IMG/VR virus record: IMGVR_UViG_3300048672_000512
Span: 1 to 64,000 of that record
Length of the DNA stretch: 64,000 bases
Reading direction: 5' to 3' (one strand)
DNA from: a virus
Within the stretch, counting starts at the first letter, position 1, and every line of letters begins with the position of its first letter. Under the pieces are notes generated by a model that was not told where the DNA came from, did no database searches, and saw nothing but the letters and a program-made list of their open reading frames with translations. The position numbers and the translations under genes were made by a program. Below, one piece after another: positions 1 to 64,000 of the stretch.

Positions 1-1
1 C

Positions 2-28
2 AGCTTCGACGATGGTGATGACCGCTGA
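2..28 (+). CDS. C-terminal end of an upstream gene (partial)
   Basis: The first open frame in the window reads SFDDGDDR and then TGA at 26-28. It is followed at once by two hairpins, as expected for the 3' end of a gene that starts outside the window. Only eight residues are visible, so no function can be given. The acidic ending is common in phage DNA-binding or chaperone proteins, but that is weak evidence. Confidence 0.35.
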   Translation, partial: SFDDGDDR

Positions 29-50
29 TCCCAAATGACATGTAGAAAAG

Positions 51-112
51 TGCACGGCTTGTCCGTGCAAAACCAAAGAAACCCGAATTAGGAAACTAAC
101 TCGGGTTTCTGC
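51..112 (+). terminator. Double hairpin, probable terminator
   Basis: Two hairpins follow each other. The first pairs TGCACGG (51-57) with CCGTGCA (63-69). The second pairs AGAAACCCGA (77-86) with TCGGGTTTCT (101-110) and is extended by TTAG/CTAA around a GAAA loop. A G8 tract at 119-126 and a T5 run follow. This separates the upstream gene from the gene at 181. Confidence 0.7.
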
Positions 113-141
113 GTTTCTGGGGGGGGTCTTTTTCCCGGGAA

Positions 142-149
142 CATTTTTT
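142..149 (+). promoter_or_regulatory. CATTTTT-type upstream motif
   Basis: CATTTTTT lies 32 bases before the start of the next gene, just after a terminator. The same core occurs in five other intergenic or gene-start regions (7134, 9083, 21715, 33756, 58686), usually 28-33 bases before a start codon. A promoter element is inferred from position and recurrence only. Confidence 0.4.
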
Positions 150-180
150 ACTGGTAGCAACTACCGACGCGAGTAACACA

Positions 181-1095
181 ATGGATAGCTCATCAATCGA
201 CTGGGACACATTCTCTGAACTGGAAAAGTCACTGGTTCAAGAACTTGGCAAGCAGCAGTTTGCATTAGCAAAAGTCAGTCTGGATCAAATGGTTCAGATG
301 ATCCCTGGAACAAAGAAGATAGCTACAGAACTCAAGAATAGCTTGACTAGCGTAGCAAGTGCTCTTGCTTCGGATGACTTGACAAAGAAGGCCGCCGCTG
401 AATATGTGGCAAGCTATTACGCAGCATTCAATAGCAAGCTAGCTGCCTTTCTGTCTTCTATAAAGACAGCAGACGATGCAAAGTCTGATAGTCACGATGA
501 CGGGTTTGCTCTGTCTCAGAAGATACTGGACAAGCATAGCGACTCTGAAGCGGCTCTGAAGTCAGAACTTCTCAAGAAGGGATACGTCTTCACCAAAGCG
601 CCTGTAGTTGTTATCGCCACTCCATTCTTCAATCCGGCGGAACTGCGTCGCAATGGTTTCAACGTTGACGCATTTGAAGGCTATTTCATTCTCAAAGATC
701 AGTATGTAGCTGGTGTCACTAACGAGTACGCAGCGCAGCGAATTGCGGATGCTGCGGTAGCTGGATCCTCTGGCAAGGAAAACGCTCTCGGTTTGACTAA
801 GGATCAAGCTAAGAAGTTCCTCAAAGAAGAGCGCGATGCAAAGACGCAGAAGAAGATAAAGGATGCAGAGTTGCACGTACTCGATGATCTGGTTGACACC
901 ATCAAAGGCAAGTATGCAGCGCAGCGCTTTCAGGATCTTGGTCCGAAATTTGGTTGGTACAACGCTCGCTGGTGCTGGCTTGTTCCTTCTGGTCAAGTTA
1001 CTCTGTTGTCGCGTTCCACTGTTGCAGGAAGCTCCGGCGGGCACCTCAAAGTGAAGAACGTCAGTTTTCCGTTTTACCGCAGTGGGGTAAAGTAA
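181..1095 (+). CDS. Unknown phage protein, 304 aa
   Basis: I do not recognise the family. The N-terminal half (about residues 1-110) is helical and Lys/Ala rich. The C-terminal half is mixed, with aromatic-rich segments near FGWYNARWCW and a Ser/Gly-rich stretch before the C-terminus. No signal peptide, membrane segment or catalytic motif is evident. It is the first gene after a double terminator and the CATTTTT motif, so it probably starts a transcription unit. Its stop codon overlaps the start of the next gene (TAATG). Confidence 0.8.
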   Translation: MDSSSIDWDTFSELEKSLVQELGKQQFALAKVSLDQMVQMIPGTKKIATELKNSLTSVASALASDDLTKKAAAEYVASYYAAFNSKLAAFLSSIKTADDAKSDSHDDGFALSQKILDKHSDSEAALKSELLKKGYVFTKAPVVVIATPFFNPAELRRNGFNVDAFEGYFILKDQYVAGVTNEYAAQRIADAAVAGSSGKENALGLTKDQAKKFLKEERDAKTQKKIKDAELHVLDDLVDTIKGKYAAQRFQDLGPKFGWYNARWCWLVPSGQVTLLSRSTVAGSSGGHLKVKNVSFPFYRSGVK

Positions 1096-1649
1096 TGACA
1101 AGAATCATAGTTGCAACTCCGACAGAAGACACTCTCGGTTTGTTGCGCGACATGTATGCATCGTCGCCTAATGACAACATGGTGTACGTGCCGATTCTGT
1201 TTCTGTCTTCGCCTGACGAAACTTTTTCTGACCAGTCTCCAGTGCTTGAAGACTCGATGTCTTTTCAGATCAGTGTTCGGCCAATCGTTCACCGAAATGT
1301 GCACAACACCGCTACCAAGCGTACAGAAATGGTGATGGGCGTTGTTCTTCTCGGTGAAGACGGAGAATACACACCGTCTGCTGAATACAGAAAGCAAGTG
1401 CTGAAAGTAAACGGCGATCCGAGATTCGTGCCATTCTTTACTGTTTGCTACAGCCCGTTGGTGTCTCGACCCTCGCGTCACTTTCTGGTGTCTGTTGCAA
1501 ATACTCTGGTAAAGCAGACATTGACGTTTGATGTTCAATGGACTGACGAAGAGGCAGTCATGAAGACATTCAACAGAAACGCTGTTGACGAATTGGAACC
1601 GGCAAACCCTGAAGCTATGCACAAGTATGCCAAACGTACTGGAACTTAG
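1095..1649 (+). CDS. Unknown phage protein, 184 aa
   Basis: The frame is open further upstream, but the ATG at 1095 is preferred because it overlaps the previous stop in a TAATG arrangement typical of translational coupling. The protein starts MTRIIVATPTEDTLGLL and is a mixed alpha/beta sequence with no motif I can name. It overlaps the following HNH gene by 23 bases. Confidence 0.75.
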   Translation: MTRIIVATPTEDTLGLLRDMYASSPNDNMVYVPILFLSSPDETFSDQSPVLEDSMSFQISVRPIVHRNVHNTATKRTEMVMGVVLLGEDGEYTPSAEYRKQVLKVNGDPRFVPFFTVCYSPLVSRPSRHFLVSVANTLVKQTLTFDVQWTDEEAVMKTFNRNAVDELEPANPEAMHKYAKRTGT

Positions 1650-2151
1650 TGCTTTCAAGTCAGTAGCTCAGACGCACCCAGTTCCAAAGAAAGCAGGAAA
1701 TTTAGTGTCGCTTGTAGACCGCTGCTACGTGTGCGACAGAAAGTTCATTGCGTATGGCGGAAACGACTCTGCATTGATTCAAGAATTTCACCATATATTT
1801 CCTCAGGCTTTCGGTGGAACAAAAGGTCCAACAGTGTCTCTGTGCAGTGGGCATCACTCTTCGCTGCACAGAATTGCAGAACGAGTGCTGGCTGGAAAGA
1901 GCTACAACGAGTTCTTGCAGTCGGGTGAGAATCATGCTATAATAAACCAACGCCTGTTCTACCTAGCTAACTGCGTGGTTCAGGCAACACGGAAGCTCAA
2001 GGAAGACCCTAACCGGATGGTTCCTGTGCAAGTCAACGGCAACGCCAACTTCCATAGCAAGCTAGCGAAAATTTCAGAGTACTACAAGAAGTCAAAGGCA
2101 GACACTATAAAGTGCCTTATTGAAGCAGAGCATCGTAGGCTATTTCCGTAA
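1627..2151 (+). CDS. HNH-type nuclease-like protein
   Basis: A CxxC pair (RCYVCDRKF, about residues 32-40) is followed by FHHIFPQAFGG and then CSGHHSSLHR. This is the Cys-His-His arrangement of a zinc-bound HNH fold. The protein is about 174 residues from the ATG at 1627, which I prefer over a TTG further upstream. The C-terminal third is helical and basic. Phage HNH proteins may be homing endonucleases, packaging nucleases or DNA-processing enzymes. Position among unknown genes, far from terminase genes, favours a free-standing or homing role, but this is inference. Confidence 0.65.
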   Translation: MPNVLELSAFKSVAQTHPVPKKAGNLVSLVDRCYVCDRKFIAYGGNDSALIQEFHHIFPQAFGGTKGPTVSLCSGHHSSLHRIAERVLAGKSYNEFLQSGENHAIINQRLFYLANCVVQATRKLKEDPNRMVPVQVNGNANFHSKLAKISEYYKKSKADTIKCLIEAEHRRLFP

Positions 2152-2174
2152 TAGCGAAACTGAAAGGACCAATC

Positions 2175-2408
2175 ATGCAAACAGTGATAAACTGGCAGCC
2201 TATCGAAACAGCCCCCAAGACTGGAGAATTTGTCTTGTTAGCTGGAGGTACATGGGAAGATGATTTTATTTCAGAGATACAAATCATTCAAGTAGCTAGG
2301 TGGGTAAGCAAATATGAGCAATGGGTTACCTGCCTAGCTGACGATGGGTGGGTTGTATTTGAGTACTGCAACCCTACGCACTGGGCACCGATAGAAGCTA
2401 GCGTCTAA
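2175..2408 (+). CDS. Small DUF551-like protein, 77 aa
   Basis: The N-terminus contains WQPIETAPKTGEFVLL and the C-terminus contains THWAPI. This is the layout of small DUF551-like proteins that are frequent in phages and prophages. No biochemical function is known for that group. The start follows AAAGGA (2162-2167) with good spacing. The 5' flank resembles that of the next gene (CTGAAAGGACCAATC before this start, AGAAAGGGCCAATC before 2431). Confidence 0.6.
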   Translation: MQTVINWQPIETAPKTGEFVLLAGGTWEDDFISEIQIIQVARWVSKYEQWVTCLADDGWVVFEYCNPTHWAPIEASV

Positions 2409-2430
2409 ACTGAAGCAGAAAGGGCCAATC

Positions 2431-3177
2431 ATGTCTAAGAATGAAATCGTTGAAGGTAGAGAGTCTTCGGCTTCCAACGTCAAACTGAAGTGTGGCGATT
2501 GCATGTTCTTTGCCGAGTCAAGGCACCCTTCAAAAGGTAGCCCCTGCAACAAGCTCGGAGTTCAGTCTTTCGGCACGGCACCTCATTGCTACACTGCAAA
2601 CATTCGAGTCTTCAGAAAGGTTGCTCCAGAAGCAATTGCAGCAACTGCAGCTCTGGTTGCTGCTTTCAGCGCGCAGCAGCAGCGTGTTCTCATGGGACTT
2701 CTCAAGAATGCAGCTTCGCTTGAACGCTGCAAGTTGTCCTTCCTTGAAAAGGTCTACTTCTCTGTTGGAAATCCGGACTACCTTGACAATTGGTTCTGCG
2801 GTTACGCTCTCGGACTTGATCCAGACAAGAACGTTATGGTGGCAGGCTCCGATTACCTTCAGAAGGGAACCGCAGTAACCACTGCGTATCTCATGCGCAG
2901 TTCGCTTTACACGCGAGCAAAGTTCGTCGATATGAAAGACAAGATGCTTGCCTCTGGAAAGCTCTATGAGCCGCGCAAACCAAAGAAGAACCACGTGGTA
3001 GCTATTGACTACGAACCTCCAACCATAGAAACTGCTCAAAGCTGGCTGGATAGCGCAGCTGCAGGAAAAGGAAAGCCGCAGGCAAAACGCATGCGTGCAT
3101 CTAGCAACAATCCTGTACCTGTCAAGAATAGCGATGGCAGCGTGACCTTTGAAGTAACAAGCGCACGAGGCGTCTGA
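2431..3177 (+). CDS. Unknown protein with N-terminal Cys motif, 248 aa
   Basis: Residues about 18-55 carry Cys and His spaced like a small zinc-binding module: KCGDCMFF, then SPCNKL, then APHCYTANI. A helical, Ala-rich segment follows, and the tail is basic (KGKPQAKRMR). The family is not recognised. The stop overlaps the ATG of the next gene (TGATGTC), so the two are probably co-translated. A nucleic-acid-binding role is possible from the cysteines and the basic tail, but unproven. Confidence 0.7.
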   Translation: MSKNEIVEGRESSASNVKLKCGDCMFFAESRHPSKGSPCNKLGVQSFGTAPHCYTANIRVFRKVAPEAIAATAALVAAFSAQQQRVLMGLLKNAASLERCKLSFLEKVYFSVGNPDYLDNWFCGYALGLDPDKNVMVAGSDYLQKGTAVTTAYLMRSSLYTRAKFVDMKDKMLASGKLYEPRKPKKNHVVAIDYEPPTIETAQSWLDSAAAGKGKPQAKRMRASSNNPVPVKNSDGSVTFEVTSARGV

Positions 3178-4259
3178 TGTCAGAAGAAACTGACGAAAAG
3201 CTTGTTCACGGTCTTTTCGGTTCTGTAGCTTCGTGCCTCGACGAACGAGTTAGCAAGGCACGGCGCATTGAGCTGTACGGCCTTCTGATGCTGTACCTTT
3301 TCAAGGGTACAGATCAACATAGAATACGCAATTGGTTATCGGCAACTGGTGTGAACTTTGAGTTTCTGCGCTGGCGCAGACTGCTACACCGAAACGGAAT
3401 GCTGCTGCTGAATTGCAAGGTCTACACCTTTGCCTACTTTGTTGGTGACAGATCGGTAACGCCAGCAAGCTGCAACCTGTCACAAGAAGAGGCACTAGCA
3501 TGCAGACAGGCTTGTAAACATCCAGAGCTAGCCGCAAAGCTTCAAGAATTCATTGATGAAGATCGCGCTCTGTTCTCGATGTCTGGTCTAAGCGACATGA
3601 TCGGAAAGGCATTGACATGTAGAGACATACGCGGCTACCTTGGTCACTATGTAGGAACCCGCTTAGCTTTTCTACATGGATATGGCTATGACAGTGACAC
3701 GCTGAAATCCGACATGAAGAGTTGGGCGCTCTACGCGCTGTTGCGTGCATACCCGAGATACGATGACAAGGGTCACATTCTTTCCATTGTTAAAACGGCG
3801 ATGCACAACCACGCACAGAACATTGTTAAGCATGCAACGTCACAGAAGAACCAGCATTTGACAACAGACTCCGATGGAACATGCCACGCTAGAGTCTTGT
3901 CGTTGGACTTCGGTGAGACAAGCGATGTCACCAGCTTGATTGAAGAGCCAGGGTCGTCAACAGTTACAAGCAGCTACTTGGTAACAAATATAGAGGGTAC
4001 AACTCAGGGTAACTGGGAACAGTTGTTTGCTCTGCGTGAATTAATGAATAACGATAGGCTGAAGCCTGTGCAGCGGCAGTTCCTGCTTCTCTTGACAGGA
4101 GCGCATGACGCAGATTTCAGTGCGTGGCTAGGTCAGTCAAACAGTGCCGCATACGAGTCCATGTCGTTTGAAAAGTACATGGATAGAGCGACTGCATTCA
4201 TCGGTGCTGACAGCAGGAAAGTACAGCAGCTGTTTGCTGGATTGCGTAATCTGGTTTGA
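3177..4259 (+). CDS. Putative divergent sigma-factor-like protein, 360 aa
   Basis: The central part, around ALLRAYPRYDDKGHILS and then IVKTAMHNHAQNIVKH, resembles the region 2 helices of sigma-70-family proteins. In those, an aromatic/acidic turn precedes a helix ending in N-x-x-x-x-I-V-K. The C-terminal QRQFLLLLTGAHDADFSAWL could correspond to a region 4 helix-turn-helix. The match is by eye and weak. A second protein with the same kind of central block lies at 59176-60195. If correct, this protein would redirect RNA polymerase to phage promoters. Otherwise it is an uncharacterised helical protein. Confidence 0.45.
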   Translation: MSEETDEKLVHGLFGSVASCLDERVSKARRIELYGLLMLYLFKGTDQHRIRNWLSATGVNFEFLRWRRLLHRNGMLLLNCKVYTFAYFVGDRSVTPASCNLSQEEALACRQACKHPELAAKLQEFIDEDRALFSMSGLSDMIGKALTCRDIRGYLGHYVGTRLAFLHGYGYDSDTLKSDMKSWALYALLRAYPRYDDKGHILSIVKTAMHNHAQNIVKHATSQKNQHLTTDSDGTCHARVLSLDFGETSDVTSLIEEPGSSTVTSSYLVTNIEGTTQGNWEQLFALRELMNNDRLKPVQRQFLLLLTGAHDADFSAWLGQSNSAAYESMSFEKYMDRATAFIGADSRKVQQLFAGLRNLV

Positions 4260-4270
4260 AGGAGAATGAA

Positions 4271-5113
4271 ATGAAAGTGCCAAAGTTTGCATTTGTAGGA
4301 TCATCTTCCGCAGGCAAGACGACTCTCACATATCAGGTGTGTGGAGAACTGAAACTCTACGGTGTACGTGTTGACGGAATTCTGCAGCAGGACCGCCGGC
4401 TTCCTTTTGACTCGGCGCTTCTGGAAAGTCGCTTTGAAGCTCAGGAATGGTTTCTCGGCAACATGATCCAAATGGAAAGCTACATGTCTTTGCAGAGTGG
4501 CGTTGACATGATAGTGAGTGATCGAAGCCTTGTTGACTTCTTCTGCTACATGAAGACTCAATGGGGCGACTCTGTACACGCTGAAAAAGTTCGTATGTGG
4601 GAGCAGCTGGTACGTGCTCACGTTTCTAGCTACGAGTATCTTTTTTACTGTGCGCCACTCCCATACGACAATGATGGTGTGCGACCAAACGAAGAGTTCA
4701 TTAAGAAAGTGGACACTACTCTTCTTGGAGACTTTGGAACTCTCTGCACTCACACGCCTAGGAACAGTAAAATTGTTTCTGAGGACATCATACTCAGCAA
4801 CACTTTGCGAATTCTAGGTTGCAGTCAGTGTCTGGGCGAAGACGCGTATCTTACCGGGTCGTGGGCTAGAGGTGGGCAGTCAAGGGGGTCTGACATTGAT
4901 CTATTCATGTCGATTTCAACTTGGCGCAAGAAGGTTGCAGCAAGTTTAGAAGCAGAAGGTAGGAAGGCGGTCTGGGTTGCGTCTGAAACAAAACGCAACG
5001 ATCCTGGATGCATTGGAGTCTTTCGTATCTCTGACACGCGTCCAGTGATTGAGGTTCAAGTGTTTGAAGACGATGCAATGCCAGCACGCATAAAGTCACA
5101 GCGAGAAGGCTGA
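4271..5113 (+). CDS. P-loop kinase/ATPase fused to a nucleotidyltransferase domain
   Basis: The N-terminal domain opens with a Walker A loop, GSSSAGKTT (residues 10-18), followed by a DRS motif (VSDRSLVDFF). This is typical of AAA_28/NadR-kinase-like P-loop proteins. The C-terminal 85 residues carry the DNA polymerase beta-type nucleotidyltransferase signature: GSWARGG at residue 196 and SDIDLF with candidate metal ligands Asp208 and Asp210. The ATG at 4271 has GGAG six bases upstream and is chosen over an in-frame TTG at 4256. An XRE regulator follows. Substrates are unknown. RNA end repair, nucleotide or NAD-type metabolism, and toxin/antitoxin-like AMP transfer are all possible. Confidence 0.75.
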   Translation: MKVPKFAFVGSSSAGKTTLTYQVCGELKLYGVRVDGILQQDRRLPFDSALLESRFEAQEWFLGNMIQMESYMSLQSGVDMIVSDRSLVDFFCYMKTQWGDSVHAEKVRMWEQLVRAHVSSYEYLFYCAPLPYDNDGVRPNEEFIKKVDTTLLGDFGTLCTHTPRNSKIVSEDIILSNTLRILGCSQCLGEDAYLTGSWARGGQSRGSDIDLFMSISTWRKKVAASLEAEGRKAVWVASETKRNDPGCIGVFRISDTRPVIEVQVFEDDAMPARIKSQREG

Positions 5114-5139
5114 TTGTTGAAATTAAACGAGGCTATACC

Positions 5140-5424
5140 ATGAAGTACGAAGACATGACAGACGCGCAGAAGACTGCACATTGGGACAAACGTAGAAAAG
5201 AAACCAGTGCAATGTATGACGCTGTTAGGCTTGCAGACTTTAGTCTTCAAGCAAAATGGATCATGCTCGATAAAAACATAAGTAAGAAAGAACTTGCGCT
5301 GCGTCTCGGTTGGCCCACATCTGTGGTATCTGACTGGTTGAGCGGCACTGCAAATCTTTCTATCCTGCAGATGTACTCTATCGCAGACGCACTTGGTGTG
5401 CCGTTGACAATCTCTATGATCTGA
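5140..5424 (+). CDS. XRE/Cro-type helix-turn-helix regulator, 94 aa
   Basis: The C-terminal 60 residues form a Cro/C1-type HTH: KKELALRLGWPTSVVSDWLSG is split between the two HTH helices, followed by ILQMYSIADALGVPL. The N-terminal third is a charged helix. Placed after the kinase/nucleotidyltransferase gene and before a bidirectional terminator, it may regulate the local operon, but no operator is evident. It could also be an antitoxin-like partner of the upstream gene. Confidence 0.8.
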   Translation: MKYEDMTDAQKTAHWDKRRKETSAMYDAVRLADFSLQAKWIMLDKNISKKELALRLGWPTSVVSDWLSGTANLSILQMYSIADALGVPLTISMI

Positions 5425-5437
5425 TTTCAGCCAAAAG

Positions 5438-5472
5438 AAAAGCCCCGGACCTTGCGGTTGCGGGGCTTTTTT
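5438..5472. terminator. Bidirectional terminator between converging genes
   Basis: AAAAGCCCCG (5438-5447) pairs with CGGGGCTTTT (5461-5470). The hairpin has A-rich and T-rich flanks on both sides, so it can end transcription from the + strand genes on the left and the - strand genes on the right. Confidence 0.85.
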
Positions 5473-5490
5473 ACGTCTGTACTTTGCAGT

Positions 5491-6144
5491 TTACATTCCT
5501 AGGCTCTTCTTCAAGCCAGCGCAGATCTTCTTGTGCTTGCAGTTGTCAATCAGGTACACGGCTTCTTCCTGTTCCACAGAACCACGGCGGCGTAGCTCGT
5601 TGAGCGCTTCCTTTTCAGTAAGAGCGTTGATCTTGTTTGTCCAAGCAATAAACGAAACCTTTACCGCTTCAGGAGAATCAAAATCAACTACGCTGATTCC
5701 ACGCTTAGGTTGCTTCACCGGTTTTTCTTCTTCCTCTTCCTCACGGCCACCAGTAACGTAGGTGTTTTTGCTGATGCCCTTGCTACGCATCTCTGCCTCT
5801 ACTGCAGTCTCATGCTGTTCCATACGCTCTAGTTCTTCTTGCGCCCGGTCAGAGCGTAGAACCTCTATTGCATCCTTGGTAGCTACTGGCGTGATCAAAC
5901 CAGCAGCAACAGCCTCTAGAAAGTAAGCAGCTTCGACAAGAATCTTTCGCGGAACTGTTTTGGTGACTTCAACCGGCACCCACGTCTTTGGGACTCGAAT
6001 GATACGTGAAACGTCTCCGTGCTTCACAGAGATCATCACGTCACCGCCTCCAGAATCTCGGCTCTTGCGCGCCTGATCCGAAGTGTTGATTACATACAGA
6101 GCGCCGTTGCCAGCGTGGAGTTCTTCAGTAGTGAGCGTTTGCAT
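5491..6144 (-). CDS. Unknown phage protein, 217 aa
   Basis: I do not recognise the family. It is helical, with a Glu-rich linker (EEEEEEKPVKQPKRG, near residue 135) between an N-terminal domain and a C-terminal segment of about 70 residues containing two Cys (DNCKHKKICAGLKK). It is last in the three-gene minus-strand block that begins with the RuvC-like gene, so a DNA-related role is possible by association only. Confidence 0.7.
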   Translation of the reverse strand: MQTLTTEELHAGNGALYVINTSDQARKSRDSGGGDVMISVKHGDVSRIIRVPKTWVPVEVTKTVPRKILVEAAYFLEAVAAGLITPVATKDAIEVLRSDRAQEELERMEQHETAVEAEMRSKGISKNTYVTGGREEEEEEKPVKQPKRGISVVDFDSPEAVKVSFIAWTNKINALTEKEALNELRRRGSVEQEEAVYLIDNCKHKKICAGLKKSLGM

Positions 6145-6154
6145 TTTATGCCTT

Positions 6155-6529
6155 TCAAGTCAAGTTGTTGGATATGAAAACAATCATGTCCACGATGTCG
6201 GAAAATTCCGCTTTGGTTTGGTTTGTGTTCCAGCTTTTGTATTTGTCTTCAGTCTTGGATATGTCTTCAACGTCTTTCTTCTTCATATCCGATATGCTTC
6301 TTTCAAATATGAACTCGAAGTACTTTGCAGCCTGTATGGCTGTAGCTACTCTGTAAAGATCACACATGACTTCAACTTCAGACAACCCGTAGTGGTTCTT
6401 TATAGCTTCTCTATCTCCAGCTAGCGCTGTTACAGCCTCATGTTGGCAGGTTCTGGATACACAATACCTACACGTATCTACTTCACAGTTATTGCTAGCA
6501 AGTTTCTTGCTTGTAATAGGGCAGATCAC
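6155..6529 (-). CDS. Unknown protein with N-terminal Cys cluster, 124 aa
   Basis: The N-terminal 30 residues hold five Cys and one His (ICPITSKKL, then CEVDTCRYCVSRTCQHE). This looks like a small zinc-binding module. The remainder is helical and charged. The start overlaps the stop of the upstream ruvC-like gene by 4 bases, so the two are probably translated together. Function is unknown. Confidence 0.7.
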   Translation of the reverse strand: MICPITSKKLASNNCEVDTCRYCVSRTCQHEAVTALAGDREAIKNHYGLSEVEVMCDLYRVATAIQAAKYFEFIFERSISDMKKKDVEDISKTEDKYKSWNTNQTKAEFSDIVDMIVFISNNLT

Positions 6530-7134
6530 TTGCGATTCCTTTTCTTTTTACCTGAAGTTTTTGGGCGTATGCCAATGTCTTTGTGAATCAAAGCAGCCTC
6601 GATAACGTGCTCTGGTACAAAATCACCATCATAGGGTTTAAGTCCAGACAGAATGTATGCAGCGTAGCACCCTATCATTGAAGCATCAATAGCATGTGGT
6701 GTTATTCGCACGCCCTTGTAAGCAGCGTAGACGGATTCTAGATCAACGCCGCGCCGCTTCAACTCGTTTTTCCACTGCGAAGCTGGCAGCACCTTTGTTT
6801 CAACGGAAGCAAAGTTGGTTATAAGCGCACCAAGCATTATGTTTACCAGCTCGATGGTGACACCTCCCATTCTGCGAGACATGTACCTTTCAGCAATTAC
6901 ATGCGTTACTTTGTATCGCGTAGCTATATCGTTCAGAGAACCTAAGTACACTCCAAGTTGCTTTGATGGCCTTGACTTCAAGTCTCTCAGTGTGTTGTGT
7001 AGGCACCCGAACTGAAGTACTTTGATTGCCGGTGTTTTCTCATGTTCAAGATCGCATTGAAGAACAGAGTACCCATAATTAGCTGAACCCGGATCACACG
7101 CTAGTATCGTACATCGCATAATTGAATCACTCAC
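6526..7134 (-). CDS. ruvC: RuvC-type Holliday junction resolvase
   Basis: The N-terminus has the RNase H-fold nuclease motif CDPGSANYGYS with the first catalytic Asp. A second acidic site occurs in VIAERYMSRRMGG and a third in TPHAIDASMIGCYA. The length (about 200 aa) fits phage RuvC proteins, which cut four-way junctions during recombination and resolve branched DNA before packaging. Translation may begin at GTG (7134) or at an ATG five codons later (7119). It leads the only minus-strand operon in the window. The tail is basic (TSGKKKRNRK). Confidence 0.75.
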   Translation of the reverse strand: MSDSIMRCTILACDPGSANYGYSVLQCDLEHEKTPAIKVLQFGCLHNTLRDLKSRPSKQLGVYLGSLNDIATRYKVTHVIAERYMSRRMGGVTIELVNIMLGALITNFASVETKVLPASQWKNELKRRGVDLESVYAAYKGVRITPHAIDASMIGCYAAYILSGLKPYDGDFVPEHVIEAALIHKDIGIRPKTSGKKKRNRK

Positions 7135-7140
7135 ATTTTT
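7134..7140 (+). promoter_or_regulatory. CATTTTT-type motif in a divergent region
   Basis: CATTTTT lies 58 bases before the gene at 7198 and touches the start of the divergent ruvC-like gene. It matches the core seen at five other loci. The next 55 bases hold no gene. Confidence 0.35.
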
Positions 7141-7197
7141 ATTACAGAGCAGAAAGCTGCCTGTCTATGTAGACTTTCACAGTATTTAGAGGGCAAG

Positions 7198-8511
7198 ATG
7201 CCAGTTAAAAGCACAACTAACAATCGAATTCTACCGTCAAATGCAAGAGCAATTGACGTAGCTAAACGAACCATTGATCAGATCATTCCGATTCAGAACA
7301 GGAGATATCATGCTGCGTTTCAAGTTCAAGGTTATGGTGGCGTTTTGTACTCGCGCCTTGAAAGCGGAATACGATGCGCTTGTAAATCGATGGTACACAC
7401 GATATCTTCTAGAATCAATGAAGATGGAAATGCGGACCCTGGCGTTATCAACTCGGTACTCACAGGGCAGGAGTTTGGTGTACGCCGCTATGGTTCGCGC
7501 CAAGCGGATAATCCGGGGTGGCAACTAGCCGATGACGGTAGCTTTGTTATTGACATTCAAACACAGCGTCCGACTCAATCCTCTTTTGATCGTCAAGTCA
7601 ACACACGTTCTGGTAACGCTAACACAACCATATTCGGTTCTCAGTTTGACCGAATGTCAAACGATGCAAGCGATCCAGCGTCGTCAACTATCATATCGGA
7701 TGCAGAAGGTGTAAACGGGCCAACGGACGGTGTGTACTCGCTGGACGACTTAGCTTCAAACTTCGATCGTACGTTGCACGCACACTCTGACATATCCTGC
7801 CCTATCTGCTTAGGAACAGGATACACCGGCGGCTATTCAGTGTACAACGGGTGGCGGCGAGTCTTTACGGCTTTTGAAGACGCTGTAAAGAACTCTGCTG
7901 ATACCTATATAGACACTGTAGAGGACATACCGACTAGCCATGGTATTAGTAGCGAATGGAGCGTAGTGCTGCCGTTTGGTGCTATTGGAGTAGACAGGTG
8001 TTGTGTCTTCAACGGATTGCAACCCTGCACGTCTGTTCAAATATACATTGATGACGTGCGGCTCACTTCGGAGCATCATCTTCTGTCGTTCTGCAATGGG
8101 CGCATGCACACGGTGAAGATTGCCTTTCCTGAAGAAACAACTTGGACTCACTTTGAAGTGCAAGTCAACGTCTCCAGAGATGAGGCTTTGTTTGAGTTGC
8201 CAAAGACAACCAAGTCAAGCATCATGTCGCTTCTGGAAACAACAGATCCGTTTCAGGTTATTCTGTCTCCGATGATACCAAGGTTGCGTGCATTGGACGT
8301 TATCTGCGAGTCTACGCTTGGAAAAACTCTTCATGTCAAAGGGGTGACAAACTTCAATGACAAGAAGGCAAGCATACTAGGATGGGAAGCTGAAGTTAGA
8401 GTTACGCAGCCACATGAACTGATATCCAAGCTACCAAAGCGCCGCACTATTATTCAGGCCCGCCGACCTGCAATGGTCACTGACAACATAACCGGAAACA
8501 AGAGAACATGA
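7198..8511 (+). CDS. Probable virion structural protein, 437 aa
   Basis: This is a beta-rich protein with a central CPICLGTGYTGGYSVYNGW segment, a CxxCxGTG element that may bind zinc. The N-terminal 60 residues are helical. The C-terminal half has long runs of alternating hydrophobic residues, typical of phage structural proteins. There is no enzymatic motif. It overlaps the next gene by 4 bases (ATGA). Assignment as a tail, neck or baseplate component is an inference from composition and conserved phage-like layout. Confidence 0.6.
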   Translation: MPVKSTTNNRILPSNARAIDVAKRTIDQIIPIQNRRYHAAFQVQGYGGVLYSRLESGIRCACKSMVHTISSRINEDGNADPGVINSVLTGQEFGVRRYGSRQADNPGWQLADDGSFVIDIQTQRPTQSSFDRQVNTRSGNANTTIFGSQFDRMSNDASDPASSTIISDAEGVNGPTDGVYSLDDLASNFDRTLHAHSDISCPICLGTGYTGGYSVYNGWRRVFTAFEDAVKNSADTYIDTVEDIPTSHGISSEWSVVLPFGAIGVDRCCVFNGLQPCTSVQIYIDDVRLTSEHHLLSFCNGRMHTVKIAFPEETTWTHFEVQVNVSRDEALFELPKTTKSSIMSLLETTDPFQVILSPMIPRLRALDVICESTLGKTLHVKGVTNFNDKKASILGWEAEVRVTQPHELISKLPKRRTIIQARRPAMVTDNITGNKRT

Positions 8512-9074
8512 ACCTGTATCGATTACATTCAAACCCATCGTCATTGGTTGGCCATTCAAAGGCAGGTACGGTTCCGGCACTCGGCAACTTAGTAAGATAC
8601 CTCTCAGACGCAACTATGAAAGACTTGCTGGAAAAGATGCGTAATTGTATTCACCAGCTTGCCTACTGGAATATGCGCAGCGAGATCGAAGGAGAACTTC
8701 CTGAAGCGACAAATCCAAATTTTGATGCAAAGGATCCAAAGGACTGGCAAGAACTAAAAGACTCAGAGACTAGCAGCGCAACAACCTACTTTCAACAGTT
8801 AGATGTTATGCTGGACAAGGTCTTGACAAAGAACCAGTTAAAGTCTTACCTGGATGACTACGAGTCCGCAAGTAATAGCAGCCGTAGTTGGGGCGCTCTT
8901 GAAGGCTCTGAAGCAACCATAGACGAGCTACCAGACGTTGTAGCATTTGTTATAAACCACGCACTCGCACAGCTGAACTGGTCAGTGCTAGCTGATGAAA
9001 TCAGAGACAGAGTTGCTGTGGTAAACAACGGGAGCCGTGGCTATGAGTTCAGAGTAGAACCCTCTAGCTGGTGA
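8508..9074 (+). CDS. Unknown phage protein, 188 aa
   Basis: The protein is helical and acidic, with no recognisable motif. It begins MNLYRLHSNPSSLVGHSK. It overlaps the stop of the preceding structural candidate, so the two may form a functional pair such as a virion protein and its partner. This is inferred from coupling only. Confidence 0.65.
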   Translation: MNLYRLHSNPSSLVGHSKAGTVPALGNLVRYLSDATMKDLLEKMRNCIHQLAYWNMRSEIEGELPEATNPNFDAKDPKDWQELKDSETSSATTYFQQLDVMLDKVLTKNQLKSYLDDYESASNSSRSWGALEGSEATIDELPDVVAFVINHALAQLNWSVLADEIRDRVAVVNNGSRGYEFRVEPSSW

Positions 9075-9082
9075 CTCGCACC

Positions 9083-9089
9083 CATTTTT
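9083..9089 (+). promoter_or_regulatory. CATTTTT-type motif
   Basis: CATTTTT occurs directly after the stop of the previous gene, 129 bases before the gene at 9218. The gap 9075-9217 has no other open frame that I support. It may be a long leader. Confidence 0.35.
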
Positions 9090-9217
9090 AATTCGACCAT
9101 TACAAGTGTCTGCTCGTCGAAACGAAAGCTGGGTCGTAGCTTTGACGGGTAATCGACCAATCCTTGCTGATGACAAATACAGCAGCAACTTCGACCCAAC
9201 AATAACCCTGGAAAATT

Positions 9218-9910
9218 ATGAGCAATCAAATGGAAATGCTGCGTCGCGTCCTGCGCGCATCCGCTGATCTGACCGCTGCTGCCCGCACGCACTCGGATTT
9301 TGACTGGTTTGTCATTACTTCGCCGCTGACCTGCTACAAAGCAGATCGCCAGAAGAATTTCAAGAAGTACACAATGAAGCCGGCTGGTGAAGGCGAATAC
9401 AAAGCCTTGTGCGGTTTCAAGATGTCGGGTAGCTCCAACGCTATCGTTCTTCGCTATGTGCAAAGCTACGATGACAATGGCGATCCGATCTACATCGATT
9501 TCACCATTCCGATTCGCAAGATGCGTATTGATGCTCCGGACATTCCGGAAAGCGTCATTCGTGAACGCATGAAGAACGGCGAAAAGGTTCTTGCTTGGAT
9601 GGATAGTCAAGCTGCTCTTGGCAAGGGTCGTCGTCCGGCTTGGATGTCGCAGGGCGCAAAGACTCCGACGTCTGAACCGAAGGGCGTTCCGGCACCTGAA
9701 GCTGCCAAGAAGGCTGAGGCTGAACTGCCGCCTTTCGTTCCGAAGCGCAAGGTTCAAGGTCCGACCGACAAGTGGGGCTTCTCGAAGAAGCCGGATGCAG
9801 CTCCGGCCAAGGCTCCTGCTGCAAAGCCGGCAAAGCCCGCCCCCAAGGGTGACTCGTCGCGTGGCGACGATGACGATGACTTCGGCTCGCTTCCGATTCG
9901 CAAGAAGTAA
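9218..9910 (+). CDS. Unknown abundant-type protein with Pro/Ala/Lys linker and acidic tail, 230 aa
   Basis: Residues 1-130 form a folded domain (FDWFVITSPLTCYK; YIDFTIPIRKMRI). Residues 130-210 are a low-complexity Ala/Pro/Lys linker. The end is acidic with a basic tip (GDDDDDFGSLPIRKK). Codon use looks more biased here than in neighbouring small genes, which suggests high expression. The layout recalls phage DNA-binding or scaffold-like proteins, but the family is not identified. Confidence 0.7.
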   Translation: MSNQMEMLRRVLRASADLTAAARTHSDFDWFVITSPLTCYKADRQKNFKKYTMKPAGEGEYKALCGFKMSGSSNAIVLRYVQSYDDNGDPIYIDFTIPIRKMRIDAPDIPESVIRERMKNGEKVLAWMDSQAALGKGRRPAWMSQGAKTPTSEPKGVPAPEAAKKAEAELPPFVPKRKVQGPTDKWGFSKKPDAAPAKAPAAKPAKPAPKGDSSRGDDDDDFGSLPIRKK

Positions 9911-9930
9911 GTAGCAGGCACTTAAGGGTC

Positions 9931-9958
9931 TGAACCGGAGTTTAATCGCTCCGGTTCA
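9931..9958 (+). terminator. Strong hairpin without a T run
   Basis: TGAACCGGAG (9931-9940) pairs perfectly with CTCCGGTTCA (9949-9958) around an 8-base loop. No T tract follows, so it may act as an mRNA 3' stabiliser or a factor-dependent terminator for the gene at 9218. Confidence 0.5.
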
Positions 9959-9983
9959 CCTACACTACTAGTTAGCAGGCAGC

Positions 9984-10424
9984 ATGATGCAGATAGAGCA
10001 ACCCTCGCAACAACTTATAGAACTCATATCGTCAACTTATAAAATCAGCGCTGAAGAGGCCTTGCGTCGCTGGTGCTATGCTTATGAGACAGCATCGGTA
10101 TTTGGCTACGATCAGAATTTTGAATTCATTGCGTCGGTGCTTGAGCAGCTTGATTCTAAAGAGCACATGCTTCAACTACCTAGTAGTCCTGACGTAGCCT
10201 TGACAGCGCATAGCAAACCAAGGTCACCTCTTCAGAAGTGGAAAGACAAGTTGCGCAGAAAGAAGTACAAGCTACTTCACCCACCAAAGCACAAACACCA
10301 CACAGCTTTTCATAGATGGCATGCTAGCCTGAGACGTAAAGCTAACAAGTTCTATCAGCCAAAGCATACAATCGGCAGCTCTTCCATACACCTCTTAGCC
10401 TCTGTACTGAACAACCATGACTGA
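9984..10424 (+). CDS. Unknown basic C-tail protein, 146 aa
   Basis: The N-terminal 65 residues are helical (ISAEEALRRWCYAYETA). Residues 75-130 are very rich in Lys, His and Arg in two similar blocks (KWKDKLRRKKYKLLHPPKHK and RWHASLRRKANKFYQPKH). This suggests an internal duplication and nucleic-acid contact. It overlaps the next gene by 8 bases. The family is unknown. Confidence 0.65.
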   Translation: MMQIEQPSQQLIELISSTYKISAEEALRRWCYAYETASVFGYDQNFEFIASVLEQLDSKEHMLQLPSSPDVALTAHSKPRSPLQKWKDKLRRKKYKLLHPPKHKHHTAFHRWHASLRRKANKFYQPKHTIGSSSIHLLASVLNNHD

Positions 10425-11646
10425 CATCAAAAAGATAATCAATGAAACAGTGTCTTCTCCGGAAGAGGCTAGCCGCATGCTTCGCAAGCTTGCGCAAGCT
10501 GTTCAAGAACTGATTTCTGTAGACACGGTTATTAAACGCCAACTTGCCCGAGTAGTGAAAGCTGCGTCGGGCGATGTCGTTTTTGAGATCAGAACTGCAC
10601 CCGGTTCTAGCTCCGGCGGCAAGGCTTTTTCCTCACCTACTCCGAAGGAAACGCCGCGCCTGAAGGTTGAAAACATGGAGCAGCTGCGCAAGGCGTCGGC
10701 TGTTGGCCGTCAGCTGTATGAAACTCGTGCAGATCTGATTGCAACCAAGTCGCGCCTGCGTACGCAGCTTGACGGTTTTCCAAAAGAGCAGATTGACAGG
10801 TGCATTCGCGCTATTGATGAAATGCTGAAGTCCGTCAATGCAAAGATGACGGATCACTTTGCTTTTCTGAGCGGCCTAGCTAAGTCGCATCTGCCGGAAG
10901 CTGTTGGCAAGTTCACAGAAGCTGTGCACAGCATCCTTGAAACCGGTGTTGACTACGAATCTGCAGAAGCGGATTCCTACCTGTTTGAAGAAGACGGTGA
11001 CATCTGCATTGCTCACTACATTCAACTTCGCGGCATGGTTGACGAGGAAGGCACTTCGTTTCCGCGAATGTTTGTTGTGGTTACCTATCGCAGCGGCACT
11101 AGCGAAAGCAGTGGCTACTATCTGAGCGTGCTTACTGAATTCTCGCCTCCTACTTCTGATCTGTTTGTGAAGCGCGTGTCTACTGCTAAGGAAGTTGCAG
11201 CTGGTCTGAATCAACTTCTTGAACTTGACAAGTTTCAAAATTCCATCGGTAGCCTTCCTGTCAAGCTCATGCTCAGTTCGGAACAGGTCAAGCCTGCTGC
11301 TTTTGGCGAAGACCTGAAAAAGGTTCTGCGAGCAATCAAGCTGGAAGACAAGGAAGTGATCTTTGTCACCACGTTCCGTGACAAGACAAAGGCTAATCAG
11401 GTAGCTACCAAGCTTTTCCCTCTGTTCCGTACGATGATAAAGAACAAGGAAAAGGTCAAGCTTCGCATGCGCGTTCTTGCTGTTCCTGAAGGTGAGAAGT
11501 ATGAAGGCGCAATGGCGGTTCACTTCTACCTGCGCATGCCGACGGGTATTCCTGTTGAAGAGTCTGATCTGGAGTTCCTGAAGCTTCGCTTCAACCTCTC
11601 TGACGAAGCTCTGAAGCGTATTGTACGCGAAATCAACCGGGGCTGA
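10417..11646 (+). CDS. Unknown phage core protein, 409 aa
   Basis: The N-terminal part is helical (about residues 1-45 and 85-165) with a Ser/Gly/Pro-rich linker (GSSSGGKAFSSPTPKETP). The central part is beta-rich (ICIAHYIQLRGM; MFVVVTYRSG). The C-terminal part is Lys-rich alpha/beta. No catalytic motif is recognised. It is followed after one base by the gene at 11648, so they are coupled. Size and position suggest a conserved core gene, but its role is unknown. Confidence 0.7.
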   Translation: MTDIKKIINETVSSPEEASRMLRKLAQAVQELISVDTVIKRQLARVVKAASGDVVFEIRTAPGSSSGGKAFSSPTPKETPRLKVENMEQLRKASAVGRQLYETRADLIATKSRLRTQLDGFPKEQIDRCIRAIDEMLKSVNAKMTDHFAFLSGLAKSHLPEAVGKFTEAVHSILETGVDYESAEADSYLFEEDGDICIAHYIQLRGMVDEEGTSFPRMFVVVTYRSGTSESSGYYLSVLTEFSPPTSDLFVKRVSTAKEVAAGLNQLLELDKFQNSIGSLPVKLMLSSEQVKPAAFGEDLKKVLRAIKLEDKEVIFVTTFRDKTKANQVATKLFPLFRTMIKNKEKVKLRMRVLAVPEGEKYEGAMAVHFYLRMPTGIPVEESDLEFLKLRFNLSDEALKRIVREINRG

Positions 11647-11647
11647 A

Positions 11648-12007
11648 ATGCCAACCACATACATCAAGAAGCTAGCGTCTCAAGGAAAGGGCAGCATCCA
11701 GGCTCTTGAAAAGAAGTGGAAGCAAGCTGACAAGCTTGCTACCGAGAATGGCAACGGTCACAAGGATGACTACGCTTACCGAATGAAGATCTTTCAGAAC
11801 CTAGTGCATGCAGCAGCTTTGGAAGATCCGGTTGACAGTGTTGCTTTCGATGTGCCGTTTCTTATTCGTACGCTCGAAGTGATACGCGAAGACGTGAAGT
11901 CTGACACCGAGTTGCACAACATAGTGGAGCGTCTGGTTCAGGCTTCCAAGGAAAAAGGCAGCGCCCTTACAATGCAGGACTATGAGTCCGTGTTTGGCTA
12001 CAAGTAA
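11648..12007 (+). CDS. Small helical protein, 119 aa
   Basis: It begins MPTTYIKKLASQGKGS. The Lys-rich helices (LEKKWKQADKLATENGNGHKD) recall small phage proteins whose N-terminal TYIKKLA...G segment is conserved in large phages. Function is unknown. The ATG at 11648 follows the TGA of the previous gene by three bases and is preferred to an upstream in-frame start. Confidence 0.65.
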   Translation: MPTTYIKKLASQGKGSIQALEKKWKQADKLATENGNGHKDDYAYRMKIFQNLVHAAALEDPVDSVAFDVPFLIRTLEVIREDVKSDTELHNIVERLVQASKEKGSALTMQDYESVFGYK

Positions 12008-12080
12008 AAGGAAATTGAATTATGATCAAAGTAGGTAATAATCTTACAGCAGCGCAGATTGCTGCGCTGAACGGGAACCA
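12008..12080 (+). repeat. 5' flank and anchor-coding segment shared with 19442
   Basis: The ribosome-binding region AAGGAAATTGAATT and the first 19 codons are nearly identical to 19442-19514, with a few third-base changes. The segment encodes the N-terminal anchor MIKVGNNLTAAQIAALNGN shared by the two deacetylase genes. It marks a duplicated or recombined receptor-binding cassette. Confidence 0.8.
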
Positions 12081-13664
12081 GGGGGGTTCCGCTGGTGCAG
12101 GATGTGGTTACTGGTGTAGTTTATGACGGCACAGGCATTGGGCACGCCCCTGGCAACAGGCTTGGTGCATCAGTAGATAAAAACTATTCTTCATGGCCGG
12201 GTGTTACTATTGATTCGCTAACAAGCACTGCCGGATGGTCTTTGACTCAGACAAATGGATCAATTACAGCAGACACCATGAGCGACGGTTCTGCTTGCCT
12301 GAAATTTTTCGCAAATGGGTCTGGCGGGCCGAATCTGTTTATGACCAAAGATATTGGAGACGTCAGATATGACTCGTCAACAAGCTTGGGGGCGTGGATA
12401 GAGGTTAGCGACCCTGGGATCATTGCATCTATAGAGGTTGTAGTAAGCAATGAGGCGGGTGGAACATTTACTAATTGGCGGATTTACAAGTTTGGCGGAA
12501 GCGGAGGCGCAGTATTCCGTGGGCAGAGATACTTCGCTATTGTCAATACAGCGAATGCTACTTTGGGTGGCGGGTCACCAGCTACCGCAGGCTCCTGGAA
12601 GTCTTTCCGAATAAGAGTTACCTCGTCATACCAAAGCCACGCCGGATGGATAAAGATAAGCAACTTGATGGTTGCGCCTACTACTCGCCCAAAAGTTTGT
12701 ATTACGTTTGACGATGGGTTCGCATCTCAGTATTACGAGGCTTTTAGGTATATGTAAAAGTATGGCATACCTGGAACCCTTGGAGTAACACAAAGTCTGA
12801 TAGGCGTGGCCAACTACTGCACCTTGGCACAGCTACAAGCTATGTATGCGGCCGGATGGTCGGTGGTGCCTCATGCGGTGACACATGTCGGATTCAACGG
12901 CACCGGCAATGCTACGCTACCAAACAGTATTGCACAGGCACAGACACCAGTTGGCGCTGGAGCACTCACGCTGAATGGTTCAGTTGGCACTGCCGCATTT
13001 GATGCTCCGCGTCACGTATGTGTACGTTCGGCAAGTGACCAAGGCAGGATAATCACAATAACGGGGCTCGATGCTACTGGTGGTGCGTTGTCAGAAGATT
13101 TATATACCTGGACTGGTAGTACGCCGGTTCCTACATTAAATCTTTTCAGCAAAGTCAACTCTGTATCTATCGATGCTGCAGCTACTGGAGCAATTACAAT
13201 AGGGCAGTCTCTAAGCATACTAGAAATGACTGCTCAGATTGTAGGGCCGCGAAGCTACGTTATTGCAAATGGTATGCCGAGGGGAGCCTACGACTGGATA
13301 TACCCTAGTGGCGAATTCAACACCTCTTCTACCGCACTGATGTCCTCTTTGGGCATGCGCTCTGCACGTATCGTTGGCGGTCAGGGTCAGTCGCCACAAA
13401 TGGGTGATTTCAGAAAGTATGAGCTGCCAGGGTACGGCGGGGGCGGATCGTCAATGACTGCCGCAACAATGCTTGCATGTGTAGACAATGCAATCGCCGA
13501 GGGCAGAAATCTTGTCATATACTTACACGAGCTAATTCAGGCAGGGTCTCCAACTAGCACAGACACTTGTGAGTGAACTTATATCTTTTATAGACGGGTG
13601 TGCATCTCGTGGGGCAGCAGGTAAGTGTGATTTTATAACGCAAACAGAGATTCCCGTATCTTAG
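12022..13664 (+). pseudogene. Tail protein with polysaccharide deacetylase (NodB) domain, copy A, broken
   Basis: From the ATG at 12022 the anchor reads as far as NGNQG. It then shifts frame at a G6 run (12081-12086). Removing one G restores VPLVQDVVTGVVYDG. The frame continues through a beta-rich region to VCITFDDGF, the metal-binding TFDDG motif of NodB-type deacetylases, and is stopped by TAA at 12755. It resumes with KYGIPGTLGV and VPHAVTHVGF (HxxxH motif). A further +1 shift near 13556 is needed to reach the natural-looking end TLVSELISFIDG at 13664. About 100 residues of beta-type sequence (about 12895-13215) interrupt the NodB fold. Intact relatives remove acetyl groups from surface polysaccharide. 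With three lesions this copy looks decayed. Confidence 0.75.
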
Positions 13665-13688
13665 TAGACAGCAACTGAAACCTACAAC

Positions 13689-13712
13689 CAAGCCTCCACC
13701 CGGAGGCTTTTC
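13689..13712 (+). terminator. Rho-independent terminator, AAGCCTCC type
   Basis: AAGCCTCC pairs with GGAGGCTT around a CACC-like loop, followed by Ts. Near-copies stand at 13870, 16286 and 20895, each after a receptor-binding gene, so the terminator travels with the cassette. Confidence 0.85.
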
Positions 13713-13732
13713 CACGCTACACTACGGCCATC

Positions 13733-13867
13733 ATGAAAAATTTCAAAACCTTTTTCACGTCGATCTGGTCAGGTGTGATGCCTCCGGTTGCTATACCTAA
13801 AGTACCTAACAAGCAGGTTACGGTTCCAGGTTTTGCAAAGCAGATCACGCCGACTGGTTCAGCTTAG
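13733..13867 (+). CDS. Small protein, 44 aa, between two terminators
   Basis: ATG at 13733 opens a 44-codon frame beginning MKNFKTFFTSIWSGVMPPV. It is bracketed by similar hairpins. There is no clear ribosome-binding site. A copy at 20938 lacks one A of the A run and stops after 14 codons. The protein is amphipathic with a hydrophobic centre. It may be a real small gene or part of a structured leader. The family is unknown. Confidence 0.4.
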   Translation: MKNFKTFFTSIWSGVMPPVAIPKVPNKQVTVPGFAKQITPTGSA

Positions 13868-13869
13868 CT

Positions 13870-13893
13870 AAAGCCCCCGGGCGGAGGCTTTTT
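13870..13893 (+). terminator. Terminator hairpin after the small gene
   Basis: AAAGCCCCCGGGCGGAGGCTTTTT forms a GC-rich imperfect hairpin with a T5 run. It is a variant of the AAGCCTCC terminators nearby. Confidence 0.7.
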
Positions 13894-13966
13894 CACATAC
13901 CCGCCAAGCCTTGATCTAAAATCATCTTCAACCAGGCTATCAGCCTTTTCAGTAGGTTAAAGAAAA

Positions 13967-14641
13967 ATGTCACTAATCAAAGCAAAACAGATTGATAAAG
14001 TCCTGGGTACACTCAGGACCGCAAGCAGCGCCTTTACCGTTGCAACCGGAGCTTCAGTTAACGTAACTACTGCGTTTACTGGCAAGACCTCTGGTGGTAG
14101 CAACACGGCAGTCGGTGTGTTCACCTCGTCGCCTGCAAACAAGGTAGTAATAATCATCAGCACTACGGGCAAGCCCCTGACGGATGCTGGTGGTGCTAAC
14201 GAGGTTTACGGGCGTCTGACATTCGCTGCAGCGGTGTGGACTCTTACCTTCTACTCTGGTAACGACGTTCCCTACACTATCTCTGCAGGGCACCCTTCGC
14301 TTGGCGTAGTAGCAAACATCATTTACGGCGAAGCGGTTCAGCTTAGCAACATCAACGCAACCGACGTTATCTACGGTCTGGATAGCATCGATGAAACCAG
14401 CGTTGACTCATCACGCCATGCTCACGTCAATGAAGTGATAGCGGTTACCAGCAACGGGCAGACCGCGTTTACTCTAACGGGAACTCCGTTGGACGTCACG
14501 CTAGTTGAAATGCAGGTCAACGGTCAGAATATGCAGGACCGGATTTCTGTCAGTGGCACAACTGTGACGTACACGGCAACGGACTTTCCTCTGGAAACCA
14601 CGGATACTGTGCGATTTATTTATACCAAAGCTGCGCTTTGA
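13967..14641 (+). CDS. Tail-fibre-associated protein, 224 aa
   Basis: The N-terminus MSLIKAKQIDKVLG is similar in style to the start of the large fibre at 16403 (MSQIQGKQV). The body is Ala/Thr/Gly/Ser rich and beta-type. The C-terminal 60 residues (AFTLTGTPLDVTLVEM to TDTVRFIYTK) resemble the end of the protein at 21121 (AFTLPVLPTGPVKLLF to TDSLTFSYPV). This suggests a shared C-terminal beta-sandwich. A role as a fibre, adaptor or decoration protein is inferred from the neighbours. Confidence 0.65.
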   Translation: MSLIKAKQIDKVLGTLRTASSAFTVATGASVNVTTAFTGKTSGGSNTAVGVFTSSPANKVVIIISTTGKPLTDAGGANEVYGRLTFAAAVWTLTFYSGNDVPYTISAGHPSLGVVANIIYGEAVQLSNINATDVIYGLDSIDETSVDSSRHAHVNEVIAVTSNGQTAFTLTGTPLDVTLVEMQVNGQNMQDRISVSGTTVTYTATDFPLETTDTVRFIYTKAAL

Positions 14642-14666
14642 TTGAACTAAGGAAAAAGGAAAAGAT

Positions 14667-14978
14667 ATGATTAAGATATCAAGCTCTGATGCAGGAACGG
14701 ATAGCTGGCTCAAGTTGCATGCTGGTGGGAATTTGGATGCCCTGATTACAGGTGCTATCACTCGTGATGCCAGTGGAGTTATCACCTCAGCTGGTGTGGT
14801 GTGGCCGGATGGAACAAGTGGTGTTTTCACTGCTACTGCTATTGACTCAACCTGGGGTGCGATCAATAGCTACACGGTAACTTATGTAGGTAGTACCACA
14901 AAGACTGTAACTCAGCCAACCATGACTCGTGATGCCAATGGGTCGGTTAGTAATCGCCCGGCAATGACGGTAGCATAA
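14667..14978 (+). CDS. Small beta-rich tail-region protein, 103 aa
   Basis: The protein contains two TRDA(S/N)G(V/S) elements (TRDASGVITS, TRDANGSVSN) around a Thr/Val-rich beta region. It looks like a small decoration or fibre-tip accessory protein. GGAAAAAGGAAA lies before the start. It is followed 11 bases later by the SGNH gene, with GGAG (14979-14982) upstream, so all are likely co-transcribed. Confidence 0.6.
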   Translation: MIKISSSDAGTDSWLKLHAGGNLDALITGAITRDASGVITSAGVVWPDGTSGVFTATAIDSTWGAINSYTVTYVGSTTKTVTQPTMTRDANGSVSNRPAMTVA

Positions 14979-14989
14979 GGAGAAAATAA

Positions 14990-16258
14990 ATGGGAATTTT
15001 AGATAAACCGGGATTGAGTTTTAGCGCGGCGCAGCGGGCTGCTCTTGGTGGGAATCAAGGGGTTCCGCTTGTGCAGGATGCGGTTACTGGGGTTGTTTAT
15101 GACCGGATTGGTAGTATAACCCCTATGGTCAGTTTTTCTGCGATTACTAATATACAGGCACTATTACCAATTGCTCAAACACTCATGTCGGCGACCTCAC
15201 AGGAGGTATATATTACCGCAACTGGAGACAGCCTTATCCAACTTGGCGGCGATACTGCGGCACAAAGTAGCGATGTTCTAGCAGAGAGGGATGGGTTCGT
15301 CGCGCAATTACGCACCCAGATCAATAGCAGACTAGGCACACCAGATGGTGGGCAGTGGCTACCTGCACAGGCCAGCCCTAGCGATACGCGCGTCAGTAAC
15401 AGCGGATCGCCAGTCATAGTTGCCAACTGGGGTCCATATAATGCGTATCGTAATAGCAGTAGCGTAACTGTTAGTCGTAGCGCGATTTCGCTGGAAAGTG
15501 CAGGCCATAATATCTCATGGACCGTCTACGGCAGGTATTTGGACGTAGAGATTTGGGAAAATGCCCCGACTTATGTCGGCACTGCAAGTTGGACGGTAGA
15601 CGGCAGTGGCGGGGGCACTATAAATTCAAATGGTGGGGCGGGGGCTACTGATACATACCGCACCGTGCGACTGGACTTAGGGTCTGATGCCTCTCATGTC
15701 GTGTCTGTCAGTTGGGCTACTGGTAAGGTGTTAGCTACCGGAGCAACTATTACACGCGGACGTGGGGTTGTTTCAAGGCGATTTGGATTTGGTGGCAGTA
15801 AGGCTAGCACTTGGACTGGATTATCTACAAAAGTTCAGCGGACAAGCTTTAGTACGCTGGTAACGCATCTACACATAATCAGGTTTTCGTTTAATGACTG
15901 GGCTAACCAAGTCGCTGATGGTTTATCCATTAGCGGGTTTACGGCAAATGTTCAGTCACTAATCACGCTTGCTCTTGCAAACACTAATGTAAAATCTGTT
16001 TTGTTGGTTGCTGACCCAGTATCTTCAACCGCAGACAACAAGTCTATACTATATAGACAGTTTTCAGATGCACTCAAGGGTTTGGCAGTAGGTAAAGTAG
16101 CCTTTTATGACGTAGATGCGTCCACTAATAGCACTTATAACGCAGGGAATACAGCTGGCTACTATGTTGATTTTGTGCATCGGACTGGCGCTGGGTACGC
16201 GGCAGAAGCTCGATATCTTGCTGAGGCACTGATTAATCCTAGTCTGTTGAAGACATGA
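14990..16258 (+). CDS. Receptor-binding protein with SGNH/GDSL hydrolase domain, 422 aa
   Basis: An N-terminal anchor (residues about 10-40, SAAQRAALGGNQGVPLVQD) is shared with the two deacetylase genes. An SGNH-like domain follows. GDS at residues 79-81 supplies the candidate Ser, FSFNDW may supply the Asn, and DFVH (Asp394, His397) is placed as the catalytic Asp-His pair near the end. A beta-rich insertion occupies about residues 130-270. Such proteins deacetylate or de-esterify surface glycans during adsorption. This is the only intact member of the three anchor-sharing genes. Confidence 0.75.
   Translation: MGILDKPGLSFSAAQRAALGGNQGVPLVQDAVTGVVYDRIGSITPMVSFSAITNIQALLPIAQTLMSATSQEVYITATGDSLIQLGGDTAAQSSDVLAERDGFVAQLRTQINSRLGTPDGGQWLPAQASPSDTRVSNSGSPVIVANWGPYNAYRNSSSVTVSRSAISLESAGHNISWTVYGRYLDVEIWENAPTYVGTASWTVDGSGGGTINSNGGAGATDTYRTVRLDLGSDASHVVSVSWATGKVLATGATITRGRGVVSRRFGFGGSKASTWTGLSTKVQRTSFSTLVTHLHIIRFSFNDWANQVADGLSISGFTANVQSLITLALANTNVKSVLLVADPVSSTADNKSILYRQFSDALKGLAVGKVAFYDVDASTNSTYNAGNTAGYYVDFVHRTGAGYAAEARYLAEALINPSLLKT
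15049..15099 (+). repeat. 51-bp exact repeat of the anchor-coding segment
   Basis: This segment encodes GNQGVPLVQDAVTGVV and is identical to 19506-19556. The rest of the two genes is unrelated at the 3' side. Copy A at 12070-12121 is a diverged version. It is a likely recombination point for swapping receptor-binding domains. Confidence 0.85.
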
Positions 16259-16285
16259 CAGTGGCACATTACCATAGCAACAACC

Positions 16286-16309
16286 AAAGCCTCCACCCGG
16301 AGGCTTTTT
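16286..16309 (+). terminator. Rho-independent terminator, AAGCCTCC type
   Basis: AAAGCCTCCACCCGGAGGCTTTTT, an 8-bp stem and T5 run, follows the SGNH gene. It has the same stem as at 13689 and 20895. Confidence 0.9.
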
Positions 16310-16402
16310 CACACCCACCCATTCCCAGCCCCTTCCACCACACCAAACCCTAAAATCTGTACCGATCCTCACATTATCAGAGTTCAAATAGGCTAAAACA
16401 GA

Positions 16403-19330
16403 ATGTCACAAATCCAAGGCAAACAAGTTCAACCAGCATCGGCAACAGTCCCTGGAGTTGTGACTACCGGGGCTCAGACGTTTGCTGGTGCAAAGACGTT
16501 TACGGCTAACTGCCTTACCTCGTTCTCTTCCACAGGTTCGGTAAGCTACACGCTGGTTAATAACAACGCGGGAACTGCAGCGGATGCCGGGTACGTACTA
16601 GACAACGGTACTTACACTGGCGGCGTAATTCTGCGAGGTTCTGCATATGCGGCTACACCAAACAGAGTTTCGCTGCACTCTTCCGGGGGTACGCTGTCTT
16701 CTATTTCGTTCATAACCAATGGGGTTGAGCGAATAGTTCTGGACACAACGTCGTTTACCTCAACGGTTCCTTTTGTTGGCAGCCTGACTGGAAACGCTTC
16801 CACGTCTACTGCTCTGCAGACAGGAAGGACGTTCTCGTTAACTGGTGACGCAACAGGCACTTCAGCAGCTTTCACTGGTGCGGCTAATGCCTCTATTCCT
16901 GTCACGCTTGCTAACTCAGGTGTTACTGCTGCCACTTATGGATCAAACGGAAACATTCCAGTTATCACTTTCAATACGAAAGGTATTGCAACAAGCGCGA
17001 CCAGCACACCTCTGACTTTCCTTAATAATGTTGGAAGCAGCGATGCCAATACGGATAATGGTATTGGTATGCGTAGTCTTATTTGGACTACTGGTTCGTC
17101 TAACTTCCCTTCAGTAGCAGGTATTGGGTTTGAAGTTAGGCGGGCATCAGGGTCTGGTTCGGATGCAGGGACGTTTCAGTTTGCTACAACCAATGATGCA
17201 ACCGGAAACGTCTATTTCCGAAAAGTCATCGGGTATTCCTCTGGAGACACTTGGTCCGACTGGGCGCAACTACTGTATAACGGTACGTCCTACATGCAAG
17301 CAGTAGGTAGAAGCAACTCATGGGGAAATACGAACGGCACCCTTACCGGCGCGTTCAACGCAATCATGGGGACAAGCGCATCTGCAACTTGGCTTGTTTC
17401 AGGCACGAGTGCGGGTACTTTCCGTGGTGGTATTCAGTTGCTGGATGCCGGGGGTGCTATGCGCTTGTACACCGGACCAACTACCTACACTGAGTACACC
17501 GGAAACAACATAAACATGGTTTCCGGTTCCACGTTGACAACCACAACTGTCAATGCGGTTACCGTTACTTCCAATAACAACACTACAGGTTCAAACTCGC
17601 TGACTATACTGAACAGCAACGGAGGTTCTGGGGCAGACGCTAGGTTGCTATTGAGCAACGGAGCAAACACTGGTGGCTTGATAATCCGCTCCGCCGCCTT
17701 CTCAGCACCTAATCGTGTAACCCTGTATTCTAGTGCTACCACTGCTTCCAACGTCTCCATAAACACCAACGGTATCGATCGTGTTGTGGTGGACAACTCC
17801 ACAGTAACCTCAACACTCCCGTATGTGAGCAGTGTAGGCTTTCAAGGTAACGCTTCAGACACAGTAACCACACCTAGCTTTTCATGGTCGGGGGATACAA
17901 CAACTGGTCTTTACCGACCTGCGGCGTCACAGGTAGGCGTAGCGCTTGGTGGCAGCAACATTGCTACCTTCTCGGCAGCAGGTATAACGCTATCTAACAC
18001 TGCGTCCTACGCTGACACTCTGTACAACAGAATTCAAAGTCCTGGTGGTGGACTTTCTGTTGGCACTGTTGGATCTCAACCGGGCGCAATTAGAATAACG
18101 CTGCCTGTTGGTTGGACGAATACCCTGTTGCGGTTTACCGTCAAGGTTTTCAACTACGCTACCGGGGCAGGCTTTGATGCAGTGGTAGCAGGGTACAACT
18201 ATGCTCCGACTAGTGTGTGGTATAATCCAACCGCCTATATAGTAGGACAGTCAGATGTAAATCGCAATTTCACTATTCGCTTTGGTTACACAGCCGGAGG
18301 AAAAGCTTGCGTCTATATCGGGGAACTAGGCTCTACTTGGCAATTCCCGCAGGTGTACGTCACTGATGTTCAGCTTGGTTACGGTGGATACAACTCTAAC
18401 TGGGCTACCGGCTGGTCTGTTGGTTTTGAAAGCACTGCTTTTGAATCAGTATCCCAAACCGTAAGCACGCCGCAAGTGGGCTACGCTACCTCAACGAACA
18501 CTGTCAATGCTAATGTTCTGAGAGACGGCTCGGGCAACTTCTCTGCAGGAACCATAACTGCCAAGTTTAACGGTTCCTCCAACATGATAGCAGTGTCGGA
18601 CGGTACTACGTTCCCAACTGCAGTGTCGAGCGTAGCAACGTCGGGTTCTCGATCCGTAGACTTAGCGCCTAACACTTATCAGCGCACTGTTGCAGCGGAG
18701 TTCAAGAACTCGTCACTATACGGGTTTACTGGTAACTACACTGGCCTGGTTACTATTGCTCCCTACGTTGGGACTGTAGCTTCCACGGGAGATGCGAACT
18801 ACCAACTTGCGTTTCACCCGTCTGGCGCTGGTAGCGCCATTAGTCCGTCCTTGAAGTTCCGTGCGGGACTAGACACAACCTGGGGTTCGTGGAGTGAGAT
18901 CTTACATTCAGGAAATGTCGGTAATTACGCCGCAAGCCAAACCACCGGAACGTTTACCCCAACCATAGCCGGGACCGTTGTAGCTGGAACTGGGTCTTAC
19001 TCTCTACAGCGTGGTCGGTACACAAAGACTGGAAATGTTGTTAACTTCAGCCTACACATAGCTTGGAACTCTCACTCCGGCACTGGTAACTTCTATGTAC
19101 TAGGTCTTCCGTTTACCTCTTCTAATGCTTCCGCCTACGATTTTTGGCCGGTTACTATCTCAGCTATTGGTCTTACGTGGACTGCTGGTTGGCAGTTATC
19201 TGCGAGAATCCCTGGAAATAATACCGCTATTGAGATACAACAGATTGATCCGGCTACAGGAACATTCTTGGGTGTCCCTATGGATACCAATGTCACTTCG
19301 TTAATAGTATCTGGCTTTTACAACGTGTAA
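16403..19330 (+). CDS. Long tail fibre protein, 975 aa
   Basis: The protein is rich in Thr, Ser, Gly and Asn with many short beta repeats. The N-terminus holds GVVTTGAQTFAGAKTF, a fibre shaft element. Two similar blocks (YVLDNGTYTGGVILRG to NGVERIVLDT; LLLSNGANTGGLIIRS to NGIDRVVVDN) show internal duplication. Segments near WSDWAQLLYNG and WGSWSEILHSG resemble the knob-like repeats of phage and pyocin fibres. A C-terminal domain begins near TGTFTPTIAG. It is the main receptor-binding fibre candidate and is flanked by strong terminators. Confidence 0.85.
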   Translation: MSQIQGKQVQPASATVPGVVTTGAQTFAGAKTFTANCLTSFSSTGSVSYTLVNNNAGTAADAGYVLDNGTYTGGVILRGSAYAATPNRVSLHSSGGTLSSISFITNGVERIVLDTTSFTSTVPFVGSLTGNASTSTALQTGRTFSLTGDATGTSAAFTGAANASIPVTLANSGVTAATYGSNGNIPVITFNTKGIATSATSTPLTFLNNVGSSDANTDNGIGMRSLIWTTGSSNFPSVAGIGFEVRRASGSGSDAGTFQFATTNDATGNVYFRKVIGYSSGDTWSDWAQLLYNGTSYMQAVGRSNSWGNTNGTLTGAFNAIMGTSASATWLVSGTSAGTFRGGIQLLDAGGAMRLYTGPTTYTEYTGNNINMVSGSTLTTTTVNAVTVTSNNNTTGSNSLTILNSNGGSGADARLLLSNGANTGGLIIRSAAFSAPNRVTLYSSATTASNVSINTNGIDRVVVDNSTVTSTLPYVSSVGFQGNASDTVTTPSFSWSGDTTTGLYRPAASQVGVALGGSNIATFSAAGITLSNTASYADTLYNRIQSPGGGLSVGTVGSQPGAIRITLPVGWTNTLLRFTVKVFNYATGAGFDAVVAGYNYAPTSVWYNPTAYIVGQSDVNRNFTIRFGYTAGGKACVYIGELGSTWQFPQVYVTDVQLGYGGYNSNWATGWSVGFESTAFESVSQTVSTPQVGYATSTNTVNANVLRDGSGNFSAGTITAKFNGSSNMIAVSDGTTFPTAVSSVATSGSRSVDLAPNTYQRTVAAEFKNSSLYGFTGNYTGLVTIAPYVGTVASTGDANYQLAFHPSGAGSAISPSLKFRAGLDTTWGSWSEILHSGNVGNYAASQTTGTFTPTIAGTVVAGTGSYSLQRGRYTKTGNVVNFSLHIAWNSHSGTGNFYVLGLPFTSSNASAYDFWPVTISAIGLTWTAGWQLSARIPGNNTAIEIQQIDPATGTFLGVPMDTNVTSLIVSGFYNV

Positions 19331-19375
19331 CAGGACTAACGCTTTTATAACCTTCGCCACTTACAACAGCGTCTC

Positions 19376-19403
19376 AGCCGAGCTAAGAATCTTAGCTCGG
19401 CTT
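19376..19403 (+). terminator. Strong terminator after the tail fibre gene
   Basis: AGCCGAGCTAAG pairs with CTTAGCTCGGCT around AAT, a 12-bp stem with an A/T-rich close and following pyrimidines. Confidence 0.85.
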
Positions 19404-19441
19404 CTCACACCCGAGGTAAAATAGAAGTCTCGGGGACTAAC

Positions 19442-19556
19442 AAGGAAATTGAATTATGATCAAAGTAGGTAGTAATCTTACAGCTGCGCAGATCGCTGCG
19501 CTTAATGGGAATCAAGGGGTTCCGCTTGTGCAGGATGCGGTTACTGGGGTTGTTTA
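19442..19556 (+). repeat. Mosaic anchor segment related to both 12008 and 15049
   Basis: The left part (19442-19514) matches 12008-12080, including the ribosome-binding region. The right part (19506-19556) is identical to 15049-15099. The segment is therefore a hybrid of the other two anchors, which is what recombination between cassettes would leave. Confidence 0.8.
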
Positions 19557-20873
19557 CGGATCTGACGGCGTTGCGCGTATAAACGGCAATCCAAGTACAG
19601 GTGAAAAATACCGTATGGTCTGCTGATGTTAATGGGTTGACTGGGCTAACTGTCACGGCAGGCACTCTTAGTCTGACAACGCTAGACGGCGAAACTGTCG
19701 TCAAGGTGCAGGGCTCCAGCAATACTGATACATACGTTGACCTTGATTTGTCGGCCACTCCTGCGCTGTTCTACGGCGGGGCAACGGCCACCGTGTGGAG
19801 CGACACATCAGTGACTGCCAATCTCGGCATGTTGGTGAGCGCTGATGGAGCTTTTGCTGCCTATACACAGGGCGGCTATGCACCAACAGCCTGGGCCGAG
19901 AACAACGCTTTAGTTTCTCGCACCGTAGAGAAATTTATGCTCCAGTTTTTTGCTGGCGGGACTGTCGCAGACGTGCAATTTAGCCCAGGATATCAGGGGA
20001 CATGGATCGCTACACCACCAACTTACCCGACCCCAGTAGTCAAGATCAGATTCAGGTTTACAAAGAAGTCAACATTTACCCCGTGCGGGTATTTACAGCG
20101 ACTGTCGCTTACATCTGGACGCAAGTCGCGTGTTTGCATCACATTCGATGACGGGTACGAGTCTGCGTTTCGGTGGCTAAAGCCAGTGCTAGACAAGTAC
20201 AACCTGAAAGGCACATGGGGAATCATTACTAATAAGACAGATACGCCCTCGTTTATGACAAGATATCAGCTCGCTACGCTGTATAACGAGGGGCACGAGC
20301 TGGTCCCGCATGGACCTTTAGGCTCTATTACTGGGGATATCGTAAATAACTACCTGGCAGATCCAGACCCAGTAGCTTCCGCTGTAGCTGATGTTCAATA
20401 CCACAGAAACAACCTCAGAGCCTGGGGTTTATTGAGAGTACAGGCAGAAAGCTGTTATATATGGCCTCGCGGAGCCCATGCAAGATATGTTGATGATCTT
20501 GCTTACGACAACGCTCTGAGGGCAATCGGCATTACACATGCGCGAAGCGCTTCTGTCACGAGATATTCATATTGCGTCCCTCAGTGGCCGAACCAACTCA
20601 TGCTACCAATCGTGGGGCACTCTCAGGGGGGTCAGTAGTGGGGCAGAGACTACGAATATAACCCTTCTAACGAATATCATAAATGATGCTGCGTTACGTG
20701 GAACAGATGTAAATCTGATGTTCCACCATGGGGTATCTCCGACTGACGTAGCATGGGGCTCAAATGGCGGACTAAACATTAGAGCGAATGATTTTGACGC
20801 AATATGTGCGGCAGTGGGCGCGAATGTTAGAGCAGGGACTCAGAGTAATGTTTTATTTGGTGATATGCGATAG
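19456..20873 (+). pseudogene. Tail protein with polysaccharide deacetylase (NodB) domain, copy C, frameshifted
   Basis: The anchor frame from ATG 19456 ends at TGA 19624. The body continues one base out of frame from about 19601, beside an A5 run (19604-19608). The NodB motif VCITFDDGY is followed by VPHGPLGS, where the second His of copy A's HxxxH is absent, and then WPRGAHARYVDD. A second +1 shift sits at a G6 run (20626-20631). Removing one G joins GHSQG to VSSGAETTNI and runs to the stop at 20873. The intact product would be about 470 residues and would act on acetylated surface glycan. It could be decayed, or expressed through slippage at the homopolymers. Confidence 0.75.
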
Positions 20874-20894
20874 CATTACGTGAGAATGTAACCC

Positions 20895-20916
20895 AAGCCT
20901 CCACCAGGAGGCTTTT
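20895..20916 (+). terminator. Rho-independent terminator, AAGCCTCC type
   Basis: AAGCCTCC/GGAGGCTT stem with a T4 run after deacetylase copy C. It is the fourth hairpin of this type in the receptor-binding region. Confidence 0.85.
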
Positions 20917-20982
20917 CCACGCTACACTATGGCCATCATGAAAATTTCAAAACCTTTTTCACGTCGATCTAGTCTGGTGTAG
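20917..20982 (+). pseudogene. Decayed copy of the 44-aa small gene at 13733
   Basis: The segment from the terminator to about 20978 repeats 13711-13771. One A is missing from the A run after the ATG (20938), so the frame now reads 14 codons to TAG at 20980. From there to 21120 I see no gene, only A/T-rich leader sequence before the next start. Confidence 0.7.
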
Positions 20983-21120
20983 CGTGTTCTTAGCTGTACT
21001 CCGTTCATCTTGGTTGACAGAGTGGAGACATTACAAATCACTACCAACAAAACTTCTGTTGTTCTTTGCTAGAATTTTACAACCGGGCAGATCAGCTCAG
21101 CCCGTAGCAAACTCAAAAGT

Positions 21121-21708
21121 ATGCAACTTCCTGCATTTACCTCTAACGACTACAATGGGTTTGTAAACTACCTACTATCTAACGCAGTAAAAGCAAGCGC
21201 TCTACCAACTACGATACAGGTTAGAGTGAGCACTTCGCCACTTCCCATAGGTGGAAGTTTGGTGAGTCCAGTGCTTATTGATTGCTACGTTAGTGTGCTG
21301 CCTCCAACTAGCCCTGTAGTCGGTAGCTTCTGGTTAAATGCAAACCCAAATTCTACAGGCTACGCTACGTTAAACCTGTGTGTTTACGTAGCAGCCTCTC
21401 CGCTGTGGCATCTTTGTGCTTCTGTGCACGAAGTAATGAACAGCTCGCAAGCTTTGACTGAAGCCTTAGCCTACATCAGCCAAGGCTCTGGTTCTGGTGG
21501 TGTGGAGTTTCAGTACTCGCCGCCACTAGTTGACGGTATGAGTGCGTTCACGCTACCCGTACTTCCAACCGGGCCGGTCAAGCTTCTTTTTAATGGAGTA
21601 ACGTACAGAGAAGGCTTCGACTTCACTAGGTCCGGTGTAAACATAACTTGGCTGAACTCTGTTCTTATTGAGACAACTGACTCCTTGACGTTCTCCTATC
21701 CAGTGTAG
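21121..21708 (+). CDS. Tail-region protein, 195 aa
   Basis: This is a beta-rich protein with Pro/Thr/Ser composition (LPPTSPVVGSFWLNAN; VCVYVAA-type strands). Its C-terminus (AFTLPVLPTGPVKLLF to TDSLTFSYPV) resembles that of the protein at 13967. It is probably a fibre, baseplate or adaptor component and is the last gene of the receptor-binding region. No signal peptide or enzymatic motif is seen. Confidence 0.65.
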   Translation: MQLPAFTSNDYNGFVNYLLSNAVKASALPTTIQVRVSTSPLPIGGSLVSPVLIDCYVSVLPPTSPVVGSFWLNANPNSTGYATLNLCVYVAASPLWHLCASVHEVMNSSQALTEALAYISQGSGSGGVEFQYSPPLVDGMSAFTLPVLPTGPVKLLFNGVTYREGFDFTRSGVNITWLNSVLIETTDSLTFSYPV

Positions 21709-21714
21709 TTCTTT

Positions 21715-21721
21715 CATTTTT
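21715..21721 (+). promoter_or_regulatory. CATTTTT-type motif before the membrane-protein cluster
   Basis: CATTTTT lies 33 bases before the start at 21754 and directly after the previous stop codon. The spacing is the same as at 142, 33756 and 58686. Confidence 0.4.
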
Positions 21722-21753
21722 AGTACAAGCTTTTAACATCTAGGTAGGAACAA

Positions 21754-22161
21754 ATGTCAGTTGACAAGGCGCCCGTCATTGAGTGGGCAGTTAAATTAGT
21801 AGGCGCTGCTGCTGGCCTTGGTGTCTCTTGGTCAGCACAACCGCAACACCTCGTAAAGAGGAACATATTATTGATATTAGGAGGTTTGATCATATCCGCA
21901 GTAGCATCATCGTTTACCATATCCTTTGCTTCAACATTCATACCAGCGGCTGCAAAGGAGTCCATAGAGGGTTACTTTGTAGCCTCAGCTCTGAATGGTC
22001 TATTCATCGTTCCGCTGATTATATTTCTAAACAACTACGCACGCAAGGGTGCTGGCATGAAGGACTCTGCTTTTACTGTTGAGAGTCCTGCAGACAAACT
22101 CAGTTCCAAAGAGGTAGCCTCCTTGAAAGACTTGATAGATAACCGGAAGAGTGAGTCATGA
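21754..22161 (+). CDS. Small membrane protein, holin candidate, 135 aa
   Basis: Hydrophobic segments occur at about residues 13-25, 35-58 and 75-92 (ILLILGGLIISAVASSF; FIVPLIIFLNNYA). A charged cytoplasmic-type tail follows. Size and topology fit holin-like proteins. It begins a row of four small membrane genes. No endolysin gene is next to it in this window, so a lysis role is only inferred. Confidence 0.6.
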   Translation: MSVDKAPVIEWAVKLVGAAAGLGVSWSAQPQHLVKRNILLILGGLIISAVASSFTISFASTFIPAAAKESIEGYFVASALNGLFIVPLIIFLNNYARKGAGMKDSAFTVESPADKLSSKEVASLKDLIDNRKSES

Positions 22162-22487
22162 ATACACACCAAGATTTAGGAAATGTTTACACAGCACTAG
22201 CTGTATGGAACGCAGCCTGCGCCGTGCTAGTGTTTCTTAGTATCTTCAGTCCGTGGGTATCAACCTGGCCAAGATACATTCGCATGACCTATGCATCGAT
22301 AGCAGCTGTTCTAATCGCAGAAGCTTTGATGTACGGGTTGCGAATAGAGACGCTAACGAATCCTTGGTGGGCAATAAAAGACATTTCGCTAGGGGTAACA
22401 GGAATTCTCATAGTACGCCACATATATCTTGAAACACGAAAGATAACAGGATCAAGCAATGGACTCACTTCTAACTCGCACTTTTGA
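22158..22487 (+). CDS. Small membrane protein, 109 aa
   Basis: Three hydrophobic stretches are visible (AACAVLVFLSIFSPW, SIAAVLIAEALMYGL, ISLGVTGILIVRHIYL). It overlaps the previous gene by 4 bases and the next by 29 bases in another frame. The family is not recognised. It may be a holin, an antiholin or a membrane partner of its neighbours. Confidence 0.6.
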   Translation: MNTHQDLGNVYTALAVWNAACAVLVFLSIFSPWVSTWPRYIRMTYASIAAVLIAEALMYGLRIETLTNPWWAIKDISLGVTGILIVRHIYLETRKITGSSNGLTSNSHF

Positions 22488-22830
22488 CTTCTTTAACATT
22501 GCTAACCTGCTGCTTGCAGCACTGCTTGTTGTCTTTATCTGGATAGGTGCACAGGCAGCAAAGAAGAACAACTTCGACTGGTCTGAAATGCTAAAAGGTG
22601 GCGACGGAAAACCGTCTGCGCTGCGTCTTGGTATTTTGGTATCCATAGCGGTTTCTTCCTGGGTTCTCGTGTACGCTGTTCTCAACAAAGCAATGGTTTC
22701 TGCTGACCTAGTCTATCTGTTCGGTATATACCTTGCAGTGTGGTCCGGCGCCAAAGTAGCAGAGAAGTTTATCGAGGGATGGGTTGCAGTACGCACAGGA
22801 AACAACAGTTCTCTACCACCAACCACTTGA
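22459..22830 (+). CDS. Small membrane protein, holin-like, 123 aa
   Basis: The layout is a hydrophobic segment at residues 14-32, a hydrophilic loop with a DGKPSALRLG-type motif, then two hydrophobic segments (LVSIAVSSWVLVYAVL; LVYLFGIYLAVWSG). This resembles phage holin-type proteins with one N-terminal and two C-terminal membrane segments. The start lies inside the end of the preceding gene. Confidence 0.6.
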   Translation: MDSLLTRTFDFFNIANLLLAALLVVFIWIGAQAAKKNNFDWSEMLKGGDGKPSALRLGILVSIAVSSWVLVYAVLNKAMVSADLVYLFGIYLAVWSGAKVAEKFIEGWVAVRTGNNSSLPPTT

Positions 22831-22848
22831 ACACACTAAGGAAATTCA

Positions 22849-23274
22849 ATGGATATTGCTTCTATCACCAGCCTGATAACTTCAGGTCTTAGCGCGCTTC
22901 CGACTCTCGGTTCGCTTTCAACCTTTTCCAAGTTCATGACTGCGGGTTTTGCCCTGACAGTGTTCCTTTCTGTCTACACGTTGTGGCTGTTTTTTCTAGC
23001 TTCAATGGTGTTGATCGCTGCTCGCAAGAAAGGAACACTGTCAAAGCCTGCACTGGTTCTTGGTATTCCTGTGATCGGTCTAGGCCTTCTCATTGACGTT
23101 TCTGTCAACGTGATGCTGACTGCCGTGTTCATGGAAGCAACGAAAGAATGGACTGTCAGTCAACGACTCAGCCGATACAAAGCAGAAGCTAGCGGCTGGC
23201 GTTACAAGATTGCAAAGTTCATCTGTGAAAACTTCCTGGACACATTTGATCCGAGCGGTTGTCACTGCAAGTAA
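22849..23274 (+). CDS. Small membrane protein, 141 aa
   Basis: Two strong membrane segments are seen (ALTVFLSVYTLWLFFLASMV; VLGIPVIGLGLLIDVSV), plus a hydrophilic C-terminal half ending in CHCK. AAGGAAATTCA precedes the start. It is the fourth and last gene of the membrane cluster and is followed by a terminator. Function is unknown. A role in lysis or at the virion-membrane interface is possible. Confidence 0.65.
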   Translation: MDIASITSLITSGLSALPTLGSLSTFSKFMTAGFALTVFLSVYTLWLFFLASMVLIAARKKGTLSKPALVLGIPVIGLGLLIDVSVNVMLTAVFMEATKEWTVSQRLSRYKAEASGWRYKIAKFICENFLDTFDPSGCHCK

Positions 23275-23291
23275 GACGAGGTTGAATAAAC

Positions 23292-23326
23292 AGGCGATGC
23301 GAGTGTTCAGCTTGTATCGCCTTTTT
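23292..23326 (+). terminator. Terminator after the membrane-protein cluster
   Basis: AGGCGAT (23292-23298) pairs with ATCGCCT (23316-23322), followed by a T run. Confidence 0.7.
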
Positions 23327-23354
23327 CATTTGAAACACAGTAAAGGATTACATC

Positions 23355-24842
23355 GTGGCAACCACTGCAGTATTTGTAAAGAGCCTGTCTCAGGATCTTG
23401 CACCTACGCTTGATCTGACTGCGTCTCTTGCTTTGGGAGAAACCATAGTTTCGGTAAGCGTAGCTACCGTGACACCGGTAACGTCTCCTGCTATAGTAAT
23501 AGACGCGGTTCCTACTACTGACGGACTTGGCGTTCTGCTGACATTTCAAGCCGGCAACGCTAACACTTCTTACGGAGCAGTGCTAACGCTGTTCACGTCA
23601 ACTCCCCGAGCGATATCACAACCAATTGCAGTTTATGTAGCTCAGGACTTGCTGTCACCGTACGACACATCAGACCCTTACAGCTTTCGTACAACGGTTG
23701 ACGAGGTACCTGCTGGCGAGTCGGTAGTTGGAAAGGGAATCTTCTTTCTTGCAGCGGATGCTGATGCTTCTCAGGGCTACGTAACGTGGACTCTGCTGGG
23801 TGACGGAGGTGTCACCTTTGCTACTGGAAACGGTTTTGATTATCGAATCCTTCCATCGAATTTCTTTACGCAGATTGAAGCTCAGTCAGTTATTCACGTT
23901 CCGAGTGACGTCCCGTCAACTCTGGACGGAAACAGCTATCAGCTGCGATGGGAGCTGCACCTTCCGGGAACGCCAGACCAGTATTCATTTGAGTCCATTC
24001 GCGTATCCTCCAAGGAAGGATCTGTACCTACAGGTCCAAGTGACGCACTTGAACTAGCCGGTGATCCTATCAGTCTGTCAATTGTCACCACAAAGCTGTA
24101 TGACAATGTTGGGTTTGAAATCTTTCTTGGCAACGTGAAGGAAGTCAACTACACGCCTGTAGCTAACCCAGTCAAAGTTTCTAGTGGTTGGCTATATCAG
24201 ATATCGATTCAGACCAGTCCACTTACAGCTAGTCTTGAAGCCTACACAGTAGTGTGGAAGTATTGGAACAACCTAGCTACCGGAACAGTGTTTCGTGAAA
24301 CCTCGTCCTTGTTTCTGTTCTCGGCATCTCTTCTGCAGGCTATCGATGACGTGAAGCGCCGAGTTTCAAAAGCACGCACCACGCTGACCGGCTTCTCTGA
24401 CATGATCTTTGAGTCTTCGGATATCGCTGCTTACTTGAGGCGCGGACGTGACTACTTCAACGCAGCTGGTGGTCTTGTCACAAACTTCAACATGTCAAAC
24501 GCGACGGGCGCTATTCGTGAATACTGGCTTCAGTACACCGAAGTAGCTCTTCTTGAAGCTCAGTCCCTTGCTGAAGGAGAAAAGGCTTTTGACTTTCAGG
24601 GTCAGGCTATAAGTCTGAATACAGAACAGCGCGCGCAAGCTTATCAGTCTGCGGCTGATCAACTTTCTGGAAGGCTCAACAACGATGTGCGACCACTTAA
24701 GTCAAACCTTCAAATGCGAGGTTGCACTGAAGGCGACGGTGACGTCAACAGTATCTCTGGAAATCGGCCAAGAGTCGGCATCACTATAAGTCAACTGTCG
24801 CAGTTCGGACGTTGGGGCACCAGTCGCTTCTACGGATTCTGA
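23355..24842 (+). CDS. Probable virion structural protein, 495 aa
   Basis: The start is GTG at 23355, with AAAGGA upstream. The N-terminal 330 residues are beta-rich and look like tandem Ig-like or fibre-type domains. The C-terminal 160 residues are helical (LLQAIDDVKRRVSKARTTL; VALLEAQSLAEGEKAF), with a Gly/Arg-rich end. No catalytic motif is seen. A tail, baseplate or head-surface role is likely from composition and neighbouring genes. Confidence 0.65.
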   Translation: MATTAVFVKSLSQDLAPTLDLTASLALGETIVSVSVATVTPVTSPAIVIDAVPTTDGLGVLLTFQAGNANTSYGAVLTLFTSTPRAISQPIAVYVAQDLLSPYDTSDPYSFRTTVDEVPAGESVVGKGIFFLAADADASQGYVTWTLLGDGGVTFATGNGFDYRILPSNFFTQIEAQSVIHVPSDVPSTLDGNSYQLRWELHLPGTPDQYSFESIRVSSKEGSVPTGPSDALELAGDPISLSIVTTKLYDNVGFEIFLGNVKEVNYTPVANPVKVSSGWLYQISIQTSPLTASLEAYTVVWKYWNNLATGTVFRETSSLFLFSASLLQAIDDVKRRVSKARTTLTGFSDMIFESSDIAAYLRRGRDYFNAAGGLVTNFNMSNATGAIREYWLQYTEVALLEAQSLAEGEKAFDFQGQAISLNTEQRAQAYQSAADQLSGRLNNDVRPLKSNLQMRGCTEGDGDVNSISGNRPRVGITISQLSQFGRWGTSRFYGF

Positions 24843-24862
24843 CCTTACTAGGTAGAGTGTAA

Positions 24863-25570
24863 ATGGCAGTAAAAACCTTCACTGGTACTGGACTTGCAAG
24901 CGACACTGCTTTGTGGTCTGATACAAGCCTACCTGTTTCTGGAGATAGTGTTGTAATATCTTCTGGCTCTACCTGTACGCTAGACGGAGACTACATATGG
25001 GGCGATGGAAGTCTATCCACAGTAGAAGCCGAAAACGCGGTGGTTGTATATGGTTCTCTTGTTGGAAGCACCACAACTCCGTGGAGCCTGAAGTGCATAG
25101 GCGCTCTCAGAACTGCAGCTGGTGGCGTTACCAACTTTGACCAAACAGGAACCGGAAACACAGGAACGCTGATACTTACAGTCGGTGCATCCATAGACTT
25201 CAACACTTCAGGGACAAGTCACAGCGGTTATATAAACTACAGCGCGCTGTCAAGTGCAGTAGTTTCTGCTCTAGGTTCGGTGCCAGCAGACGTGTGGGCT
25301 TACAGCTCAAGAACCCTAACCACTGGTACAGACCTGACTCCGGTTCTTACTGCAATAGGTTCACTGCCTGCTGACGTGTGGGCAAACACGGAAAGAACGC
25401 TAACTACTGGCACGGATCTGACGCCGGTACTGACAGCTATCGACGCCCTGCCTACAACAGATGAGACAACGCAGTTGATTCAAACAAGCAACTACATAAA
25501 TAACGCTAGCAACACAGGTAGCGGAACAACCGTGCAGACAACTTCTCCTTTCACCACCGTTCGTAATTGA
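24863..25570 (+). CDS. Structural protein with internal VWAYSSRTLT-type repeats, 235 aa
   Basis: The N-terminal 120 residues are a beta-helix-like domain rich in Gly/Ser/Thr. Residues about 140-205 hold repeats of about 30 residues: SLPADVWA, then RTLTTGTDLTPVLTAI, with the first copy reading SVPADVWAYSSRTLT. Such repeats are common in phage structural proteins. It is probably a head or tail decoration protein. Confidence 0.65.
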   Translation: MAVKTFTGTGLASDTALWSDTSLPVSGDSVVISSGSTCTLDGDYIWGDGSLSTVEAENAVVVYGSLVGSTTTPWSLKCIGALRTAAGGVTNFDQTGTGNTGTLILTVGASIDFNTSGTSHSGYINYSALSSAVVSALGSVPADVWAYSSRTLTTGTDLTPVLTAIGSLPADVWANTERTLTTGTDLTPVLTAIDALPTTDETTQLIQTSNYINNASNTGSGTTVQTTSPFTTVRN

Positions 25571-25571
25571 A

Positions 25572-25583
25572 ACTGTGAATGCT
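25572..25583 (+). promoter_or_regulatory. ACTGTGAATGCT motif
   Basis: This 12-base motif occurs exactly at 25572, 40934 and 52553. Each copy lies between genes and about 40-52 bases before the next start codon. A regulatory function (promoter or operator) is inferred from exact recurrence and position. Confidence 0.5.
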
Positions 25584-25630
25584 ACTGTGAACAACAAGCA
25601 GTGCTTTCTTAAACCAACACAGCCAAAGCA

Positions 25631-28600
25631 ATGACATCAGACATCAATCTCAATCTGGAGCCGCAACAAGTTACCACTGACGTGCTTCTGGAGAAGTACG
25701 CAAAGAATAACGAGAAAACGGAAGATGATATCTTCCGTCGCGTTGCAAAAGGTCTAGCTGCAGTAGAAAAAACAAGCAAGCTGCGCAAGAAGTGGGAGAA
25801 AATCTTCTATGAAAACATGAAGCGCGGCGCTATCGGTGCTGGTCGCATCATGGCAGCTGCTGGTTCTGACGTTAAGGCTACGCTAGCTAACTGTTTTGTG
25901 GAACCTGTAGGAGACTGCATTCAAGGCTTTGATGAAGATGGTCTTCCTGGTATCTACACCGCTCTTACTGAAGCTGCAGAAACCATGCGGCGCGGTGGTG
26001 GTGTCGGCTACGACTTTTCTGCTATTCGTCCGAAGAATGCCTATGTGAACAGTACGCAGTCAATGGCCTCTGGTCCATGCTCGTACATGAATGTTTTTGA
26101 TACAAGCTGTCTCACAGTGGAAAGTGCTGGTTGCTTTGCAGCTGACACCCTCATCAATACAACTGACGGGCTGATTTCCGTCAAAGAGATAGTAGAAGAC
26201 GATACTAAGGACTACTTTGCTGTTACGCATTTAGGTCCGAAGCGTATTACCGCAAAATTCTATAATGGCATCAAAGAAGTCTGGAAAATAGAGACGGCAC
26301 TCGGTTTTGTAAACAAGCTAACCATCAATCACAAGATGGCTCGTTTTAACCGGGGAACCATCTGCGTTACGCCATTAAAGCAGATACTAAGCAATGACAA
26401 CAAGTCTATTCTGCTGTCAGTTCCTAGCGTAGGTGCCCTTGAACCTACCTGGTCCCGCGAAGAGCAAGAAGCTTATCTGATCGGTGCGTTCCAAGGTAAC
26501 GGCAGCTGGGTTTACTATACTGACGAGGACGGCTATCGTAACGTAAAGGGAATAAAAATTGCAAACAATACCACTAAAAGCTCAGTGGTAGATAAGCTGC
26601 TTTCGTGTGCTCATAGCCTGGGGCTGAAAGCCAGAAGTAAAAAAGTCACAGGCGAAAACACTTTAGTAGTGTCAATATATGACACTGCGTACTTTAACGG
26701 AGAGTGGTACGACCGGGGTGTTAACAAGGGCGCTGACATGGCGGTACCAGACTTCATAATGGGGTCATCGTTAAATGTACGGGCAGCCTACGTTGCTGGC
26801 TACATGGAGGCCGACGGCTACCTAGACGAAACAAAGAGCTACGTAAAAGCCACGTCTGTTACCAAAGAACTGTTAATTGGCATTCAGAAAATTCTAGCCA
26901 GTCTGGGCGTAGTTTCTAAGCTAGCTGTTGACAGAAAAGCAGAAAAAACCTGGAAAGCACTGTGGAGGCTATGCGTACTCGGTCCGGTTCCGCAAACACG
27001 TTATAACGAAACTGTCGGTGCCTTCTCAATAAATAGGCTACAAAACTTGTCATCCCGAGACCGCAGCGGTATTGGACACCCGGCTACGGACGTACTAGCC
27101 TTTGGCTACAGTAAGTCGAGGTTCTCTAAGTTCTGGTCTGGAGACATTTCACGCTATCCTAGGATTTCGTTTAACGCAATTATAAACAGTGACTGTGCTC
27201 CAGAACTAACGCAAACAATAACCGATGAGATTGTTTGCTGCGAATTGCTAGGCAAGCAACCAACATTTGACTTAGAAGTTGAGGACGTGCACCTTCTCAG
27301 TGCCGACGGGATCTACTCCTCAAATTCGAGGCGCGGCGCACAGATGGGTGTTTTGAAGATTGAGCACCCTGACGTTGAAGAGTTCATCGAAGCTAAACGC
27401 ACCGAAGGCCGCTGGCGCAACTTCAATGTTTCTGTAGGAGTTTCCGACGCGTTCATGCAGGCCGTAAGCACTGACGCTGACTGGCAGCTGGTTCACAAGG
27501 CTAAGCCCTGCGATCGTCTGATTTCAGAAGGAGCTTTTCAGCGTACGGATGGGGTGTGGGTTTACCGAACGGTAAAGGCTATTGATCTTTGGAACAAGAT
27601 CATGAAGTCGGCTTACGACTATGCAGAGCCGGGTATTCTTTTCCTGTCTGTTATCAATAACGATAACAATCTTCGTTACGTTGAGACTATCAGCGCTACT
27701 AATCCGTGCGTTACAGCAAACACTCGGTTGCATACTCAGTACGGAATGGTTCGCATCGGCGAGTTGTACGAAAACAAGTCCAAGCTTGAAGTTACGGTAG
27801 ACGCCCGCACGTTAGACTCAAAGCAGTTCTGCGGTACTGCAACGCGCCAGTCAACTAGTGCTTTTATGACTTCGCCGCGCGCAAAGGTTTGGACGATTAT
27901 CACTGAAGCGGGTTACGAGGTTACGGCTACCGAGTGGCATAAGTTCTATACGCAGCGCGGCAAGATTGAACTGAAGGACTTGGTGGTTGGTGACGAGCTT
28001 TTCATACAGTCAGGTCTTGGGCAGTTTGGCGTTGAAGGTTCGGAAGAGGCAGGCGCTGCCGCAGGAGCATACCACTCAGAGCTTACGGTGCCGGAGTTCG
28101 TTTGGAAGGGAACTCAAGAGTGCGTAAATGGCTTTCTTGCATCCTTGTTTTTAGACGACTACTTACTAAAGTGGAACCTTAGTGCTATGCGGTGCGGTAA
28201 CGTTAGCCGTAACACAGCAAAAGACATTCAGGTGCTACTAGCAAACCTCGGACACTTCAGCTACGTAAAAGAAAACACGGATGGCACCTGCTACGTTGAG
28301 GTTGATGGAACACCTGGACCGTCTAGAAGTGGCAAGTGGTCTTCTGCTATTACTAGTATTGAATACTCTGGAGAGGAAGCAGTATATGACGTAACTCAGC
28401 CTGATCACAACTCTGTAATCTTCAATGGGCTTGTGACTGGACAGTGCGGTGAGCAGCCATTACCGGCGTATGGATGCTGTGATCTTGGTCCGATCATTCT
28501 TCCAAAGTTTGTTCGCAATCCGTTCACTGAAGCGGCTTACTTTGACTTTTCTTCTTTTCAGGAGGCTGTTGCTATTCAATGTCGCATGCTTGACAATGTG

Positions 28601-30124
28601 CTTGATGCAACGCTGTGGCCGCTTGAACAGCAGAAGACTGAAGCAGCAAACAAGCGTCGTATCGGTATCGGGTTCACCGGACTTGGCAACGCACTAGCTA
28701 TGCTTGGAGTTCGCTATGACAGTGATCAGGGGCGTGAACTTGCAGAAAGCATAGCCTTTGATATGCGCAGTGCCGCATATCTAGCTTCTGTGGAACTAGC
28801 TAAAGAAAAGGGTGCGTTCCCACTGCTTGACGTTGACAAGTACCTTGAGGAAGGAACGTTTGCATCCCGGCTTCCTGAGAGCATCAAGGCAGCTATTCGA
28901 GAGCACGGCATTCGCAACTCGCATCTTCTTTCGATTGCTCCTACAGGAACAGTTAGTCTAGCCTTTGCAGACAACGCTAGTAACGGCATCGAGCCTCCAT
29001 TCTCGCTTGCATACAATCGCAAGAAGCGTCTAGCTGACGGCGGTCATGCAATGTATGCGGTTGTGGATCATGCTCTTCGCGTGTTTGTTTCTACTGAGTG
29101 CCCAGTTGAGTTACGCACGCCACTCATGGCTGCTATCTGCGGATACCAGACCTCGTTTGACGTGAACGGCAACACATATCAAGTAAAGGACGTTCTTCCG
29201 AAATCCTTTGTCACGGCGCTTGAAATGTCGGTTGATGACCACATCAAGATGATGGAAGTTATTCAGCCCTACATAGACACCTCGCTCTCAAAAACTGTCA
29301 ACGTTCCTGAGGACTATCCCTTTGAAGACTTCAAGGACATGTATCTTAAGGCATGGAATGCAGAACTGAAAGGCCTAGCCACATATCGTCCCAACTCTAT
29401 TCTTGGATCTGTTCTTTCTGTTGCGGCAGCACCTGTAAAGGAGACGTCGCAAGTAGCAGCACAAGATGACAACCCGCTTACCAAGGCTATTGACAAGCGA
29501 CCTCTTGGCAGAATTGAAGGCGTTACAGAACGTGTAAGCTACACAACGTCAGACGGTGACAAGTCTTTCTACCTTACTGTTAACTTTGCAAGGACGTCAG
29601 GAACAGTAAACGGCAACGAAGTAGCCATTGAACGACCTATCGAGTTCTTCCTTCCGTCTGACCAACTTGGAGAAGCGCAGCAGTGGATATCCTCCAATAT
29701 GCGTAACTTGTCGCTGATTGCGCGTGCTGGTGGCCCAATCGCTAAAGCACTAGCAAACATGCGAAAGGTTGGATGGGACAAGGGTCCAGTTCGATCCGGT
29801 TGGCTTGTAAAAGACGATGGGTCGCGTGTTCCGCGCTTCCATGACTCCGAGTGCGCAGTTGTAGGTTATGCGATTCAACAGATACTCATTGATCGTGGCT
29901 TTCTGACGTCGTCAGGATTGCAGGTTTCTGTTGAGAAGCTTGCCGAATCGTTGAACGGAAAGCAGGAAGTTGCTCAACCTGTTCTTGATAAAGCAACTGC
30001 GGCTACTCCTAGCATCATGACTGGCTCTGGAAAGAAGTGCCCGGACTGTGGTGCTCACGAGTTGCGCAGGGTTGACGGATGTCAGAAATGCATGAACTGT
30101 GGTTACTTAGGTTCGTGCGGTTAA
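25631..30124 (+). CDS. nrdJ: Vitamin B12-dependent (class II) ribonucleotide reductase with two inteins
   Basis: The precursor is 1497 residues. Removing both inteins (residues 168-565 and 693-938) leaves 853 residues, the usual NrdJ size. Extein landmarks are [38 protein letters not shown], the TNP/CGEQPLP active-site loop and [12 protein letters not shown]-terminal zinc ribbon (CPDCG, then [14 protein letters not shown]) is typical of adenosylcobalamin-dependent enzymes. The protein reduces ribonucleotides to deoxyribonucleotides in the cytoplasm and works without oxygen or a small subunit, but it needs host cobalamin. An HNH gene follows directly. The ACTGTGAATGCT motif lies 48 bases upstream. 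Confidence 0.95.
26132..27325 (+). other. Intein 1 in nrdJ, with LAGLIDADG endonuclease
   Basis: The intein begins at Cys168 ([20 protein letters not shown] is the N-terminal splicing block) and ends at Asn565 before extein Ser (YSSN/S). It interrupts [12 protein letters not shown]. Two DOD motifs are present, LIGAFQGNG (residues 283-291) and [10 protein letters not shown] (387-396), so the homing endonuclease appears complete. The penultimate residue is Ser rather than His, which is tolerated in some inteins. Confidence 0.9.
27707..28444 (+). other. Intein 2 in nrdJ, small, with unusual C-terminal Gly-Gln
   Basis: The intein begins at Cys693 and ends at Gln938 before extein Cys939, splitting the active-site loop TNP/CGEQ, a known intein site in this enzyme family. 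It is 246 residues. The splicing blocks are clear ([35 protein letters not shown]). The region near [18 protein letters not shown] looks like the remains of a LAGLIDADG domain without its acidic catalytic pattern. The usual His-Asn end is replaced by Gly-Gln. Confidence 0.85.
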
Positions 30125-30125
30125 C

Positions 30126-30416
30126 ATGCCTGCGCATTTTTCTTCCATAAGACGAAAAAGCTATACGCGACGCCTTGGCGACGTATCGCGTATAGTTAGA
30201 GACTCTTACGGAGGAAAGTCGGGTTGGTTTGCATTGTGTGCCGAAGTGCGTGAACGTGATCGCTATTCGTGCACACGATGCAAGTTGTTTTTAGGGAAGA
30301 GCGGCGGAGAGGTGCATCACTGCATACCTCTCAGTCGTGGCGGAACTACAACAAAAGCCAACCTTACTCTACTCTGTCATACTTGCCACAAGTCTAAACA
30401 TTCACACATGAAATAG
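30126..30416 (+). CDS. HNH endonuclease, 96 aa
   Basis: A compact HNH domain is visible: RDRYSCTRCKLF, EVHHCIPLSRGG, NLTLLCHTCHKSKH. It starts two bases after the nrdJ stop and has no ribosome-binding site outside that gene. It may be a free-standing homing endonuclease associated with the intein-rich nrdJ, or a general phage nuclease. Confidence 0.85.
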   Translation: MPAHFSSIRRKSYTRRLGDVSRIVRDSYGGKSGWFALCAEVRERDRYSCTRCKLFLGKSGGEVHHCIPLSRGGTTTKANLTLLCHTCHKSKHSHMK

Positions 30417-30419
30417 CCT

Positions 30420-31445
30420 ATGTCACTCATAATTCAAAGCGCTTTGAAATTGAATGAAAGTCTGTCTGCAGCAGGCGTCAAGTTCAATCTTGAGGCCTCA
30501 GTTGTACAACCTGATTGTCAGCAGATCAGCTTGCATGCAGACAGGGAAACCATAAAGGCTGTTGCTGCAAGCCTTCGTGCTAAGGGCTTCAATACTGATG
30601 CAAGCTCTGATAGCAAGACTCTGGTTCTGAGCAAGACTGTTCGCAATAACACAGCCATAGTAGCCTTTAGTGCAGAAGGGCGCGGCTTCAGCATCACTGC
30701 TGCAGCGCCCGAAGCGCGTGTTGCTTTTGCTGTTAAGCAGTATGGTCCAAAGCTTGAACAGGCAATAAAGAAAGACCACTCTGCGGCAGAAGCAAAGCTA
30801 CGCGATGCTGACGCTACGGCGGTTGCAACCTATCTTGGTGAGAACTACGATCCAACACCCAAGGGTGTCTACATTGCTTGGCTGTGCAAGATGTATAGTA
30901 CAGGCAACGCTTTCAAGATCGCAGAAGACGCATTTGCTATCAAGAAAGCACTTGTAGCCTTTGAGAAGTTCAAGCCAAAGATGGAAAAGCGTGACATCAA
31001 TCAGTACACCAGCGTCGGTGAGCTGAAGGATGCAGCTTCTCCTTTCTACACAGAGAAAACAAAGGGTGACGAAGACCGAGAGGTCCGTGGTCAGGTTGAC
31101 ACTGTTATCAACAGCCAGAACTTCTCTGTTGTTATTCCAAAGACCGAAGCTGCATCCTGCGCTATTGGCAAAGGCACTGACGGGTGCACTGCAGCTACCT
31201 CTGGAGAAGGGCCGAACCAGTTCAGCAATTACAACTCAAAAGGTCCGCTCTACATCATTCGACTTAAAGACCACTCTGGTAAGGTTCGCAAGTTTCAGCT
31301 TCGTTACGAGACTGATAGCTTCATGGATGAAAAGGATCAACCAGTAAGTAAAAGCGATATTGCATTGCTAAGCTCCTTCAAAGAGTACGCAGACTTCTTG
31401 AACCTTCTCATAGAAAAACACTATGGCGAATACCTCAAGGATTAA
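30420..31445 (+). CDS. Unknown phage protein, 341 aa
   Basis: The N-terminal 120 residues are alpha/beta with repeated Ala/Ser helices. The middle is helical and Lys-rich. The C-terminal third is beta-type (FSVVIPKTEAASCAIG; LYIIRLKDHSGKVRKF). No motif is recognised. It starts four bases after the HNH gene and begins a run of four unknown genes (30420-33745). Confidence 0.7.
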   Translation: MSLIIQSALKLNESLSAAGVKFNLEASVVQPDCQQISLHADRETIKAVAASLRAKGFNTDASSDSKTLVLSKTVRNNTAIVAFSAEGRGFSITAAAPEARVAFAVKQYGPKLEQAIKKDHSAAEAKLRDADATAVATYLGENYDPTPKGVYIAWLCKMYSTGNAFKIAEDAFAIKKALVAFEKFKPKMEKRDINQYTSVGELKDAASPFYTEKTKGDEDREVRGQVDTVINSQNFSVVIPKTEAASCAIGKGTDGCTAATSGEGPNQFSNYNSKGPLYIIRLKDHSGKVRKFQLRYETDSFMDEKDQPVSKSDIALLSSFKEYADFLNLLIEKHYGEYLKD

Positions 31446-31459
31446 CCAGAAAGGTTCGT

Positions 31460-32125
31460 ATGTCGATTTCAGTGCTACACAGTAAAATTCTGCTTAAAGC
31501 AGCAACACGCAACAAAGTTGTTGCTTCTCGAACAAGTAGCTTCTTTGCTTATCAGGACACGCAACGTCCGAAGTTCAATGATGCTGAAGAGATTGCAGAC
31601 GACGCCAGTGAGGAATCTGACGCTTACGCTGATACGTCTGCAGCTAGCAGTCACGGCTACGATCTACCCGCAAGTCTTAACGACATGATTGCTTCTGCTG
31701 ACGACGTTGACGAAACAGTTGACGAGTCTCTTTCGGAAGGAGCTGAAGAGGCTAACGACTTCTTTCTGCTTCTGCAGAGCTACCTGCGGTTAGTGCCAAG
31801 TCCTACAGACGAACAGGTTCACAAACTTGCAGAGTCTCTTGGAATGTCACCAGAAGAACTTGAACAGGGGATTTATCATACTCTTTCAATTCTTCTTGAA
31901 GACGAAGAGCTTTCAGAAGACGCTAGGGACTTGATACAACAGAACCTCGATAGGCAAGGTGCTGTAGCTCAAGAAACATTGGCAGATGAAAACAACTTCA
32001 TCGATACAGACGAAGTAGACGACAATCCAGTAGCCGTCTTTTCGGATGCAGAAGCTGAAGATGACGGTGTCGTTGACACCGGCGTGGACTCCATTGACAA
32101 CCTGTCCGAACGTGACGGGTATTGA
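31460..32125 (+). CDS. Acidic unknown protein, 221 aa
   Basis: A short basic N-terminus (LLKAATRNKVVASRTSS) is followed by very acidic Asp/Glu/Ala/Ser-rich sequence. A helical block near residue 115 (PTDEQVHKLAESLGMSPEEL) could be a small helix-turn-helix or a protein-interaction domain. The C-terminal tail is acidic. Possible roles include a DNA mimic or a virion-assembly factor. None can be demonstrated. Confidence 0.65.
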   Translation: MSISVLHSKILLKAATRNKVVASRTSSFFAYQDTQRPKFNDAEEIADDASEESDAYADTSAASSHGYDLPASLNDMIASADDVDETVDESLSEGAEEANDFFLLLQSYLRLVPSPTDEQVHKLAESLGMSPEELEQGIYHTLSILLEDEELSEDARDLIQQNLDRQGAVAQETLADENNFIDTDEVDDNPVAVFSDAEAEDDGVVDTGVDSIDNLSERDGY

Positions 32126-32152
32126 AATCTCAATCAACCTTATAGGTGAAAC

Positions 32153-32977
32153 ATGAAACTTACCGCTTCCAGCATGCTGAATGGCTACACCCCTGTTACT
32201 ATCACGGAATACGAAGAGATCAACCCTCGCGTTGCTCGCGTCATTCTGACAACGTCTAGCACGGACAAGGCTGCAATTGCAGCTTCGCTGTCTAGCACGC
32301 TGAAGAACTCTGCTGCAGCTATTCCGGATTCTTTCCGCTGGCTTGAATACGGCAACAGCATGATCGGCTATGTTACTGCGTCGCAGGATGTTCGTGTCCT
32401 TGACAAAGAAGCAAGCCCGATTCAAGCCGGTTACAAGCTTGTTGCTGCAAACATCTTCATGGACAATGACGATTCCCAAGTGTGGGAACTGAAGTCCGGC
32501 GCAGCTGGCAAGTATCTTGTGCGTCAAGGTCACGACAACCTAGCGGAACTGATTGAAGCGAATCGTCGCTCGCCTCGTGGCTCCACTCCTCGTATGCACA
32601 GCGTGAAGAGCGCAAAGGCTGAAACAAACGAAGTCATCGCCTTTGTTAACAGTCACGGTAGCATGACGCCAGAAGTTGACTACGGCATGTGCGTTCGCAC
32701 TACAGCTCGCGGTTACGAAGTTATCGTTGCTGGTGTTCAAGAGCCGATTGAAGTTCTGCAATCTGAAGTCGTATCTTCGCATGTTCTTGATACTGATGAA
32801 CTCAAGCAAGCTATTGCTGCTGCGTATCAGACTGCAGGTGAACGCCCTCAGAAGGTTCGTGCTGCTACCGATGATGGCAAGATGTCGCTTGAAGAATACT
32901 ATCGCAAGCTGTTCAGCTACAATCCTGCCTACGTCAAGCTGATGATGAAGGTTATCAAAGAACAAGCATCAATGTAA
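32153..32977 (+). CDS. Unknown phage protein, 274 aa
   Basis: The protein opens MKLTASSMLNGYTPVTI and contains mixed alpha/beta segments. The C-terminal helical end (SLEEYYRKLFSYNPAYVKLM) is distinctive. Codon use looks biased as in abundant proteins. The family is unknown. It is followed by a hairpin at 32992. Confidence 0.7.
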   Translation: MKLTASSMLNGYTPVTITEYEEINPRVARVILTTSSTDKAAIAASLSSTLKNSAAAIPDSFRWLEYGNSMIGYVTASQDVRVLDKEASPIQAGYKLVAANIFMDNDDSQVWELKSGAAGKYLVRQGHDNLAELIEANRRSPRGSTPRMHSVKSAKAETNEVIAFVNSHGSMTPEVDYGMCVRTTARGYEVIVAGVQEPIEVLQSEVVSSHVLDTDELKQAIAAAYQTAGERPQKVRAATDDGKMSLEEYYRKLFSYNPAYVKLMMKVIKEQASM

Positions 32978-32991
32978 GTTCAAATCATACG

Positions 32992-33022
32992 TACCCCGTA
33001 CTCCGTAAAAGGATACGGGGTA
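32992..33022 (+). terminator. Hairpin after the gene at 32153
   Basis: TACCCCGTA (32992-33000) pairs with TACGGGGTA (33014-33022), a 9-bp stem without a strong T run. Partial termination or mRNA end protection is likely. Confidence 0.5.
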
Positions 33023-33055
33023 TAGTTGCTTGCGGACACAAAACAGGAATACAAA

Positions 33056-33745
33056 ATGGCACTGAAAGCGACCAAGACTTCCATGCGAACTGCAGCGGTA
33101 AGTACCAAAAAAGTAGTAGAGAAACAGAGTCAGAAAAAAGAATCTGTGAAGGAGACAAAGAGCATTACATTTGACGTTTCTCCTGAACGAAACCCGGCAC
33201 AAAAACGGCTTTCTAGCGTAGCTGCCGAAGGCGAATCTCTGCCTGCCGTTATTGCACCAGATGTAGAGAAGAAGTTGCAATCCATGTTCGGTAAGAAAGC
33301 CGGTGTGATTGTAGACATGCTGGAAATGGATGACAGCGATGGCGCGCTTACCCTTGTCAGCAGATCCTTGCTGCAGACACTGGTTGACATTCTTCCAATA
33401 GCAGAGAACAACGTTAGAAAGACCGATGGTGCAAAGGGCGTGTACGGATTCAATCAGCTTGTATCTCAGGTGCGAGAAATGTGCAATGACATACGCGCCC
33501 ATCAGGATCGCGGCCATATAGGGCAGCGAATAGTTGAACAGAGCGTACGTCCAGTTTTTGTAAGTATCAGCATGCAGATAGTTCAAGCCTTCATTGAGCT
33601 TGACTCGATAGCTAGAGTTAGTATGAAAGAAACTGACTACGCGCGCTTTGTAAAAGCGCTTGATAGTATGAAAACAAATCTGGCTCAATATATGATGTCT
33701 CAGTACACAGAAGTTGAACAGCAAGTTACCAGATCTTTAAGCTGA
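33056..33745 (+). CDS. Unknown helical protein with Lys-rich N-terminus, 229 aa
   Basis: The ATG at 33056 is preferred over an upstream in-frame start because ACAGGA lies before it. The first 45 residues are basic and low in complexity (KKVVEKQSQKKESVKETK). The rest is helical and charged. There are no recognisable motifs. The basic start suggests contact with nucleic acid. Confidence 0.65.
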   Translation: MALKATKTSMRTAAVSTKKVVEKQSQKKESVKETKSITFDVSPERNPAQKRLSSVAAEGESLPAVIAPDVEKKLQSMFGKKAGVIVDMLEMDDSDGALTLVSRSLLQTLVDILPIAENNVRKTDGAKGVYGFNQLVSQVREMCNDIRAHQDRGHIGQRIVEQSVRPVFVSISMQIVQAFIELDSIARVSMKETDYARFVKALDSMKTNLAQYMMSQYTEVEQQVTRSLS

Positions 33746-33755
33746 AACACTCACT

Positions 33756-33762
33756 CATTTTT
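33756..33762 (+). promoter_or_regulatory. CATTTTT-type motif before the helicase gene
   Basis: ACTCATTTTTGA lies 30 bases before the start at 33792 in a 46-base gap. Confidence 0.4.
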
Positions 33763-33791
33763 GAAGCATTGCAACACAGATAAGGGCAATC

Positions 33792-36700
33792 ATGATTTCT
33801 AACTTTGTAACCGAAAACAGAACTATCACTGTTCCGTTGTTTCGGCAAAAGCCTCAATTCACGCCAGTTGCTGTTGCCGCTCGTAATGTGTCGCAACCAG
33901 CACGCGCTATTACTGCAGCTCCGGTGATCCGTCAGGTTTCCACTCTGTACCCTGACGCTAGGTTTGAGCTGGTTGAAAAGGACCGCAATAACGGTTTTCT
34001 ATACCTTTTCAACGGCAGGTACGAAGCGCAGAAAGCTATGTACCTTTTCCTTTCCATGGTTACGGCTGCTGCATATCCTACGCTAGAGCAGATTCCTATT
34101 GGCAAGAAGGTTCGTGGAAATAGCGCGCCTGTTAAGGAAATGACAAAGGGCGATCGTGAAACCATAAACAAGGTTCTGATCGAATCCTTCAAGCGTCGTG
34201 GTGCCGTGTCGTTGACCACGGTTAAAAAGCAGGCTTCCGAGTTTCGCGTTACGCTGCCGCTGTTTGCTTCAACTGGACTTAATCTTCCTGGTATTACAGC
34301 TCGGCTGTCCTCGCGCGCCGGCGTTACTAATGAAGAACTTGAGCAGTTCGGTACAGGCCGGGAATGGCCGCTAGCATCGCTTCCGGCTACGGGTGGTAAC
34401 TACAATGACAAGTTCAAAGCAGGTATCGCTTCAGCGAGTCCAGTTCTGAAGTTTGTAAAGCTCGGGGAACTCGATGCTTGGGTTTTGGAATTGACTATCA
34501 CAAAGGGTCAAGCTGAATTCCTGACCAATTCTTCTTGGGTTGAAATCCGCCCGATGGACTTGCATGGTCTGCTATACGAGTGGGGGTTGACATACTATGG
34601 CGATCTTATCAAGGCAACTCCTGACTACGCAATTCCGCTTCGTCAAATTGCAAAGTCGCTTGATGCTTCTCGTACAACGCCGCGCCTTAGTGAAGACGGG
34701 CTTCTTGTCACTGAGCGTGCTGAAATCCTTGCACTGCCACGCGAGCTTGACGCTGTTCGTACTTTTGAAGACCGCTATGCGTCTGCGTACACGCAGCCGA
34801 ATGGTGCCTTCGGTGCCTTGGATCTTGAAAATCCTACGGCTGCACCGCGTCGTCCGCCTAAGGCGATGCCGGTTCTTATCGACTGGGCCAACCTAAAATT
34901 TGCGTACACCACGCAAGATGGGCGTTTGCAGACGCGTTCTCTGGATCGTTCGCGCCCGGTTACCGTAACTCACATTGTTCGTTTTCTGGAACGCAGGGTA
35001 GGTAACGATTCTGTTCGCCATGTACTAGCTCAAACGGTGTCTGTAGGTTCCAAGTGGGGTTTTGAATACCTTGGTGAGATTCGCAGCATCACTGAACTTG
35101 AACGCGCAATTGAAATTGTCGGCAAGGCCGTTGATGAATATAAGGGCATTACTGAAATCCCTCTGTATGAAGTTGCGCGCTACGCGCTGACTCCGATGGC
35201 AGAGCTGCCGGAAAACCTGCATCAGTCTTTTGCCGGTACGCTTACATCTTTCTACGCTCTGTGCAAGGCTGTGCTTGAACGCATTGACGCAGAACCCGAA
35301 ACGGCCTATGCAGAGTACTCGGTTCCTACCATAATCGAACTGCGTGCTTTCCTTGTGATCTTTACGAAGTATGCAAAGGACATTCGCAAGCTTCGCACTC
35401 AGGACGAAGAGCTTCGTAAGCCATATCTGGAGCAGCCGCCTGAAACCATTCGCCCGGAGGATCTTGCAAAATACACAGATCCGAACATGCCGCTGGAAGC
35501 TGTTCCGTTCGCTAATGACTCTGGCAAGCAGCCTTGGGGTGCTTTGCCTCACCAAGCAAAGATTGCACATCTTACAGCATCAGCACCGCCTAACGTCATT
35601 CTTCCAGTCGCTACTGGTGGTGGCAAATCTTCGATCATCATCTACGATATCCTTCGTGAAATGGGTCGCGGTAGTAAAGGCCCGTTCCTGATTCTTTGCC
35701 CGTCGCATCTTGTTTCCAACTACGTGCGAGAGTTTGTCTACTTCACGAACTCTGAAGTGAACGTGATTCCGATCACCAACTACACAATCAACCGTCATGG
35801 CTATGAACGCCTGCAGACGATGATTGAAAAGGCTCCGGTTAACACGGTTCTGATTGCAGACTTCAACTCGATTCGCAACAAGGCTTCATCTATTGCGTAT
35901 GGTGTTGCGCCTACCAAGGTGTTTCCTGCTATCGAGTTTCTGCGTCAGTTCGCTCCGCAGTATGTAGCTATTGACGAGAGTCACTACCTGCGTAATCGGA
36001 ATGCGCGTCAAGATGCCGTTGCTCGCTTGGTGTCTGACATTCCTAAGATCCGCCTAGCTTCGGGTACGCTGGTTGCTAACGTGCTTCTTGATCTGGTTTC
36101 TCAGTTTGCTCTGATGGACCCGACACTGTTTGGCACGGAAGAGGATTTCATCAAGACCTATGCTGCTGGTTCTACCGGTAACAAGGTTATCTATCGAGAC
36201 GGTGCAGAGCAGGAAGTGAATTCGGCACTGCGCTCTTCGTGTCTGTTTGCAAAGGCGCAGAAGAAGGAATGGGCTGCTATCCTGCCATTCCCGTTGGAAC
36301 AGATTCACGGTGTTGAGCTTAGCAAGGCTCAGAAAGAGGTTTACCAGAAGATCTTTGAACAGTCGTTTATCGAAGCAATCAAGCAAGATTCTGCGCGTTT
36401 CGGTCTTCTTCTCAAGCGAGACGAAGATCTGACAGATCGTGAACGTGAAGAGCGTAACTCTCTGAACCTTGACGGTCTGATGTCGCAGTGTCTGCAGCGC
36501 ATTGAGTCGTTCCTGACTGCACCTGGCGAAGATGAAGGTGGCGCTCTTGAACTAAAGGGTGACGATCTTATTTCACCAAAGGTGCGCAAGATTGTTGACC
36601 TGTGCAAGACGCATCTGGAAAAGGAGATTCCGGGCAAGATTCTTATCTTCACCAACTACAACAAGTCAGCAGACGCAATTGACAAGGCTCTGAAGGCAGC

Positions 36701-39700
36701 TGGCCTTGGTGATATGTCCATCTACTACACGGCTACCGAAAAGGAGAAGTGTGGTGCGGACTTTGAGAACAACCCCAAGAAGAAGATCATGTTCGGGATT
36801 GAAAATTCCATGAACACTGGTTTGAATCTTCAGTACTGCTTCCCAGGTCACACTCAGATCATGACAAGTAAGAACACTGTCATGTCGCTGAAAGACGTGT
36901 TTGAGAATCCAAACGTCACAGAAGTTCTGTCCTATGACCTGAAGAATCGCAAGATTGAAATCAAGCCAATTCTTCGCAAGATTCGTACGCGTGTCAAGGA
37001 AGTAGACAAGTACGTCAAGATAGGCGTCGTTGACAACAAGACGGGTGAGCAGCGGTCTATGGTGGTAACTGCAAACCATAAGATTTTCATGAAGGGCGGT
37101 GGCAAGCTGCGTGCAGATGAACTTACAGAAGGTGATCAGCTTATAACCTTTGGTGGTAATTTTGAACGCATGCGTTCAAATCCAGACACTGATGAAATCC
37201 TTTCGTCTGCTGACTGGTTAGAAGTGCGCAATCGTGCAATTGCGTGCCCTGAGTGTGGAGAGTTCATCACACCTCAGAGCAAGATGAAACACCTAGCAGT
37301 TGAGCACGGTATTGGCGTTGCTGAGTATCAAGCACTGCTTGCAACAAAGAGCAAAAACAGCAAGCACAACTGGAGTAGCGATCGAGAGAAGATGCTCAGT
37401 GCCGTTCTGAAAGGTCATGCAGCGCAAACACACGAGCAGCGTTCAGAATACACGTCCAAGGCATGGGCTAATGACGACGGTACGCGACGTCAGCGCATGT
37501 CAGAGCTTGCTACTGCACGTTGGCAAGATGAGGATTACAAGGAAGCTACTGGCAACGCAATATCTGAAGCGCTGTTGAAGATACCTGAAGTTCTTTCTGA
37601 AAACTCAAAGCGTAATTGGGCACGTCCTGAGTACCGTGAGCGGCTGCTGGAAGTATTCTCTTCGGAGGAACACAAGCAGAAGTTGCGAAACTCTACTACT
37701 GAGCGTCATGAGAACGATGCCAGTTTCACGTTGAAGTGCTTGGTTGGAATGGCTGAAGGCCGCATGTCGGAACCGTCAAGCTATGAACAGAGGGTTATTG
37801 ACCTGCAGATTGACAACTTGAAGTTTGTTGGAACCTCGCATGCTCACTGCACTATCACTTTGGAGATTGACGGAAAGCGTGTTCTGAAGAACCCAGATTT
37901 CATATCTGAAAACCACCTGGATGAAGACGGTCAACCTTTGCGCGTTGTTGAAGTAGTTGGTGGTCGCAAGTGGACAAATCGCTTTGCAGAGCACGACAAG
38001 AAACTGATTGCAGCATACAAGAATGCTGGCATCAAGTGCTTGGTAATTGGAGAAGAGGACTTTGCAGACCTGGAAACAGTAGAGGCAAAGTTGCAGTCCT
38101 TTGTAAACAATCACTATCTAACGGTTCGTTGGGTTCGCAACTACACGAACACGAATGTGATTGGTGACTTCAAGTACGACATTGAAGTTGAAGGTAACCA
38201 CAATTACTTTGCTCTTGCTGGAAACGAGGATCTAGCACGTCAGAGTCGAAAGGGCATTCCTGTTCTGGTAAGCAACTGCAGTAGGCTGATTAGGTGTGAG
38301 ACAGTGTGGACCCCAGGTGTTCTTGAACAGGGTAACGCACGTATCGGACGCCCAAATCTGAAAGTTGAGGAATCACGTCCTTACGTCTACTACGACTGGG
38401 TTGTGGCTCTGGATACGCTTGACGTCACGAAGATCAGCTACCTGATTTCAAAGACTATCTCTGCAGCAAAGTTCTCTGAAGCCGGAAACGAACGCTTTGA
38501 TGACATTGAAGTTCCGCCGCTGTTTCCCATGACTCTGGAAAACATCCAGAACATGAATTCGTGGCAGGAGACTCTTCCTGAGTACATCAGTGCCTATCAA
38601 GCATATCAGAAAGCGACAGAAGCCGAGTACGCGGACTATCGTGAACGTGCAAAGGACTACCTGTTTGACGCTGACGGAAAGCGCCGAATGGCTAAGGTGT
38701 CGCGCGCTGCTAACCCTCCTGGTTCTGCTCTTATTCGTCGAGTTCCTTACCACCCGGGTACGGAGCTTTATGGTCAGGATCAACTTGGACTTGTTCGCTA
38801 CGACCAATTCCTGCGTCAGCAGGGCTTCAACGTAGCAGCTGAAGACGATGAATTTGCAGAGGATAGTGGAGCGGAAACTCCAAGTGCAGATGGTGGTTCT
38901 AAGGGGCGCCTGTCTCCTGAAAAGCGCGAACAGCTTCTCAGGGAGAACGCACTCGTAGGTGGCATGTGGGCGCATACGGAATTTGGTGATGGTCAGATTG
39001 AAAACCTTTCAGTGTCTACGATCAAGGTTCGCCTTGATAGCAGCGGTGAGCTGGTTTCGGTTGATCGCTTGAACTGCTTCCTGATCACTCGTGCTGAGAC
39101 GTCGTCAAAGGACATTCGTACTCAGGTTCTGAAGTTGCGTGGTCAAGTTCCGCTTGATGCACCAATTGAGGTTCTTGAGTCTCAGTTGACACCTGCAAAG
39201 ATGAAGATGCTTGAACGTGAGCGTCGCCAAGCAGACCAGGATGCGTATCAGCAACAGGAAGAGGAACAGGCAAGCACGGAATTTGAATTCCGCTTCAGCA
39301 TTGTCAACGACTGGCTATCGATCATCCTTGTCAACTCTGACAATGACACTGCAGTATCCGTTGTTCAGCAGAGCGGCTTCAAGTATTCACCCGAGTACTT
39401 CTATGCTGAAATGCGAACACCTAAGATGCTGTTTGATCAGTTCCAAGCGTGGTTTGATGCAGGCCTTGAAATTCCCGCAGACTACACTGACCACCTTACT
39501 GAAGTCTACAAGCGCTTCAAGTCGAATGGCAAGAAGGGCGTTACTTCGTTCATGGGCATTGCTAAGGAGCTGGAGATTCGCAACTTCTACAAGGTTGAAT
39601 TCAAGCCTGATGCTGATGCAAATACGATTCGACCCTTCCCGCTTATTCAGGACGATATCCTGTACATAGCTCTTCCTTCAAAGGGCCATCCCGGTTCCAA

Positions 39701-39905
39701 GAACGCTATGCGTCACAAGGTTCCTGGCGTGACGTGGTACAAGGAAGAAGAAGGAGCCGCGCTAGCTGCGTACACCAAGACGCGTAACAACGCAGTTACT
39801 TTCTTTGAACACATCGAAAGTCTTGGTTACACAATCTCTAACAAGGCGGATCTTATTGCAGAGCTTCGTACGCTGAAAACCATCCCTGCCAAGCCGTCCA
39901 AGTAA
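33792..39905 (+). CDS. Giant SNF2/superfamily 2 helicase-like protein with an intein
   Basis: The precursor is 2037 residues; after splicing out residues 1016-1495 it is 1557. Residues 1-575 are an unknown N-terminal region. The helicase core follows: Walker A VATGGGKSS near 606, DESHYLRN near 728 (motif II), ASGTLVAN (motif III), KILIFTNYNKSADAI and GLNLQY (motifs IV-V). After the intein comes LEQGNARIGRP, the motif VI arginine finger. The C-terminal 500 residues are unassigned and hold a Glu/Gln-rich helix (QQQEEEQASTEFEF). The helicase could remodel DNA during replication or transcription, or act in virion DNA ejection. It stands alone with a CATTTTT motif before it and a hairpin after it. 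Confidence 0.85.
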   Translation: MISNFVTENRTITVPLFRQKPQFTPVAVAARNVSQPARAITAAPVIRQVSTLYPDARFELVEKDRNNGFLYLFNGRYEAQKAMYLFLSMVTAAAYPTLEQIPIGKKVRGNSAPVKEMTKGDRETINKVLIESFKRRGAVSLTTVKKQASEFRVTLPLFASTGLNLPGITARLSSRAGVTNEELEQFGTGREWPLASLPATGGNYNDKFKAGIASASPVLKFVKLGELDAWVLELTITKGQAEFLTNSSWVEIRPMDLHGLLYEWGLTYYGDLIKATPDYAIPLRQIAKSLDASRTTPRLSEDGLLVTERAEILALPRELDAVRTFEDRYASAYTQPNGAFGALDLENPTAAPRRPPKAMPVLIDWANLKFAYTTQDGRLQTRSLDRSRPVTVTHIVRFLERRVGNDSVRHVLAQTVSVGSKWGFEYLGEIRSITELERAIEIVGKAVDEYKGITEIPLYEVARYALTPMAELPENLHQSFAGTLTSFYALCKAVLERIDAEPETAYAEYSVPTIIELRAFLVIFTKYAKDIRKLRTQDEELRKPYLEQPPETIRPEDLAKYTDPNMPLEAVPFANDSGKQPWGALPHQAKIAHLTASAPPNVILPVATGGGKSSIIIYDILREMGRGSKGPFLILCPSHLVSNYVREFVYFTNSEVNVIPITNYTINRHGYERLQTMIEKAPVNTVLIADFNSIRNKASSIAYGVAPTKVFPAIEFLRQFAPQYVAIDESHYLRNRNARQDAVARLVSDIPKIRLASGTLVANVLLDLVSQFALMDPTLFGTEEDFIKTYAAGSTGNKVIYRDGAEQEVNSALRSSCLFAKAQKKEWAAILPFPLEQIHGVELSKAQKEVYQKIFEQSFIEAIKQDSARFGLLLKRDEDLTDREREERNSLNLDGLMSQCLQRIESFLTAPGEDEGGALELKGDDLISPKVRKIVDLCKTHLEKEIPGKILIFTNYNKSADAIDKALKAAGLGDMSIYYTATEKEKCGADFENNPKKKIMFGIENSMNTGLNLQYCFPGHTQIMTSKNTVMSLKDVFENPNVTEVLSYDLKNRKIEIKPILRKIRTRVKEVDKYVKIGVVDNKTGEQRSMVVTANHKIFMKGGGKLRADELTEGDQLITFGGNFERMRSNPDTDEILSSADWLEVRNRAIACPECGEFITPQSKMKHLAVEHGIGVAEYQALLATKSKNSKHNWSSDREKMLSAVLKGHAAQTHEQRSEYTSKAWANDDGTRRQRMSELATARWQDEDYKEATGNAISEALLKIPEVLSENSKRNWARPEYRERLLEVFSSEEHKQKLRNSTTERHENDASFTLKCLVGMAEGRMSEPSSYEQRVIDLQIDNLKFVGTSHAHCTITLEIDGKRVLKNPDFISENHLDEDGQPLRVVEVVGGRKWTNRFAEHDKKLIAAYKNAGIKCLVIGEEDFADLETVEAKLQSFVNNHYLTVRWVRNYTNTNVIGDFKYDIEVEGNHNYFALAGNEDLARQSRKGIPVLVSNCSRLIRCETVWTPGVLEQGNARIGRPNLKVEESRPYVYYDWVVALDTLDVTKISYLISKTISAAKFSEAGNERFDDIEVPPLFPMTLENIQNMNSWQETLPEYISAYQAYQKATEAEYADYRERAKDYLFDADGKRRMAKVSRAANPPGSALIRRVPYHPGTELYGQDQLGLVRYDQFLRQQGFNVAAEDDEFAEDSGAETPSADGGSKGRLSPEKREQLLRENALVGGMWAHTEFGDGQIENLSVSTIKVRLDSSGELVSVDRLNCFLITRAETSSKDIRTQVLKLRGQVPLDAPIEVLESQLTPAKMKMLERERRQADQDAYQQQEEEQASTEFEFRFSIVNDWLSIILVNSDNDTAVSVVQQSGFKYSPEYFYAEMRTPKMLFDQFQAWFDAGLEIPADYTDHLTEVYKRFKSNGKKGVTSFMGIAKELEIRNFYKVEFKPDADANTIRPFPLIQDDILYIALPSKGHPGSKNAMRHKVPGVTWYKEEEGAALAAYTKTRNNAVTFFEHIESLGYTISNKADLIAELRTLKTIPAKPSK
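36837..38276 (+). other. Helicase intein with zinc finger, repeat linker and Vsr-like nuclease domain
   Basis: Residues 1016 (Cys) to 1495 (Asn) interrupt GLNLQY/CSRLIR. The splicing blocks are CFPGHTQIMTSKNTV, MVVTANHKIFM and NHNYFALAGNEDLA, ending in VLVSN before Cys. Between them lie three parts. First is a Ros/MucR-like finger (CPECG, then KHLAVEHG, from residue 1152). Next come helical repeats with Asn-Trp/Lys-Trp spacing like NUMOD DNA-binding modules. Last is a PD-(D/E)xK/Vsr-like fold with candidate residues Glu1332, Asp1369, Glu1387, His1401 and Asp1402. This is not a LAGLIDADG intein. Confidence 0.85.
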
Positions 39906-39918
39906 TCAACCAACTTAG

Positions 39919-39945
39919 GGGGTCGGAGCTAATAACTTCGACCCC
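39919..39945 (+). terminator. Hairpin after the helicase gene
   Basis: GGGGTCGGAG pairs with CTTCGACCCC with one G-T pair and a 7-base loop. A short T-containing tail follows. The next gene starts at 39954, so readthrough is possible. Confidence 0.6.
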
Positions 39946-39953
39946 TGTTCAAA

Positions 39954-40352
39954 ATGCAACTGAACGCTTCCAACATCCATGCCGCTATCCTGCAATACTT
40001 GAAGGATCAGAAGGTAGCTCTTGAACACGAGATTGAACTTACCGAGAATCATATCAATCACTTTGTTGGTCAGATAGCGTACACCTACAACTTGATGGGT
40101 GAGCACGTTCGCGCTGCTATTGGCACTGTGGGCCTCTTCCCATCCGAGCTTGTCAATCACCTTGAGTCTGTTCTTGAAAGGGCAGAAAACAAGGTTGAAG
40201 AGGCTCTTGGTATCGCGGACACCTCAGACGAACCGGAGGTTGCCGCTGAGGATGACTCGGAGGCAATTCCTGATGCGGTAGACGCTGATGCGGAAAACGC
40301 TGCACCTGTTGTCAAGACCACTTCTTCCAAGAAGAAAAAGGCTGCTGAATAA
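39954..40352 (+). CDS. Helical protein with acidic linker and Lys tail, 132 aa
   Basis: Residues 1-85 are long helices (AAILQYLKDQKVALEHEIEL) with coiled-coil character. Residues 90-120 are acidic, and the end is SSKKKKAAE. It shares a TAATG junction with the next gene. The family is unknown. Composition resembles small phage scaffold or nucleic-acid-associated proteins. Confidence 0.65.
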   Translation: MQLNASNIHAAILQYLKDQKVALEHEIELTENHINHFVGQIAYTYNLMGEHVRAAIGTVGLFPSELVNHLESVLERAENKVEEALGIADTSDEPEVAAEDDSEAIPDAVDADAENAAPVVKTTSSKKKKAAE

Positions 40353-40714
40353 TGGCTGCTAACATCTTTTCAAACCACGTACCTCGCCTTACGGCAAGAG
40401 GTCCGGTGCAGTACTTCGCTGTTTCAAGCACAGCAGCAGGAACCTACTATTTCAATCTGTCAGGCCTTCTGCGCCCTGGTATCACAAACATCGGTTTGGC
40501 TGTGCAGGCTATTGGTTCTCAGGTCACGGCTTCGCTTTCTCTTCAGGAACCGTCGCAACCTACTGAACCGACAGATGCAGACCTTGCATCGCTTGCGTGG
40601 TTTGCAACTACCCCGGTTGCAGCTGGTGGATATCAAGTGCTGAATCCGCCTTTTGCTAACTGGATCAAGCTTGTATTTGCAGGTGCGGGAACGGCTTACG
40701 TCGGTTCCATGTAA
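40352..40714 (+). CDS. Small beta-rich protein, probable virion component, 120 aa
   Basis: The sequence is beta-rich and Ala/Gly/Pro-containing (GTYYFNLSGLLRPGI; WIKLVFAGAGTAYVGSM), with no charge clusters. It looks like a small decoration or fibre-associated protein. It overlaps the previous stop by one base and is followed by a terminator. Confidence 0.65.
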   Translation: MAANIFSNHVPRLTARGPVQYFAVSSTAAGTYYFNLSGLLRPGITNIGLAVQAIGSQVTASLSLQEPSQPTEPTDADLASLAWFATTPVAAGGYQVLNPPFANWIKLVFAGAGTAYVGSM

Positions 40715-40719
40715 CAATC

Positions 40720-40758
40720 AAAAGCCCCTTGGTTTGTTTAGCTAAGGGGCTTTTATTT
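40720..40758 (+). terminator. Terminator before the deazaguanine cluster
   Basis: AAAAGCCCCTT pairs with AAGGGGCTTTT, followed by ATTTT. It insulates the queD operon from the upstream genes. Confidence 0.85.
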
Positions 40759-40984
40759 TGGCTGAAATCTATGGTTTCCGAAGCACGCTTCCAGTCTTCG
40801 ACTACACCGTGTTTCCTGCTGTTTTTTCATTACAGAATCGACCGGAAACAGAGGTTTCCGGGCCGAGACGTGTATCTGGGTGCAGAAGCGAAAAACCCAT
40901 GAAAATGGCGTGTTTTCTGCGCTTTCTGGTGACACTGTGAATGCTAATTGTTAAGCACGAAATCTCACTGTAAAAGGCATACCA
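40759..40984 (+). promoter_or_regulatory. Leader of the deazaguanine cluster with a palindrome and the ACTGTGAATGCT motif
   Basis: This stretch of about 225 bases holds no gene I support. It contains a perfect inverted repeat, CCGGAAAC-AGAG-GTTTCCGG (40842-40861), several GTTTCC repeats, GAAGC-AC-GCTTC near 40780, and ACTGTGAATGCT at 40934-40945, 40 bases before queD. A promoter and a protein- or RNA-based control site are likely. It does not show the pattern of a known preQ1 riboswitch that I can confirm. Confidence 0.45.
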
Positions 40985-41437
40985 ATGTTCAAATCGACCA
41001 AGACCTATGGTAGTGATCGCGGTTTTTCCGTAGCTCTGCGCAACCATCGCGCACGCAATGACAACTGTGAGTTGCTTCATGGTTACTCGCTGGGTTTCAA
41101 ATTCGTTTTCGCTTCACCTACCCTGGACGCTCGTGGATGGGTTGTTGACTTTGGCGGATTGCGTACGTTGAAAGAAGAGCTTGAACATAACTTCGATCAC
41201 ACTACTCTCATTGCTGAAGACGATCCAGAACTGGAAACCTTCAAGCTCTTGCACGATAAGAAGGCACTGAAGCTTAACGTGCTGCGCGGTGTTAGCTGCG
41301 AAGAGCTAGCCGAACAGGTCTTCAACCTGACTAGATTCTGGCTGGACACAAACGGCTATAAGCACGTCACGTTGGAAAGTGTTGAAGTATTCGAGCATGG
41401 TGCAAATAGTGCACTCTTCTACAACTCCAGCAAATAA
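40985..41437 (+). CDS. queD: QueD-like 6-carboxytetrahydropterin synthase
   Basis: This T-fold enzyme has Cys28 and His32 in NCELLHGYSLGFKF, DFGGLRTLKEEL, NFDHTTLI and the C-terminal VFEHGANSALF. These match the catalytic Cys, zinc His, Asp/His and pterin-binding Glu of QueD. The usual HGH is HGY here, a variation that may alter the zinc site. The enzyme converts dihydroneopterin triphosphate to carboxytetrahydropterin, the first dedicated step towards 7-deazaguanines. The length (150 aa) is normal. It heads the cluster with QueE and the transglycosylase. Confidence 0.85.
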   Translation: MFKSTKTYGSDRGFSVALRNHRARNDNCELLHGYSLGFKFVFASPTLDARGWVVDFGGLRTLKEELEHNFDHTTLIAEDDPELETFKLLHDKKALKLNVLRGVSCEELAEQVFNLTRFWLDTNGYKHVTLESVEVFEHGANSALFYNSSK

Positions 41438-41463
41438 CGTCAGAGAACATCGGAGAACATCAA

Positions 41464-41856
41464 ATGAATAACCCTTATAGCGGCGTTCCGTCAAGCTCAG
41501 ACGCCTTCAGTCAATCCACATTAGTATGGATCAAGTTTCAGGTTGTAGGATTTCACTTCTATCCGAATGCACCTGACGACGTCTCTTACCTTCGAGACAA
41601 TCACCGCCATGTATTCAATTTCAAGGTTACGATTTCCGTAACGCATGATGAACGCGAGATTGAATTTCACCAGTTCAAGCGAGAGCTTCAGGCGCGCTAT
41701 TCATCGGAGGAGCAGTTCGGCGGATCCTCTTGCGAAACTATTGCAAAGAGCTTGCTGAACTACATCGTAGACAAGTACAAAGGACACGAGTTCGTGTCCG
41801 TTGAAGTTTCTGAAGATGACGAGTGTGGCTCGGTTGTAACCTGGGAAAGGGGTTAG
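41464..41856 (+). CDS. Second QueD-like/T-fold protein, 130 aa
   Basis: The segments VWIKFQVVGFHFYPNAP, NHRHVFNFKVTISVTHD and EIEFHQFKREL resemble the beta strands and His-containing loops of the T-fold family. They are followed by SSCETIAKSLLNYI and a Glu-rich end. It lacks the typical CxxxHG motif. It sits 26 bases after queD. It might be a catalytically different paralogue, a partner subunit or a base-recognition protein. Confidence 0.5.
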   Translation: MNNPYSGVPSSSDAFSQSTLVWIKFQVVGFHFYPNAPDDVSYLRDNHRHVFNFKVTISVTHDEREIEFHQFKRELQARYSSEEQFGGSSCETIAKSLLNYIVDKYKGHEFVSVEVSEDDECGSVVTWERG

Positions 41857-41862
41857 TAGATC

Positions 41863-42222
41863 ATGATAAAAGAAACTTGGTATCTGCTGTATCGTGTACT
41901 TGACAATGGCGAGCTGGAATTTGTCAGAAGGACAACAAGCGGATCGCTTGCTTTTTCCTGGTTCAACGATGTTGATACTTGCGTTCAGATAGTGACGGAT
42001 ACAAGTCTTTGCACGGCTACCGGGTGGGAAGACTTTCAAAACATACTGTCGTCAATAGCCCTGCGTATAAAGGCTAAGACAGAAGAGGCAACAAAAGATC
42101 TTCCCCAAGGAACTTGCCTCTCTTGTCGTGGCGATGGAGAAATAGGTGGTCAATTCTGTGGAGGTACTTATGAACAGTGTCCCGCCTGCAACGGTACAGG
42201 AGTTGCTACCAATGGCAAGTGA
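41863..42222 (+). CDS. Protein with C-terminal DnaJ-type zinc motif, 119 aa
   Basis: The last 35 residues carry CLSCRGDGEIG and CPACNGTGVA, two CxxCxGxG units as in DnaJ zinc centres. A further Cys lies between them. The N-terminal 80 residues are alpha/beta. Its function in the deazaguanine cluster is unknown. It could bind nucleic acid or tRNA/DNA substrates. The next gene starts inside its 3' end at 42170. Confidence 0.7.
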   Translation: MIKETWYLLYRVLDNGELEFVRRTTSGSLAFSWFNDVDTCVQIVTDTSLCTATGWEDFQNILSSIALRIKAKTEEATKDLPQGTCLSCRGDGEIGGQFCGGTYEQCPACNGTGVATNGK

Positions 42223-42922
42223 TCCGCGTGCTAGTCTCTGCAAAGCTCCACTGTTCTACGGCAAAGAACTGGAAGGATTCTCGCAAGGAGAATACACGGT
42301 TTTCGTAACGGACATTCGCTACCTTTTGGAAAACGAAAACCTTGTTACTAGCGCAGCGTGGCTAGCTCACAGCTGCCTTCCGTCTAACGTTCGCTACCTA
42401 CATCCTTACCAGTGGCTGCACAGGCTGTACTTAGGTGCGGGTGAGCTATCTGATATTTCAATCAGCGACTTGCATGATCTGCTGACTTCTGAATATATAG
42501 CAGTTGTCAAGACACTAGTCGTAGAAGCTACAGCTGAGTGGTATCTAGCAAACGCGGCAGAGCTTAAGCATCTAGTGCAGGAGTTCAACTGCTCAAGTGC
42601 AAACAGAAGCGCAGCTCGCAGCCGATACCGTACAACCACAAAGCTTCAGTTTGAGTTTGTAGTTACCACAACAATGATAGGCTCTGGTGGCAGGTTTATA
42701 ACCGACTGTACTGAAAAAGAGTATGTAGCTGTTAAACACCTGCAAGACAGCTTTGAAGCCTGCAACGTATCTTTCTACTACAAAGTAGACGCGTGTAACG
42801 TAGTTGTTATCTCTATCAGAAACTCACTAGCAGGAAATACAGCAGTTAGGCTTAGTTCTGTGGGTGGCAAATACAGCAATGACGTGGACTTGACACCATA
42901 CATCGATGACATGAAAAGATGA
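42170..42922 (+). CDS. Unknown protein inside the deazaguanine cluster, about 250 aa
   Basis: The ATG at 42170 has GGAGG at 42160-42164, so I choose it over an upstream GTG. The protein is helical in its first 140 residues (DIRYLLENENLVTSAAWL; AEWYLANAAELKHLVQEF) and beta-rich after residue 155. No family is recognised. It overlaps the transglycosylase start by 4 bases, so it is probably translationally coupled to it. Confidence 0.65.
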   Translation: MNSVPPATVQELLPMASDPRASLCKAPLFYGKELEGFSQGEYTVFVTDIRYLLENENLVTSAAWLAHSCLPSNVRYLHPYQWLHRLYLGAGELSDISISDLHDLLTSEYIAVVKTLVVEATAEWYLANAAELKHLVQEFNCSSANRSAARSRYRTTTKLQFEFVVTTTMIGSGGRFITDCTEKEYVAVKHLQDSFEACNVSFYYKVDACNVVVISIRNSLAGNTAVRLSSVGGKYSNDVDLTPYIDDMKR

Positions 42923-44247
42923 ACAAAAAAGAAAAGGAAGAGCTGCTACGCTCCGGTGTTGGGTATTACCTAGCACCTGCCTGCATAGATAGAATACTGC
43001 CATCGCTTATCAAAGAGGTTGCAGATGGGTCAACAGAGTTGACAGCGTCAACGCAGAAAGAAGGGGCGCTAGCTAAGTACCACCTAACGATGCCTGGAAA
43101 GAGTCTGTATATTGCTTCAGACTCTTACGCTTTGCGAAACACACAGCTTCTGAAATCAAAGAACTTCCACAACTGGCGAGCATTGTCCGACTCACCCTTT
43201 GGTCTGATAAATCACTTTGATAGTCCAGATCGGATTGCAGGTTTCCTGAAGTCTACCAAGTTGATTCTTCAGGACTCTGGTGGTTTTCAGATGGCTACCG
43301 GAAAGACAGACTTTGTGTGTCCTGAGTACGTTCTGGAAAAGCACAGAAACAACGCAGACATCGGAGTGACACTGGATATTCCGATCTACCCGTTCACGCA
43401 TGCTATAACAGCAGAGACAATACCAAGAGTTGCGTCAGTCACTGAAAGAACGAACCGATACTTTCTGAAGTCTGGCTATAGCAGCTTCATGAATCTGAAT
43501 CATGGAAGAAACATCAAGGAGCGTCTGAAGTGGATGGAGAGCACTCAGAAAAAGGCTCCGGGTGTCGCTCTATGCATCGGGGGTTTCATCAGCAACAATC
43601 GCAGAAAGGTGCTACCCAAAGCGTTTGCTGCAACGGTTGTCAAGCTCATTCAAGCGTCTGGGTATAGATACTTTCATGTTTTGGGTGTTAGTACAAGTTG
43701 GCAACAGATCATCCTAGCTTCAATAGCGCACAGGTATAAAGTGCTGATAACCAGCGACAGCACATCCTGGCTTACACTAGCGCGACGCGGCTGCTTGATA
43801 ACGCCTAACTATGACGTGTATCAGCTTCCAAAGTCAAAGCCTGGTCACAAGACAGACAAGCTTTTGAACTGCGTGTGTCCTGCTTGTTCCATCTTTCAGT
43901 ACGAAGCTTTGTACTCGCACAACACGCGGTTTGCTCTTGTGCACAATTTGCTAGCAGCAGACCGAATTGCTTCTCAAATCAACGCAGTTTTTGCTGGCAA
44001 TCCAGACCTGTCTGTAGACTGGGAGTCCAGTCTTGTGAAAGAGAACATGAAAGGCGTTGACGCCTACATAAACGGCGAACGTGTATGGAAGGACACAGAC
44101 GAACTGAAGACCGGAACAACCAAAATTCGAGAGTCGCTGTTCAGCAGCAGCGAAGACTTTGTGCATGCAGATCTGGCAACACAGAAGGCTTCCCTGAACA
44201 GAATTTTGACAGCATACGACAAGTTCTTTGCAGAAAGAGGAATCTAA
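42919..44247 (+). CDS. dpdA: DpdA/TGT-type guanine transglycosylase, 442 aa
   Basis: The protein shows the TGT-fold signatures. LQDSGGFQ carries Asp119. ITSDSTSW carries Asp280. A zinc site is formed by Cys318, Cys320, Cys323 (CVCPAC) and a downstream His (LVHNL). LDIPIYPF and CIGGFIS line the base pocket. tRNA TGT enzymes exchange guanine for preQ bases. Phage relatives called DpdA act on DNA and insert 7-deazaguanines. The QueD/QueE context in a phage favours DpdA. Asp280 as nucleophile and the zinc ligands align with the known enzyme by position. It overlaps the upstream gene by 4 bases. Confidence 0.85.
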   Translation: MNKKEKEELLRSGVGYYLAPACIDRILPSLIKEVADGSTELTASTQKEGALAKYHLTMPGKSLYIASDSYALRNTQLLKSKNFHNWRALSDSPFGLINHFDSPDRIAGFLKSTKLILQDSGGFQMATGKTDFVCPEYVLEKHRNNADIGVTLDIPIYPFTHAITAETIPRVASVTERTNRYFLKSGYSSFMNLNHGRNIKERLKWMESTQKKAPGVALCIGGFISNNRRKVLPKAFAATVVKLIQASGYRYFHVLGVSTSWQQIILASIAHRYKVLITSDSTSWLTLARRGCLITPNYDVYQLPKSKPGHKTDKLLNCVCPACSIFQYEALYSHNTRFALVHNLLAADRIASQINAVFAGNPDLSVDWESSLVKENMKGVDAYINGERVWKDTDELKTGTTKIRESLFSSSEDFVHADLATQKASLNRILTAYDKFFAERGI

Positions 44248-44248
44248 C

Positions 44249-45463
44249 ATGAGCAAGATGTTTTACGTCGGTCTGGAGCGCTATCAGTCTCGCTACAGCT
44301 ATGATCTTGAGAATTGGACGCGCCAAGCCTGTGGTGAAAACTTTCCGCTTGAATTCGTTTCTGTTGGAGACAGCAAGTCGCTACACGCAATCAGCAACGG
44401 TCAGGTTCTTGACGCGTGTATTCGACCGCTACACGCGCTGATGCAGATTTCTGAGTTGATTCAATACGTGCAAGACGGAAGTCTAACTTCCGACGATCTG
44501 ATCTTCTTTGAAGACATGTACCATCCTGGCTTGGATGGTCTAGCTTACGCTCTTGCTCTGAAACGCGTCAAGCCACTTATCGTAGGTCGCTGCCTAGCGC
44601 AGACAATCGATCCAGACGATTTCACGTCAAACCATCCGGTGCTGCGCAAGTGGATGCCCAAGTATGAAAAGATGGCGCTTGACATCTTTGACGTACTGTT
44701 TGTTGCATCGCATGAAATGGTGAGCTTCATGCGAGCGGCTGGTTGGAACGCGCACGTGCTTGTTACCGGTCTTCCATTCAGCACAAAGTGTGTACGTGAA
44801 GTTGCAAACTGCAATCCTGATGGTATGCAGCCTGAAGGCTTTCACTCGCGCAAGCAGCGCGTGGTGTTTGCTTCGCGTCTTGACTGGGAAAAGCAACCCG
44901 TCTTCTTCCTTGAGGTTGCAAGAACAGTGCGTAAGATAGCACCGCATATCGAGTTTGCTTTCTTATCAGGCAAGCCGTGGTCAAGCAACAGACGGAGCAT
45001 TGAAGTTGAGATCCGCAAGGATATCAATGACGGTCTGGTTTCCATGTACGACAACCTTAGCAAGGAAGCGTACTACGATATTCTAAAAGACTCGCGTGTG
45101 CTGTTCAATTGCGCGCTGCAAGACTGGGTTTCAAACACGGTGTCTGAAGCTGATGCTCTTGGCTGCAATCTGGTGTTTCCTGCCTACCGCTCTTTTGTTG
45201 AGTTGTTTGTGGAGCGACAGTCCTGCCTGTACACACCTTGGAATGTAAAACAAGCAGCGGACGCGGTAATCGTAGCTTGTTGCAAGCCGGATGAAAAGAT
45301 CGGAAGTACGGCCGATATGATGTCAGCAATGACAGCTAGCAGCATGACACAACTTGCTGAGCTACTGCAAGATCATATTCAAGGAGAAGGCTTTTCGCAT
45401 GGAACTACGGTTGCTGACCTTGACAGGATGCATTTTAACCGAGCAGACTGGAGCTACACATGA
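44249..45463 (+). CDS. GT-B glycosyltransferase
   Basis: The ATG at 44249 has GAAAGAGG upstream and follows the dpdA stop by one base. The C-terminal half is typical of glycosyltransferase family 4/1: FASRLDWEKQPVFFLEVA, then EFAFLSGKPW, LVSMYDNLSKEAYYDILK, and ALQDWVSNTVSEADALGCN, the nucleotide-sugar-binding E-x7-E type site. The N-terminal half is a Rossmann-like domain with FFEDMYHPGLDGL. No membrane or signal segment is seen, so it is cytoplasmic. Its place between dpdA and queE suggests glycosylation of a modified base in DNA. Confidence 0.8.
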   Translation: MSKMFYVGLERYQSRYSYDLENWTRQACGENFPLEFVSVGDSKSLHAISNGQVLDACIRPLHALMQISELIQYVQDGSLTSDDLIFFEDMYHPGLDGLAYALALKRVKPLIVGRCLAQTIDPDDFTSNHPVLRKWMPKYEKMALDIFDVLFVASHEMVSFMRAAGWNAHVLVTGLPFSTKCVREVANCNPDGMQPEGFHSRKQRVVFASRLDWEKQPVFFLEVARTVRKIAPHIEFAFLSGKPWSSNRRSIEVEIRKDINDGLVSMYDNLSKEAYYDILKDSRVLFNCALQDWVSNTVSEADALGCNLVFPAYRSFVELFVERQSCLYTPWNVKQAADAVIVACCKPDEKIGSTADMMSAMTASSMTQLAELLQDHIQGEGFSHGTTVADLDRMHFNRADWSYT

Positions 45464-46311
45464 TTCCTATCTATGCAGATACAAATGTAGGGCCGAAGTT
45501 CTACACGCGAGCCGATGCGCTGCTTGTACGCCACACGTTCTTCACTATTCAGAGTGAAGGTCCATTCTGCGGGCGGCCTGCTTTCTTCATTCGCCTGGGA
45601 GGATGTAATCTTGGCGACAAGTCCAAGTACTGTTCTTTCTGTGACTCGGATTTCAGAGCAGAGCATTCCACGTATCAAACCTACCAAGAATTGCTTGACA
45701 AGATTCTTGAAGTAAGGGCGCCGCTTGAGTATGACCCGCTTATCGTGATCACGGGCGGTGAGCCGTTTCTGCAGGCTATACAGCTTCAGCGTTTTGTACG
45801 GCACTTGCATGAAAACTTGGACTGGGTTGAAATTCAATTTGAGTCCAACGGAACAATGTTTTCGCACATCCGCAGCCTACTAGCGCAAGCTGTCTACAAC
45901 TCCGTGTCTGTAGTCGTGTCTCCAAAAGCTGCAATGACGGATGATGGCTTACACTTCACGGGCGACCCTGGAGCTTCCTTCACCGACGCTGAAGAATCAG
46001 ACAGCGCATCTGAAGAAACCTGGTTTATTGCAGACAACCTCTATTACAAGTTTGTGGTTTCTGCAGATCCAACTTCAAAGCATAACCAGTTGCCTGCATG
46101 GGTAGACAGGATTCCGCCAGAGAAGGTTTACATATCTGCTATTGCAGAGTACAGGCGTGAACTGAAGCCTGGAGAAACCGCAAACCTGTGGGATGCGACT
46201 CTGATTGATCAGGCGAGTACTTCCAAGAACTACCAATATGCTGCTGAACTTGCAATGGAGAAAGGATTCAACCTGAGTGTACAGAGTCACCTTCTTTGCT
46301 CAATAGAATAA
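45460..46311 (+). CDS. queE: QueE, 7-carboxy-7-deazaguanine synthase
   Basis: The N-terminal segment FFTIQSEGPFCGRPAFFIRL is characteristic of QueE. The radical SAM cluster is CNLGDKSKYCSFC, a Cx8Cx2C spacing. VITGGEPFLQ is the SAM-binding GGE motif and FESNGTMF a further family motif. The reaction turns carboxytetrahydropterin into CDG, from which host or phage QueC makes preQ0. The start overlaps the stop of the glycosyltransferase (ATGA). QueC and FolE are not in this window, so they are elsewhere or come from the host. Confidence 0.9.
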   Translation: MIPIYADTNVGPKFYTRADALLVRHTFFTIQSEGPFCGRPAFFIRLGGCNLGDKSKYCSFCDSDFRAEHSTYQTYQELLDKILEVRAPLEYDPLIVITGGEPFLQAIQLQRFVRHLHENLDWVEIQFESNGTMFSHIRSLLAQAVYNSVSVVVSPKAAMTDDGLHFTGDPGASFTDAEESDSASEETWFIADNLYYKFVVSADPTSKHNQLPAWVDRIPPEKVYISAIAEYRRELKPGETANLWDATLIDQASTSKNYQYAAELAMEKGFNLSVQSHLLCSIE

Positions 46312-46436
46312 TGTATCAAGGATACCAAAGAAAGACAGACAGAAGGTTCTGTCTTGCGTGTGGATGCAACCGTTGGCATTTCAAAACCGAAAATGGCAAT
46401 TGGTATTGCATCGTGTGTTTCCGACTCTTAACCTAA
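46311..46436 (+). CDS. Small zinc-ribbon protein, 41 aa
   Basis: The ATG at 46311 overlaps the QueE stop (TAATG). The 41 residues include FCLACGCNRW and WYCIVC, two CxxC pairs about 17 residues apart that could form a zinc ribbon. It follows the deazaguanine genes and ends 12 bases before the next gene. Translation is supported only by position, coupling and the cysteine pattern. Confidence 0.5.
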   Translation: MYQGYQRKTDRRFCLACGCNRWHFKTENGNWYCIVCFRLLT

Positions 46437-46448
46437 GCGGGACGTCAA

Positions 46449-46814
46449 ATGATCAAGAAGATTTCAACCATGCTACTTCTGTGCGCTACAGTTTCACTAG
46501 CACCAGTTGTGCAAGCTGCAGAGGTTTCCTCAGATATCAATCTGCGCCCTATTGTTAGTACGGCTAGGGGCTTGGGTTATCTGCTTGGCACAAATGAAGA
46601 CGAGCGCAAGCTGTTTTTCGGTTACCTGTACGGAGCTTTAGGCATGGGGAACCATGTATTCTTTTGTCTTCCGGAAACTCCATCGATAAAGAGTATGGGG
46701 CTATTTGCAGTGCGTGCCTTTAACTCCATCCCAGAAGACAAACGGGACGTAGTAGAGGCAGCAGACGCTCTAGCTGTTTATCTGGCACTTCGATACAAGT
46801 GCACAAAGGCGTGA
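46449..46814 (+). CDS. Secreted Rap1a/Tai-like protein, 121 aa
   Basis: The N-terminus MIKKISTMLLLCATVSLAPVVQAAE is a classic signal peptide with an AxA cleavage site. The mature part has FFGYLYGALGMGN, FFCLPETPS and a C-terminal ALRYKC. This fits the small Cys-paired periplasmic Rap1a/Tai immunity-type fold. A phage copy would act in the periplasm, for example in superinfection exclusion or neutralising a toxin. The family match is by eye. A strong terminator follows. Confidence 0.6.
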   Translation: MIKKISTMLLLCATVSLAPVVQAAEVSSDINLRPIVSTARGLGYLLGTNEDERKLFFGYLYGALGMGNHVFFCLPETPSIKSMGLFAVRAFNSIPEDKRDVVEAADALAVYLALRYKCTKA

Positions 46815-46822
46815 ACCTTGTG

Positions 46823-46855
46823 AAGGCTCTGTAGATAACTCTACAGAGCCTTTTT
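46823..46855 (+). terminator. Strong terminator before the polymerase gene
   Basis: AAGGCTCTGTAGA pairs with TCTACAGAGCCTT around TAAC, a 13-bp stem with a T5 run. The next start codon is only six bases further on. Confidence 0.9.
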
Positions 46856-46860
46856 AACTT

Positions 46861-49365
46861 ATGACCATGTTTACCGCCTACTTTGAAACTGGACAGCTGC
46901 GCTACCGTAGTGATCTTGAAGTCCTAAACCTTTCTGAGGTGGAAGACTTCTACAAGCTAGTGCCAGTATGTTCTAGAAACTGGAAGTCCTCCGAGTTCCG
47001 TCTTCTGGTTGTTGTGGAAGCTGTAGATCGTCAAGACCTGAAGACAGGAAAGCTTCTGTCTATGGACCTTGAAAAGGAGCGCGGTTCCTCCTACTACGCA
47101 AACACAATGACTGCACTTCTACCTGGGCTGCTTGACGCCTCATGGAAGATGTACACAGACTGGCTTGCAGTAGACAATGAAACACCTGAAGTTTCTGAAG
47201 TAGCTCTTGGTGTTGTCAATTTCAACGCTGCAAAGACGTACACGCTTGAGCCTACAGCAAGAAAGGCGATGCACAAGAAGTTTGCGGATCGTGTTATACA
47301 CGTGATCGATAGCATGAAACCCACGCATGTCTTTGTGTGTGGAGACACTGCTACCGTCAACCTGTTGGAATTGCTATCCGAACAGGATGTTCCTCACTGC
47401 GAAGTGAAGCGTGGCTGGGTTTTTGACCTAACGCACAAGAACCACAAGTTCAAGCTGGTTCCATCGCTGGATCTTGAAACGCTGTACAACCCAAAGGCTA
47501 ACGAGTCTGCAGATGACGACGACGGCGACTCAGACATGGCGGACAAGTACGCAACTGCAGATCTGCTGTACTTTGTAGGTCGCAACCTTGTAAACCTGTT
47601 TGCTGGACGGCACCTGTACTCTCTTAAGAGGCTGCGTCCAAAGGCCGTGTATGTAGACACCGTGGAACAGTTTGACAAGGTCATGGACCTTGTTGAATCT
47701 CCGGACGTTGAATATGTTGGCACAGACACGGAAGGTGCTAGCCTGAATGTAGTGACCAACAAGATATTTTCTGTGCAGTTTGCTGTAGACACAAAGGTTG
47801 GCTATGTCATACCGCTGTTGCATCCAGATACGCCGTTTGATGGAGAAGAGCTGAAGTATGTTTTCAAGCGACTTCGGAAGTTCTTTGGTGCTACCAAAGA
47901 GGCAAGCCTGAAGACGCTGGTGTACATCAACGGCAAGTTTGACCTGCGCTTTCTACGTGTGCAACTAGGCATTCCTGTCATTCTGCATCGCACCTATGAG
48001 GTTAACGCCGGCGAACAGCTTCTGGATGAAAACATTGGCTTGTTTGGTGGTGCTGATTCTGGAGGTCTGCGCTTTCGCAAGGATAACGACAAGGTCCGCA
48101 CCTCGTATCAAGGCCTCATGAATGCTCTGTGCCTGTACGAGAACGACGCTTACTACAATCTGCAGTTTTCAAAAGAAGACCGTGGAAACATGGGTGCGCA
48201 ACCGTTGAATGATCCAGACGTTCTCTACTACTGCGCGCATGACTCTGTAGCTGTCTTAGCCATGGCACGCATGCAGATACGTAGAGCTAAACATACATTC
48301 GTGCGTCCGAACTTTGACAGCAAGAAGCTGGTTCCATATTACAAGTATTTCATTCGGCACGTTGTTCTACAGATGGGGGCTACGGTTCAAGGTCTTTCCT
48401 ACATGGAGCAGAATGGCTCGCCCATTGACCTTGAATACCTGACCATTCTTGCTGGAAAGAAGTCACCTTTGCTTGCTGAAATCAATCAGCTGAACAACGA
48501 CATGCGGGCCTTCCCTAGCGTAGCTGCAACAGAGAAGCTGCTGTTGAAGTCTATGGGGCGCTCCGGTGGTGGTTTGCTTGGTTCCGTTGGAACTGCTGGC
48601 ATGTTCGACATATCTAAGCGGGATCACTTGCACAAGCTGTTCTACGAAGTGATGAAGCTTAAAGTGGTGTCGCATACAGGCGGTGGTGCCGTAGCAATCG
48701 ACAAAGAGTTCATAAACACCTACAGCGCGGATTACAAGGAAGTAGCAACCTTTGGTCAGTACACCAAGGTAACGAAGCTGATGTCAACCTACGTCAAAGG
48801 GTGGTTGAAGAAGATTCAAGTTTCGGTAGACGACCTAGCTAGAAGTGTTCTGAGTCCTGGCTTTGGATTCTTTACCATTGTCACTGGACGCCTGAACAGT
48901 TTCAAACCTTCTTTGCAGAACGTACCGTCACGCGGAGGTACGGCAAAGATAATCAAGCGAATGTTTCGAGCACCCAAGGGTTTTCTTAGCGTCAATTTCG
49001 ATTACAGCGCGAATGAAATCCGTGGCGGCGCTATCCTTGCAAAGGATGATAAGCTAGCCGGAGCTTTTCAAGATGGTATCGATCTACGTAAACAGTGGAT
49101 TGTAAAACCTTCAGCTGAACTTGCAGCCAGTCTAGCAACGCGCGGTGACGTCCATATTCAGAACGTCAAACGCCTGTTTGGTGTTTGGGTTGCAAAGTCC
49201 GACCCTCGCCGTAATGCCATTAAGGCAGTTGTGTTCGGTCTTATGTATGGAAAGGGTGCAGGAACCCTCGGTAAGGACTTGAAGAAGGACGCTCTGAATG
49301 AGGCTATGGATAAGCGTCGCAGTATCGTCAAACAGATACGGGAACTTGAAAAAGAAGTAAGCTGA
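46861..49365 (+). CDS. polA: Family A DNA polymerase, N-terminal piece (exonuclease + motifs A and B)
   Basis: This 834-residue protein has an N-terminal region of about 250 residues with HVFVCGDTATVNLLELL, loosely like uracil-DNA-glycosylase folds. A 3'-5' exonuclease domain follows (Asp289/Glu291 in GTDTEG; YINGKFDLRF; YYCAHDS). Then come the polymerase palm and fingers. Motif A is VNFDYSANEIRGG with Asp714. Motif B is RRNAIKAVVFGLMYG with Lys788, Phe792 and Tyr796. The protein ends in a charged helix (KRRSIVKQIRELEKEVS). Motif C is missing and is supplied by the gene at 50413. No ribosome-binding site is visible between the terminator and the start. Confidence 0.9.
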   Translation: MTMFTAYFETGQLRYRSDLEVLNLSEVEDFYKLVPVCSRNWKSSEFRLLVVVEAVDRQDLKTGKLLSMDLEKERGSSYYANTMTALLPGLLDASWKMYTDWLAVDNETPEVSEVALGVVNFNAAKTYTLEPTARKAMHKKFADRVIHVIDSMKPTHVFVCGDTATVNLLELLSEQDVPHCEVKRGWVFDLTHKNHKFKLVPSLDLETLYNPKANESADDDDGDSDMADKYATADLLYFVGRNLVNLFAGRHLYSLKRLRPKAVYVDTVEQFDKVMDLVESPDVEYVGTDTEGASLNVVTNKIFSVQFAVDTKVGYVIPLLHPDTPFDGEELKYVFKRLRKFFGATKEASLKTLVYINGKFDLRFLRVQLGIPVILHRTYEVNAGEQLLDENIGLFGGADSGGLRFRKDNDKVRTSYQGLMNALCLYENDAYYNLQFSKEDRGNMGAQPLNDPDVLYYCAHDSVAVLAMARMQIRRAKHTFVRPNFDSKKLVPYYKYFIRHVVLQMGATVQGLSYMEQNGSPIDLEYLTILAGKKSPLLAEINQLNNDMRAFPSVAATEKLLLKSMGRSGGGLLGSVGTAGMFDISKRDHLHKLFYEVMKLKVVSHTGGGAVAIDKEFINTYSADYKEVATFGQYTKVTKLMSTYVKGWLKKIQVSVDDLARSVLSPGFGFFTIVTGRLNSFKPSLQNVPSRGGTAKIIKRMFRAPKGFLSVNFDYSANEIRGGAILAKDDKLAGAFQDGIDLRKQWIVKPSAELAASLATRGDVHIQNVKRLFGVWVAKSDPRRNAIKAVVFGLMYGKGAGTLGKDLKKDALNEAMDKRRSIVKQIRELEKEVS

Positions 49366-49398
49366 GCTACCAACCCAAGAAATCACACGGAGAGTAAG

Positions 49399-50412
49399 AT
49401 GCCAAATGCAGGAAGTCAAACTAGTCAGACTAGTCACGATGTAACGATACGCAAGATGTTGGATGGGTGCGAGCTTCTTGTAGACGCTTACAGCCTGACT
49501 TGCGTGGATCCAGTCGTACCGTCGCCGCACGGAGCCTCCTATATGTTTGTGGATGGCACGTGGGTAGGCGCTAGTACAAGCATAACCGGAACCGTTGGAC
49601 GCAAAGCGCGTGTTATTCCACACCAAGGATCAGCACCGCCGCGTTCAAACATCACAACAGAAGTCCTTGCAACAGGAGCAAATACAAACTGCACCGTTGA
49701 AGTATGTATTCCAGGTCAGCTATGGTGGCATGGTCAGAGCATAGAGTTTGCTATTGAACCGTTTTCAGTTCTTGTTCTATCAATGACTGGTACTGGAAAG
49801 TGCGATCTGAGAATCACTGGAAGTGGCTACCAGTCCGTAACAAGCGGGCTTGGTGGCTCTGCTCGCTACAACGTATCTGCAAACAATCCACGAATCACAG
49901 ACATTCGCTCCGGCCCAGCTGTTCATACGTTCACTGCGGGTCAGGCTGGTATGGTGATTGTTCTGTGCTATGACACAATGCTGATAGTGGGACCACCAAC
50001 AGCACCTGCGGGCACGATAACGCATAGCTTCCAGCCAGTAAGCTCCAGCACATACACTGGATATAAAGGCGCTGCGTCATCTACTACTGTCAAGACGGAA
50101 GACAAGGTAAAGATCAACCTTGATAAGCTACCGTCGCATATTAAAGACAGGTATAACGCTACTATTGTTAGAAAGCTGCAAGAGTACATAACAGCGTACG
50201 AGACTGGATCTGGAATTACGCTTGTGCCAAATACCATGTCAGTAACGCAGAGTAAAGATGACCCGCCTCGCACGTTTCATGCTTCCTTTCGTTCTCATGG
50301 ATACGACAAAGAAGTGTTCAATGGACTAGACGCCTTTCTTCTTGTGAAGGGTTATGCAGGAAGTAGATACGACGTTGCTTCCTCCCTGATAGATCTTGAC
50401 TTTGAGGTGTGA
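49399..50412 (+). CDS. Beta-rich structural-type protein lying between the polymerase halves, 337 aa
   Basis: The N-terminal 40 residues are polar with an SQTSQTS repeat. The middle is Gly/Thr/Ser rich with strands such as EFAIEPFSVLVLSMTG and KCDLRITGSGYQS. The C-terminal 110 residues (IKDRYNATIVRKLQEYI) are alpha/beta. It carries no nuclease or intein motif, so it does not look like a homing element. GGAG lies seven bases upstream. Its stop codon is directly followed by the ATG of the polymerase C-terminal piece. A virion protein or polymerase-associated factor is possible. Confidence 0.7.
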   Translation: MPNAGSQTSQTSHDVTIRKMLDGCELLVDAYSLTCVDPVVPSPHGASYMFVDGTWVGASTSITGTVGRKARVIPHQGSAPPRSNITTEVLATGANTNCTVEVCIPGQLWWHGQSIEFAIEPFSVLVLSMTGTGKCDLRITGSGYQSVTSGLGGSARYNVSANNPRITDIRSGPAVHTFTAGQAGMVIVLCYDTMLIVGPPTAPAGTITHSFQPVSSSTYTGYKGAASSTTVKTEDKVKINLDKLPSHIKDRYNATIVRKLQEYITAYETGSGITLVPNTMSVTQSKDDPPRTFHASFRSHGYDKEVFNGLDAFLLVKGYAGSRYDVASSLIDLDFEV

Positions 50413-51354
50413 ATGACAACCGAAACAGAGTCACCTAAAGCAAAACTCGCAAGGCTGCGCACCGAGCTGAAAGACATAGACAGCAAGATAGAAGAGATTG
50501 AGGCAAAGGATTGGAAAGCGTTTGCGCAAGAAACCGTTGAAAAGTTCTATGGTGAGTTTGACGCTACGCATCACTATCTGGAAAACTGCGCTGACCACAT
50601 TCTGACAGACATGCACATCATGTCTCCAGTCGGGCGACGACGTAACATGTGGCGAGTTCTTACCGGGCGTCCCGGTATTCTTGCAGCTGCGCAGCGTCGA
50701 GGCAAGAACGCTCCGATTCAAGGCTTTGCTTCCGAGCTTGGTTGTGCAGCGGGTACGCTCATTATTGAGGAGCTTTATCTCTTTCTTCGACGCACACGTA
50801 AGTGGAATTGGCAGTTTCTGAATGACGTTGGTTTGTCTGTGATCGGCTACCTTCTGTCTCTGTACAACCGAGCGGTTCATGACGCTAACTATTACACGGT
50901 TCGCTACGAAACCATGATTCCACACATTCATATCATGCAGCACCAAGCCACCTACGGCGTAGCTCGCTGGTATGAAGAAAACTTTGACATCAAGTTCAAC
51001 GTAGACCCGGAAATCGAACTTGACTTCTCGGCTACTGCCGACAAGACGCACACATGGAACTGGGCGCTACACGGAACCGATGGCATAAAGACCAGTGGTG
51101 ACAGCCTGGATACGTGCCTGTTCAATTCTCTTGTTGATCAAGTGAAGCTGAAACAGATCACCAGCTCCAAGGAACTCAAGAGAATTGTGAAGGTGATCTG
51201 TGCACCCTGGGAAGATCAGGAAATGCGTGACTACCTGAATCAGAAGTACCCACTGTTGGGTGTCACTGATCTTGATACACAGATTGAAGGTTTCCTTGAA
51301 TCGTTCAACGCAAAGATTCAGGCCTTCTGTTCCGAACCAAAGAACTTTGAATAA
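50413..51354 (+). CDS. polA: Family A DNA polymerase, C-terminal piece (motif C)
   Basis: The 313-residue protein starts with a long charged helix (LARLRTELKDIDSKIEEIEA). It continues with sequence typical of the polymerase I palm: EKFYGEFDATHHYLENC, SPVGRRRNMWRV, KNAPIQGFASELG and AVHDANYY, in which His156 and Asp157 are motif C. These elements normally follow the O helix in one chain. The two pieces must associate to give activity, perhaps through the charged helices at the break. The C-terminal 110 residues are unassigned. Confidence 0.85.
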   Translation: MTTETESPKAKLARLRTELKDIDSKIEEIEAKDWKAFAQETVEKFYGEFDATHHYLENCADHILTDMHIMSPVGRRRNMWRVLTGRPGILAAAQRRGKNAPIQGFASELGCAAGTLIIEELYLFLRRTRKWNWQFLNDVGLSVIGYLLSLYNRAVHDANYYTVRYETMIPHIHIMQHQATYGVARWYEENFDIKFNVDPEIELDFSATADKTHTWNWALHGTDGIKTSGDSLDTCLFNSLVDQVKLKQITSSKELKRIVKVICAPWEDQEMRDYLNQKYPLLGVTDLDTQIEGFLESFNAKIQAFCSEPKNFE

Positions 51355-51365
51355 GGAACCATGAA

Positions 51366-51536
51366 ATGTCTTTTCTTGACAACCTTCTCGGGTTAATCTT
51401 CCTCTCCGTTTTCTTTACGGTTTGGACGCTAGGCTTTGTAATCGCCAAGGGTTTTGCGGCATTCGCCTGTATTTTCCCGCCGTATGCCCTCTACGTTGTT
51501 GTGGAGTACGCATGGAATCATGTCCAGCTTTGCTGA
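51366..51536 (+). CDS. Small membrane protein, 56 aa
   Basis: ATG at 51366 opens a 56-codon frame with a long hydrophobic core (LLGLIFLSVFFTVWTLGFVI). AAGGAA lies upstream. It overlaps the start of the primase by 17 bases. Such small hydrophobic phage proteins are often overlooked. Function is unknown. Confidence 0.5.
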   Translation: MSFLDNLLGLIFLSVFFTVWTLGFVIAKGFAAFACIFPPYALYVVVEYAWNHVQLC

Positions 51537-52551
51537 TGTAATAATCAACCAGCTGGAAAGGTATGCAGGTGAAAAGAAGATTGGCACAAAGTTCTCTTTC
51601 ATTCTGTGTCCTTTCCATTCTGAGTCAACACCGTCTGGTCGCATACGTCACGACCCTTCAAAAGACGGAATAGGTAACTTCAAGTGCTACGGGTGCGGGC
51701 GCAGAGCCAGCTGGAATGAGATAGCTGCAGCGTTAGGCTTACAGCAATTCAAGTCTGCAGGCGAAACGCTAGATGGAAGCGTACCGCACATTGACACCAC
51801 AAGGTACAAGGAACAATTCCTAGGCACCAGCACAGCATCGAACGTAGAACATGAAGATCTTCTGATGTTTGATCTGAGCCATTCTCTAGCAGAAGAGCTT
51901 GGGTTGAAAGACAATCAGTGGAGAGGGTACGATATAGACTGGTTGCGTGAAGCCGTGCAAGCTCGAATCTGCTACGCAGTAAAGGCAGAGCGTCACTATC
52001 TGTGGCTTCCAGTGATGATCAACTCAGAGGTAAAAGGCTACATCAAGGCTCAGTTTCACAAACCGTACTCCAAGAAAGTGCCTTCGTACCTGAACGCTCC
52101 TGGAAGCTGGTCGCTGACACACGGATTATTTCCTTTCGATCTTGCAGTCAGCACGATGCGAGAGCTGAACAGGAAAACAATGGTGCTGGTTGAGGGTCCG
52201 CGTGACGCGCTGCGACTTGTTCACTTTGGCATTCCTGCTGTATGCATTCTTGGTACGCATTCGTGGACGGATGCTAAAAGCAGGTTGCTTGAATTTGCGG
52301 GTGTTGAACGCGTAGTTCTAATGATGGACGGTGACGATGCCGGGCGTAACGCAACGTACCTGCTAACTAACGGGCACTATCCAGAGTCACCAGAGCAGAA
52401 AGTGTTCAACGGATTGGAGTCCGTGTTTGATCTGAAGACAGTGCGCCTATGGAACTTTGATGTACCTGAAGACTTTCCTGAGAAAGCTTTCGATCCCGGA
52501 AACATGCCAACCTCGCTTTTGAGAAAAGTAAAAGCGAACATGCTTGTTTGA
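51520..52551 (+). CDS. DnaG-type primase, zinc finger and Toprim domains
   Basis: The protein is 343 residues from ATG 51520. A CHC2 zinc finger (CPFHSES, then FKCYGCGRR) opens the sequence. The Toprim fold follows: MVLVEGPRDALRL (catalytic Glu), ILGTHSWT and VLMMDGDDAGRNA (Asp-x-Asp). No helicase domain follows, so the helicase partner is a separate gene. The enzyme makes RNA primers for lagging-strand synthesis by the split polymerase just upstream. Confidence 0.85.
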   Translation: MSSFADVIINQLERYAGEKKIGTKFSFILCPFHSESTPSGRIRHDPSKDGIGNFKCYGCGRRASWNEIAAALGLQQFKSAGETLDGSVPHIDTTRYKEQFLGTSTASNVEHEDLLMFDLSHSLAEELGLKDNQWRGYDIDWLREAVQARICYAVKAERHYLWLPVMINSEVKGYIKAQFHKPYSKKVPSYLNAPGSWSLTHGLFPFDLAVSTMRELNRKTMVLVEGPRDALRLVHFGIPAVCILGTHSWTDAKSRLLEFAGVERVVLMMDGDDAGRNATYLLTNGHYPESPEQKVFNGLESVFDLKTVRLWNFDVPEDFPEKAFDPGNMPTSLLRKVKANMLV

Positions 52552-52552
52552 A

Positions 52553-52564
52553 ACTGTGAATGCT
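52553..52564 (+). promoter_or_regulatory. ACTGTGAATGCT motif
   Basis: Third exact copy of the motif, directly after the primase stop codon and 52 bases before the next start at 52616. Confidence 0.5.
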
Positions 52565-52615
52565 TTTAGCAGTAATAACCACTTGCACAATTGAAACCAC
52601 TGAAAGGTAAACACC

Positions 52616-52924
52616 ATGAACCAAGATCAAACTCAAGAACAAGCAACTGACGAGATTCCTGCAAACTTGCTGGTGCTCGCTGAAGTGATGTACGGTGCAT
52701 ACTATAAAGAATCCGACTTGAAGGTTGTACCGTTTAGCGAGCTTACTCCGACACACCTTGACCGGTGGCTACGAACAGCAGAGGCCGCAGCAACGTTCGT
52801 GATTGGTAAAGTGTTTGAGGACGAGGAAGAAGTACTAGAAGCTACTCTGTCGGAAAACGCTGTAGACGAAGCCAATGTGGTTCCTGGTTGCGATAACAAC
52901 TGCCCAGGTTGCAGCTGCAAGTAA
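52616..52924 (+). CDS. Small acidic protein with Cys-rich end, 102 aa
   Basis: Helical, acidic sequence ends in CDNNCPGCSCK, a compact four-Cys cluster that could bind zinc or a metal cluster. GAAAGGTAA precedes the start. No family is known. The neighbours are small unknown genes between primase and ThyX. Confidence 0.65.
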   Translation: MNQDQTQEQATDEIPANLLVLAEVMYGAYYKESDLKVVPFSELTPTHLDRWLRTAEAAATFVIGKVFEDEEEVLEATLSENAVDEANVVPGCDNNCPGCSCK

Positions 52925-52934
52925 GGAGACACAA

Positions 52935-53429
52935 ATGAGCGAACACGAGAACGAGAACGATATCAGTGCTGAAGAAGGTTCTTCTCCACACTTTGAATAT
53001 GCTACAAACTTCCTGCGCATTGAACAGCAAAAAGAAGATCCTCTTGTGTACGAGGTCAGTTTCCTACCGGACCTGACAACGCGTCCGCATGTACACGGGC
53101 CTCTTCACTTCTGGCGAGAAGTAGTGCGTGCAATGCGAGAGCTTACTGGCGACAGTAGCTGGATCATTCGATATGCAAGTCAAATCGACGCCCAGAATGT
53201 GCCGGCTGCAAAGTCCTCGCATGCAAACACAGTGCTGCTTGACCTGATGGCCCCATATCGCAGTGTTGTCAAGGCCTTGCTTATCGGTGGAAAGGTGAAC
53301 TTGAGGATGTTGCCTCGTTCAGAACCTTACTTCTTCAAGTCTCGGGATGCTGTAAACGCAACGGCTAGCGCACGCCGTGCCTCTCGAAAGAACAGGCAGT
53401 CTCCTATCAATCAGCCAATTGAGGAATAA
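52935..53429 (+). CDS. Unknown protein, 164 aa
   Basis: The ATG at 52935 has AAGGAGA seven bases upstream, so it is preferred to an earlier in-frame ATG. The N-terminus is acidic. The middle contains HVHGPLHFWREVVRAMRELT and a Ser/Thr patch. The C-terminus is basic (ARRASRKNRQSP). Function is unknown. Confidence 0.65.
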   Translation: MSEHENENDISAEEGSSPHFEYATNFLRIEQQKEDPLVYEVSFLPDLTTRPHVHGPLHFWREVVRAMRELTGDSSWIIRYASQIDAQNVPAAKSSHANTVLLDLMAPYRSVVKALLIGGKVNLRMLPRSEPYFFKSRDAVNATASARRASRKNRQSPINQPIEE

Positions 53430-53434
53430 ACAAT

Positions 53435-53731
53435 ATGTTCAATATCAAAACTAGCAAGTGGACACTGACAGTTTCCACGTGCTATGTTGAATTTTCTTGT
53501 GACCTGCGTCAGTATTCGGATGAAAACGCATACACAGCTATTCGTACTTCTGATGTAGCTGCTGTCCAAGTAGAGAAGACTCAACAGCAAACGGTTGTCA
53601 TCAAAAGCAAGATGCCTGACCGCCAGATCAGGGTGACTTTTGACAGCGCTGCAGCAGCAGCAAAGTATGCTGCTTACATTTCAACTGCCATCTTCACTTG
53701 TATCTATCCACCAGACATCGATCTGACATAA
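53435..53731 (+). CDS. Unknown small protein, 98 aa
   Basis: This is a single beta-rich domain with two Cys in the first 25 residues and an Ala-rich helix (DSAAAAAKYAAYIS). It ends just before a terminator, so it closes the operon that starts near 52616. The family is not recognised. Confidence 0.6.
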   Translation: MFNIKTSKWTLTVSTCYVEFSCDLRQYSDENAYTAIRTSDVAAVQVEKTQQQTVVIKSKMPDRQIRVTFDSAAAAAKYAAYISTAIFTCIYPPDIDLT

Positions 53732-53745
53732 ACACGTAAGAAAGA

Positions 53746-53769
53746 AAACGGGGCTTCGGTCCCGTTTTT
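53746..53769 (+). terminator. Terminator with TTCG loop
   Basis: AAACGGG pairs with CCCGTTT around a GCTTCGGT loop, with a T5 end. It is a classic strong rho-independent terminator. Confidence 0.9.
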
Positions 53770-53785
53770 CACATCAGGAGTTCAA

Positions 53786-54451
53786 ATGAAATCAATCGCT
53801 GATGCGTATTCAGAGAAGGCTCGCATCCTTTCGGATGTCAACATTGCTATTGAAGCCGCCGTTCTTGGAAGCGAAAAGCTGCAAGCCGCAGTAGCAAGAC
53901 TCAAGGAAGTTCAACGCGACTACTTTGAATTGCTGATCGCTAAAGCTGACAAGCAGATTCCTCTAGACGTCACAGAGGAAACAACAATGGATCTTGCTGA
54001 CTTCATTCTGACGTCAAGCTGGATTCCTCAAATGGCGGATACACTGTTGCGTCAACGCAAGGCTGCGGCGAAAAAGCGAGCACGCAAGTTGTACTCAAGC
54101 TGTTTTCCAGACGCAATCGGTAACGAGTCAAAACGCGATCTTTTCGAGTTGCTGCGCAAGGCAACTCGCAACGGCGATCTTGAGCTGATAGCAATGGTCG
54201 AAGAGAAGCTTGGCGTGCTTAAAGATGACTCAGAGGTCTTTGTTGTGATCGAAGCTATCGATGCTCAAGTGCGCTTGATGCAAGGCTCAAAGCTGTTTGA
54301 CATTTGCCGTGGCTTCTACAGTGGAAGTCCCGCAGCAACAGATAGCTTGCTTAGTTTCGTCCTGGAAACTACAGCAGACATTCAGGCAAAGCTTCCGCTG
54401 CCAGTTGTAAAGTCTTCAGGTTTTGTGAATACCGAAGGTCACGGTTTTTAA
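53786..54451 (+). CDS. Unknown helical protein, 221 aa
   Basis: The protein is helical throughout (AARLKEVQ-type charged helices), with a basic patch RQRKAAAKKRARKLYSS near residue 90. It could bind nucleic acid. It begins the operon leading to ThyX. The family is unknown. Confidence 0.65.
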   Translation: MKSIADAYSEKARILSDVNIAIEAAVLGSEKLQAAVARLKEVQRDYFELLIAKADKQIPLDVTEETTMDLADFILTSSWIPQMADTLLRQRKAAAKKRARKLYSSCFPDAIGNESKRDLFELLRKATRNGDLELIAMVEEKLGVLKDDSEVFVVIEAIDAQVRLMQGSKLFDICRGFYSGSPAATDSLLSFVLETTADIQAKLPLPVVKSSGFVNTEGHGF

Positions 54452-54470
54452 TCAGGAAAGGCTCAACATC

Positions 54471-55424
54471 ATGTCCATGAATACAAACGCAACCGCTGCT
54501 GATAGCGCCTCTAGCGTGCAAACAGCCTTCCCATTCTTTCGTGTGGAAGTTATCGAAGCAAGCGAGTTCGTTGATGAAGTTATCGGTATGTGGTCACCAC
54601 GACTGGTGACGATGCAGCTGACGTACCCTCGTTTCATTCATGCTGAGTTTCTGCGCCATCGCGTCTTCTCTCACAGCGTAAGCAGTAGCCGAGCTATTCC
54701 GGTTGCACGCATGCTTGCTGACATCAAGGCAAACCCTGCTTTCTTTACGCACATCGGAAAGAATCAGGCCGGCATGTCCGCAGCCGTTGAAGTTGAGGAT
54801 GACGTCAAGGCAAAATTCAAAGATGAATGGTTGGAGCTGTTGGAAATCACTTCCAAGTACGTCACGCGTTGGAGTGATGAATACAAGATTCACAAGCAGG
54901 TTGCTAACCGTGCAGCTGAACCTTGGCAGCTTATCAATCAGGTTGTGACTTCTACTGCTTGGGGTAACTTCTTCGAGCTGCGTTGTCATGAAGACGCTCA
55001 GCCCGAGATTCATGAACTAGCGCTGCTTATGCGAGACGCATACTACGAAGCCGATTTCAAACTATTGAGTGCTACCTCGAAGCACCAATGGCACCTTCCG
55101 TACATCAAGGAGTGGGAACGTGAGGCTTTCCATACTGATGCGCTGCTTCGCATGTCAACTGCGCGATGTGCTCGCTCCTCCTACAACAATCATGACGGAA
55201 CAAGCGCAACTTATGAGGAAGATGCAAAGCTTTTTAAGAGGCTGCTTGGATCGCGTCCGTTGCATGCTTCTCCATCAGAGCATCAAGCTACACCAGTGAA
55301 GTCTGTCAAGAACGGTCTTATGCGAAACCTGCTTGGGCTTCCGGTGCGAAACGACTATCAAATATCCAACCTTCAAGGCTGGAATCAACTTCGCCGGTTC
55401 GTTGAGAGTGGCGACTTCAGCTAA
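54471..55424 (+). CDS. thyX: Flavin-dependent thymidylate synthase ThyX
   Basis: The signature RHRxxS is present as FLRHRVFSHSVSSSR (Arg62, His63, Arg64, Ser72, Arg74). Further motifs are NQVVTSTAWGNFFELRC and DAQPEIHELALLMRDAYY. The length (317) is slightly above the usual 220-300. ThyX makes dTMP from dUMP with flavin and methylenetetrahydrofolate. Together with the dUTPase and the ribonucleotide reductase it completes a phage dTTP supply route. Confidence 0.9.
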   Translation: MSMNTNATAADSASSVQTAFPFFRVEVIEASEFVDEVIGMWSPRLVTMQLTYPRFIHAEFLRHRVFSHSVSSSRAIPVARMLADIKANPAFFTHIGKNQAGMSAAVEVEDDVKAKFKDEWLELLEITSKYVTRWSDEYKIHKQVANRAAEPWQLINQVVTSTAWGNFFELRCHEDAQPEIHELALLMRDAYYEADFKLLSATSKHQWHLPYIKEWEREAFHTDALLRMSTARCARSSYNNHDGTSATYEEDAKLFKRLLGSRPLHASPSEHQATPVKSVKNGLMRNLLGLPVRNDYQISNLQGWNQLRRFVESGDFS

Positions 55425-56088
55425 TCGCAAGTACGGCAAAAGGAACTTTAGCAAGAAAGGAAGCAGAACTTTCGGACCTAAAGTTCCAAAGCCGAGGCTA
55501 CTCAAACTTCAAAGCCTGATCGTGCAAAAGAAGAAGTTCAAGTATTTGTCGGATGAACTGATTCAGGCGTTTCTTCACGTGTTGAAGCGCTTTGATCTGG
55601 AGTCTGAAGTCAAGCGCATAGAAGCTGGTGCAGACCTGGAACCGTTCACGGCAAAAGGAACAAACCTTACGTACAGGCCATCGCTAGTTCACACTGCGCG
55701 TGACGGAACCGTGACTGTCTACATTGTAGGTTCACCATACGCCCTTGGATTGACGGATACGGGCGAACGCATGTGGTCTTATCACAGAATGTGGGCTCGC
55801 ATCTTTGCTGAAGACAAAGGCTTTGAAGTTACCACTGTTGTGGTGTCGCCTTTGACAAAGAAGCCAATGTACGGTTTCTTCGGTGTACCTCCTGCATGGG
55901 AACAAGCAAACCCGCAGTGGAACTATCGATCTGCAAAGCTAGCAGTTACTTCTATCAGAGAGGCACTAAAGGACGCAACCGACGCAGGACACACAAAAGA
56001 GGAACTTGTGAAGTTGAGGCAGAACCTTAGATTCTACAAGGATCTTATGGAACTAAACGCAAAACGCATGGAGAATACTGATGACTGA
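55408..56088 (+). CDS. Unknown protein, about 226 aa
   Basis: I prefer the GTG at 55408, which lies inside the end of thyX, but an earlier start is possible. The first 40 residues are basic and low in complexity (RKYGKRNFSKKGSRTFGP). The body has TVYIVGSPYALGLTDTGER and a helical C-terminus. The basic tail suggests nucleic-acid binding. It overlaps the next gene by 8 bases. Confidence 0.6.
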   Translation: MATSANRKYGKRNFSKKGSRTFGPKVPKPRLLKLQSLIVQKKKFKYLSDELIQAFLHVLKRFDLESEVKRIEAGADLEPFTAKGTNLTYRPSLVHTARDGTVTVYIVGSPYALGLTDTGERMWSYHRMWARIFAEDKGFEVTTVVVSPLTKKPMYGFFGVPPAWEQANPQWNYRSAKLAVTSIREALKDATDAGHTKEELVKLRQNLRFYKDLMELNAKRMENTDD

Positions 56089-56506
56089 AGAAACGCCGAA
56101 AATTGGTGATGTCTGGTATCGATATGTTGATGACCAACGCATAGACGCCTACAATCAGGTAAAGATGCACGTGTCAGAGGTTGAGTATCGAGTTGTCAAG
56201 GTTACACTGAAAGGTGTTTGGCTAATTGACGATGAAAAGTCTCGTTATGGGTACGTGAAGAGCAGCTACGGTTTCATTCAAGGAAAACGCTTCGTACTTA
56301 CGGCAGCAAGAGTTCGCTTTGCCTATCCTACCAAGCAGCTTGCTATTGAATCGTACATAGCACGCAAGAAGAGTCAGATCGACTTGTGCTTGCGTCGCGC
56401 TGAACTTGCAGAAGCAGCTTTGAACATTGCCAAGGTCATTCAGATGGACCCGTCTGTGCGCCCTTACGCAACTGTCACCTCTGCATATCGTCTTGATCTT
56501 GAATGA
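56081..56506 (+). CDS. Unknown small phage protein, 141 aa
   Basis: The first 85 residues are beta-rich (IGDVWYRYVDDQRI; KGVWLIDDEKSRYGYV). They are followed by a helical part (IARKKSQIDLCLRRAELAEA). Proteins of this design are frequent in phages but have no assigned function. It is coupled to both flanking genes by short overlaps. Confidence 0.6.
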   Translation: MTEETPKIGDVWYRYVDDQRIDAYNQVKMHVSEVEYRVVKVTLKGVWLIDDEKSRYGYVKSSYGFIQGKRFVLTAARVRFAYPTKQLAIESYIARKKSQIDLCLRRAELAEAALNIAKVIQMDPSVRPYATVTSAYRLDLE

Positions 56507-56516
56507 AGTGGTTAGT

Positions 56517-56813
56517 ATGACTACACGAAAAGTTGTGTGCTCTGCAATCAGGTCAGAGTCAGGAAAGCTGATGCTAGGTTTGCGCCACTACGGCGAAGAC
56601 ATGAAGGTTCAGCTTAACTTCAGATCCGATGCTTCTGATTTTACAAACAGGTGCGGAGCTGATCAGGGTTTTGTAGATCAGTACGGAGTCTACATGACAA
56701 GAGAAGAAGCCTGGCGGGTAGCGGTAGCCGCAGGGCAGATAAGCAAAGAGTGCGAAACCGCACGCGAAGCCTTTGCTGTACATTGCAAACTCTACAGTGA
56801 GGACTTGTACTGA
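56517..56813 (+). CDS. Conserved phage protein of the LxSEDLY type, 98 aa
   Basis: The protein starts MTTRKVVCSAIRSESGKLMLG and ends KLYSEDLY. The central part reads GFVDQYGVYMTREEAWRVA, then AAGQI. This combination (AIR..G near the start, GFVD..G.Y..REEA, and SEDLY at the end) marks a common small phage family of unknown function. The ATG at 56517 is used. Confidence 0.7.
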   Translation: MTTRKVVCSAIRSESGKLMLGLRHYGEDMKVQLNFRSDASDFTNRCGADQGFVDQYGVYMTREEAWRVAVAAGQISKECETAREAFAVHCKLYSEDLY

Positions 56814-56814
56814 A

Positions 56815-57060
56815 ATGAACAAATATCCTTCAATACGCCTGCTTATTGAACCGCGCACCGGAGAATCTATAAAAGCCTTTGTTGACGCTGCATTAGCTTT
56901 TGCAAATGACTACAACGTCGCTGTGACGGGGAAGTTCAATGGTGCAACTATGTATGTAAGTCCTGGAGCGTCTGCTGCTAGCATTGTAAAAGGTTTGGAA
57001 GAAGATTTAGCTATGCTAGCAAACTTGCGCCCCTCCGTAAGTTGGCCGAGCCTAAAATAA
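56815..57060 (+). CDS. Unknown small protein, 81 aa
   Basis: ATG at 56815 lies three bases after the TGA of the previous gene. This alpha/beta domain (IRLLIEPRTGESIKAFVDAA) is probably a small regulatory or accessory protein. No family is recognised. Confidence 0.6.
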   Translation: MNKYPSIRLLIEPRTGESIKAFVDAALAFANDYNVAVTGKFNGATMYVSPGASAASIVKGLEEDLAMLANLRPSVSWPSLK

Positions 57061-57070
57061 AGGAGTAACT

Positions 57071-57547
57071 ATGGACAACAAAGCTACCTACGTTCCGCAA
57101 GTTGGTGGAACTCATTACCAGTCTGACTATCAGGTGTGGGACTACTCTGCTGACGTGCATCTTGACCCTTACCGATTCAATGCTGTGAAGTATCTGCAGC
57201 GAGCTGGTCAGAAACCAGAAGTATCGGAGTTGCGCGATGTGATGGCAGCGCTATCCTATATGAAGAAGCTAGCTGTGCTGCTGAAGATGTCGGATCACTG
57301 CTCAAGAGGCTCTTTCTTCAGTATGTGGGCGGGTGTCGGCTCTATCCTTAGCAAGGAAGAAAAGACTCCTTTTACCGACAAGTTTGCTGACAGCAACAAA
57401 GTGAAGCCTGTGTACTTCAGCATCATTGTCGATATCGTCAATGTGATCGACAAGGACACACGTATTCTGGACTTCTATAATCGCTTGGAAGAGATTGAAA
57501 AGCGGTTGGAAGCCTGCGTTGCTTCTCTGCAAGAAGCCTATAAGTAA
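57071..57547 (+). CDS. DUF3310-type protein, 158 aa
   Basis: The GGTHYQSDYQVWDY start, FNAVKYLQRAGQKP and LRDVMAALSYMKKL match the DUF3310/SaV-like family of small phage proteins, which has a suggested link to nucleotide metabolism. The C-terminal half beyond residue 75 is an additional helical part not seen in the shortest members. Confidence 0.75.
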   Translation: MDNKATYVPQVGGTHYQSDYQVWDYSADVHLDPYRFNAVKYLQRAGQKPEVSELRDVMAALSYMKKLAVLLKMSDHCSRGSFFSMWAGVGSILSKEEKTPFTDKFADSNKVKPVYFSIIVDIVNVIDKDTRILDFYNRLEEIEKRLEACVASLQEAYK

Positions 57548-57558
57548 GGAAGCAAACC

Positions 57559-57960
57559 ATGAGCAGGCACACATACCAAATTTGTCAACTAACAGGTGAC
57601 TCGCTTAACTTAGCGGTTGCTATTGTCAGAGGTGAAAAACCGTACTTGGCAGTAGTGCGAAAAGGCTATAGCACAGCCGGAACTCGGCTCTTCGGACAGC
57701 ACGACGCCGAGTTCTTTCGTGACACAAGCAATAGGCACCTGAAAGCAGTAATTGCAAAAGACTACCGCAACGGGATGTGCTTGCTGGAGATGATTGAAGA
57801 GTTTGCAATCGGATGCAAGCGTATAGTTGATGCAACATGGGAAGCAGAGTCTGCAAAGCCTGTAGCTATAGAAAGAGGCAGCTCTTTCATAGAGGCGGTT
57901 TTGCGTTGTTATGTTGCTTGTCGCACTGGCTCCGAAACGTTAACGCTTGACATTGTTTGA
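57559..57960 (+). CDS. DUF2591-like phage protein, 133 aa
   Basis: LTGDSLNLAVAIVRGE at the N-terminus, YSTAGTRL in the middle and GSSFIEAVLRCYVACRTGS near the C-terminus match the plan of DUF2591 proteins (L.g..Ldw.Va..., then PS..., then ..A.lR.yv...G). Function is unknown. AAGGAAGC precedes the start. Confidence 0.6.
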   Translation: MSRHTYQICQLTGDSLNLAVAIVRGEKPYLAVVRKGYSTAGTRLFGQHDAEFFRDTSNRHLKAVIAKDYRNGMCLLEMIEEFAIGCKRIVDATWEAESAKPVAIERGSSFIEAVLRCYVACRTGSETLTLDIV

Positions 57961-57990
57961 ATAACCGCCGTAACGGCAAAGGACTACGCA

Positions 57991-58641
57991 ATGGGATGCT
58001 CTATTGAAATGCCGAAGTACGTGTGCCACAAAGAAGTGTGGGCTTTGAAAATAGCTAACATTGTTCCGGCGCAAATGCGTCTAGACAGTTCGCCTTATGA
58101 CGGTAAGTGGTTGCTCATTCCAGAAGACAAGCAATACGGTCCGATAGAGGTCGATCACCTTGAATACTACGTCAAACACAAACCGCAAGCCGGTGGTTAC
58201 TACGTTCAGTACAAGGGAGGTTACGAAAGCTACAGTCCAGCGGATGCCTTTGAAGAAGGCTACACACGCAAGACACCTGTAGAAACCCTCAACGCACGGA
58301 AAGCAACAGTGATTCGTGAAATCGAAATTGAAGCGTTGATCCAAGCTAAGAGGTTGACACGTCCGCGCCTTACTCCGGCAGACATCGATGCCACAATCAA
58401 AGCCGAGACGTACACAACTTTACCAAGTGGCAAGGTGATGGTGTGCGAGTTGACTCTTTGCAATGGATTCACGGTGCGTGGAGAAGCAGCTGTAGTTAGC
58501 AAGGGCAACTTCAATGAGGAAATTGGTCGCAAGATCAGCCGTGAAAACGCCCGCAGCAAAGTGTGGGAGCTGGAGGGCTATCTGCTGCAACAGAGGCTGT
58601 ACGAAGATGTAGTTGAAGAACAGGCTACAAAACTTCCTTGA
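57991..58641 (+). CDS. N4 gp49/Sf6 gp66-family protein, 216 aa
   Basis: YVCHKEVWALKIANIVP at the start and CELTLCNGFTVRGEAAVVS, NFNEEIGRKISRENA and VWELEGYLLQQRL in the C-terminal half match the phage gp49 (N4) family. The family has no established biochemical role. A second block in the middle (residues 40-110) is less conserved. Confidence 0.75.
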   Translation: MGCSIEMPKYVCHKEVWALKIANIVPAQMRLDSSPYDGKWLLIPEDKQYGPIEVDHLEYYVKHKPQAGGYYVQYKGGYESYSPADAFEEGYTRKTPVETLNARKATVIREIEIEALIQAKRLTRPRLTPADIDATIKAETYTTLPSGKVMVCELTLCNGFTVRGEAAVVSKGNFNEEIGRKISRENARSKVWELEGYLLQQRLYEDVVEEQATKLP

Positions 58642-58685
58642 CTGCTAGGGTGCGAACTGGCCGCACACCACAACAGCGCCCACCA

Positions 58686-58693
58686 TTTTTTGT
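58686..58693 (+). promoter_or_regulatory. CATTTTT-type motif before the gene at 58721
   Basis: CACCATTTTTTGTG lies 28 bases before the start. The downstream TTGTGT/ACACAA could form a small hairpin. GTGCG/CGCAC just upstream (about 58651-58667) is a weak hairpin after the gp49-like gene. Confidence 0.4.
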
Positions 58694-58720
58694 GTAGTAA
58701 ACACAACCGGAATAAACACC

Positions 58721-59179
58721 ATGCCTACTACCAGAAGTGGTGGAGCTTCCTTCCCTAAGAAGAAGGATTGGCCTACACTCACATTCAAACAGATATCAAG
58801 AAACACTTCGCAATCGCGTCATGACTTGTCCCATCAAGTCAAGATCCTGAATTTGAAATTTGGGCTGTCCAAGACAGTGTTGCCTGCTGGTAATCTGCTA
58901 GGAGTAGCGCGAACTTATACACCAGACACCAGCTATCTACGATACACAACCTCAATTGAGATCTGGCCTGCTGACAAGGTAAAGCTTTCCTGCAGCTGTG
59001 ATGACTTCAAGTATCGATGGGAATATGCACTGTGGTTGCGTAACTGCGCAGACATCATTTACTCCAACGGAGAGCCGCCTTTGGTTACGAATGGCATACT
59101 ACATCCAGGAGCGTGCAAACACCTCATAGCGCTGCACGCTGCCCTTGTTGCTAGAGGCAAAATACATTCACTGGTATGA
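58721..59179 (+). CDS. SWIM-type zinc-finger protein, 152 aa
   Basis: The spacing CSCDDFKYRW followed by GACKHLIAL resembles the CxCx(n)CxH pattern of SWIM zinc fingers, which bind DNA or proteins in transcription and recombination factors. The first 60 residues are basic. It shares a 4-base overlap with the sigma-like gene after it, so the two are probably used together. Confidence 0.65.
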   Translation: MPTTRSGGASFPKKKDWPTLTFKQISRNTSQSRHDLSHQVKILNLKFGLSKTVLPAGNLLGVARTYTPDTSYLRYTTSIEIWPADKVKLSCSCDDFKYRWEYALWLRNCADIIYSNGEPPLVTNGILHPGACKHLIALHAALVARGKIHSLV

Positions 59180-60195
59180 GTAACAAGATGGATGAAACTG
59201 GACTTGACGACGAAGAGGGTGCACTTAGCCGAAGATCCTACCTTGCCAAGGTCAAGGATATACGCGAGCAGATTACAGACAATCTGTCAACACCTCAGTA
59301 CTTGCAGATATACGAAGAGCTGATTGAAAATGCAATGCAACCAGTTCTAGTTTCCTGCAACTATTTTGATCTTTTTCTGCTACGCCTAGTGTCCTGGCAA
59401 GATGTTAACTTTCGACGCAAGGCCTCGTTTCTGAAACGCGCTGAGTTCCCTCGCTTAGCAATGACCTTTCTTCTGCAGCGAACTCCAGAAGAGAGACTGA
59501 CTGCATATCGAAACCTGCGCCTTGATCGCGGCGCTCGCATCGAATTCCTCAAGCTGTTTCTTCAGTACACAGCAGAGTACAAGAAAGCTTGCAACTGTGA
59601 ACTGGAGTTACCTGATGGCAGCTCCGCGATGTCGGTTCTGAGTCACTGCGCTTCTGTGAAGGCAGACATCGAAGTCAGGTTGAAAGCAACGCACCCGTTG
59701 ATTGCTGCTATTCGTGAAGTTGAATACTGGTTGGATAGCGCGCAACACTTCAAGCAGTTGCTCATGGAAAAGTATGTTCGCATGTGCATCAACACTGCAG
59801 AGAAGGATAGAACCCTTATCTTTGGTGAAACAGTAAAGCTCGATGACATTGTGCAGACATACCTGATGGCTGCGTCTAGAGCGATTGATAAGTGCGATCA
59901 CCGACAAGGAACGCTGACAACTCTCATTCAGAAGTGGATGCTTACCGCTCGTGAGGTAATAACCAAACAGAAGGACAGAACAGACAATGTAACCATAAGT
60001 GGCATAGACGAAGAGGAAGTTCAGTGGGCTGTTGTTCAGTCCTATGAACAGACTGTGCTTGACCAAAACGACGAAGACGAGAAGCTTCTCGTTTTGTGTG
60101 AAGTAGCTAAGCTGGTAGATCCCACTGGAGCTGCTAGAGAGATCCTTGGCATACCGGAATTTTTAACTGAGCGCGAGCTAAAGCGCCTTTCCTGA
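59176..60195 (+). CDS. Putative sigma-factor-like protein, 339 aa
   Basis: A helical N-terminal region is followed by LDDIVQTYLMAASRAIDKCD, then RQGTLTTLIQKWMLTAREV, which resembles sigma region 2 (helices with D-x-x-Q and the -10-recognising helix). The C-terminus has EKLLVLCEVAKLVDPTGA-type helices and could be region 4. The match is by pattern only. Together with the similar protein at 3177 the phage may carry two divergent sigma-like factors. Confidence 0.5.
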   Translation: MSNKMDETGLDDEEGALSRRSYLAKVKDIREQITDNLSTPQYLQIYEELIENAMQPVLVSCNYFDLFLLRLVSWQDVNFRRKASFLKRAEFPRLAMTFLLQRTPEERLTAYRNLRLDRGARIEFLKLFLQYTAEYKKACNCELELPDGSSAMSVLSHCASVKADIEVRLKATHPLIAAIREVEYWLDSAQHFKQLLMEKYVRMCINTAEKDRTLIFGETVKLDDIVQTYLMAASRAIDKCDHRQGTLTTLIQKWMLTAREVITKQKDRTDNVTISGIDEEEVQWAVVQSYEQTVLDQNDEDEKLLVLCEVAKLVDPTGAAREILGIPEFLTERELKRLS

Positions 60196-60206
60196 AAGGA
60201 ACCACA

Positions 60207-60962
60207 GTGAACGATACTTTTACTCAACACATCATTGACGTCTGCCATACGCAGGACACTGTCAACCGCAAGTCTCTTGGTGACGACTGGAAGTACCAAG
60301 GTTACAAGCAAGAAGACGTTGACTACGCCTTTGCTGCGATTGATGAAATCAGCGAGTTCTGGCGTAGCGCTCTTCACTACAAGTGGTGGGCTAAGGCAAA
60401 AGAGCAGGACATCGACAATGCTATTACCGAGCTGGTTGACATTCTGCACTTTGGAGTCTCGCAAGACCTCATTCATCAGCACTACTTCCTTGGTGTAAAA
60501 GACGACGCCAAAGCCTATCAACTTATTGCGAAAGACGCAGTAAGGTCTGCAGACCGAGCCAGAGCTAACTTTGATTACACCTGTAAGAGCGGTACTGACA
60601 CTCAAATCGCAATGCGCCGCGCTACAAAAGAACTACTTGCGGGCTTCACGGCTGCGTGTATTGAAGACCACGATGTGTTTATGTGGGATGACTTCTGGGA
60701 ACTTACCTACCTGATTGGCGCGACACCAGAGCTTATCGTGTCACGCTACAAGGCTAAAGCACAGCTCAACCTGTTCCGTCAAGCTAACGGCTACAAGGAT
60801 GGTACTTACAAGAAGTATTGGAAAGACGGGCGCGAGGACAATGCCTTCCTTTCTGACTATCTGAAAACCCTTCAAGCCTACCCTGGTGACGAAGAGATTC
60901 AAAAGTGGCTGACTGCAAACTATCTCCTGTGCACTGCACCGACTGTCACGGCTCAAGCTTGA
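60207..60962 (+). CDS. All-alpha (dimeric/MazG-like) dUTPase
   Basis: DYAFAAIDEISEFWRS and HYKWWAKAKEQDIDNAITEL, then VDILHFGVSQ, give the E-x-x-E...E-x-x-D metal-binding helices of all-alpha NTP pyrophosphatases. The KWW and LVDILHF elements are typical of dimeric dUTPases. The extra C-terminal half is specific to phage forms. It hydrolyses dUTP to dUMP, the substrate for ThyX. Confidence 0.8.
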   Translation: MNDTFTQHIIDVCHTQDTVNRKSLGDDWKYQGYKQEDVDYAFAAIDEISEFWRSALHYKWWAKAKEQDIDNAITELVDILHFGVSQDLIHQHYFLGVKDDAKAYQLIAKDAVRSADRARANFDYTCKSGTDTQIAMRRATKELLAGFTAACIEDHDVFMWDDFWELTYLIGATPELIVSRYKAKAQLNLFRQANGYKDGTYKKYWKDGREDNAFLSDYLKTLQAYPGDEEIQKWLTANYLLCTAPTVTAQA

Positions 60963-61008
60963 GACTTCAACTTTCCAACAACTGCAAGTAAAGCAAAAGG
61001 ACTACATC

Positions 61009-61602
61009 ATGGCTGTTCACCTCTATCCGGCTACCGACGTCAACGCTATCGGCGTTATCGAGCAACTCGAAGACGCAGATGCTACTTCTGTTGAAGTTCG
61101 CGTTATTCATTATCGATTCTACGGCAAGAGCACGGCGCTGTACGCTAACCAGCTGCCGGAGTCCAAGGGCGGCTACACTATTGCCTACACAATCGATTCC
61201 GTCTACCACAAGTCTTGCTCGATCACGTTTGCAATTGCAGCCTGCTCTGCTGAAGATAACTTCGTCAAGGCAACTGGCACGCAGCTTGCTACAAAGCGCC
61301 TGCTTGAAGACGGCCCTCTGTATGAAACTGACCTGAGCGTTGGTTCTGACGCTATCGTGATCATGGTGGACTACGATGCGGAAACAGGAAAACCGAAGAA
61401 CGCTTGGTACGAATTTTCCAACTCTTCTTTGCTGCGGCGCTCTATCGCTGAACACTGCATTGAAGTTGCAGAATACATGAGGAACACTGGCTCATTGCTT
61501 GCAATGGAGCCTGATGACGATGGAGAAGAATACGACGAGGAAGATGGAGTTGCTGATGAAAGCAGCGAAGAAGTAGTCGCTGACGAAGAAACTGTGAAGT
61601 AA
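61009..61602 (+). CDS. Unknown phage protein with acidic tail, 197 aa
   Basis: The first 135 residues are an alpha/beta domain (IHYRFYGKSTALYANQLP; SIVIMVDYDAE-type strands). The last 40 residues are strongly acidic (DDDGEEYDEEDGVADESSEE). Acidic ends are common in single-strand-DNA-linked phage proteins. It lies between dUTPase and the SSB-like gene. The family is unknown. Confidence 0.65.
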   Translation: MAVHLYPATDVNAIGVIEQLEDADATSVEVRVIHYRFYGKSTALYANQLPESKGGYTIAYTIDSVYHKSCSITFAIAACSAEDNFVKATGTQLATKRLLEDGPLYETDLSVGSDAIVIMVDYDAETGKPKNAWYEFSNSSLLRRSIAEHCIEVAEYMRNTGSLLAMEPDDDGEEYDEEDGVADESSEEVVADEETVK

Positions 61603-61653
61603 GTTTGTAGCATACAAGCTGCATGCAGATAATCTCAAACTAAGGAATACATA

Positions 61654-63030
61654 ATGGCAAAAGGCCGCGATATTGACGACGTTGAAGTCGGTGGTGGTAA
61701 GGGCAAGCGGGTCAAGCCGGAAGAGCTGGTAGACATTGTAAAGCTTCCGCCAAAGAGGTACATGACGTTGCGACTTATCGGTCAAGCATTCTTGTACGGC
61801 GGTCACTGGATCAAGACAAAGACGCGTGAGGGAAAGCCTACGCAGTTCTATACACCTTGCCTTGCATTCGATAGTGAAACTGGCAAGCATGATTCCACCA
61901 AAAAGTGCCCCTGGTGTGACCACGAGGGAGAAGAAGTTCGGTTTGCTGTAGACACTTGGACAAATGCAATCGTCCGTGACCTGCAAAAGAAGAAGCCTGC
62001 TGAAGTCGAAGAACCCTCTGAAGAAGAACTCGAAAGTGGTTTCAAGTCAAAGGATTCTGAGACTTGGACTCCGGTTCTCGCCTTCCGAATGGGAACATCG
62101 GTTGTTCGTTCAGTGAAAGAACTTCGTGAGCTGAACACTGTTGATACGGATGAAGGAACAAAAACCTTTGGCATGACTCACCCCAAATACGGGTGCGATA
62201 TTCAAGTCAAACACAATCCAGACGTTGCACCTGCACAGCAATATACAGTTCATAAGGGCGGTGAACCGACACCGCTCAAGCGGTCGGAGCGTGGTTACCT
62301 TATCTGGGATCTGTCTAACCTGCAGCCGGATATGGGAACCTACGAATCAGAACTGAAGGAATACACGCGTTGGGCTGAAAAGATGGGCCTGGCAGTTCCA
62401 AAGAAAAAGTCAAAGTCTGTGCCGGATGACGACGGCAGCACAGGAATGGACGACGATGACGAGGACGAAATGCCGCGCAAGAAAACCGCACCGGCAAAGA
62501 AGTCCCGCACAAGTCCACCGCCTGAAGATGATGACGAGGACGAAATGCCGCGCAAGAAAACCGCACCGGCAAAGAAGTCCCGCACAAGTCCACCGCCTGA
62601 AGATGATGACGATGACGAACCTGTCGTCAAACCAAAGCGCAAAGCTGCGCCTCCCCCTGATGACGATGATGACGATGATGAGCCGGTTGTTAGGAAAAAG
62701 TCTGCAGCCAGCAAACGCGTAGTTGAAGACGATGATGATGACGAGGATGAACCCGTTGTCAAGAAAAAGCCTGCAGCTAAAAAGTCTCGTTTCGAGGATG
62801 ACGAAGACGAAGATGAACCTGCAGTGAAACCGAAGCGAAAAGCGGCACCACCCCCTGATGACGATGACGAAGATGAAGAACCCGTTGTCAAGAAAAAACC
62901 AGCTGCCAAGAAACGCGTCGTTGAAGATGATGACGAAGACGAGGATGAACCTGCAGCACCTCGCAAAAAGGCAGCAGCAAAACCGGCAGCTAAGAAGTCT
63001 CGTTTCGATGACGATGACGACGAAGACTGA
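61654..63030 (+). CDS. SSB-like single-strand DNA-binding protein with charged repeat tail, 458 aa
   Basis: Residues 1-245 look like a phage SSB-type core. They have a KRYMTLRLIG strand region, CPWCDHEGEEVRF (one zinc-type Cys pair) and FGMTHPKYGCDIQV. From about residue 255 the protein alternates acidic blocks (DDDDED) with basic blocks (PRKKTAPAKKSR, PVVKPKRKAAPPP) through to the end, over about 200 residues. Acidic C-termini recruit replication partners in SSB proteins. The alternating basic part is unusual. A 75-base tandem repeat lies inside. RecA follows. Confidence 0.7.
   Translation: MAKGRDIDDVEVGGGKGKRVKPEELVDIVKLPPKRYMTLRLIGQAFLYGGHWIKTKTREGKPTQFYTPCLAFDSETGKHDSTKKCPWCDHEGEEVRFAVDTWTNAIVRDLQKKKPAEVEEPSEEELESGFKSKDSETWTPVLAFRMGTSVVRSVKELRELNTVDTDEGTKTFGMTHPKYGCDIQVKHNPDVAPAQQYTVHKGGEPTPLKRSERGYLIWDLSNLQPDMGTYESELKEYTRWAEKMGLAVPKKKSKSVPDDDGSTGMDDDDEDEMPRKKTAPAKKSRTSPPPEDDDEDEMPRKKTAPAKKSRTSPPPEDDDDDEPVVKPKRKAAPPPDDDDDDDEPVVRKKSAASKRVVEDDDDDEDEPVVKKKPAAKKSRFEDDEDEDEPAVKPKRKAAPPPDDDDEDEEPVVKKKPAAKKRVVEDDDEDEDEPAAPRKKAAAKPAAKKSRFDDDDDED
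62461..62610 (+). repeat. 75-bp perfect tandem duplication
   Basis: Bases 62461-62535 and 62536-62610 are identical. They encode DEDEMPRKKTAPAKKSR and the following TSPPPEDDD twice. A perfect duplication at DNA level indicates recent expansion by slippage or recombination in the tail of the SSB-like gene. Confidence 0.95.
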
Positions 63031-63054
63031 CCTCTAAAAGTGAGTTGACAAACT

Positions 63055-63089
63055 AGGTCCGATTCGGTGTTTCTGGATCGGACCTTTTT
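63055..63089 (+). terminator. Terminator before recA
   Basis: AGGTCCGAT pairs with ATCGGACCT across an 11-base loop region, with a T5 run. It separates the SSB-like gene from recA. Confidence 0.85.
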
Positions 63090-63119
63090 ACCTTGTGGTT
63101 GCACAAATAAGGAAGTTCA

Positions 63120-64000
63120 ATGGCTACAAAGAAACCTAAAGCTGCTACGCAGAGTCGTTCTCCTGTTGACATGCTAGCAATTGTTTCTGACCTGGAGAAG
63201 GTTGTAAAGATTCAAAGCATTACGCTAGGTGCGGAAGACCGAGTGTCTACTGGGCTACTATGCCTTGACGTCATTCTTGGCGGCGGCATAACTGCTGGAT
63301 GGTACACGTTCTCAGGTGCTGAGCAGTCTGCAAAGACAACTACCGCTATCACAGCAATGGCTTCTGCTGTTAAGCAGAACGTCAGTATGCCTGTTCTTTG
63401 GGACGCAGAGCAGAGTAGCGGTTCTTCGATTGACTACGTCAGCAACATCATGCAATCGTGTGGTGTAAACAAGTCCATTGAAGAGCTGTTCGGTGTTCGT
63501 AAGAATGGCAAGTATGTAACTGTGCCCCTGGTTTATTATCGAGACGAAGGCGAGCTTGAAACATTCTTTGACTGGACCTCTGCGCTACTTCGTCGTTTGC
63601 CAGACAAGCGACTTGAAAACGGGCAGTGGTGGTACATCTACGAAGACACAAAAGAAAATCGAGCAAAGTACAAGGAAGTTCTTGACGCTGGAATGACGCG
63701 TGCCTCAAACGGAATCTACATTCCAGCTGAAGACGGCAGCCTTCAAGCCTACATTCTGATTGATAGCTATCCGTCGCTAGTTCCAAAGGCGATGGACGAC
63801 GATGATCCTTCTGCCGGCATGGCGCTTGCAGCTCGTGAATTTGCAAAGCATATTCCACGTGTAAAAGGCAAGCTGCGCTCAAAGCGCGTTGCAATCGTAG
63901 GTATCAATCAGATTCGTGAAAAGCCGGGTTTCAACATGGGAGATCCTCGCTACGAACCTGGTGGCCAAGCGCTACGTTTCAACTCGGATGTGCGCGTATG
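63120..64000 (+). CDS. recA: RecA/UvsX-type recombinase (partial, runs past the window end)
   Basis: ATG at 63120 follows AAGGAAGTTCA. The frame is open to the end of the window. RecA landmarks are GLLCLDVILGGGITAG, the Walker A GAEQSAKTT (with Ala where most have Gly) and AYILIDSYPSL (Walker B). Loop regions include GINQIREKPG, FNMGDPRYEPGGQALRF and SDVRVW. It promotes strand exchange in replication-coupled recombination with the SSB-like protein just upstream. About 293 residues are visible. Confidence 0.9.
   Translation, partial: MATKKPKAATQSRSPVDMLAIVSDLEKVVKIQSITLGAEDRVSTGLLCLDVILGGGITAGWYTFSGAEQSAKTTTAITAMASAVKQNVSMPVLWDAEQSSGSSIDYVSNIMQSCGVNKSIEELFGVRKNGKYVTVPLVYYRDEGELETFFDWTSALLRRLPDKRLENGQWWYIYEDTKENRAKYKEVLDAGMTRASNGIYIPAEDGSLQAYILIDSYPSLVPKAMDDDDPSAGMALAAREFAKHIPRVKGKLRSKRVAIVGINQIREKPGFNMGDPRYEPGGQALRFNSDVRV

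Follow-up and report, generated by a model that had tools for sequence, protein, structure and literature searches.

A contiguous phage helicase intein with a probable in-frame homing endonuclease of derived Vsr-like type

The window analysed here covers the opening 64 kb of an IMG/VR phage record of 178 kb and contains a helicase gene interrupted by what is probably a contiguous class-1 mobile intein with an in-frame homing endonuclease, built from a zinc-finger-like module, helical repeats and a derived Vsr-like (EDxHD-related) nuclease core. Large inteins are described as carriers of LAGLIDADG nucleases or, less often, HNH nucleases. Dassa reportedly described Vsr-like nucleases in 2009 in three settings: separate genes between the halves of split inteins, group I introns, and stand-alone inserts. 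A word search of the literature, incomplete in its coverage, returned no published Vsr-like nuclease within a contiguous intein.

The helicase gene is a single uninterrupted frame of 2037 aa at 33792-39905 on the plus strand, and its product resembles phage SNF2-like helicases (PF00176, E = 3e-15; phrog_21391, E = 1e-93; phrog_62 also matched). Alignment with the intein-less helicases of Achromobacter phage Motura, Burkholderia phage BcepSauron and Vibrio phage GR7B, in which the gap closes cleanly with no insert at the intein site, places a 480-residue insertion between NTGLNLQY of motif V and CSRLIR...LEQGNARIGRP of motif VI. The N-extein (33792-36836, +) contains the SNF2-like helicase up to motif V, the intein (36837-38276, +; Cys1 to Asn480) corresponds exactly to residues 1016-1495, opening with Cys and ending in ...VLVSN before the next Cys, and the C-extein (38277-39905, +) continues the same ORF from motif VI onward with Cys+1 as its first residue. 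In an IMG/VR helicase scan that gave 43 loci, the majority of helicases readable at the motif run continuously through the site with no insert. Boundaries, intein models and intein-less homologues together match exactly one class-1 intein, bearing out the first-pass annotation of this stretch as a helicase intein. The fractured-gene layout, in which an independent nuclease ORF separates two half-genes, was not found here or in the related inteins L009 and L052, each of which also lies in one continuous ORF.

Both ends of the intein match the Pfam model Intein_splicing above its cut-off (E = 6e-10); TIGR01443 also matches, as does TIGR01445 below its cut-off, and the predicted ends adopt a Hint fold (VIA-align Z 10.7, 79 residues, rmsd 1.7). 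The N-terminal splicing domain (36837-37154, +; approximately intein residues 1-106) carries Cys1 and a TxxH motif (T78, H81) and matches NrdJ-1, while the C-terminal domain (38085-38276, +), matched by TIGR01443, extends from AKLQSFVNNHYL to LVSN; both are kept in four inteins. Cys1, TxxH, the terminal Asn, a Cys nucleophile at +1 and the Hint fold are thus all present, as in class-1 inteins. The His that precedes the terminal Asn in most, not all, class-1 inteins is Ser479 in the window intein and His in all three of its relatives.

These three relatives come from IMG/VR, and all are in the helicases of other phages. L009, a 520-aa intein in a 238-kb phage, occupies the same site and matches the window intein in its domain order, with the finger first, then the W-x-D-x-x-Y repeats and then the nuclease core. 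L052, a 397-aa intein in a 191-kb phage found by an intein-alignment scan, has no finger. L049, a related 246-aa intein in a 192-kb phage, retains the ARLESFINNHYL tail and a remnant of the finger, but its repeats and nuclease are gone. Single-protein pattern scans of viral contigs, tblastn of phage records with the insert as query and two genome-contig scans returned no relative, an absence that is no proof because diverged copies are missed by such scans. Three candidates were set aside as matches by chance: L007, a peptide match, and L068 and L069, which came from a junction-pattern scan. Targaryen gp46 was rejected because no nuclease features were seen in its sequence. The L049 helicase also contains a second, unrelated 320-aa intein at motif II (L049:5038-5997; LDESH|CFLAG...VHN|S).

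Between the splicing domains of the window intein lies the motif C1152-x2-C1155-x11-H1167-x4-H1172 (37245-37307, +), which is kept in L009 and is plausibly a C2H2-like zinc site. The CxxC/HxxxxH finger of the first-pass annotation is therefore present, and its description as Ros-type was not upheld: the intein's own finger gives weak, mixed C2H2 and zinc-ribbon matches with no ROS_MUCR, and the one ROS_MUCR match found is in a free-standing relative, L070, below the cut-off (E = 0.0046). Helical repeats of DNA-binding type follow at 37359-37766 (+), as W-x-D-x-x-Y units that form helices in a low-confidence model. The relatives' repeats match MobD, other homing nucleases and phrog_22215, which supports the earlier reading of this region as helical repeats and likens them to those of phage homing nucleases.

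The remaining domain, at 37764-38111 (+), is the putative nuclease core. Neither LAGLIDADG nor HNH models from Pfam, PHROGs or NCBIfam match the insert, in agreement with the earlier statement that it is not LAGLIDADG, and no other named nuclease family in these collections matches it. The insert was for this reason doubtful at first, a doubt resolved because relatives were found. A profile of the three intein cores, run against about 39 phage records, gave one strong match outside inteins (G035, E = 2.3e-13) and a weak second one in LR745208, both free-standing proteins with zinc fingers, DUF7487 repeats and a C-terminal nuclease, and a further scan found additional proteins of this type in IMG/VR. 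In 12 of 12 such loci the ORF stops at or shortly past the nuclease, so that none lies within an intein. In a comparison of the LR745208 nuclease against every PDB sequence, the only matches were the two E. coli Vsr entries (E = 0.06). With hhalign, the intein cores align to nine free-standing cores at 99.2%, and the joint profile of both sets aligns to E. coli Vsr at 89.6%, in register, with none of 100 shuffled Vsr controls near that score; the alignment pairs PDF (D51), GCFWH and LIVWE, and the relatives carry the Vsr landmarks PDF, GDFWH and LVVWES. PDB profile searches with three alignments (A7, A8 and A10) gave noise and did not return Vsr, so the Vsr link, which runs through the free-standing relatives, is good rather than overwhelming. 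The structure models are of low confidence (pLDDT 56 for the whole intein, 47 for the core) and too poor to decide the fold of the nuclease; with the whole model, Foldseek placed I-Bth0305I (3r3p) weakly at rank 49 (E = 1.2), behind inteins and a few unrelated chains, and Foldseek and VIA matches of the core model were noise.

Proteins ending in a Vsr-like nuclease core were seen at L074, L070 and L084-L095. The Pfam family DUF7487, of function not known, matches the repeats of both representatives scanned (L074 and L070), suggesting that DUF7487 repeats probably serve homing-type nucleases in binding DNA.

The five residues proposed from the first reading of the core, E1332, D1369, E1387, H1401 and D1402, are as numbered and are conserved among homologues. 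E1332, D1369 and E1387 are invariant in 12 of 12 homologues, H1401 occurs in 11 (the exception, L052, has Tyr), and position 1402 holds Asp in each of the three inteins with a nuclease and Glu or His in the other homologues; with this conservation the string is more than a chance match. E1332 and D1369 correspond to the acidic residues E25 and D51 of Vsr. The intein clade (window, L009 and L052) has lost the GDFWH block, the His of which aligns with Vsr H69, and H1401-D1402 are out of register with the Vsr catalytic His. Since this His is gone, we term the inteins a derived Vsr-like clade and not EDxHD enzymes; of the original proposal of a Vsr-like (EDxHD) nuclease, the Vsr-like core stands by homology, and the EDxHD assignment is withheld. 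Catalysis by a nuclease missing the GDFWH His is a candidate activity, and unproven. A canonical PD-(D/E)xK site, also proposed earlier, is unsupported because the Lys position is Val1389 (E1387-V1388-V1389).

The sites and identities of the related inteins bear on their mobility. The window and L009 inteins share the junction LNLQ(Y/F)-intein-CSRLIR, the L052 intein lies one codon upstream of the window site (HNLQ-intein-CASRIIR) and the L049 intein six codons downstream (SRLVR-intein-CETVW), using a Cys also present in the intein-less L008 and L010 (RLIRCETVW). Related inteins are thus at three different codons of one motif. L009 and L052 share 34.8% identity in the helicase motor core, against 58.1% in the splicing domains and 63.4% in the nuclease, and for the window and L052 the values are 32.8%, 47.5% and 41.5%; the window and L009 are about equally diverged in their inteins (51%) and hosts (49%). 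L008 and L010, the helicases closest to that of the window among those compared (53.4% and 52.4% over the motor core), have no intein. The contrast in L009 and L052 between inteins 58-63% identical and helicase cores about 35% identical argues that the intein moved between phages, although part of this pattern could also arise if the intein changes more slowly than the helicase. Judged by sequence, the identity pattern and sporadic presence are those of a mobile element and not of vertical descent alone, with sporadic presence, intein-less alleles and between-host transfer all found. The relatives indicate an intein that spreads, decays and settles at slightly shifted sites.

In the reading we prefer, the intein would excise itself from the helicase after translation, and its nuclease would bind and cut intein-less helicase genes near the motif V-VI codons; repair off the intein-bearing copy would then insert the intein, completing homing. 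Against this reading are the missing GDFWH His, the lack of H1401 in L052, Ser479, the absence of a direct family match and the low-confidence core model. We also entertain, tentatively and at somewhat less than even weight, a broader proposal: that a contiguous phage-intein clade absorbed a Vsr-like nuclease in frame and may represent a missing step between homing inteins and fractured genes, that its target could be loose enough to allow three codons within eight of one helicase motif, and that its active site may function without the usual His.

A serious alternative, if an unlikely one, is that the nuclease of the window copy is dead or dying, and that the intein splices and no longer homes, having entered the stage of decay in its homing cycle. 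Deletion of the GDFWH block throughout the intein clade would fit such decay, as would the change of H1401 to Tyr and loss of the finger in L052, the entire loss of the nuclease in L049, and the Ser for the penultimate His in the window intein itself. However, neutral decay over approximately 50% divergence would be expected to erase E1332, D1369 and E1387, which are invariant, and H1401, which is kept in both the window and L009. Loss of GDFWH need not inactivate, because it is common to all three nuclease-bearing inteins, two of which have moved between distant hosts. It is highly improbable that the insert is instead a module for DNA binding or regulation through which helicase splicing is controlled: the finger and repeats alone would bind DNA and a direct nuclease family match is absent, but the acidic residues are invariant in a Vsr-like frame across 12 proteins, and the sporadic, transferred distribution suits a homing element. 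About as improbable is a PD-(D/E)xK nuclease from another branch, such as a TnsA-like one, for which the PD...E order might speak, as might the split inteins of Proteus phage PM2 and LR745208, whose halves have TnsA-like nucleases between them, since hhalign to both TnsA-like proteins gives 0.1-0.2% (noise, on which a TnsA-like origin was rejected) versus 89.6% for Vsr, the ExK position has no Lys, and the landmarks of the relatives are those of Vsr.

Several other inteins and split-intein loci were observed in passing. The window contains a ribonucleotide reductase (NrdA-type) ORF at 25631-30124 with, by eye, two apparent inteins, one with LAGLIDADG-like motifs and the other small and ending in Gln instead of Asn. 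The phage as a whole is intein-rich, with 12 Intein_splicing matches in 178 kb; its intein-bearing loci (L096 and L097; G000:C1:94218-97688(-), 101386-105090(-), 167841-171746(+), 171698-173917(+) and 174464-177271(+), by Intein_splicing) include portal-like, terminase-like and topoisomerase/gyrase-like genes whose inserts look LAGLIDADG-like or HNH-like by eye. At G000:C1:167841-173917 (L097), a gyrase-B-like gene is apparently broken within its intein into two overlapping ORFs, the first stopping after an HNH-like part and the second starting with the intein C-terminal part; this is likely a natural split intein, or else a frameshift. In the uncultured 485-kb phage LR745208 (L005 and L070), an apparent split intein lies between two nuclease ORFs, one TnsA-like and one DUF7487/Vsr-like. 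In Proteus phage PM2 (L064:1814-4546), a split intein fractures a UvsW-like helicase gene, and its halves flank a separate nuclease ORF that resembles TnsA weakly (PF08722, E = 3e-4) and is not Vsr-like.

Six homing families are recognized, among them the EDxHD enzymes found in phages, of which I-Bth0305I is an example (PMC3943268). In 2025, phage group II introns were reported to contain a distant EDxHD/Vsr group that has CapR-like repeats (PMC12350094), and VSR-type nucleases have been reported in introns of Bastillevirinae (PMC11878797) and of mirusviruses (PMC12768974); the intein section of a paper on Thermosynechococcus names a DUF559/EDxHD gene, with no detail (PMC9403480). If an in-frame Vsr-like nuclease has relatives that are intact, shrunken and nuclease-less, both the origin of fractured genes and the entry of nucleases into inteins and their exit would become directly testable. 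The site shifts bear on the movement of inteins to neighbouring codons, and active members, if any, would add a new kind of modular DNA-cutting enzyme.

By sequence the nearest solved splicing domain is that of the NrdJ-1 split intein (PDB, E = 2e-5), which has no fused nuclease, whereas the window intein is contiguous and has a nuclease domain. Large LAGLIDADG and HNH inteins, both of which the window phage seems to carry in other genes, share with it an in-frame nuclease between splicing blocks and the logic of homing, but their nuclease folds are unrelated. The EDxHD/Vsr-like homing endonucleases, such as I-Bth0305I and the fractured-gene nucleases of Dassa, have in common with it a Vsr-related core behind a modular DNA-binding region and an occurrence in phages. 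They differ in being encoded in group I introns, free-standing or, reportedly, between split-intein halves, while the window nuclease lies inside a contiguous intein and is missing the His of the GDFWH block. Closest in the nuclease itself are the proteins with DUF7487/CapR-like repeats (L074 and L070), which apparently resemble the group II intron nucleases of PMC12350094; like the window intein they have a homologous nuclease core with zinc fingers ahead of it, but they are free-standing ORFs with different repeats and an intact GDFWH block.

What the first reader, a model, noticed from the sequence alone, without database searches (positions are those of the whole stretch)
40985..46311. 7-deazaguanine DNA-modification cluster
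QueD, a QueD-like protein, a zinc-finger protein, an unknown protein, a TGT-fold enzyme with intact catalytic Asp and zinc ligands, a glycosyltransferase and QueE lie in one operon. Several neighbours overlap by 4 bases. In phages this set is known to place 7-deazaguanines in DNA, protecting it from restriction. QueC and FolE are missing here, so host enzymes or genes elsewhere must finish preQ0.
Basis: partly seen in the sequence, partly recalled or inferred. Interest (0 to 1): 0.85.

Follow-up and report, generated by a model that had tools for sequence, protein, structure and literature searches.

The report
Phage guanine-replacement operon with sugar enzyme
This phage carries an operon to swap guanine in its DNA for a guanine look-alike, and the operon includes a sugar-attaching enzyme that travels with such swapping genes in at least 75 other viruses, which points to an undescribed sugar-decorated DNA base.

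Summary
The seven-gene operon is real (40985-46311, + strand). QueD, QueE and a TGT-fold transglycosylase with both catalytic Asp and the CxCxxC zinc site are confirmed.

I think that is probably wrong. QueC is absent from this 178-kb record and is not found at full length in any of the roughly 45 GT-carrying records searched; preQ0-type relatives (Motura, nt-1) have QueC. The pathway more likely leaves the standard route at CDG, via the QueD-like protein.

The glycosyltransferase is the main finding. 80 IMG/VR loci retrieved only by GT similarity carry the QueD-like gene (77), a TGT (75) and FolE (64). A GalE lies next to the GT in 55. The GT pairs with three TGT lineages, and its tree disagrees with the TGT tree. 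No dTMP/dCMP hydroxymethylase is present in this record or three complete relatives. Best reading: the phage inserts a CDG-derived 7-deazaguanine into DNA and glycosylates it. No mass spectrometry exists, and two key papers could not be read.

The parts
40720..40754 (+). Terminator-like hairpin closing the preceding gene, upstream of the operon
   Evidence: 15-bp stem, loop 5, T-rich tail; a consensus match only
40985..41437 (+). QueD-type 6-carboxytetrahydropterin synthase (150 aa)
   Evidence: Pfam PTPS 1.4e-15, phrog_2389 1.8e-31. C28, D71-H72 and E137 kept; HGY instead of HGH, as in most of the phage group
41464..41856 (+). QueD-like protein, phrog_17812 (130 aa); proposed to act on CDG in place of QueC (possibly the CDG decarboxylase called DpdL, from memory)
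   Evidence: phrog_17812 4.3e-26. In 40 relatives H31, H47, H49, E67, E91 and E117 are invariant, with no catalytic Cys or Asp-His. Profile comparison to phage QueD 85% over the C-terminal part; HxH...E...E order matches an archaeal QueD homologue, E 0.73 only
41863..42222 (+). Small zinc-binding protein with paired CxxC motifs, role unknown
   Evidence: NCBIfam anti-TRAP 7.9e-5, below cut-off; phrog_8897 3.8e-5; not found near the GT elsewhere
42212..42922 (+). Orphan protein (236 aa from ATG 42212; open from GTG 42146)
   Evidence: No match in Pfam, PHROGs, NCBIfam, phages or IMG/VR
42919..44247 (+). TGT-fold transglycosylase, proposed DNA-guanine transglycosylase (442 aa)
   Evidence: Pfam TGT 8.1e-6; Foldseek hits 1-11 all TGTs; D119, D153 and D280 invariant in 48 relatives; zinc site CVCPAC 318-323; nearest kin Motura, NCTB and Voja-6
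44249..45463 (+). Retaining GT-B (GT4-like) glycosyltransferase (404 aa), proposed to glycosylate the inserted deazaguanine
   Evidence: AF2 pLDDT 81.5; VIA-align Z about 25 to MshA, BshA and sucrose-phosphate synthase; R209, K214 and D291-x7-E299 invariant in 44 relatives; conserved neighbourhood in 80 viral loci
45460..46311 (+). QueE-type 7-carboxy-7-deazaguanine synthase (283 aa, radical SAM)
   Evidence: phrog_2076 2.4e-39; Radical_SAM 1.7e-7; NCBIfam QueE 1.9e-18, below cut-off

Best explanation
The operon makes and installs a modified guanine in phage DNA. Host FolE plus phage QueD and QueE make 7-carboxy-7-deazaguanine (CDG). The QueD-like protein, not QueC, processes CDG next, perhaps by decarboxylation to 7-deazaguanine. 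The TGT-fold enzyme exchanges guanine in DNA for this base. The GT4-type glycosyltransferase then adds a hexose from a UDP-sugar to the inserted base, giving a bulky glycosylated 7-deazaguanine that should block restriction and other DNA-targeting defences. Shown here: gene identities, conserved catalytic residues, loss of QueC, and tight cross-lineage linkage of GT, QueD-like and TGT. Inferred: the base, the sugar, the attachment point, the order of steps and the protective role.
For: (2) In 50,697 phage records, all 14 GT-positive records are among the 27 QueD-like-positive ones; 11 of the 14 are one Pseudomonas group, so there are about 4 lineages. (3) The GT pairs with three TGT lineages, nt-1 DpdA2-type, Paride-type and the zinc-bearing Motura-type of this window, and the GT and TGT trees disagree. 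The pairing has been rebuilt, not just inherited. (4) GalE (TIGR01179 over cut-off in both full-length members tested) lies within 150 bp of the GT end in 55 of 80 loci: a sugar-donor gene. (5) XGPRT-like genes in 28 and GMP reductase in 23 of 80 loci fit salvage of guanine released by exchange. (6) QueC is absent from this record and not found at full length in any GT record searched, including complete phages BUCT-ZZ01, Paride, ACP17 and Phosso. (7) No thymidylate synthase or hydroxymethylase family protein in this record, BUCT-ZZ01, X1 or ACP17, so the sugar is not for 5-hydroxymethylpyrimidines there. (8) The GT is about 40% identical to its IMG/VR relatives, against 16-24% for the TGT, and its N-terminal acceptor domain is rich in invariant residues, unlike GTs that track variable host surfaces.
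Against: No DNA of any GT-carrying phage has been analysed chemically in the sources read. The GT is acidic (pI 5.5) and has no recognised DNA-binding part; its structural neighbours mostly use small-molecule acceptors. If the QueD-like protein decarboxylates CDG, the resulting 7-deazaguanine has no side group to glycosylate, so the GT would have to form an unusual C-C bond. This phage's record has no GalE, FolE or QueC. The link between the QueD-like family and the PTPS fold is weak over the N-terminal half. DNA activity of the Motura-type, zinc-bearing TGT lineage has not been shown. The planned neighbourhood control scan found nothing, so the background rate rests on the phage-record counts.
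Confidence: 0.55

Rival explanations
1. The DNA carries an unglycosylated CDG-derived base (dCDG or 7-deaza-dG) made by QueD, QueE, QueD-like and the TGT; the GT acts on something else, such as host surface sugars or a protein, and is only a neighbour.
For: QueD-like occurs without this GT in seven phages, so a base made without glycosylation is plausible. GT4 enzymes usually modify small molecules or polysaccharides. The Xanthomonas phage X1 paper lists cell-wall and EPS glycosyltransferase annotations (gumH, tagE, tarM) for that phage (PMC13384950).
Against: The GT stays with QueD-like and TGT across about five cultured phage lineages and 80 environmental loci, and partners three TGT lineages. 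A surface GT would not be expected to stay this conserved over hosts from Pseudomonas to Synechococcus.
Confidence: 0.22
2. The GT glycosylates the free base or its precursor (CDG or a pterin) before insertion, and the TGT inserts the glycosylated base.
For: Structural neighbours include small-molecule GTs that act on malate (BshA) and tetrahydrobiopterin (5zes, 9v0l) with similar Z. The GT is acidic. QueD-like and GT are often adjacent.
Against: Known DpdA insertions use small bases (established knowledge). The Z-scores for the GT4 structures are close to tied, so no acceptor class is singled out.
Confidence: 0.12
3. Classical preQ0 route: host FolE and QueC complete preQ0, and the TGT inserts it.
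For: Many hosts encode QueC. Phages can borrow host enzymes, and the DpdA2 phage nt-1 carries dPreQ0 (PMC6884629).
Against: QueC is not found at full length in any searched GT-carrying record, while FolE, upstream of it and also host-encoded, is usually kept. QueC-bearing Motura and Voja-6 lack the GT, and Motura's locus has no QueD-like gene.
Confidence: 0.06
4. The transglycosylase acts on tRNA, not DNA.
For: It has the tRNA-TGT zinc site and the catalytic Asp residues; its lineage branches near E. coli Tgt on the rooted tree, though on long branches.
Against: It scores 12 bits against the tRNA-TGT cut-off of 47.6 and is at the edge of Pfam TGT. It occupies the same operon slot as DpdA2-type enzymes.
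Confidence: 0.05

Closest known systems
Phage 7-deazaguanine DNA modification with DpdA2 (Vibrio phage nt-1, YP_008125322; PMC6884629)
   Same: FolE/QueD-type genes beside a divergent TGT-fold enzyme; the A2 profile finds nt-1 DpdA2 at 9.6e-27
   Different: nt-1 has QueC next to DpdA2 and an ArcS homologue, with dPreQ0, dADG and dG+ in its DNA (PMC6884629). This system lacks QueC and has QueD-like plus a GT
Achromobacter phage Motura cluster (noted in PMC7824862)
   Same: Nearest cultured TGT relative (24% over 98%), same CxCxxC zinc site, QueD and QueE present
   Different: Motura has QueC and an asparagine-synthetase-like protein, and no GT or QueD-like gene
Pseudomonas jumbo phages PA5oct/Paride/MIJ3, Xanthomonas phage X1, Acidovorax phage ACP17, Synechococcus phage BUCT-ZZ01, Sinorhizobium phage Phosso
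   Same: Share the GT, QueD-like, TGT and QueE set (Phosso TGT at a distant site)
   Different: GTs of X1, Paride, ACP17 and Phosso are only 20-25% identical and form a separate clade; their TGTs are other lineages without the zinc motif. None is described as a glycosylating system in the papers read
DpdL and dDG/dCDG phages (Cui et al. 2023, NAR gkad657; recalled, not readable here)
   Same: From memory: QueC-less phages with CDG-derived bases and a predicted CDG decarboxylase, DpdL. The QueD-like family could be DpdL
   Different: I recall no glycosyltransferase in that work; unverified
T4-type DNA glucosyltransferases on 5-hydroxymethylcytosine
   Same: Idea of a phage sugar on a DNA base for protection
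   Different: Other base, and no hydroxymethylase family protein here

Membership tests
DpdA / DpdA2 DNA-guanine transglycosylase | TGT fold with catalytic Asp residues | tested here: met
   Foldseek hits 1-11 are TGTs (model pLDDT only 59.8); D119, D153 and D280 invariant in 48 sequences
DpdA / DpdA2 DNA-guanine transglycosylase | Sequence kinship with nt-1 DpdA2 | tested here: inconclusive
   The A2 profile, which includes the window protein, matches nt-1 DpdA2 at 9.6e-27, but the window protein itself groups with Motura, Voja-6 and NCTB on long branches, not with nt-1
DpdA / DpdA2 DNA-guanine transglycosylase | Inserts a deazaguanine into DNA | not testable with these tools
   Needs mass spectrometry
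tRNA-guanine transglycosylase (Tgt) | Scores above the curated tRNA-TGT cut-off | tested here: not met
   tgt_general 12 bits against 47.6; TgtA 20.6 against 350
tRNA-guanine transglycosylase (Tgt) | CxCxxC...H zinc site | tested here: met
   CVCPAC at 318-323, with H342 aligned to the archaeal TGT His
QueD | Catalytic Cys and Asp-His plus a three-His zinc site | tested here: inconclusive
   40985-41437: Cys28, Asp71-His72 and Glu137 kept, but HGY replaces HGH and the first His is replaced, as in most of its phage group
QueD | Same catalytic residues in the QueD-like gene 41464-41856 | tested here: not met
   His31, His47 and His49 are invariant, but no catalytic Cys or Asp-His
DpdL (CDG decarboxylase) | Homology to published DpdL and CDG decarboxylation | not tested
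   The reference sequence and paper were not available
QueE | Radical-SAM CDG synthase with a cysteine triad | tested here: met
   phrog_2076 2.4e-39; three conserved cluster Cys and TGGEP in 37 relatives
GT4-type retaining glycosyltransferase | GT-B fold, Arg/Lys diphosphate site and E-x7-E type motif | tested here: met
   Z about 25 to GT4 structures; R209, K214 and D291-x7-E299 invariant, with D in place of the first E
T4-type DNA glucosyltransferase | Structural match to the T4 alpha- or beta-glucosyltransferases | tested here: inconclusive
   Neither was listed among the top 50, which does not exclude them

The most novel reading that the evidence does not exclude
A widespread, undescribed class of phage DNA hypermodification: a CDG-derived 7-deazaguanine is put into DNA by transglycosylation and then glycosylated, possibly with galactose and possibly as a C-glycoside, by a dedicated GT4 family that has been re-paired with at least three transglycosylase lineages.
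Probability: 0.45. Interest if true: 0.88.

Novelty: new variant of a known kind. Interest (0 to 1): 0.72.

Why it matters
Known phage 7-deazaguanines carry only small groups. It would give new DNA-modifying enzymes, explain phage GT genes that are otherwise read as cell-surface enzymes, and name cultured phages (Paride, PA5oct, X1, ACP17, BUCT-ZZ01) in which one mass-spectrometry run would settle it.

Tried and rejected
IMG/VR scans with the TGT, the orphan protein, QueE and ThyX of the window found no relatives; the ThyX scan was meant as a neighbourhood control, so no such control exists. DNA-level search of 40000-64000 in phages found nothing. The GT profile found no convincing homologue by sequence in the PDB. 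The TGT model is of low confidence and was used only for fold. 9g DpdA does not align usefully with this group, and the profile misses 9g, CAjan and HVTV-1. Epimerase, FolE and QueC were sought in the own record without success. GT action on 5-hydroxymethylpyrimidines was rejected for this record and three complete phages (Paride and Phosso do carry a thymidylate synthase family gene). A pure pterin-glucoside pathway was set aside because TGT and QueE accompany the GT. Papers on PA5oct, MIJ3, Callisto, Paride and X1 gave no DNA-modification data for the searched terms. Cui 2023 and the 2024 MMBR review are not held.
Full report
What is there. The window is the first 64 kb of a 178,048-base virus record. 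Tail, connector, ribonucleotide reductase, DNA polymerase I, primase and ThyX genes mark it as a tailed phage. Seven + strand ORFs run from 40985 to 46311: QueD, QueD-like, zinc-finger protein, orphan, TGT-like, glycosyltransferase (GT) and QueE. The likely starts of the orphan and the GT are 42212 and 44249. ATGA overlaps join orphan to TGT and GT to QueE. A 15-bp hairpin with a T tract ends the preceding unit.

Gene identities. QueD matches PTPS (1.4e-15) and keeps C28, D71-H72 and E137; the zinc motif is HGY rather than HGH, as in most of its phage relatives. QueE is clear (phrog_2076 2.4e-39). The TGT-like protein is at the edge of Pfam TGT (25.6 bits) and far under the tRNA-TGT cut-offs, but its model's 11 best matches are all TGTs. 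Asp 119, 153 and 280 are invariant in 48 relatives, and CVCPAC at 318-323 is the TGT zinc motif. The GT model (pLDDT 81.5) is a GT-B fold closest to retaining GT4 enzymes (Z about 25). R209, K214 and D291-x7-E299 are invariant in 44 sequences.

The QueD-like gene. It belongs to phrog_17812. In 40 relatives His31, His47, His49, Glu67, Glu91 and Glu117 never vary, but there is no catalytic Cys and no Asp-His. Its motif order, HxH then EF, then (S)CE, then E, follows PTPS proteins (E 0.73, 85% over the C-terminal part). I read it as a QueD-fold protein that binds a similar ring but does other chemistry. From memory, Cui et al. 2023 predicted a CDG decarboxylase, DpdL, in phages with 7-deazaguanine DNA; this family may be DpdL. 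I could not check that.

The neighbourhood test. QueD-like is present in 77, TGT in 75 and FolE in 64; among 51 loci with at least 4.5 kb on both sides the numbers are 50, 50 and 49, always on the same strand. GalE, over the curated cut-off in both full-length members tested, starts within 150 bp of the GT end in 55. Xanthine-guanine-type phosphoribosyltransferase (28) and GMP reductase (23) are frequent neighbours, as expected if base exchange releases guanine. In 50,697 phage records the 14 GT-positive ones all lie among the 27 QueD-like-positive ones, though 11 belong to one Pseudomonas group.

Re-pairing of parts. TGTs that accompany the GT fall into three lineages: one with nt-1 DpdA2 (X1, ACP17, BUCT-ZZ01), one large group with Paride and Phosso, and the Motura/Voja-6/NCTB group that holds the window protein. 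Among the sequences compared, the CxCxxC motif is confined to the third group and E. coli Tgt. The GT tree differs: the Paride GT groups with X1, ACP17 and Phosso, while the Paride TGT groups with L046 and L056, whose GTs lie elsewhere. Branches are long, so exact placements are unsure, but the mismatch of groups is strong. GT and QueD-like have been joined to different transglycosylases more than once. That argues for a shared function.

QueC and hydroxymethyl bases. QueC and FolE are absent from the own record. Across 55 records, full-length QueC-like matches occur only in Motura and Voja-6, which have no GT; the few hits in GT records are partial or weak. Seven phages with QueD-like but no GT also lack this TGT family; four of them (phiST, MA9V-3, D479, Ahp1) share a small protein beside QueD-like that looks TGT-like by eye but has no Pfam match in the two members scanned. 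No thymidylate synthase or hydroxymethylase family protein occurs in the own record, BUCT-ZZ01, X1 or ACP17, so the GT is not serving 5-hydroxymethylpyrimidines in those.

Mechanism. Shown: gene content, catalytic residues, linkage, and the missing QueC. Inferred: CDG is made with host FolE; the QueD-like protein converts CDG; the TGT swaps guanine in DNA for the product; the GT adds a hexose, perhaps galactose given GalE in relatives. The chemistry at the attachment point is open. If CDG keeps its carboxylate, an ester-type or related link is possible; if it is decarboxylated, a C-glycoside would be needed. The acidic GT (pI 5.5) and small-molecule structural neighbours leave room for glycosylation of the free base.

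Compared with what is known. Hutinet et al. 2019 (PMC6884629) describe phage dPreQ0, dPreQ1, dADG and dG+, define DpdA2 in nt-1, and note that a QueC-less phage might carry CDG. None of the papers I could read describes a GT in such a cluster, and a phrase search for glycosylated deazaguanine in phage found nothing relevant. The X1 paper lists cell-wall and EPS glycosyltransferase names among that phage's genes (PMC13384950). The two most relevant later papers were not available, so novelty is provisional.

Verdict. Real operon; interpretation corrected from a host-assisted preQ0 cluster to a QueC-independent deazaguanine system with a dedicated glycosyltransferase. Confidence 0.55, because no DNA chemistry has been measured.

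Noticed in passing
L010, L098, L101, L102 (QueD-like phages without GT): phiST gp042, MA9V-3 (L102:6845-7639), D479_0064 and Ahp1_681 form a family of 259-290 aa beside QueD-like, with a DNSA/DNGA motif reminiscent of TGT but no Pfam match in the two scanned. Possibly another DNA transglycosylase.
   Followed up: partly
IMG/VR loci, for example L062:4793-5305: A conserved protein of about 178 aa lies between TGT and GT in 47 of 80 loci; no Pfam or NCBIfam match. May be a further pathway part.
   Followed up: partly
window 33792-39905 and 25631-30124: An SNF2-type helicase ORF with an intein-like insert (Pfam Intein_splicing 3.7e-8, just under cut-off) and a 1497-aa ribonucleotide reductase whose matches are split, suggesting one or more inteins.
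   Followed up: no
window 46861-51354: DNA polymerase I appears in two pieces (46861-49365 and 50413-51354) separated by an unrelated ORF at 49399-50412.
   Followed up: no
window 40985-41437 and alignment A4: Phage QueD proteins of this group have CxxxHGY instead of CxxxHGH, even in Motura, which has QueC; their metal site may differ from E. coli QueD.
   Followed up: partly
L012:3977-5332, L002:5022-6362: A second, different GT4-like protein lies near the TGT in 12 loci including BUCT-ZZ01.
   Followed up: no
window 46449-46814: Small protein with a signal-peptide-like start and a weak Rap1a immunity match, directly after the operon.
   Followed up: no
window 61654-63030: ORF whose C-terminal half is a run of DDDDEDEP-type repeats.
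   Followed up: no
L116-L120: The same GT occurs in five contigs binned into bacterial genomes (Phycisphaerae, Syntrophomonadaceae, Rickettsiales, Rhodobacteraceae, Chloroflexi MAGs), perhaps misbinned phage contigs.
   Followed up: no

Follow-up and report, generated by a model that had tools for sequence, protein, structure and literature searches.

Split phage polymerases as such are already known. In Aeromonas phages 25 and 44RR the replicative polymerase is specified by two genes, as in the locus described here, and the two parts of the phage 25 enzyme (gp43A and gp43B) co-purify and are active; however, these are family B polymerases, and a Seg endonuclease or untranslated sequence is associated with the split (PMC2988022). 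The family B polymerase of Pseudomonas phage MIJ3 also consists of two polypeptides with a gene between them, but its halves carry split-intein motifs and their ligation is expected (PMC6892783). Within family A, the coding region is interrupted in SPO1-like and Bastille-like phages (Goe2 and Grass), in Grass just after motif B, although there the interruptions are group I introns with endonuclease genes and the exons are joined in the RNA (PMC11878797). The OM43 (Methylophilales) phages MEP401 and MEP402 have a split family A polymerase whose parts are separated by a small gene of unknown nature, and the authors suspected an intron (PMC10580990). Unlike the break described below, theirs precedes motif A, so that motifs A, B and C remain together in the second protein, and their polymerase belongs to a distant lineage. 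A split PolIII alpha has been reported in jumbo-phage genomics (PMC7824862). Finally, when T7 RNA polymerase is cut in two, joining the ends with antiparallel zippers improves its performance at low expression more than tenfold (PMC4299498).

Here, we describe a locus of a large phage in which a family A DNA polymerase is divided between two genes, for PolN and PolC, with catalytic motifs in both. The site of the break, the separation of the catalytic aspartates and the recurrence of the split look new: in the open-access literature (subscription literature was not covered) we found no report in which a family A polymerase is broken between motifs B and C, nor any of repeated polymerase fission at one site. 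We consider it highly probable that PolN and PolC are two subunits of one working replicative polymerase, with a hairpin as the seam and recurrent fission as the origin, the association and the activity being inferred.

Layout of the locus and its catalytic residues

The locus lies in a stretch of 64,000 nucleotides (the window), which comprises positions 1 to 64,000 of the 178,048-base IMG/VR virus record IMGVR_UViG_3300048672_000512, possibly itself a fragment. Its main features are as follows.

46861..49365, + strand: PolN, 834 aa, with the exonuclease and polymerase motifs A and B
49000..49017, + strand: motif A, D714-E719 of PolN, where all 39 aligned polymerases have the D and the E
49210..49248, + strand: motif B/O helix, R784, K788, F792 and Y796 of PolN, invariant in the 39 aligned polymerases
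49363..49398, + strand: PolN stop codon TGA and 33-nt gap
49399..50412, + strand: middle ORF, 337 aa, an orphan of unassigned function between PolN and PolC
50404..50412, + strand: Shine-Dalgarno-like GAGGTG and stop codon TGA of the middle ORF
50413..51354, + strand: PolC, 313 aa, the C-terminal part that bears motif C
50878..50883, + strand: motif C, H156-D157 of PolC, invariant in the 39 aligned polymerases

PolN contains, in order, an N-terminal region, a 3'-5' exonuclease, the thumb, the palm strand with motif A, and the fingers helices O and O1 (motif B). PolC continues from helix O2 onward, with the GRRR/NAPIQG region, motif C (His-Asp) and a C-terminal region. The Pfam DNA_pol_A profile is matched from positions 26-232 by PolN (E 2.8e-29) and from 236-308 by PolC (E 9.8e-6), and PHROG 17 is similarly matched in consecutive pieces (476-1088 by PolN and 1090-1230 by PolC); PolN also contains DNA_pol_A_exo1 (E 1e-5). 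Judged from these profile matches, PolN and PolC are consecutive pieces of one DNA_pol_A domain. Furthermore, all 17 catalytic positions that we tracked in an alignment of 39 polymerases are intact across the two proteins, and nearly all are invariant in that alignment. The residues of a DnaQ-like 3'-5' exonuclease (D289/E291, D361 and Y457/D461) are present in PolN, and PolC has R95, N99 and Q103 together with the H156/D157 of motif C. Taken together, the two proteins have the full family A signature (motif A Asp/Glu, motif B Arg/Lys/aromatic, motif C His-Asp), with the motif A Asp and the motif C Asp on separate polypeptides. An earlier note on this DNA had proposed a split family A polymerase with the exonuclease and motifs A and B in the 834-residue protein and motif C in the 313-residue one; the profile matches, the ORFs and the residues bear out both the split and this distribution.

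Unsplit homologues were found by tblastn in Achromobacter phage Motura (37%), in Burkholderia phages BcepSaruman and BcepSauron (35%) and in more distant large phages. Identity to unsplit relatives is 35-42% for PolN, over 94% of its residues, and 34-41% for PolC, against their C-terminal region. The polymerases of the large myophages BcepSaruman, BcepSauron and Motura are homologous to the window's over the full length of both parts and have the same domain order and the same motif C surroundings (VHDANYY), but each is encoded by a single gene of about 1056 codons. The unsplit form that the earlier note thought worth looking for does exist, and the sequence is continuous across the break in all unsplit relatives examined.

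PolN and PolC each have their own start and stop codon, and the criterion for two subunits, namely separate genes and no second copy, is met. The earlier note recognized that joining of the two transcripts would refute its proposal. The parts could be joined during expression by readthrough of the two TGA codons to give a polyprotein, or by a splicing element that removes the middle. PolN, the middle ORF and PolC do occupy one common reading frame with just TGA codons between them, which would give an open frame of 1497 residues if TGA were read through, and the intron of Bacillus phage Grass shows that a family A polymerase can be interrupted just after motif B. However, TGA is the commonest stop codon in the window, where it closes 33 of the 58 genes, many with tight overlaps, and on this count a general reading of TGA as Trp was rejected. 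As TGA is an ordinary stop here, the common frame is probably chance; three adjacent genes are expected to fall in one frame about 1/9 of the time. Moreover, the middle ORF and PolC each have an ATG and a Shine-Dalgarno-like site of their own (GGAG at 49389-49392, within the first gap, and GAGGTG ahead of PolC), and the two parts occupy different frames in L044, a further split contig described below.

Splicing fares no better. The noncoding sequence amounts to 33 nt at the first junction and 0 nt at the second, where the PolC ATG abuts the TGA of the middle ORF, and this leaves no room for the core of a group I or II intron. An Rfam search at a lax threshold detected no intron in the window or in L023, a related polymerase with a different break; the same setting recovered the intron of Goe2 and, weakly, that of Grass. 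The Rfam gathering threshold misses both of these introns, and we drew no conclusion from a lack of hits at that setting. No intein motifs were seen by eye at the borders (LEKEVS* and MTTETES), although no intein profile search was made, and no extra intein-sized domain is left over because in the alignment both broken ends fall within the hairpin that unsplit relatives have. It is thus very unlikely that the parts are joined during expression, and we treat PolN and PolC as separate proteins in what follows.

The break site and the predicted fold

The break was originally described as falling between motifs B and C, at the transition from the O helix to the next palm elements. The first part of this description stands, but the second does not: the break is inside the fingers, between the helices that we take to be O1 and O2 of Pol I. 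The earlier note had also remarked on charged helices at both broken ends, through which the parts might rejoin. Alignment confirms the helices and shows that they correspond to the arms of a hairpin, which is whole in unsplit relatives; the rejoining is an inference.

49279..49362, + strand: ascending arm, the charged C-terminal tail of PolN (KKDALNEAMDKRRSIVKQIRELEKEVS), aligned with the first arm of unsplit relatives
50434..50514, + strand: descending arm, the charged N-terminal helix of PolC, aligned with the second arm of unsplit relatives

At the head of PolC, hydrophobic residues recur in a perfect 3-4 pattern with a heptad run of 6 (shuffle p 0.002); the PolN tail is 52% charged, and its heptad pattern is weak (shuffle p 0.10). 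In L044 the heptad runs are seven on each of the two arms. The anchor-to-anchor distance is 63-112 residues in relatives with the hairpin and 29 in those without it. Many unsplit relatives, including BcepSaruman and BcepSauron, have the hairpin uncut, and it is absent from Motura. It is also absent from the window's nearest unsplit relatives (L028 and L017), and the hairpin and the split may therefore have arisen together in the window's lineage.

For structure prediction, the window sequence from PolN residue 475 to the end of PolC was given to AlphaFold2 as one chain, in which the two TGA codons were read as Trp and the middle ORF served as an artificial tether. The alignment consisted of 29 rows from related contigs, unsplit relatives included. 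The result is one Pol I fold in which the polymerase parts have a pLDDT of about 85-98 and the middle ORF one below 50. PolN ends in a single uninterrupted helix that runs up to its stop (model positions 326-363), and PolC starts with a helix at 718-741 (pLDDT about 95). Using Foldseek, the model was matched to Bst DNA polymerase I (E about 4e-12), with an alignment that spans both parts, and also to the Motura polymerase over both parts. The model of both parts on one chain thus has the right-hand polymerase fold. The docking of the halves is nevertheless partly built in, because the chain was joined and unsplit relatives were in the alignment; the model indicates that PolN and PolC are compatible with one fold and does not prove that they associate.

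Recurrence of the split among related viruses

Further splits were sought by alignment-based scans of viral contigs and then with a polymerase-domain HMM over 200 loci; the A5 alignment scan covered the best 80 of 289 relatives. PolC as a single-protein query against viral contigs returned no relatives, although the alignment queries did recover them. As the earlier note had envisaged, there are phages with the same break: this hairpin is also cut in at least four further contigs.

L044 (IMGVR_UViG_3300047557_001921): TGATG stop/start overlap, no gene between the parts
L078 (3300013296_000018): TAATG stop/start overlap, no gene between the parts
L102 (3300030503_000315): 1-nt gap, no gene between the parts
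L104 (3300022872_000001): two overlapping ORFs, of 135 aa and 81 aa, between the parts

Of the five enzymes split at this site, three therefore have no gene between the parts. In these (L044, L078 and L102) the stop codon overlaps the next start codon or lies 1 nt from it, from which we infer that translation may be coupled. The broken ends '..KKAA* / M(S/A)EVKE..' occur in both L078 and L102, whose proteins are about 75% identical; as the ends are common to the two despite this divergence, the split in this pair is not a sequencing error. In a sixth polymerase, that of L023, a DUF7487 gene makes the cut elsewhere, in the stretch from motif A to the GDVHIQN motif.

These contigs also bear on whether the window's split is an artefact of assembly or sequencing, with the middle ORF stitched into an intact gene. 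The window comes from a single metagenomic contig that was not seen twice, and one of its conserved genes, a tail gene, has an in-frame TAA (12755-12757). However, the borders of the middle ORF are clean, with a start, a Shine-Dalgarno-like site and a stop at each junction, and its base composition is like that of its neighbours (GC 0.485, with a lower GC3 of 0.43). Furthermore, the same break position is used by the four other contigs, which come from different metagenomes, and two of these have diverged versions of the same broken ends. An artefact is extremely unlikely in the light of these observations, and we regard the split as genuine.

In maximum-likelihood trees, the five split enzymes fall into four lineages amid unsplit relatives. 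The window is sister to L028 and next to L017, both unsplit (support 95-98); L104 groups with the unsplit L033, L029 and L030 (support 100); L078 and L102 group with the unsplit L076 (support 99); and L044 lies at the base. A single origin of all five splits was rejected when they were forced into one clade (deltaL 523), as was a common origin of any pair of these lineages (deltaL 118-279, AU p <=2.5e-4). By parsimony there were four fissions at one site, and one ancestral fission would require many re-fusions. Fission at this hairpin has thus occurred independently at least four times in the clade. The import of a foreign C-terminal half was also tested, and rejected for the window and for L078 and L102, since the separate trees of the two halves both keep the window with L017 and L028, and L078 and L102 with L076; the placement of the C-terminal half of L104 is unresolved (support 54).

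The L078/L102 pair allows selection after the split to be assessed. Their proteins are 76% (N-terminal part) and 74% (C-terminal part) identical, pS is near saturation (0.90 and 0.84, respectively), and pN is 0.17 and 0.19. With pN far below pS in each, the halves have been kept functional, and both have been under purifying selection since the split. In the window itself, selection after the split is supported solely through the conserved residues. Such selection is hard to reconcile with the view that the polymerase is a broken remnant in a phage that relies on a host polymerase or on another phage polymerase. Phages are able to use host polymerases, and a second polymerase cannot be excluded as the window's record may be incomplete. 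Nevertheless, neither a second family A polymerase nor a family B or PolIII-alpha enzyme could be detected in the 178-kb record, so the second complete enzyme that the earlier note had named as refuting its proposal did not materialize there, and the records of L102, L104, L078, L044 and L023 likewise yielded no complete second enzyme of family A. In addition, all 17 checked catalytic positions are intact, and a primase gene lies directly after the polymerase locus and close by in relatives too. A remnant is very improbable on this evidence, and a working enzyme in two parts remains the preferred reading.

Origin of the break and the proposed two-subunit enzyme

The middle ORF gives little indication of how the window's split arose. 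It has no match in Pfam, NCBIfam, the PDB, phage records, viral contigs or the records of 39 relatives; its best E value against PHROGs is 0.06, and its best similarities among the window's genes are not significant. Folded alone, it reaches a pLDDT of only 34. A homing endonuclease or similar mobile gene could have made the break, the middle ORF being that gene or its remnant, and this would be compatible with a working enzyme. Splits caused by homing endonucleases have phage precedents (PMC2988022), and this clade is a target of such elements: L023 is split at its other site by the DUF7487 gene, and an HNH+AP2 domain lies inside the polymerase of L033 and of L044. However, the middle ORF has no endonuclease match in Pfam or PHROGs, so that the criterion of an endonuclease in the gap is not met. 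The three gene-free splits, together with ORFs in L104 that are unrelated, also imply that a break here does not require an endonuclease. One that has since been lost or has diverged strongly is not ruled out, and we regard this origin as unlikely, but not so unlikely that it can be set aside. The simplest order of events is that fission came first and a gene later landed in the junction; a split made by an inserted gene that has since been lost in some lineages is not excluded.

In the two-subunit enzyme that we propose, PolN and PolC would together make up a single Pol I fold, each as one half packed against the other, and the aspartates that bind metal in motif A and in motif C would therefore come from different polypeptides. 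The seam would be a solvent-exposed, length-variable, charged helical hairpin between O1 and O2. PolN would end with the ascending arm and PolC start with the descending one, and pairing of these arms is expected to keep the halves joined. The split would then be a real gene fission at a hairpin tolerant of it, with other genes presumably arriving later in the junction in two of the four lineages, the window's among them. Physical association, enzymatic activity, the helices as a clasp and the middle gene as cargo are all inferred, as there are no data on a complex or its activity. Reassembly is likely because gp43A and gp43B co-purify (PMC2988022) and zipper-joined split T7 RNA polymerase works (PMC4299498). 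The latter, held together by SynZIP helices, is a man-made RNA polymerase, unlike the window's enzyme, but its broken ends too are held by antiparallel helices, and by this analogy nature appears to have reached the same design. The recurrent break at a flexible helical spot thus suggests a natural 'snap-together' polymerase.

A bolder idea, about which we are decidedly doubtful, is that the hairpin in the fingers has evolved as a docking handle, and that fission has been favoured and not just tolerated since a polymerase in two pieces can be regulated. If this were true, regulation might act through the amount of the subunit that carries the fingers and motif C, or through swapping that subunit, and a third bound protein, such as the product of the middle gene, could regulate the polymerase. 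Zipper-joined split polymerases would then have a natural counterpart in these phages.

Few enzymes are as constrained as a replicative DNA polymerase, and the recurrent cut shows where its fold can come apart and be reassembled. The split enzymes also offer natural, ready-made parts for split-polymerase engineering. Furthermore, they make testable the question of why phages often split their replication genes, whether by neutral fission at tolerant sites, as traces of mobile genes, or for regulation.

Insertions and interruptions in related polymerase loci

The following features lie in polymerase loci of related viral contigs:

L104:6236-6876, two overlapping ORFs that separate the parts of the polymerase, one of 135 aa and one of 81 aa, the latter membrane-like
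L033:4166-7837 and L044:4056-6956, a homing-endonuclease-like HNH_3 + AP2 domain inside the polymerase
L023:6959-11255, a polymerase cut by a DUF7487 gene, at a site other than the window's
L131:4090-7450, a distant family A polymerase with its reading frame interrupted within motif A itself

No relative of the 135-aa ORF was found among the polymerase loci compared. In L033 (unsplit) and L044, the HNH_3 + AP2 domain is in frame between motif A and GDVHI, with no break there. The cut in L023 falls within a lineage-specific insert 3' of motif A, and its DUF7487 gene resembles a mobile nuclease of the PD-(D/E)XK type. The L131 frame reads '..LVECD' and resumes as 'YSQIELR..' approximately 0.8 kb downstream; this interruption is probably an intron.

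A tail-like gene with an in-frame stop

12095-13576, + strand, tail-like protein gene with a polysaccharide-deacetylase-type motif (ITFDDG)

As read from the sequence, this window gene is broken by one in-frame TAA (12755-12757), beyond which the frame is open. A nonsense mutation, recoding or an assembly error could each account for the TAA.

Putative deazaguanine genes beside the polymerase

42919-44247, TGT-like (DpdA-type) gene
45460-46311, QueE-like radical SAM gene

Both genes lie closely upstream of the window polymerase, and QueE or related genes also adjoin the polymerase in several relatives. The TGT-like and QueE-like genes suggest 7-deazaguanine modification of the window phage DNA.

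Follow-up and report, generated by a model that had tools for sequence, protein, structure and literature searches.

The window analysed here, a stretch of 64,000 nucleotides, is the first 64 kb of a virus record of 178,048 bases (IMGVR_UViG_3300048672_000512). It carries a family-A DNA polymerase in two open reading frames, the N-half and the C-half, with a further gene, M, between them. The features of the locus are as follows:

46861-49365, plus strand: N-half of the family-A DNA polymerase, 834 aa, with the 3'-5' exonuclease, palm motif A and fingers motif B (Pfam and PHROG)
49000-49002, plus strand: codon of the motif A catalytic aspartate (D714) in the N-half, an invariant column in the alignment with relatives
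49210-49248, plus strand: motif B (O helix), the RRNAIKAVVFGLMYG region, FGLMYG, in the N-half, from the alignment with relatives
49288-49362, plus strand: hairpin arm 1, at the C-terminus of the N-half, aligned to BcepSauron (AlphaFold helix 746-772; heptad test p 0.044)
49389-49394, plus strand: Shine-Dalgarno-like GGAGAG of M, from the sequence, with GGAG 6 nt 5' of the M ATG
49399-50412, plus strand: intervening gene M, 337 aa, without detectable homologue
50404-50407, plus strand: Shine-Dalgarno-like GAGG of the C-half, from the sequence, within the 3' end of M and 5 nt 5' of the C-half ATG
50413-51354, plus strand: C-half of the family-A DNA polymerase, 313 aa, with motif C (Pfam DNA_pol_A and PHROG)
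50413-50514, plus strand: hairpin arm 2, with which the C-half begins; it aligns with BcepSauron helix 779-801 and with the beginning of the L047 ORF (heptad test p 0.001)
50875-50883, plus strand: motif C Val-His-Asp (V155-D157), including the catalytic aspartate, in the C-half, invariant columns in the alignment with relatives

As the original prediction had it, M sits inside a split polymerase and abuts the C-terminal polymerase gene without a gap: the N-half, M and the C-half all lie on the plus strand, relatives with a whole gene align across the junction, and the TGA stop of M (50410-50412) directly adjoins the ATG of the C-half (50413). The gap between the N-half and M is 33 nt long and open. 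All three ORFs are in frame 1, which would occur by chance in 1 of 9 cases. Because TGA is the commonest stop among the large ORFs of the window genome (47 of 93), it is not recoded. A scan for promoters and terminators gave no more signals than in shuffled sequence.

Together, the two halves make up one polymerase. The N-half matches the Pfam DNA_pol_A profile from position 26 to 232-233 (E 2.8e-29), the DNA_pol_A_exo1 3'-5' exonuclease and a PHROG DNA polymerase (E 1.4e-56). The C-half matches positions 236-308 of the same DNA_pol_A profile (E 9.8e-6, which alone is below the curated cut-off) and also PHROG DNA polymerases. The core is complete over both chains, with the Pfam profile ending at 233 in the N-half and restarting at 236 in the C-half and with relatives aligning to the C-terminus. 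Motifs A, B and C are present and shared out over the two chains, as are both catalytic aspartates, one to each chain. BcepSaruman, BcepSauron and Motura each have one uninterrupted polymerase gene, 35-38% identical, that aligns over the junction (the C-half is 36-38% identical to Saruman and Motura), and numerous IMG/VR relatives have a single uninterrupted gene aligning to the N-half plus the C-half in the same way. Since the 178-kb record, which is possibly incomplete, yielded no second polymerase of family A, B or C, the split enzyme is probably the replicative polymerase of the phage.

The break sits between motifs B and C, where a two-helix hairpin on the surface of the fingers makes its turn. 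In an AlphaFold model of the uninterrupted BcepSauron polymerase (mean pLDDT 82), whose best matches among solved structures are Klenow fragment and Bst polymerase I, this hairpin is unbroken, residues 746-772 and 779-801 forming its helices and 773-778 its turn. The end of the N-half and the start of the C-half both map to that turn, and each chain retains its own hairpin arm. The heptad pattern of arm 2 is clean in the window (shuffle p 0.001) and is also seen in the related contig L047 (p 0.018), and that of arm 1 is weaker in the window (p 0.044). A helical insertion of variable length, after motif B and before the next core helix, occurs in Saruman, L013, L015, L016, L018, L019, L021, L031-L035, L040 and L041, and there is none at the hairpin site in Motura, L011, L029, L030, L037 and L048. 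Among the whole-gene relatives, the hairpin is unbroken in Saruman, L015 and L033-L035 and missing in Motura, L011, L029 and L048. As these relatives either keep the hairpin unbroken or are without it, the site is dispensable.

The split is shared by L047 (IMG/VR 3300047548_000297). Its C-half is a separate ORF that has the same start point and the same hairpin arm from its first residues, and that is 45-47% identical to the C-half of the window. An assembly error does not account for the split, because the C-half begins at the identical point on this independent contig. The gene immediately upstream in L047, which overlaps the start of the C-half, is not M; its product has a KilA-N match in Pfam (E 3e-5, just above the cut-off) and a transcription regulator match in PHROGs. 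The contig ends within the KilA-N gene and the N-half lies beyond its end, so we infer a gene order of N-half, KilA-N gene and C-half. Neither M on the L047 contig nor a KilA-N gene elsewhere in the window genome was found, and a comparison of M with the L047 KilA-N gene (BLAST E 0.008 over 70 residues) is unconvincing given the number of comparisons. In a tree of the C-halves, the window and L047 are sisters with moderate support (86/84), and the pair falls within a 99/98 clade with L011, L031 and L048, all of which have whole polymerase genes. The split itself is real; it is probably inherited and does not depend on the gene filling the gap, and the break looks like an old, tolerated slot with changing contents.

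M is an intact ORF whose codon usage is ordinary for the window genome and whose GC3 is low (9th percentile), as against the 84th and 92nd percentiles for the N-half and the C-half. The homologue search proposed with the original prediction found none at E<=10 in 50,697 phage records, and none besides M itself in its own genome and 23 related records. Searches of Pfam, NCBIfam, PADLOC and PDB sequences gave nothing, PHROGs gave nothing credible, and peptide-pattern scans of IMG/VR and bacterial genome contigs, which detect close relatives only, returned only M itself. The function of M is probably separate from DNA synthesis.

Two further observations concern the surroundings of M. An 11-base direct repeat (ATGCAGGAAGT) lies near both ends of the gene, at 49406-49416 and 50354-50364, in the same frame, with a chance of about 0.5% in the stretches compared. 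It is the sole candidate for target-site repeats flanking M and was rejected as such, since both copies (49406 and 50354) lie within M and would not rejoin the polymerase. In most relatives a conserved gene of ~210 aa (Xb), which is not in Pfam or PHROGs, is found near the polymerase, mostly between polymerase and primase (for example L001:9341-9991, with 25 other matches in related loci); no Xb match was found in the window genome. The idea that M is a relocated Xb, derived by tandem duplication and loss, was dropped because there is no similarity: M scores -4.0 bits against the Xb profile, and 135 of 500 shuffles score as high.

Mobile elements that commonly interrupt genes were searched for at the locus. 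M gives no hit to a LAGLIDADG, HNH, GIY-YIG or PD-(D/E)XK nuclease family at E<=1 with Pfam or NCBIfam, and no credible one with PHROGs. Rfam gives no match at E<=1 in 44000-54000, so no group I intron core was detected, and the end of the N-half and the start of the C-half are polymerase hairpin sequence that matches neither Intein_splicing nor Hint. The absence of a homing-nuclease or intein motif from M, asserted earlier from the sequence, is thus supported by searches of Pfam, PHROGs, NCBIfam, PADLOC, PDB sequences and Rfam; a divergent endonuclease or splicing domain, or a self-splicing intron around the gene, would have spoken against that assertion, and none was found. The accompanying claim, that no usual mobile element explains the split, holds for M as its present occupant but not necessarily for the origin of the split, as relatives L017, L050 and L042 illustrate. 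In L017 (IMG/VR 3300039447_000026), a DUF7487 gene with matches to PHROG homing endonucleases splits the polymerase at a point between motifs A and B (L017:5959-10255). The L050 polymerase (L050:3166-6837) has an in-frame HNH_3 and AP2 insertion between motifs A and B, near the loop used in L017, with no intein splicing match, and the family-A polymerase of L042 (L042:5215-9786) has an intein with a LAGLIDADG domain at motif A. In L018, a homing endonuclease lies next to the polymerase. Because such insertions occur in the polymerase genes of relatives, an endonuclease origin of the window split is plausible by analogy, with no remnant seen at the site itself.

Unlike the polymerase halves, gyrA and gyrB of the window genome do match intein profiles. 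Gyrase B (G000:C1:167856-171749 and 171746-173920; L027:3856-9920) is encoded by two overlapping ORFs with apparently three inteins that have HNH-type domains. The middle one is apparently a natural split intein, whose N part ends the first ORF and whose C part (HN before TAKGARDKR) opens the second. Gyrase A (G000:C1:174464-177274; L027:10464-13274) has an in-frame intein with an HNH_3 domain, ending VVHN before C. Within the window, a TGT-like gene (a weak match that falls just short of the Pfam cut-off) lies at 42919-46311 together with a weak match to glycosyltransferases and a radical SAM gene resembling QueE, a combination that hints at a possible 7-deazaguanine DNA modification.

Several explanations of M and of the split can be set against these results. 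According to the original prediction, M looks like a beta-rich virion protein, which on this view landed in the polymerase. Its Ser/Thr/Gly-rich sequence and its low GC3, as in structural genes, would suit such a protein, and a composition classifier for structural versus other genes of the genome gives it 0.68, a score reached or exceeded by 37% of structural and 7% of non-structural genes. This classifier separates the two groups only weakly, however (AUC 0.69), M has no homologue among virion proteins and is located among replication genes, and the AlphaFold model from its single sequence is unusable (pLDDT 33.6). The beta-rich virion protein is therefore not supported, and we consider a structural role unlikely. 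Lower again in our estimate is the idea that M serves the polymerase as a third subunit or dedicated regulator, placed between the halves for the joint synthesis and assembly of three chains. Such a role would agree with the way M is tied to the C-half by position and ribosome-binding site, and with its fully intact codons and native codon usage, but M is missing from every relative searched, and L047, with the same split, has the KilA-N gene beside its C-half instead.

We rate at the same low level the proposal that the split was made by M itself, as a homing endonuclease that has since diverged strongly or decayed. The endonucleases, HNH/AP2 insertion and intein in or beside the polymerase gene of L017, L018, L050 and L042 lend it some credit, whereas the lack of any endonuclease family matching M at E<=1, its intact ORF and its ordinary codon usage argue the other way. 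Rejoining of the halves into one chain, by a group I intron, a split intein or read-through of two TGA codons, is by far the least probable of these explanations. The shared frame and the open 33-nt gap would permit it, and the intein signatures in gyrA and gyrB, one of them apparently a split intein, demonstrate that inteins occur in this phage. Nevertheless, nothing in Rfam matches the locus at E<=1, both halves are polymerase sequence right up to the break and lack intein fragments there, and TGA ends about half of the large ORFs (47 of 93). The frames, moreover, differ in L017 and L047, and a common frame has a 1-in-9 chance.

We therefore favor a two-chain family-A polymerase in which M is cargo, carried in a slot that a homing endonuclease may have opened, and we give this reading a probability of roughly 70%. 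The N and C chains would be made from one operon and would reassemble via the antiparallel hairpin and the common palm into an active enzyme. An insertion, most likely a homing endonuclease as in L017, may have broken the gene at a dispensable loop in an ancestor common to the window phage and L047, and the original insert would since have been lost or replaced, leaving M in the window and the KilA-N gene in L047 as presumed cargo in the slot. Because the ribosome-binding site of the C-half lies inside M, translation of M and of the C-half is probably coupled. Against this proposal, the hairpin may have been gained with the split and not before it, because most close relatives in the 99/98 clade are without it. 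More tentatively, the turn of the hairpin may be a lasting cargo slot, inherited within an essential polymerase, in which unrelated genes replace one another, are sure to be expressed and are not easily lost; we put this at somewhat less than even odds. A stronger version, in which M is a third polymerase subunit, is less likely and ranks below the cargo-slot reading. The locus adds a natural two-chain family-A polymerase, as predicted here, whose joining element would be well defined, namely a hairpin interrupted at its turn, and so puts a natural design for a split polymerase on offer. It also suggests that the element behind a gene split can disappear while the split persists as a carriage site for other genes.

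Polymerase splits around an endonuclease or an orphan gene have been described in phages before. In the Methylophilales phages MEP401 and MEP402, a family-A polymerase is encoded by two ORFs around an ORF without known homologues (PMC10580990; OP830906). This resembles the window, with its polymerase of the same family split around an orphan ORF, but the MEP401 break lies just before motif A, its insert is 77 aa long, and the two splits are independent. The replicative polymerase (gene 43) of Aeromonas phages 25 and 44RR is likewise in two chains. Unlike that of the window, it belongs to family B, and the insert is a seg endonuclease gene in phage 25 or an untranslated stretch in 44RR (PMC2988022). 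The two chains of the split gp43 of phage 25 co-purify and are active, and the endonuclease may have entered a pre-existing split (PMC2988022). Pseudomonas phage MIJ3 also has a polymerase gene broken by an intervening ORF, in this case a split family-B PolB that carries intein fragments where it is broken and whose parts are separated by an HNH endonuclease (PMC6892783). In L017, a polymerase of the same family is split by an inserted gene, although at another loop (motifs A-B) and by an endonuclease-like insert. L047 shares the C-half start and the hairpin arm but has a KilA-N gene where the window has M. The closest named relatives, BcepSaruman, BcepSauron and Motura, have the same domain order, yet their gene is continuous, with the hairpin intact (Saruman and Sauron) or absent (Motura). 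Within the literature searched, what seems to be new is a break at the turn of a lineage-specific hairpin, together with an apparent exchange of the gene in the gap.
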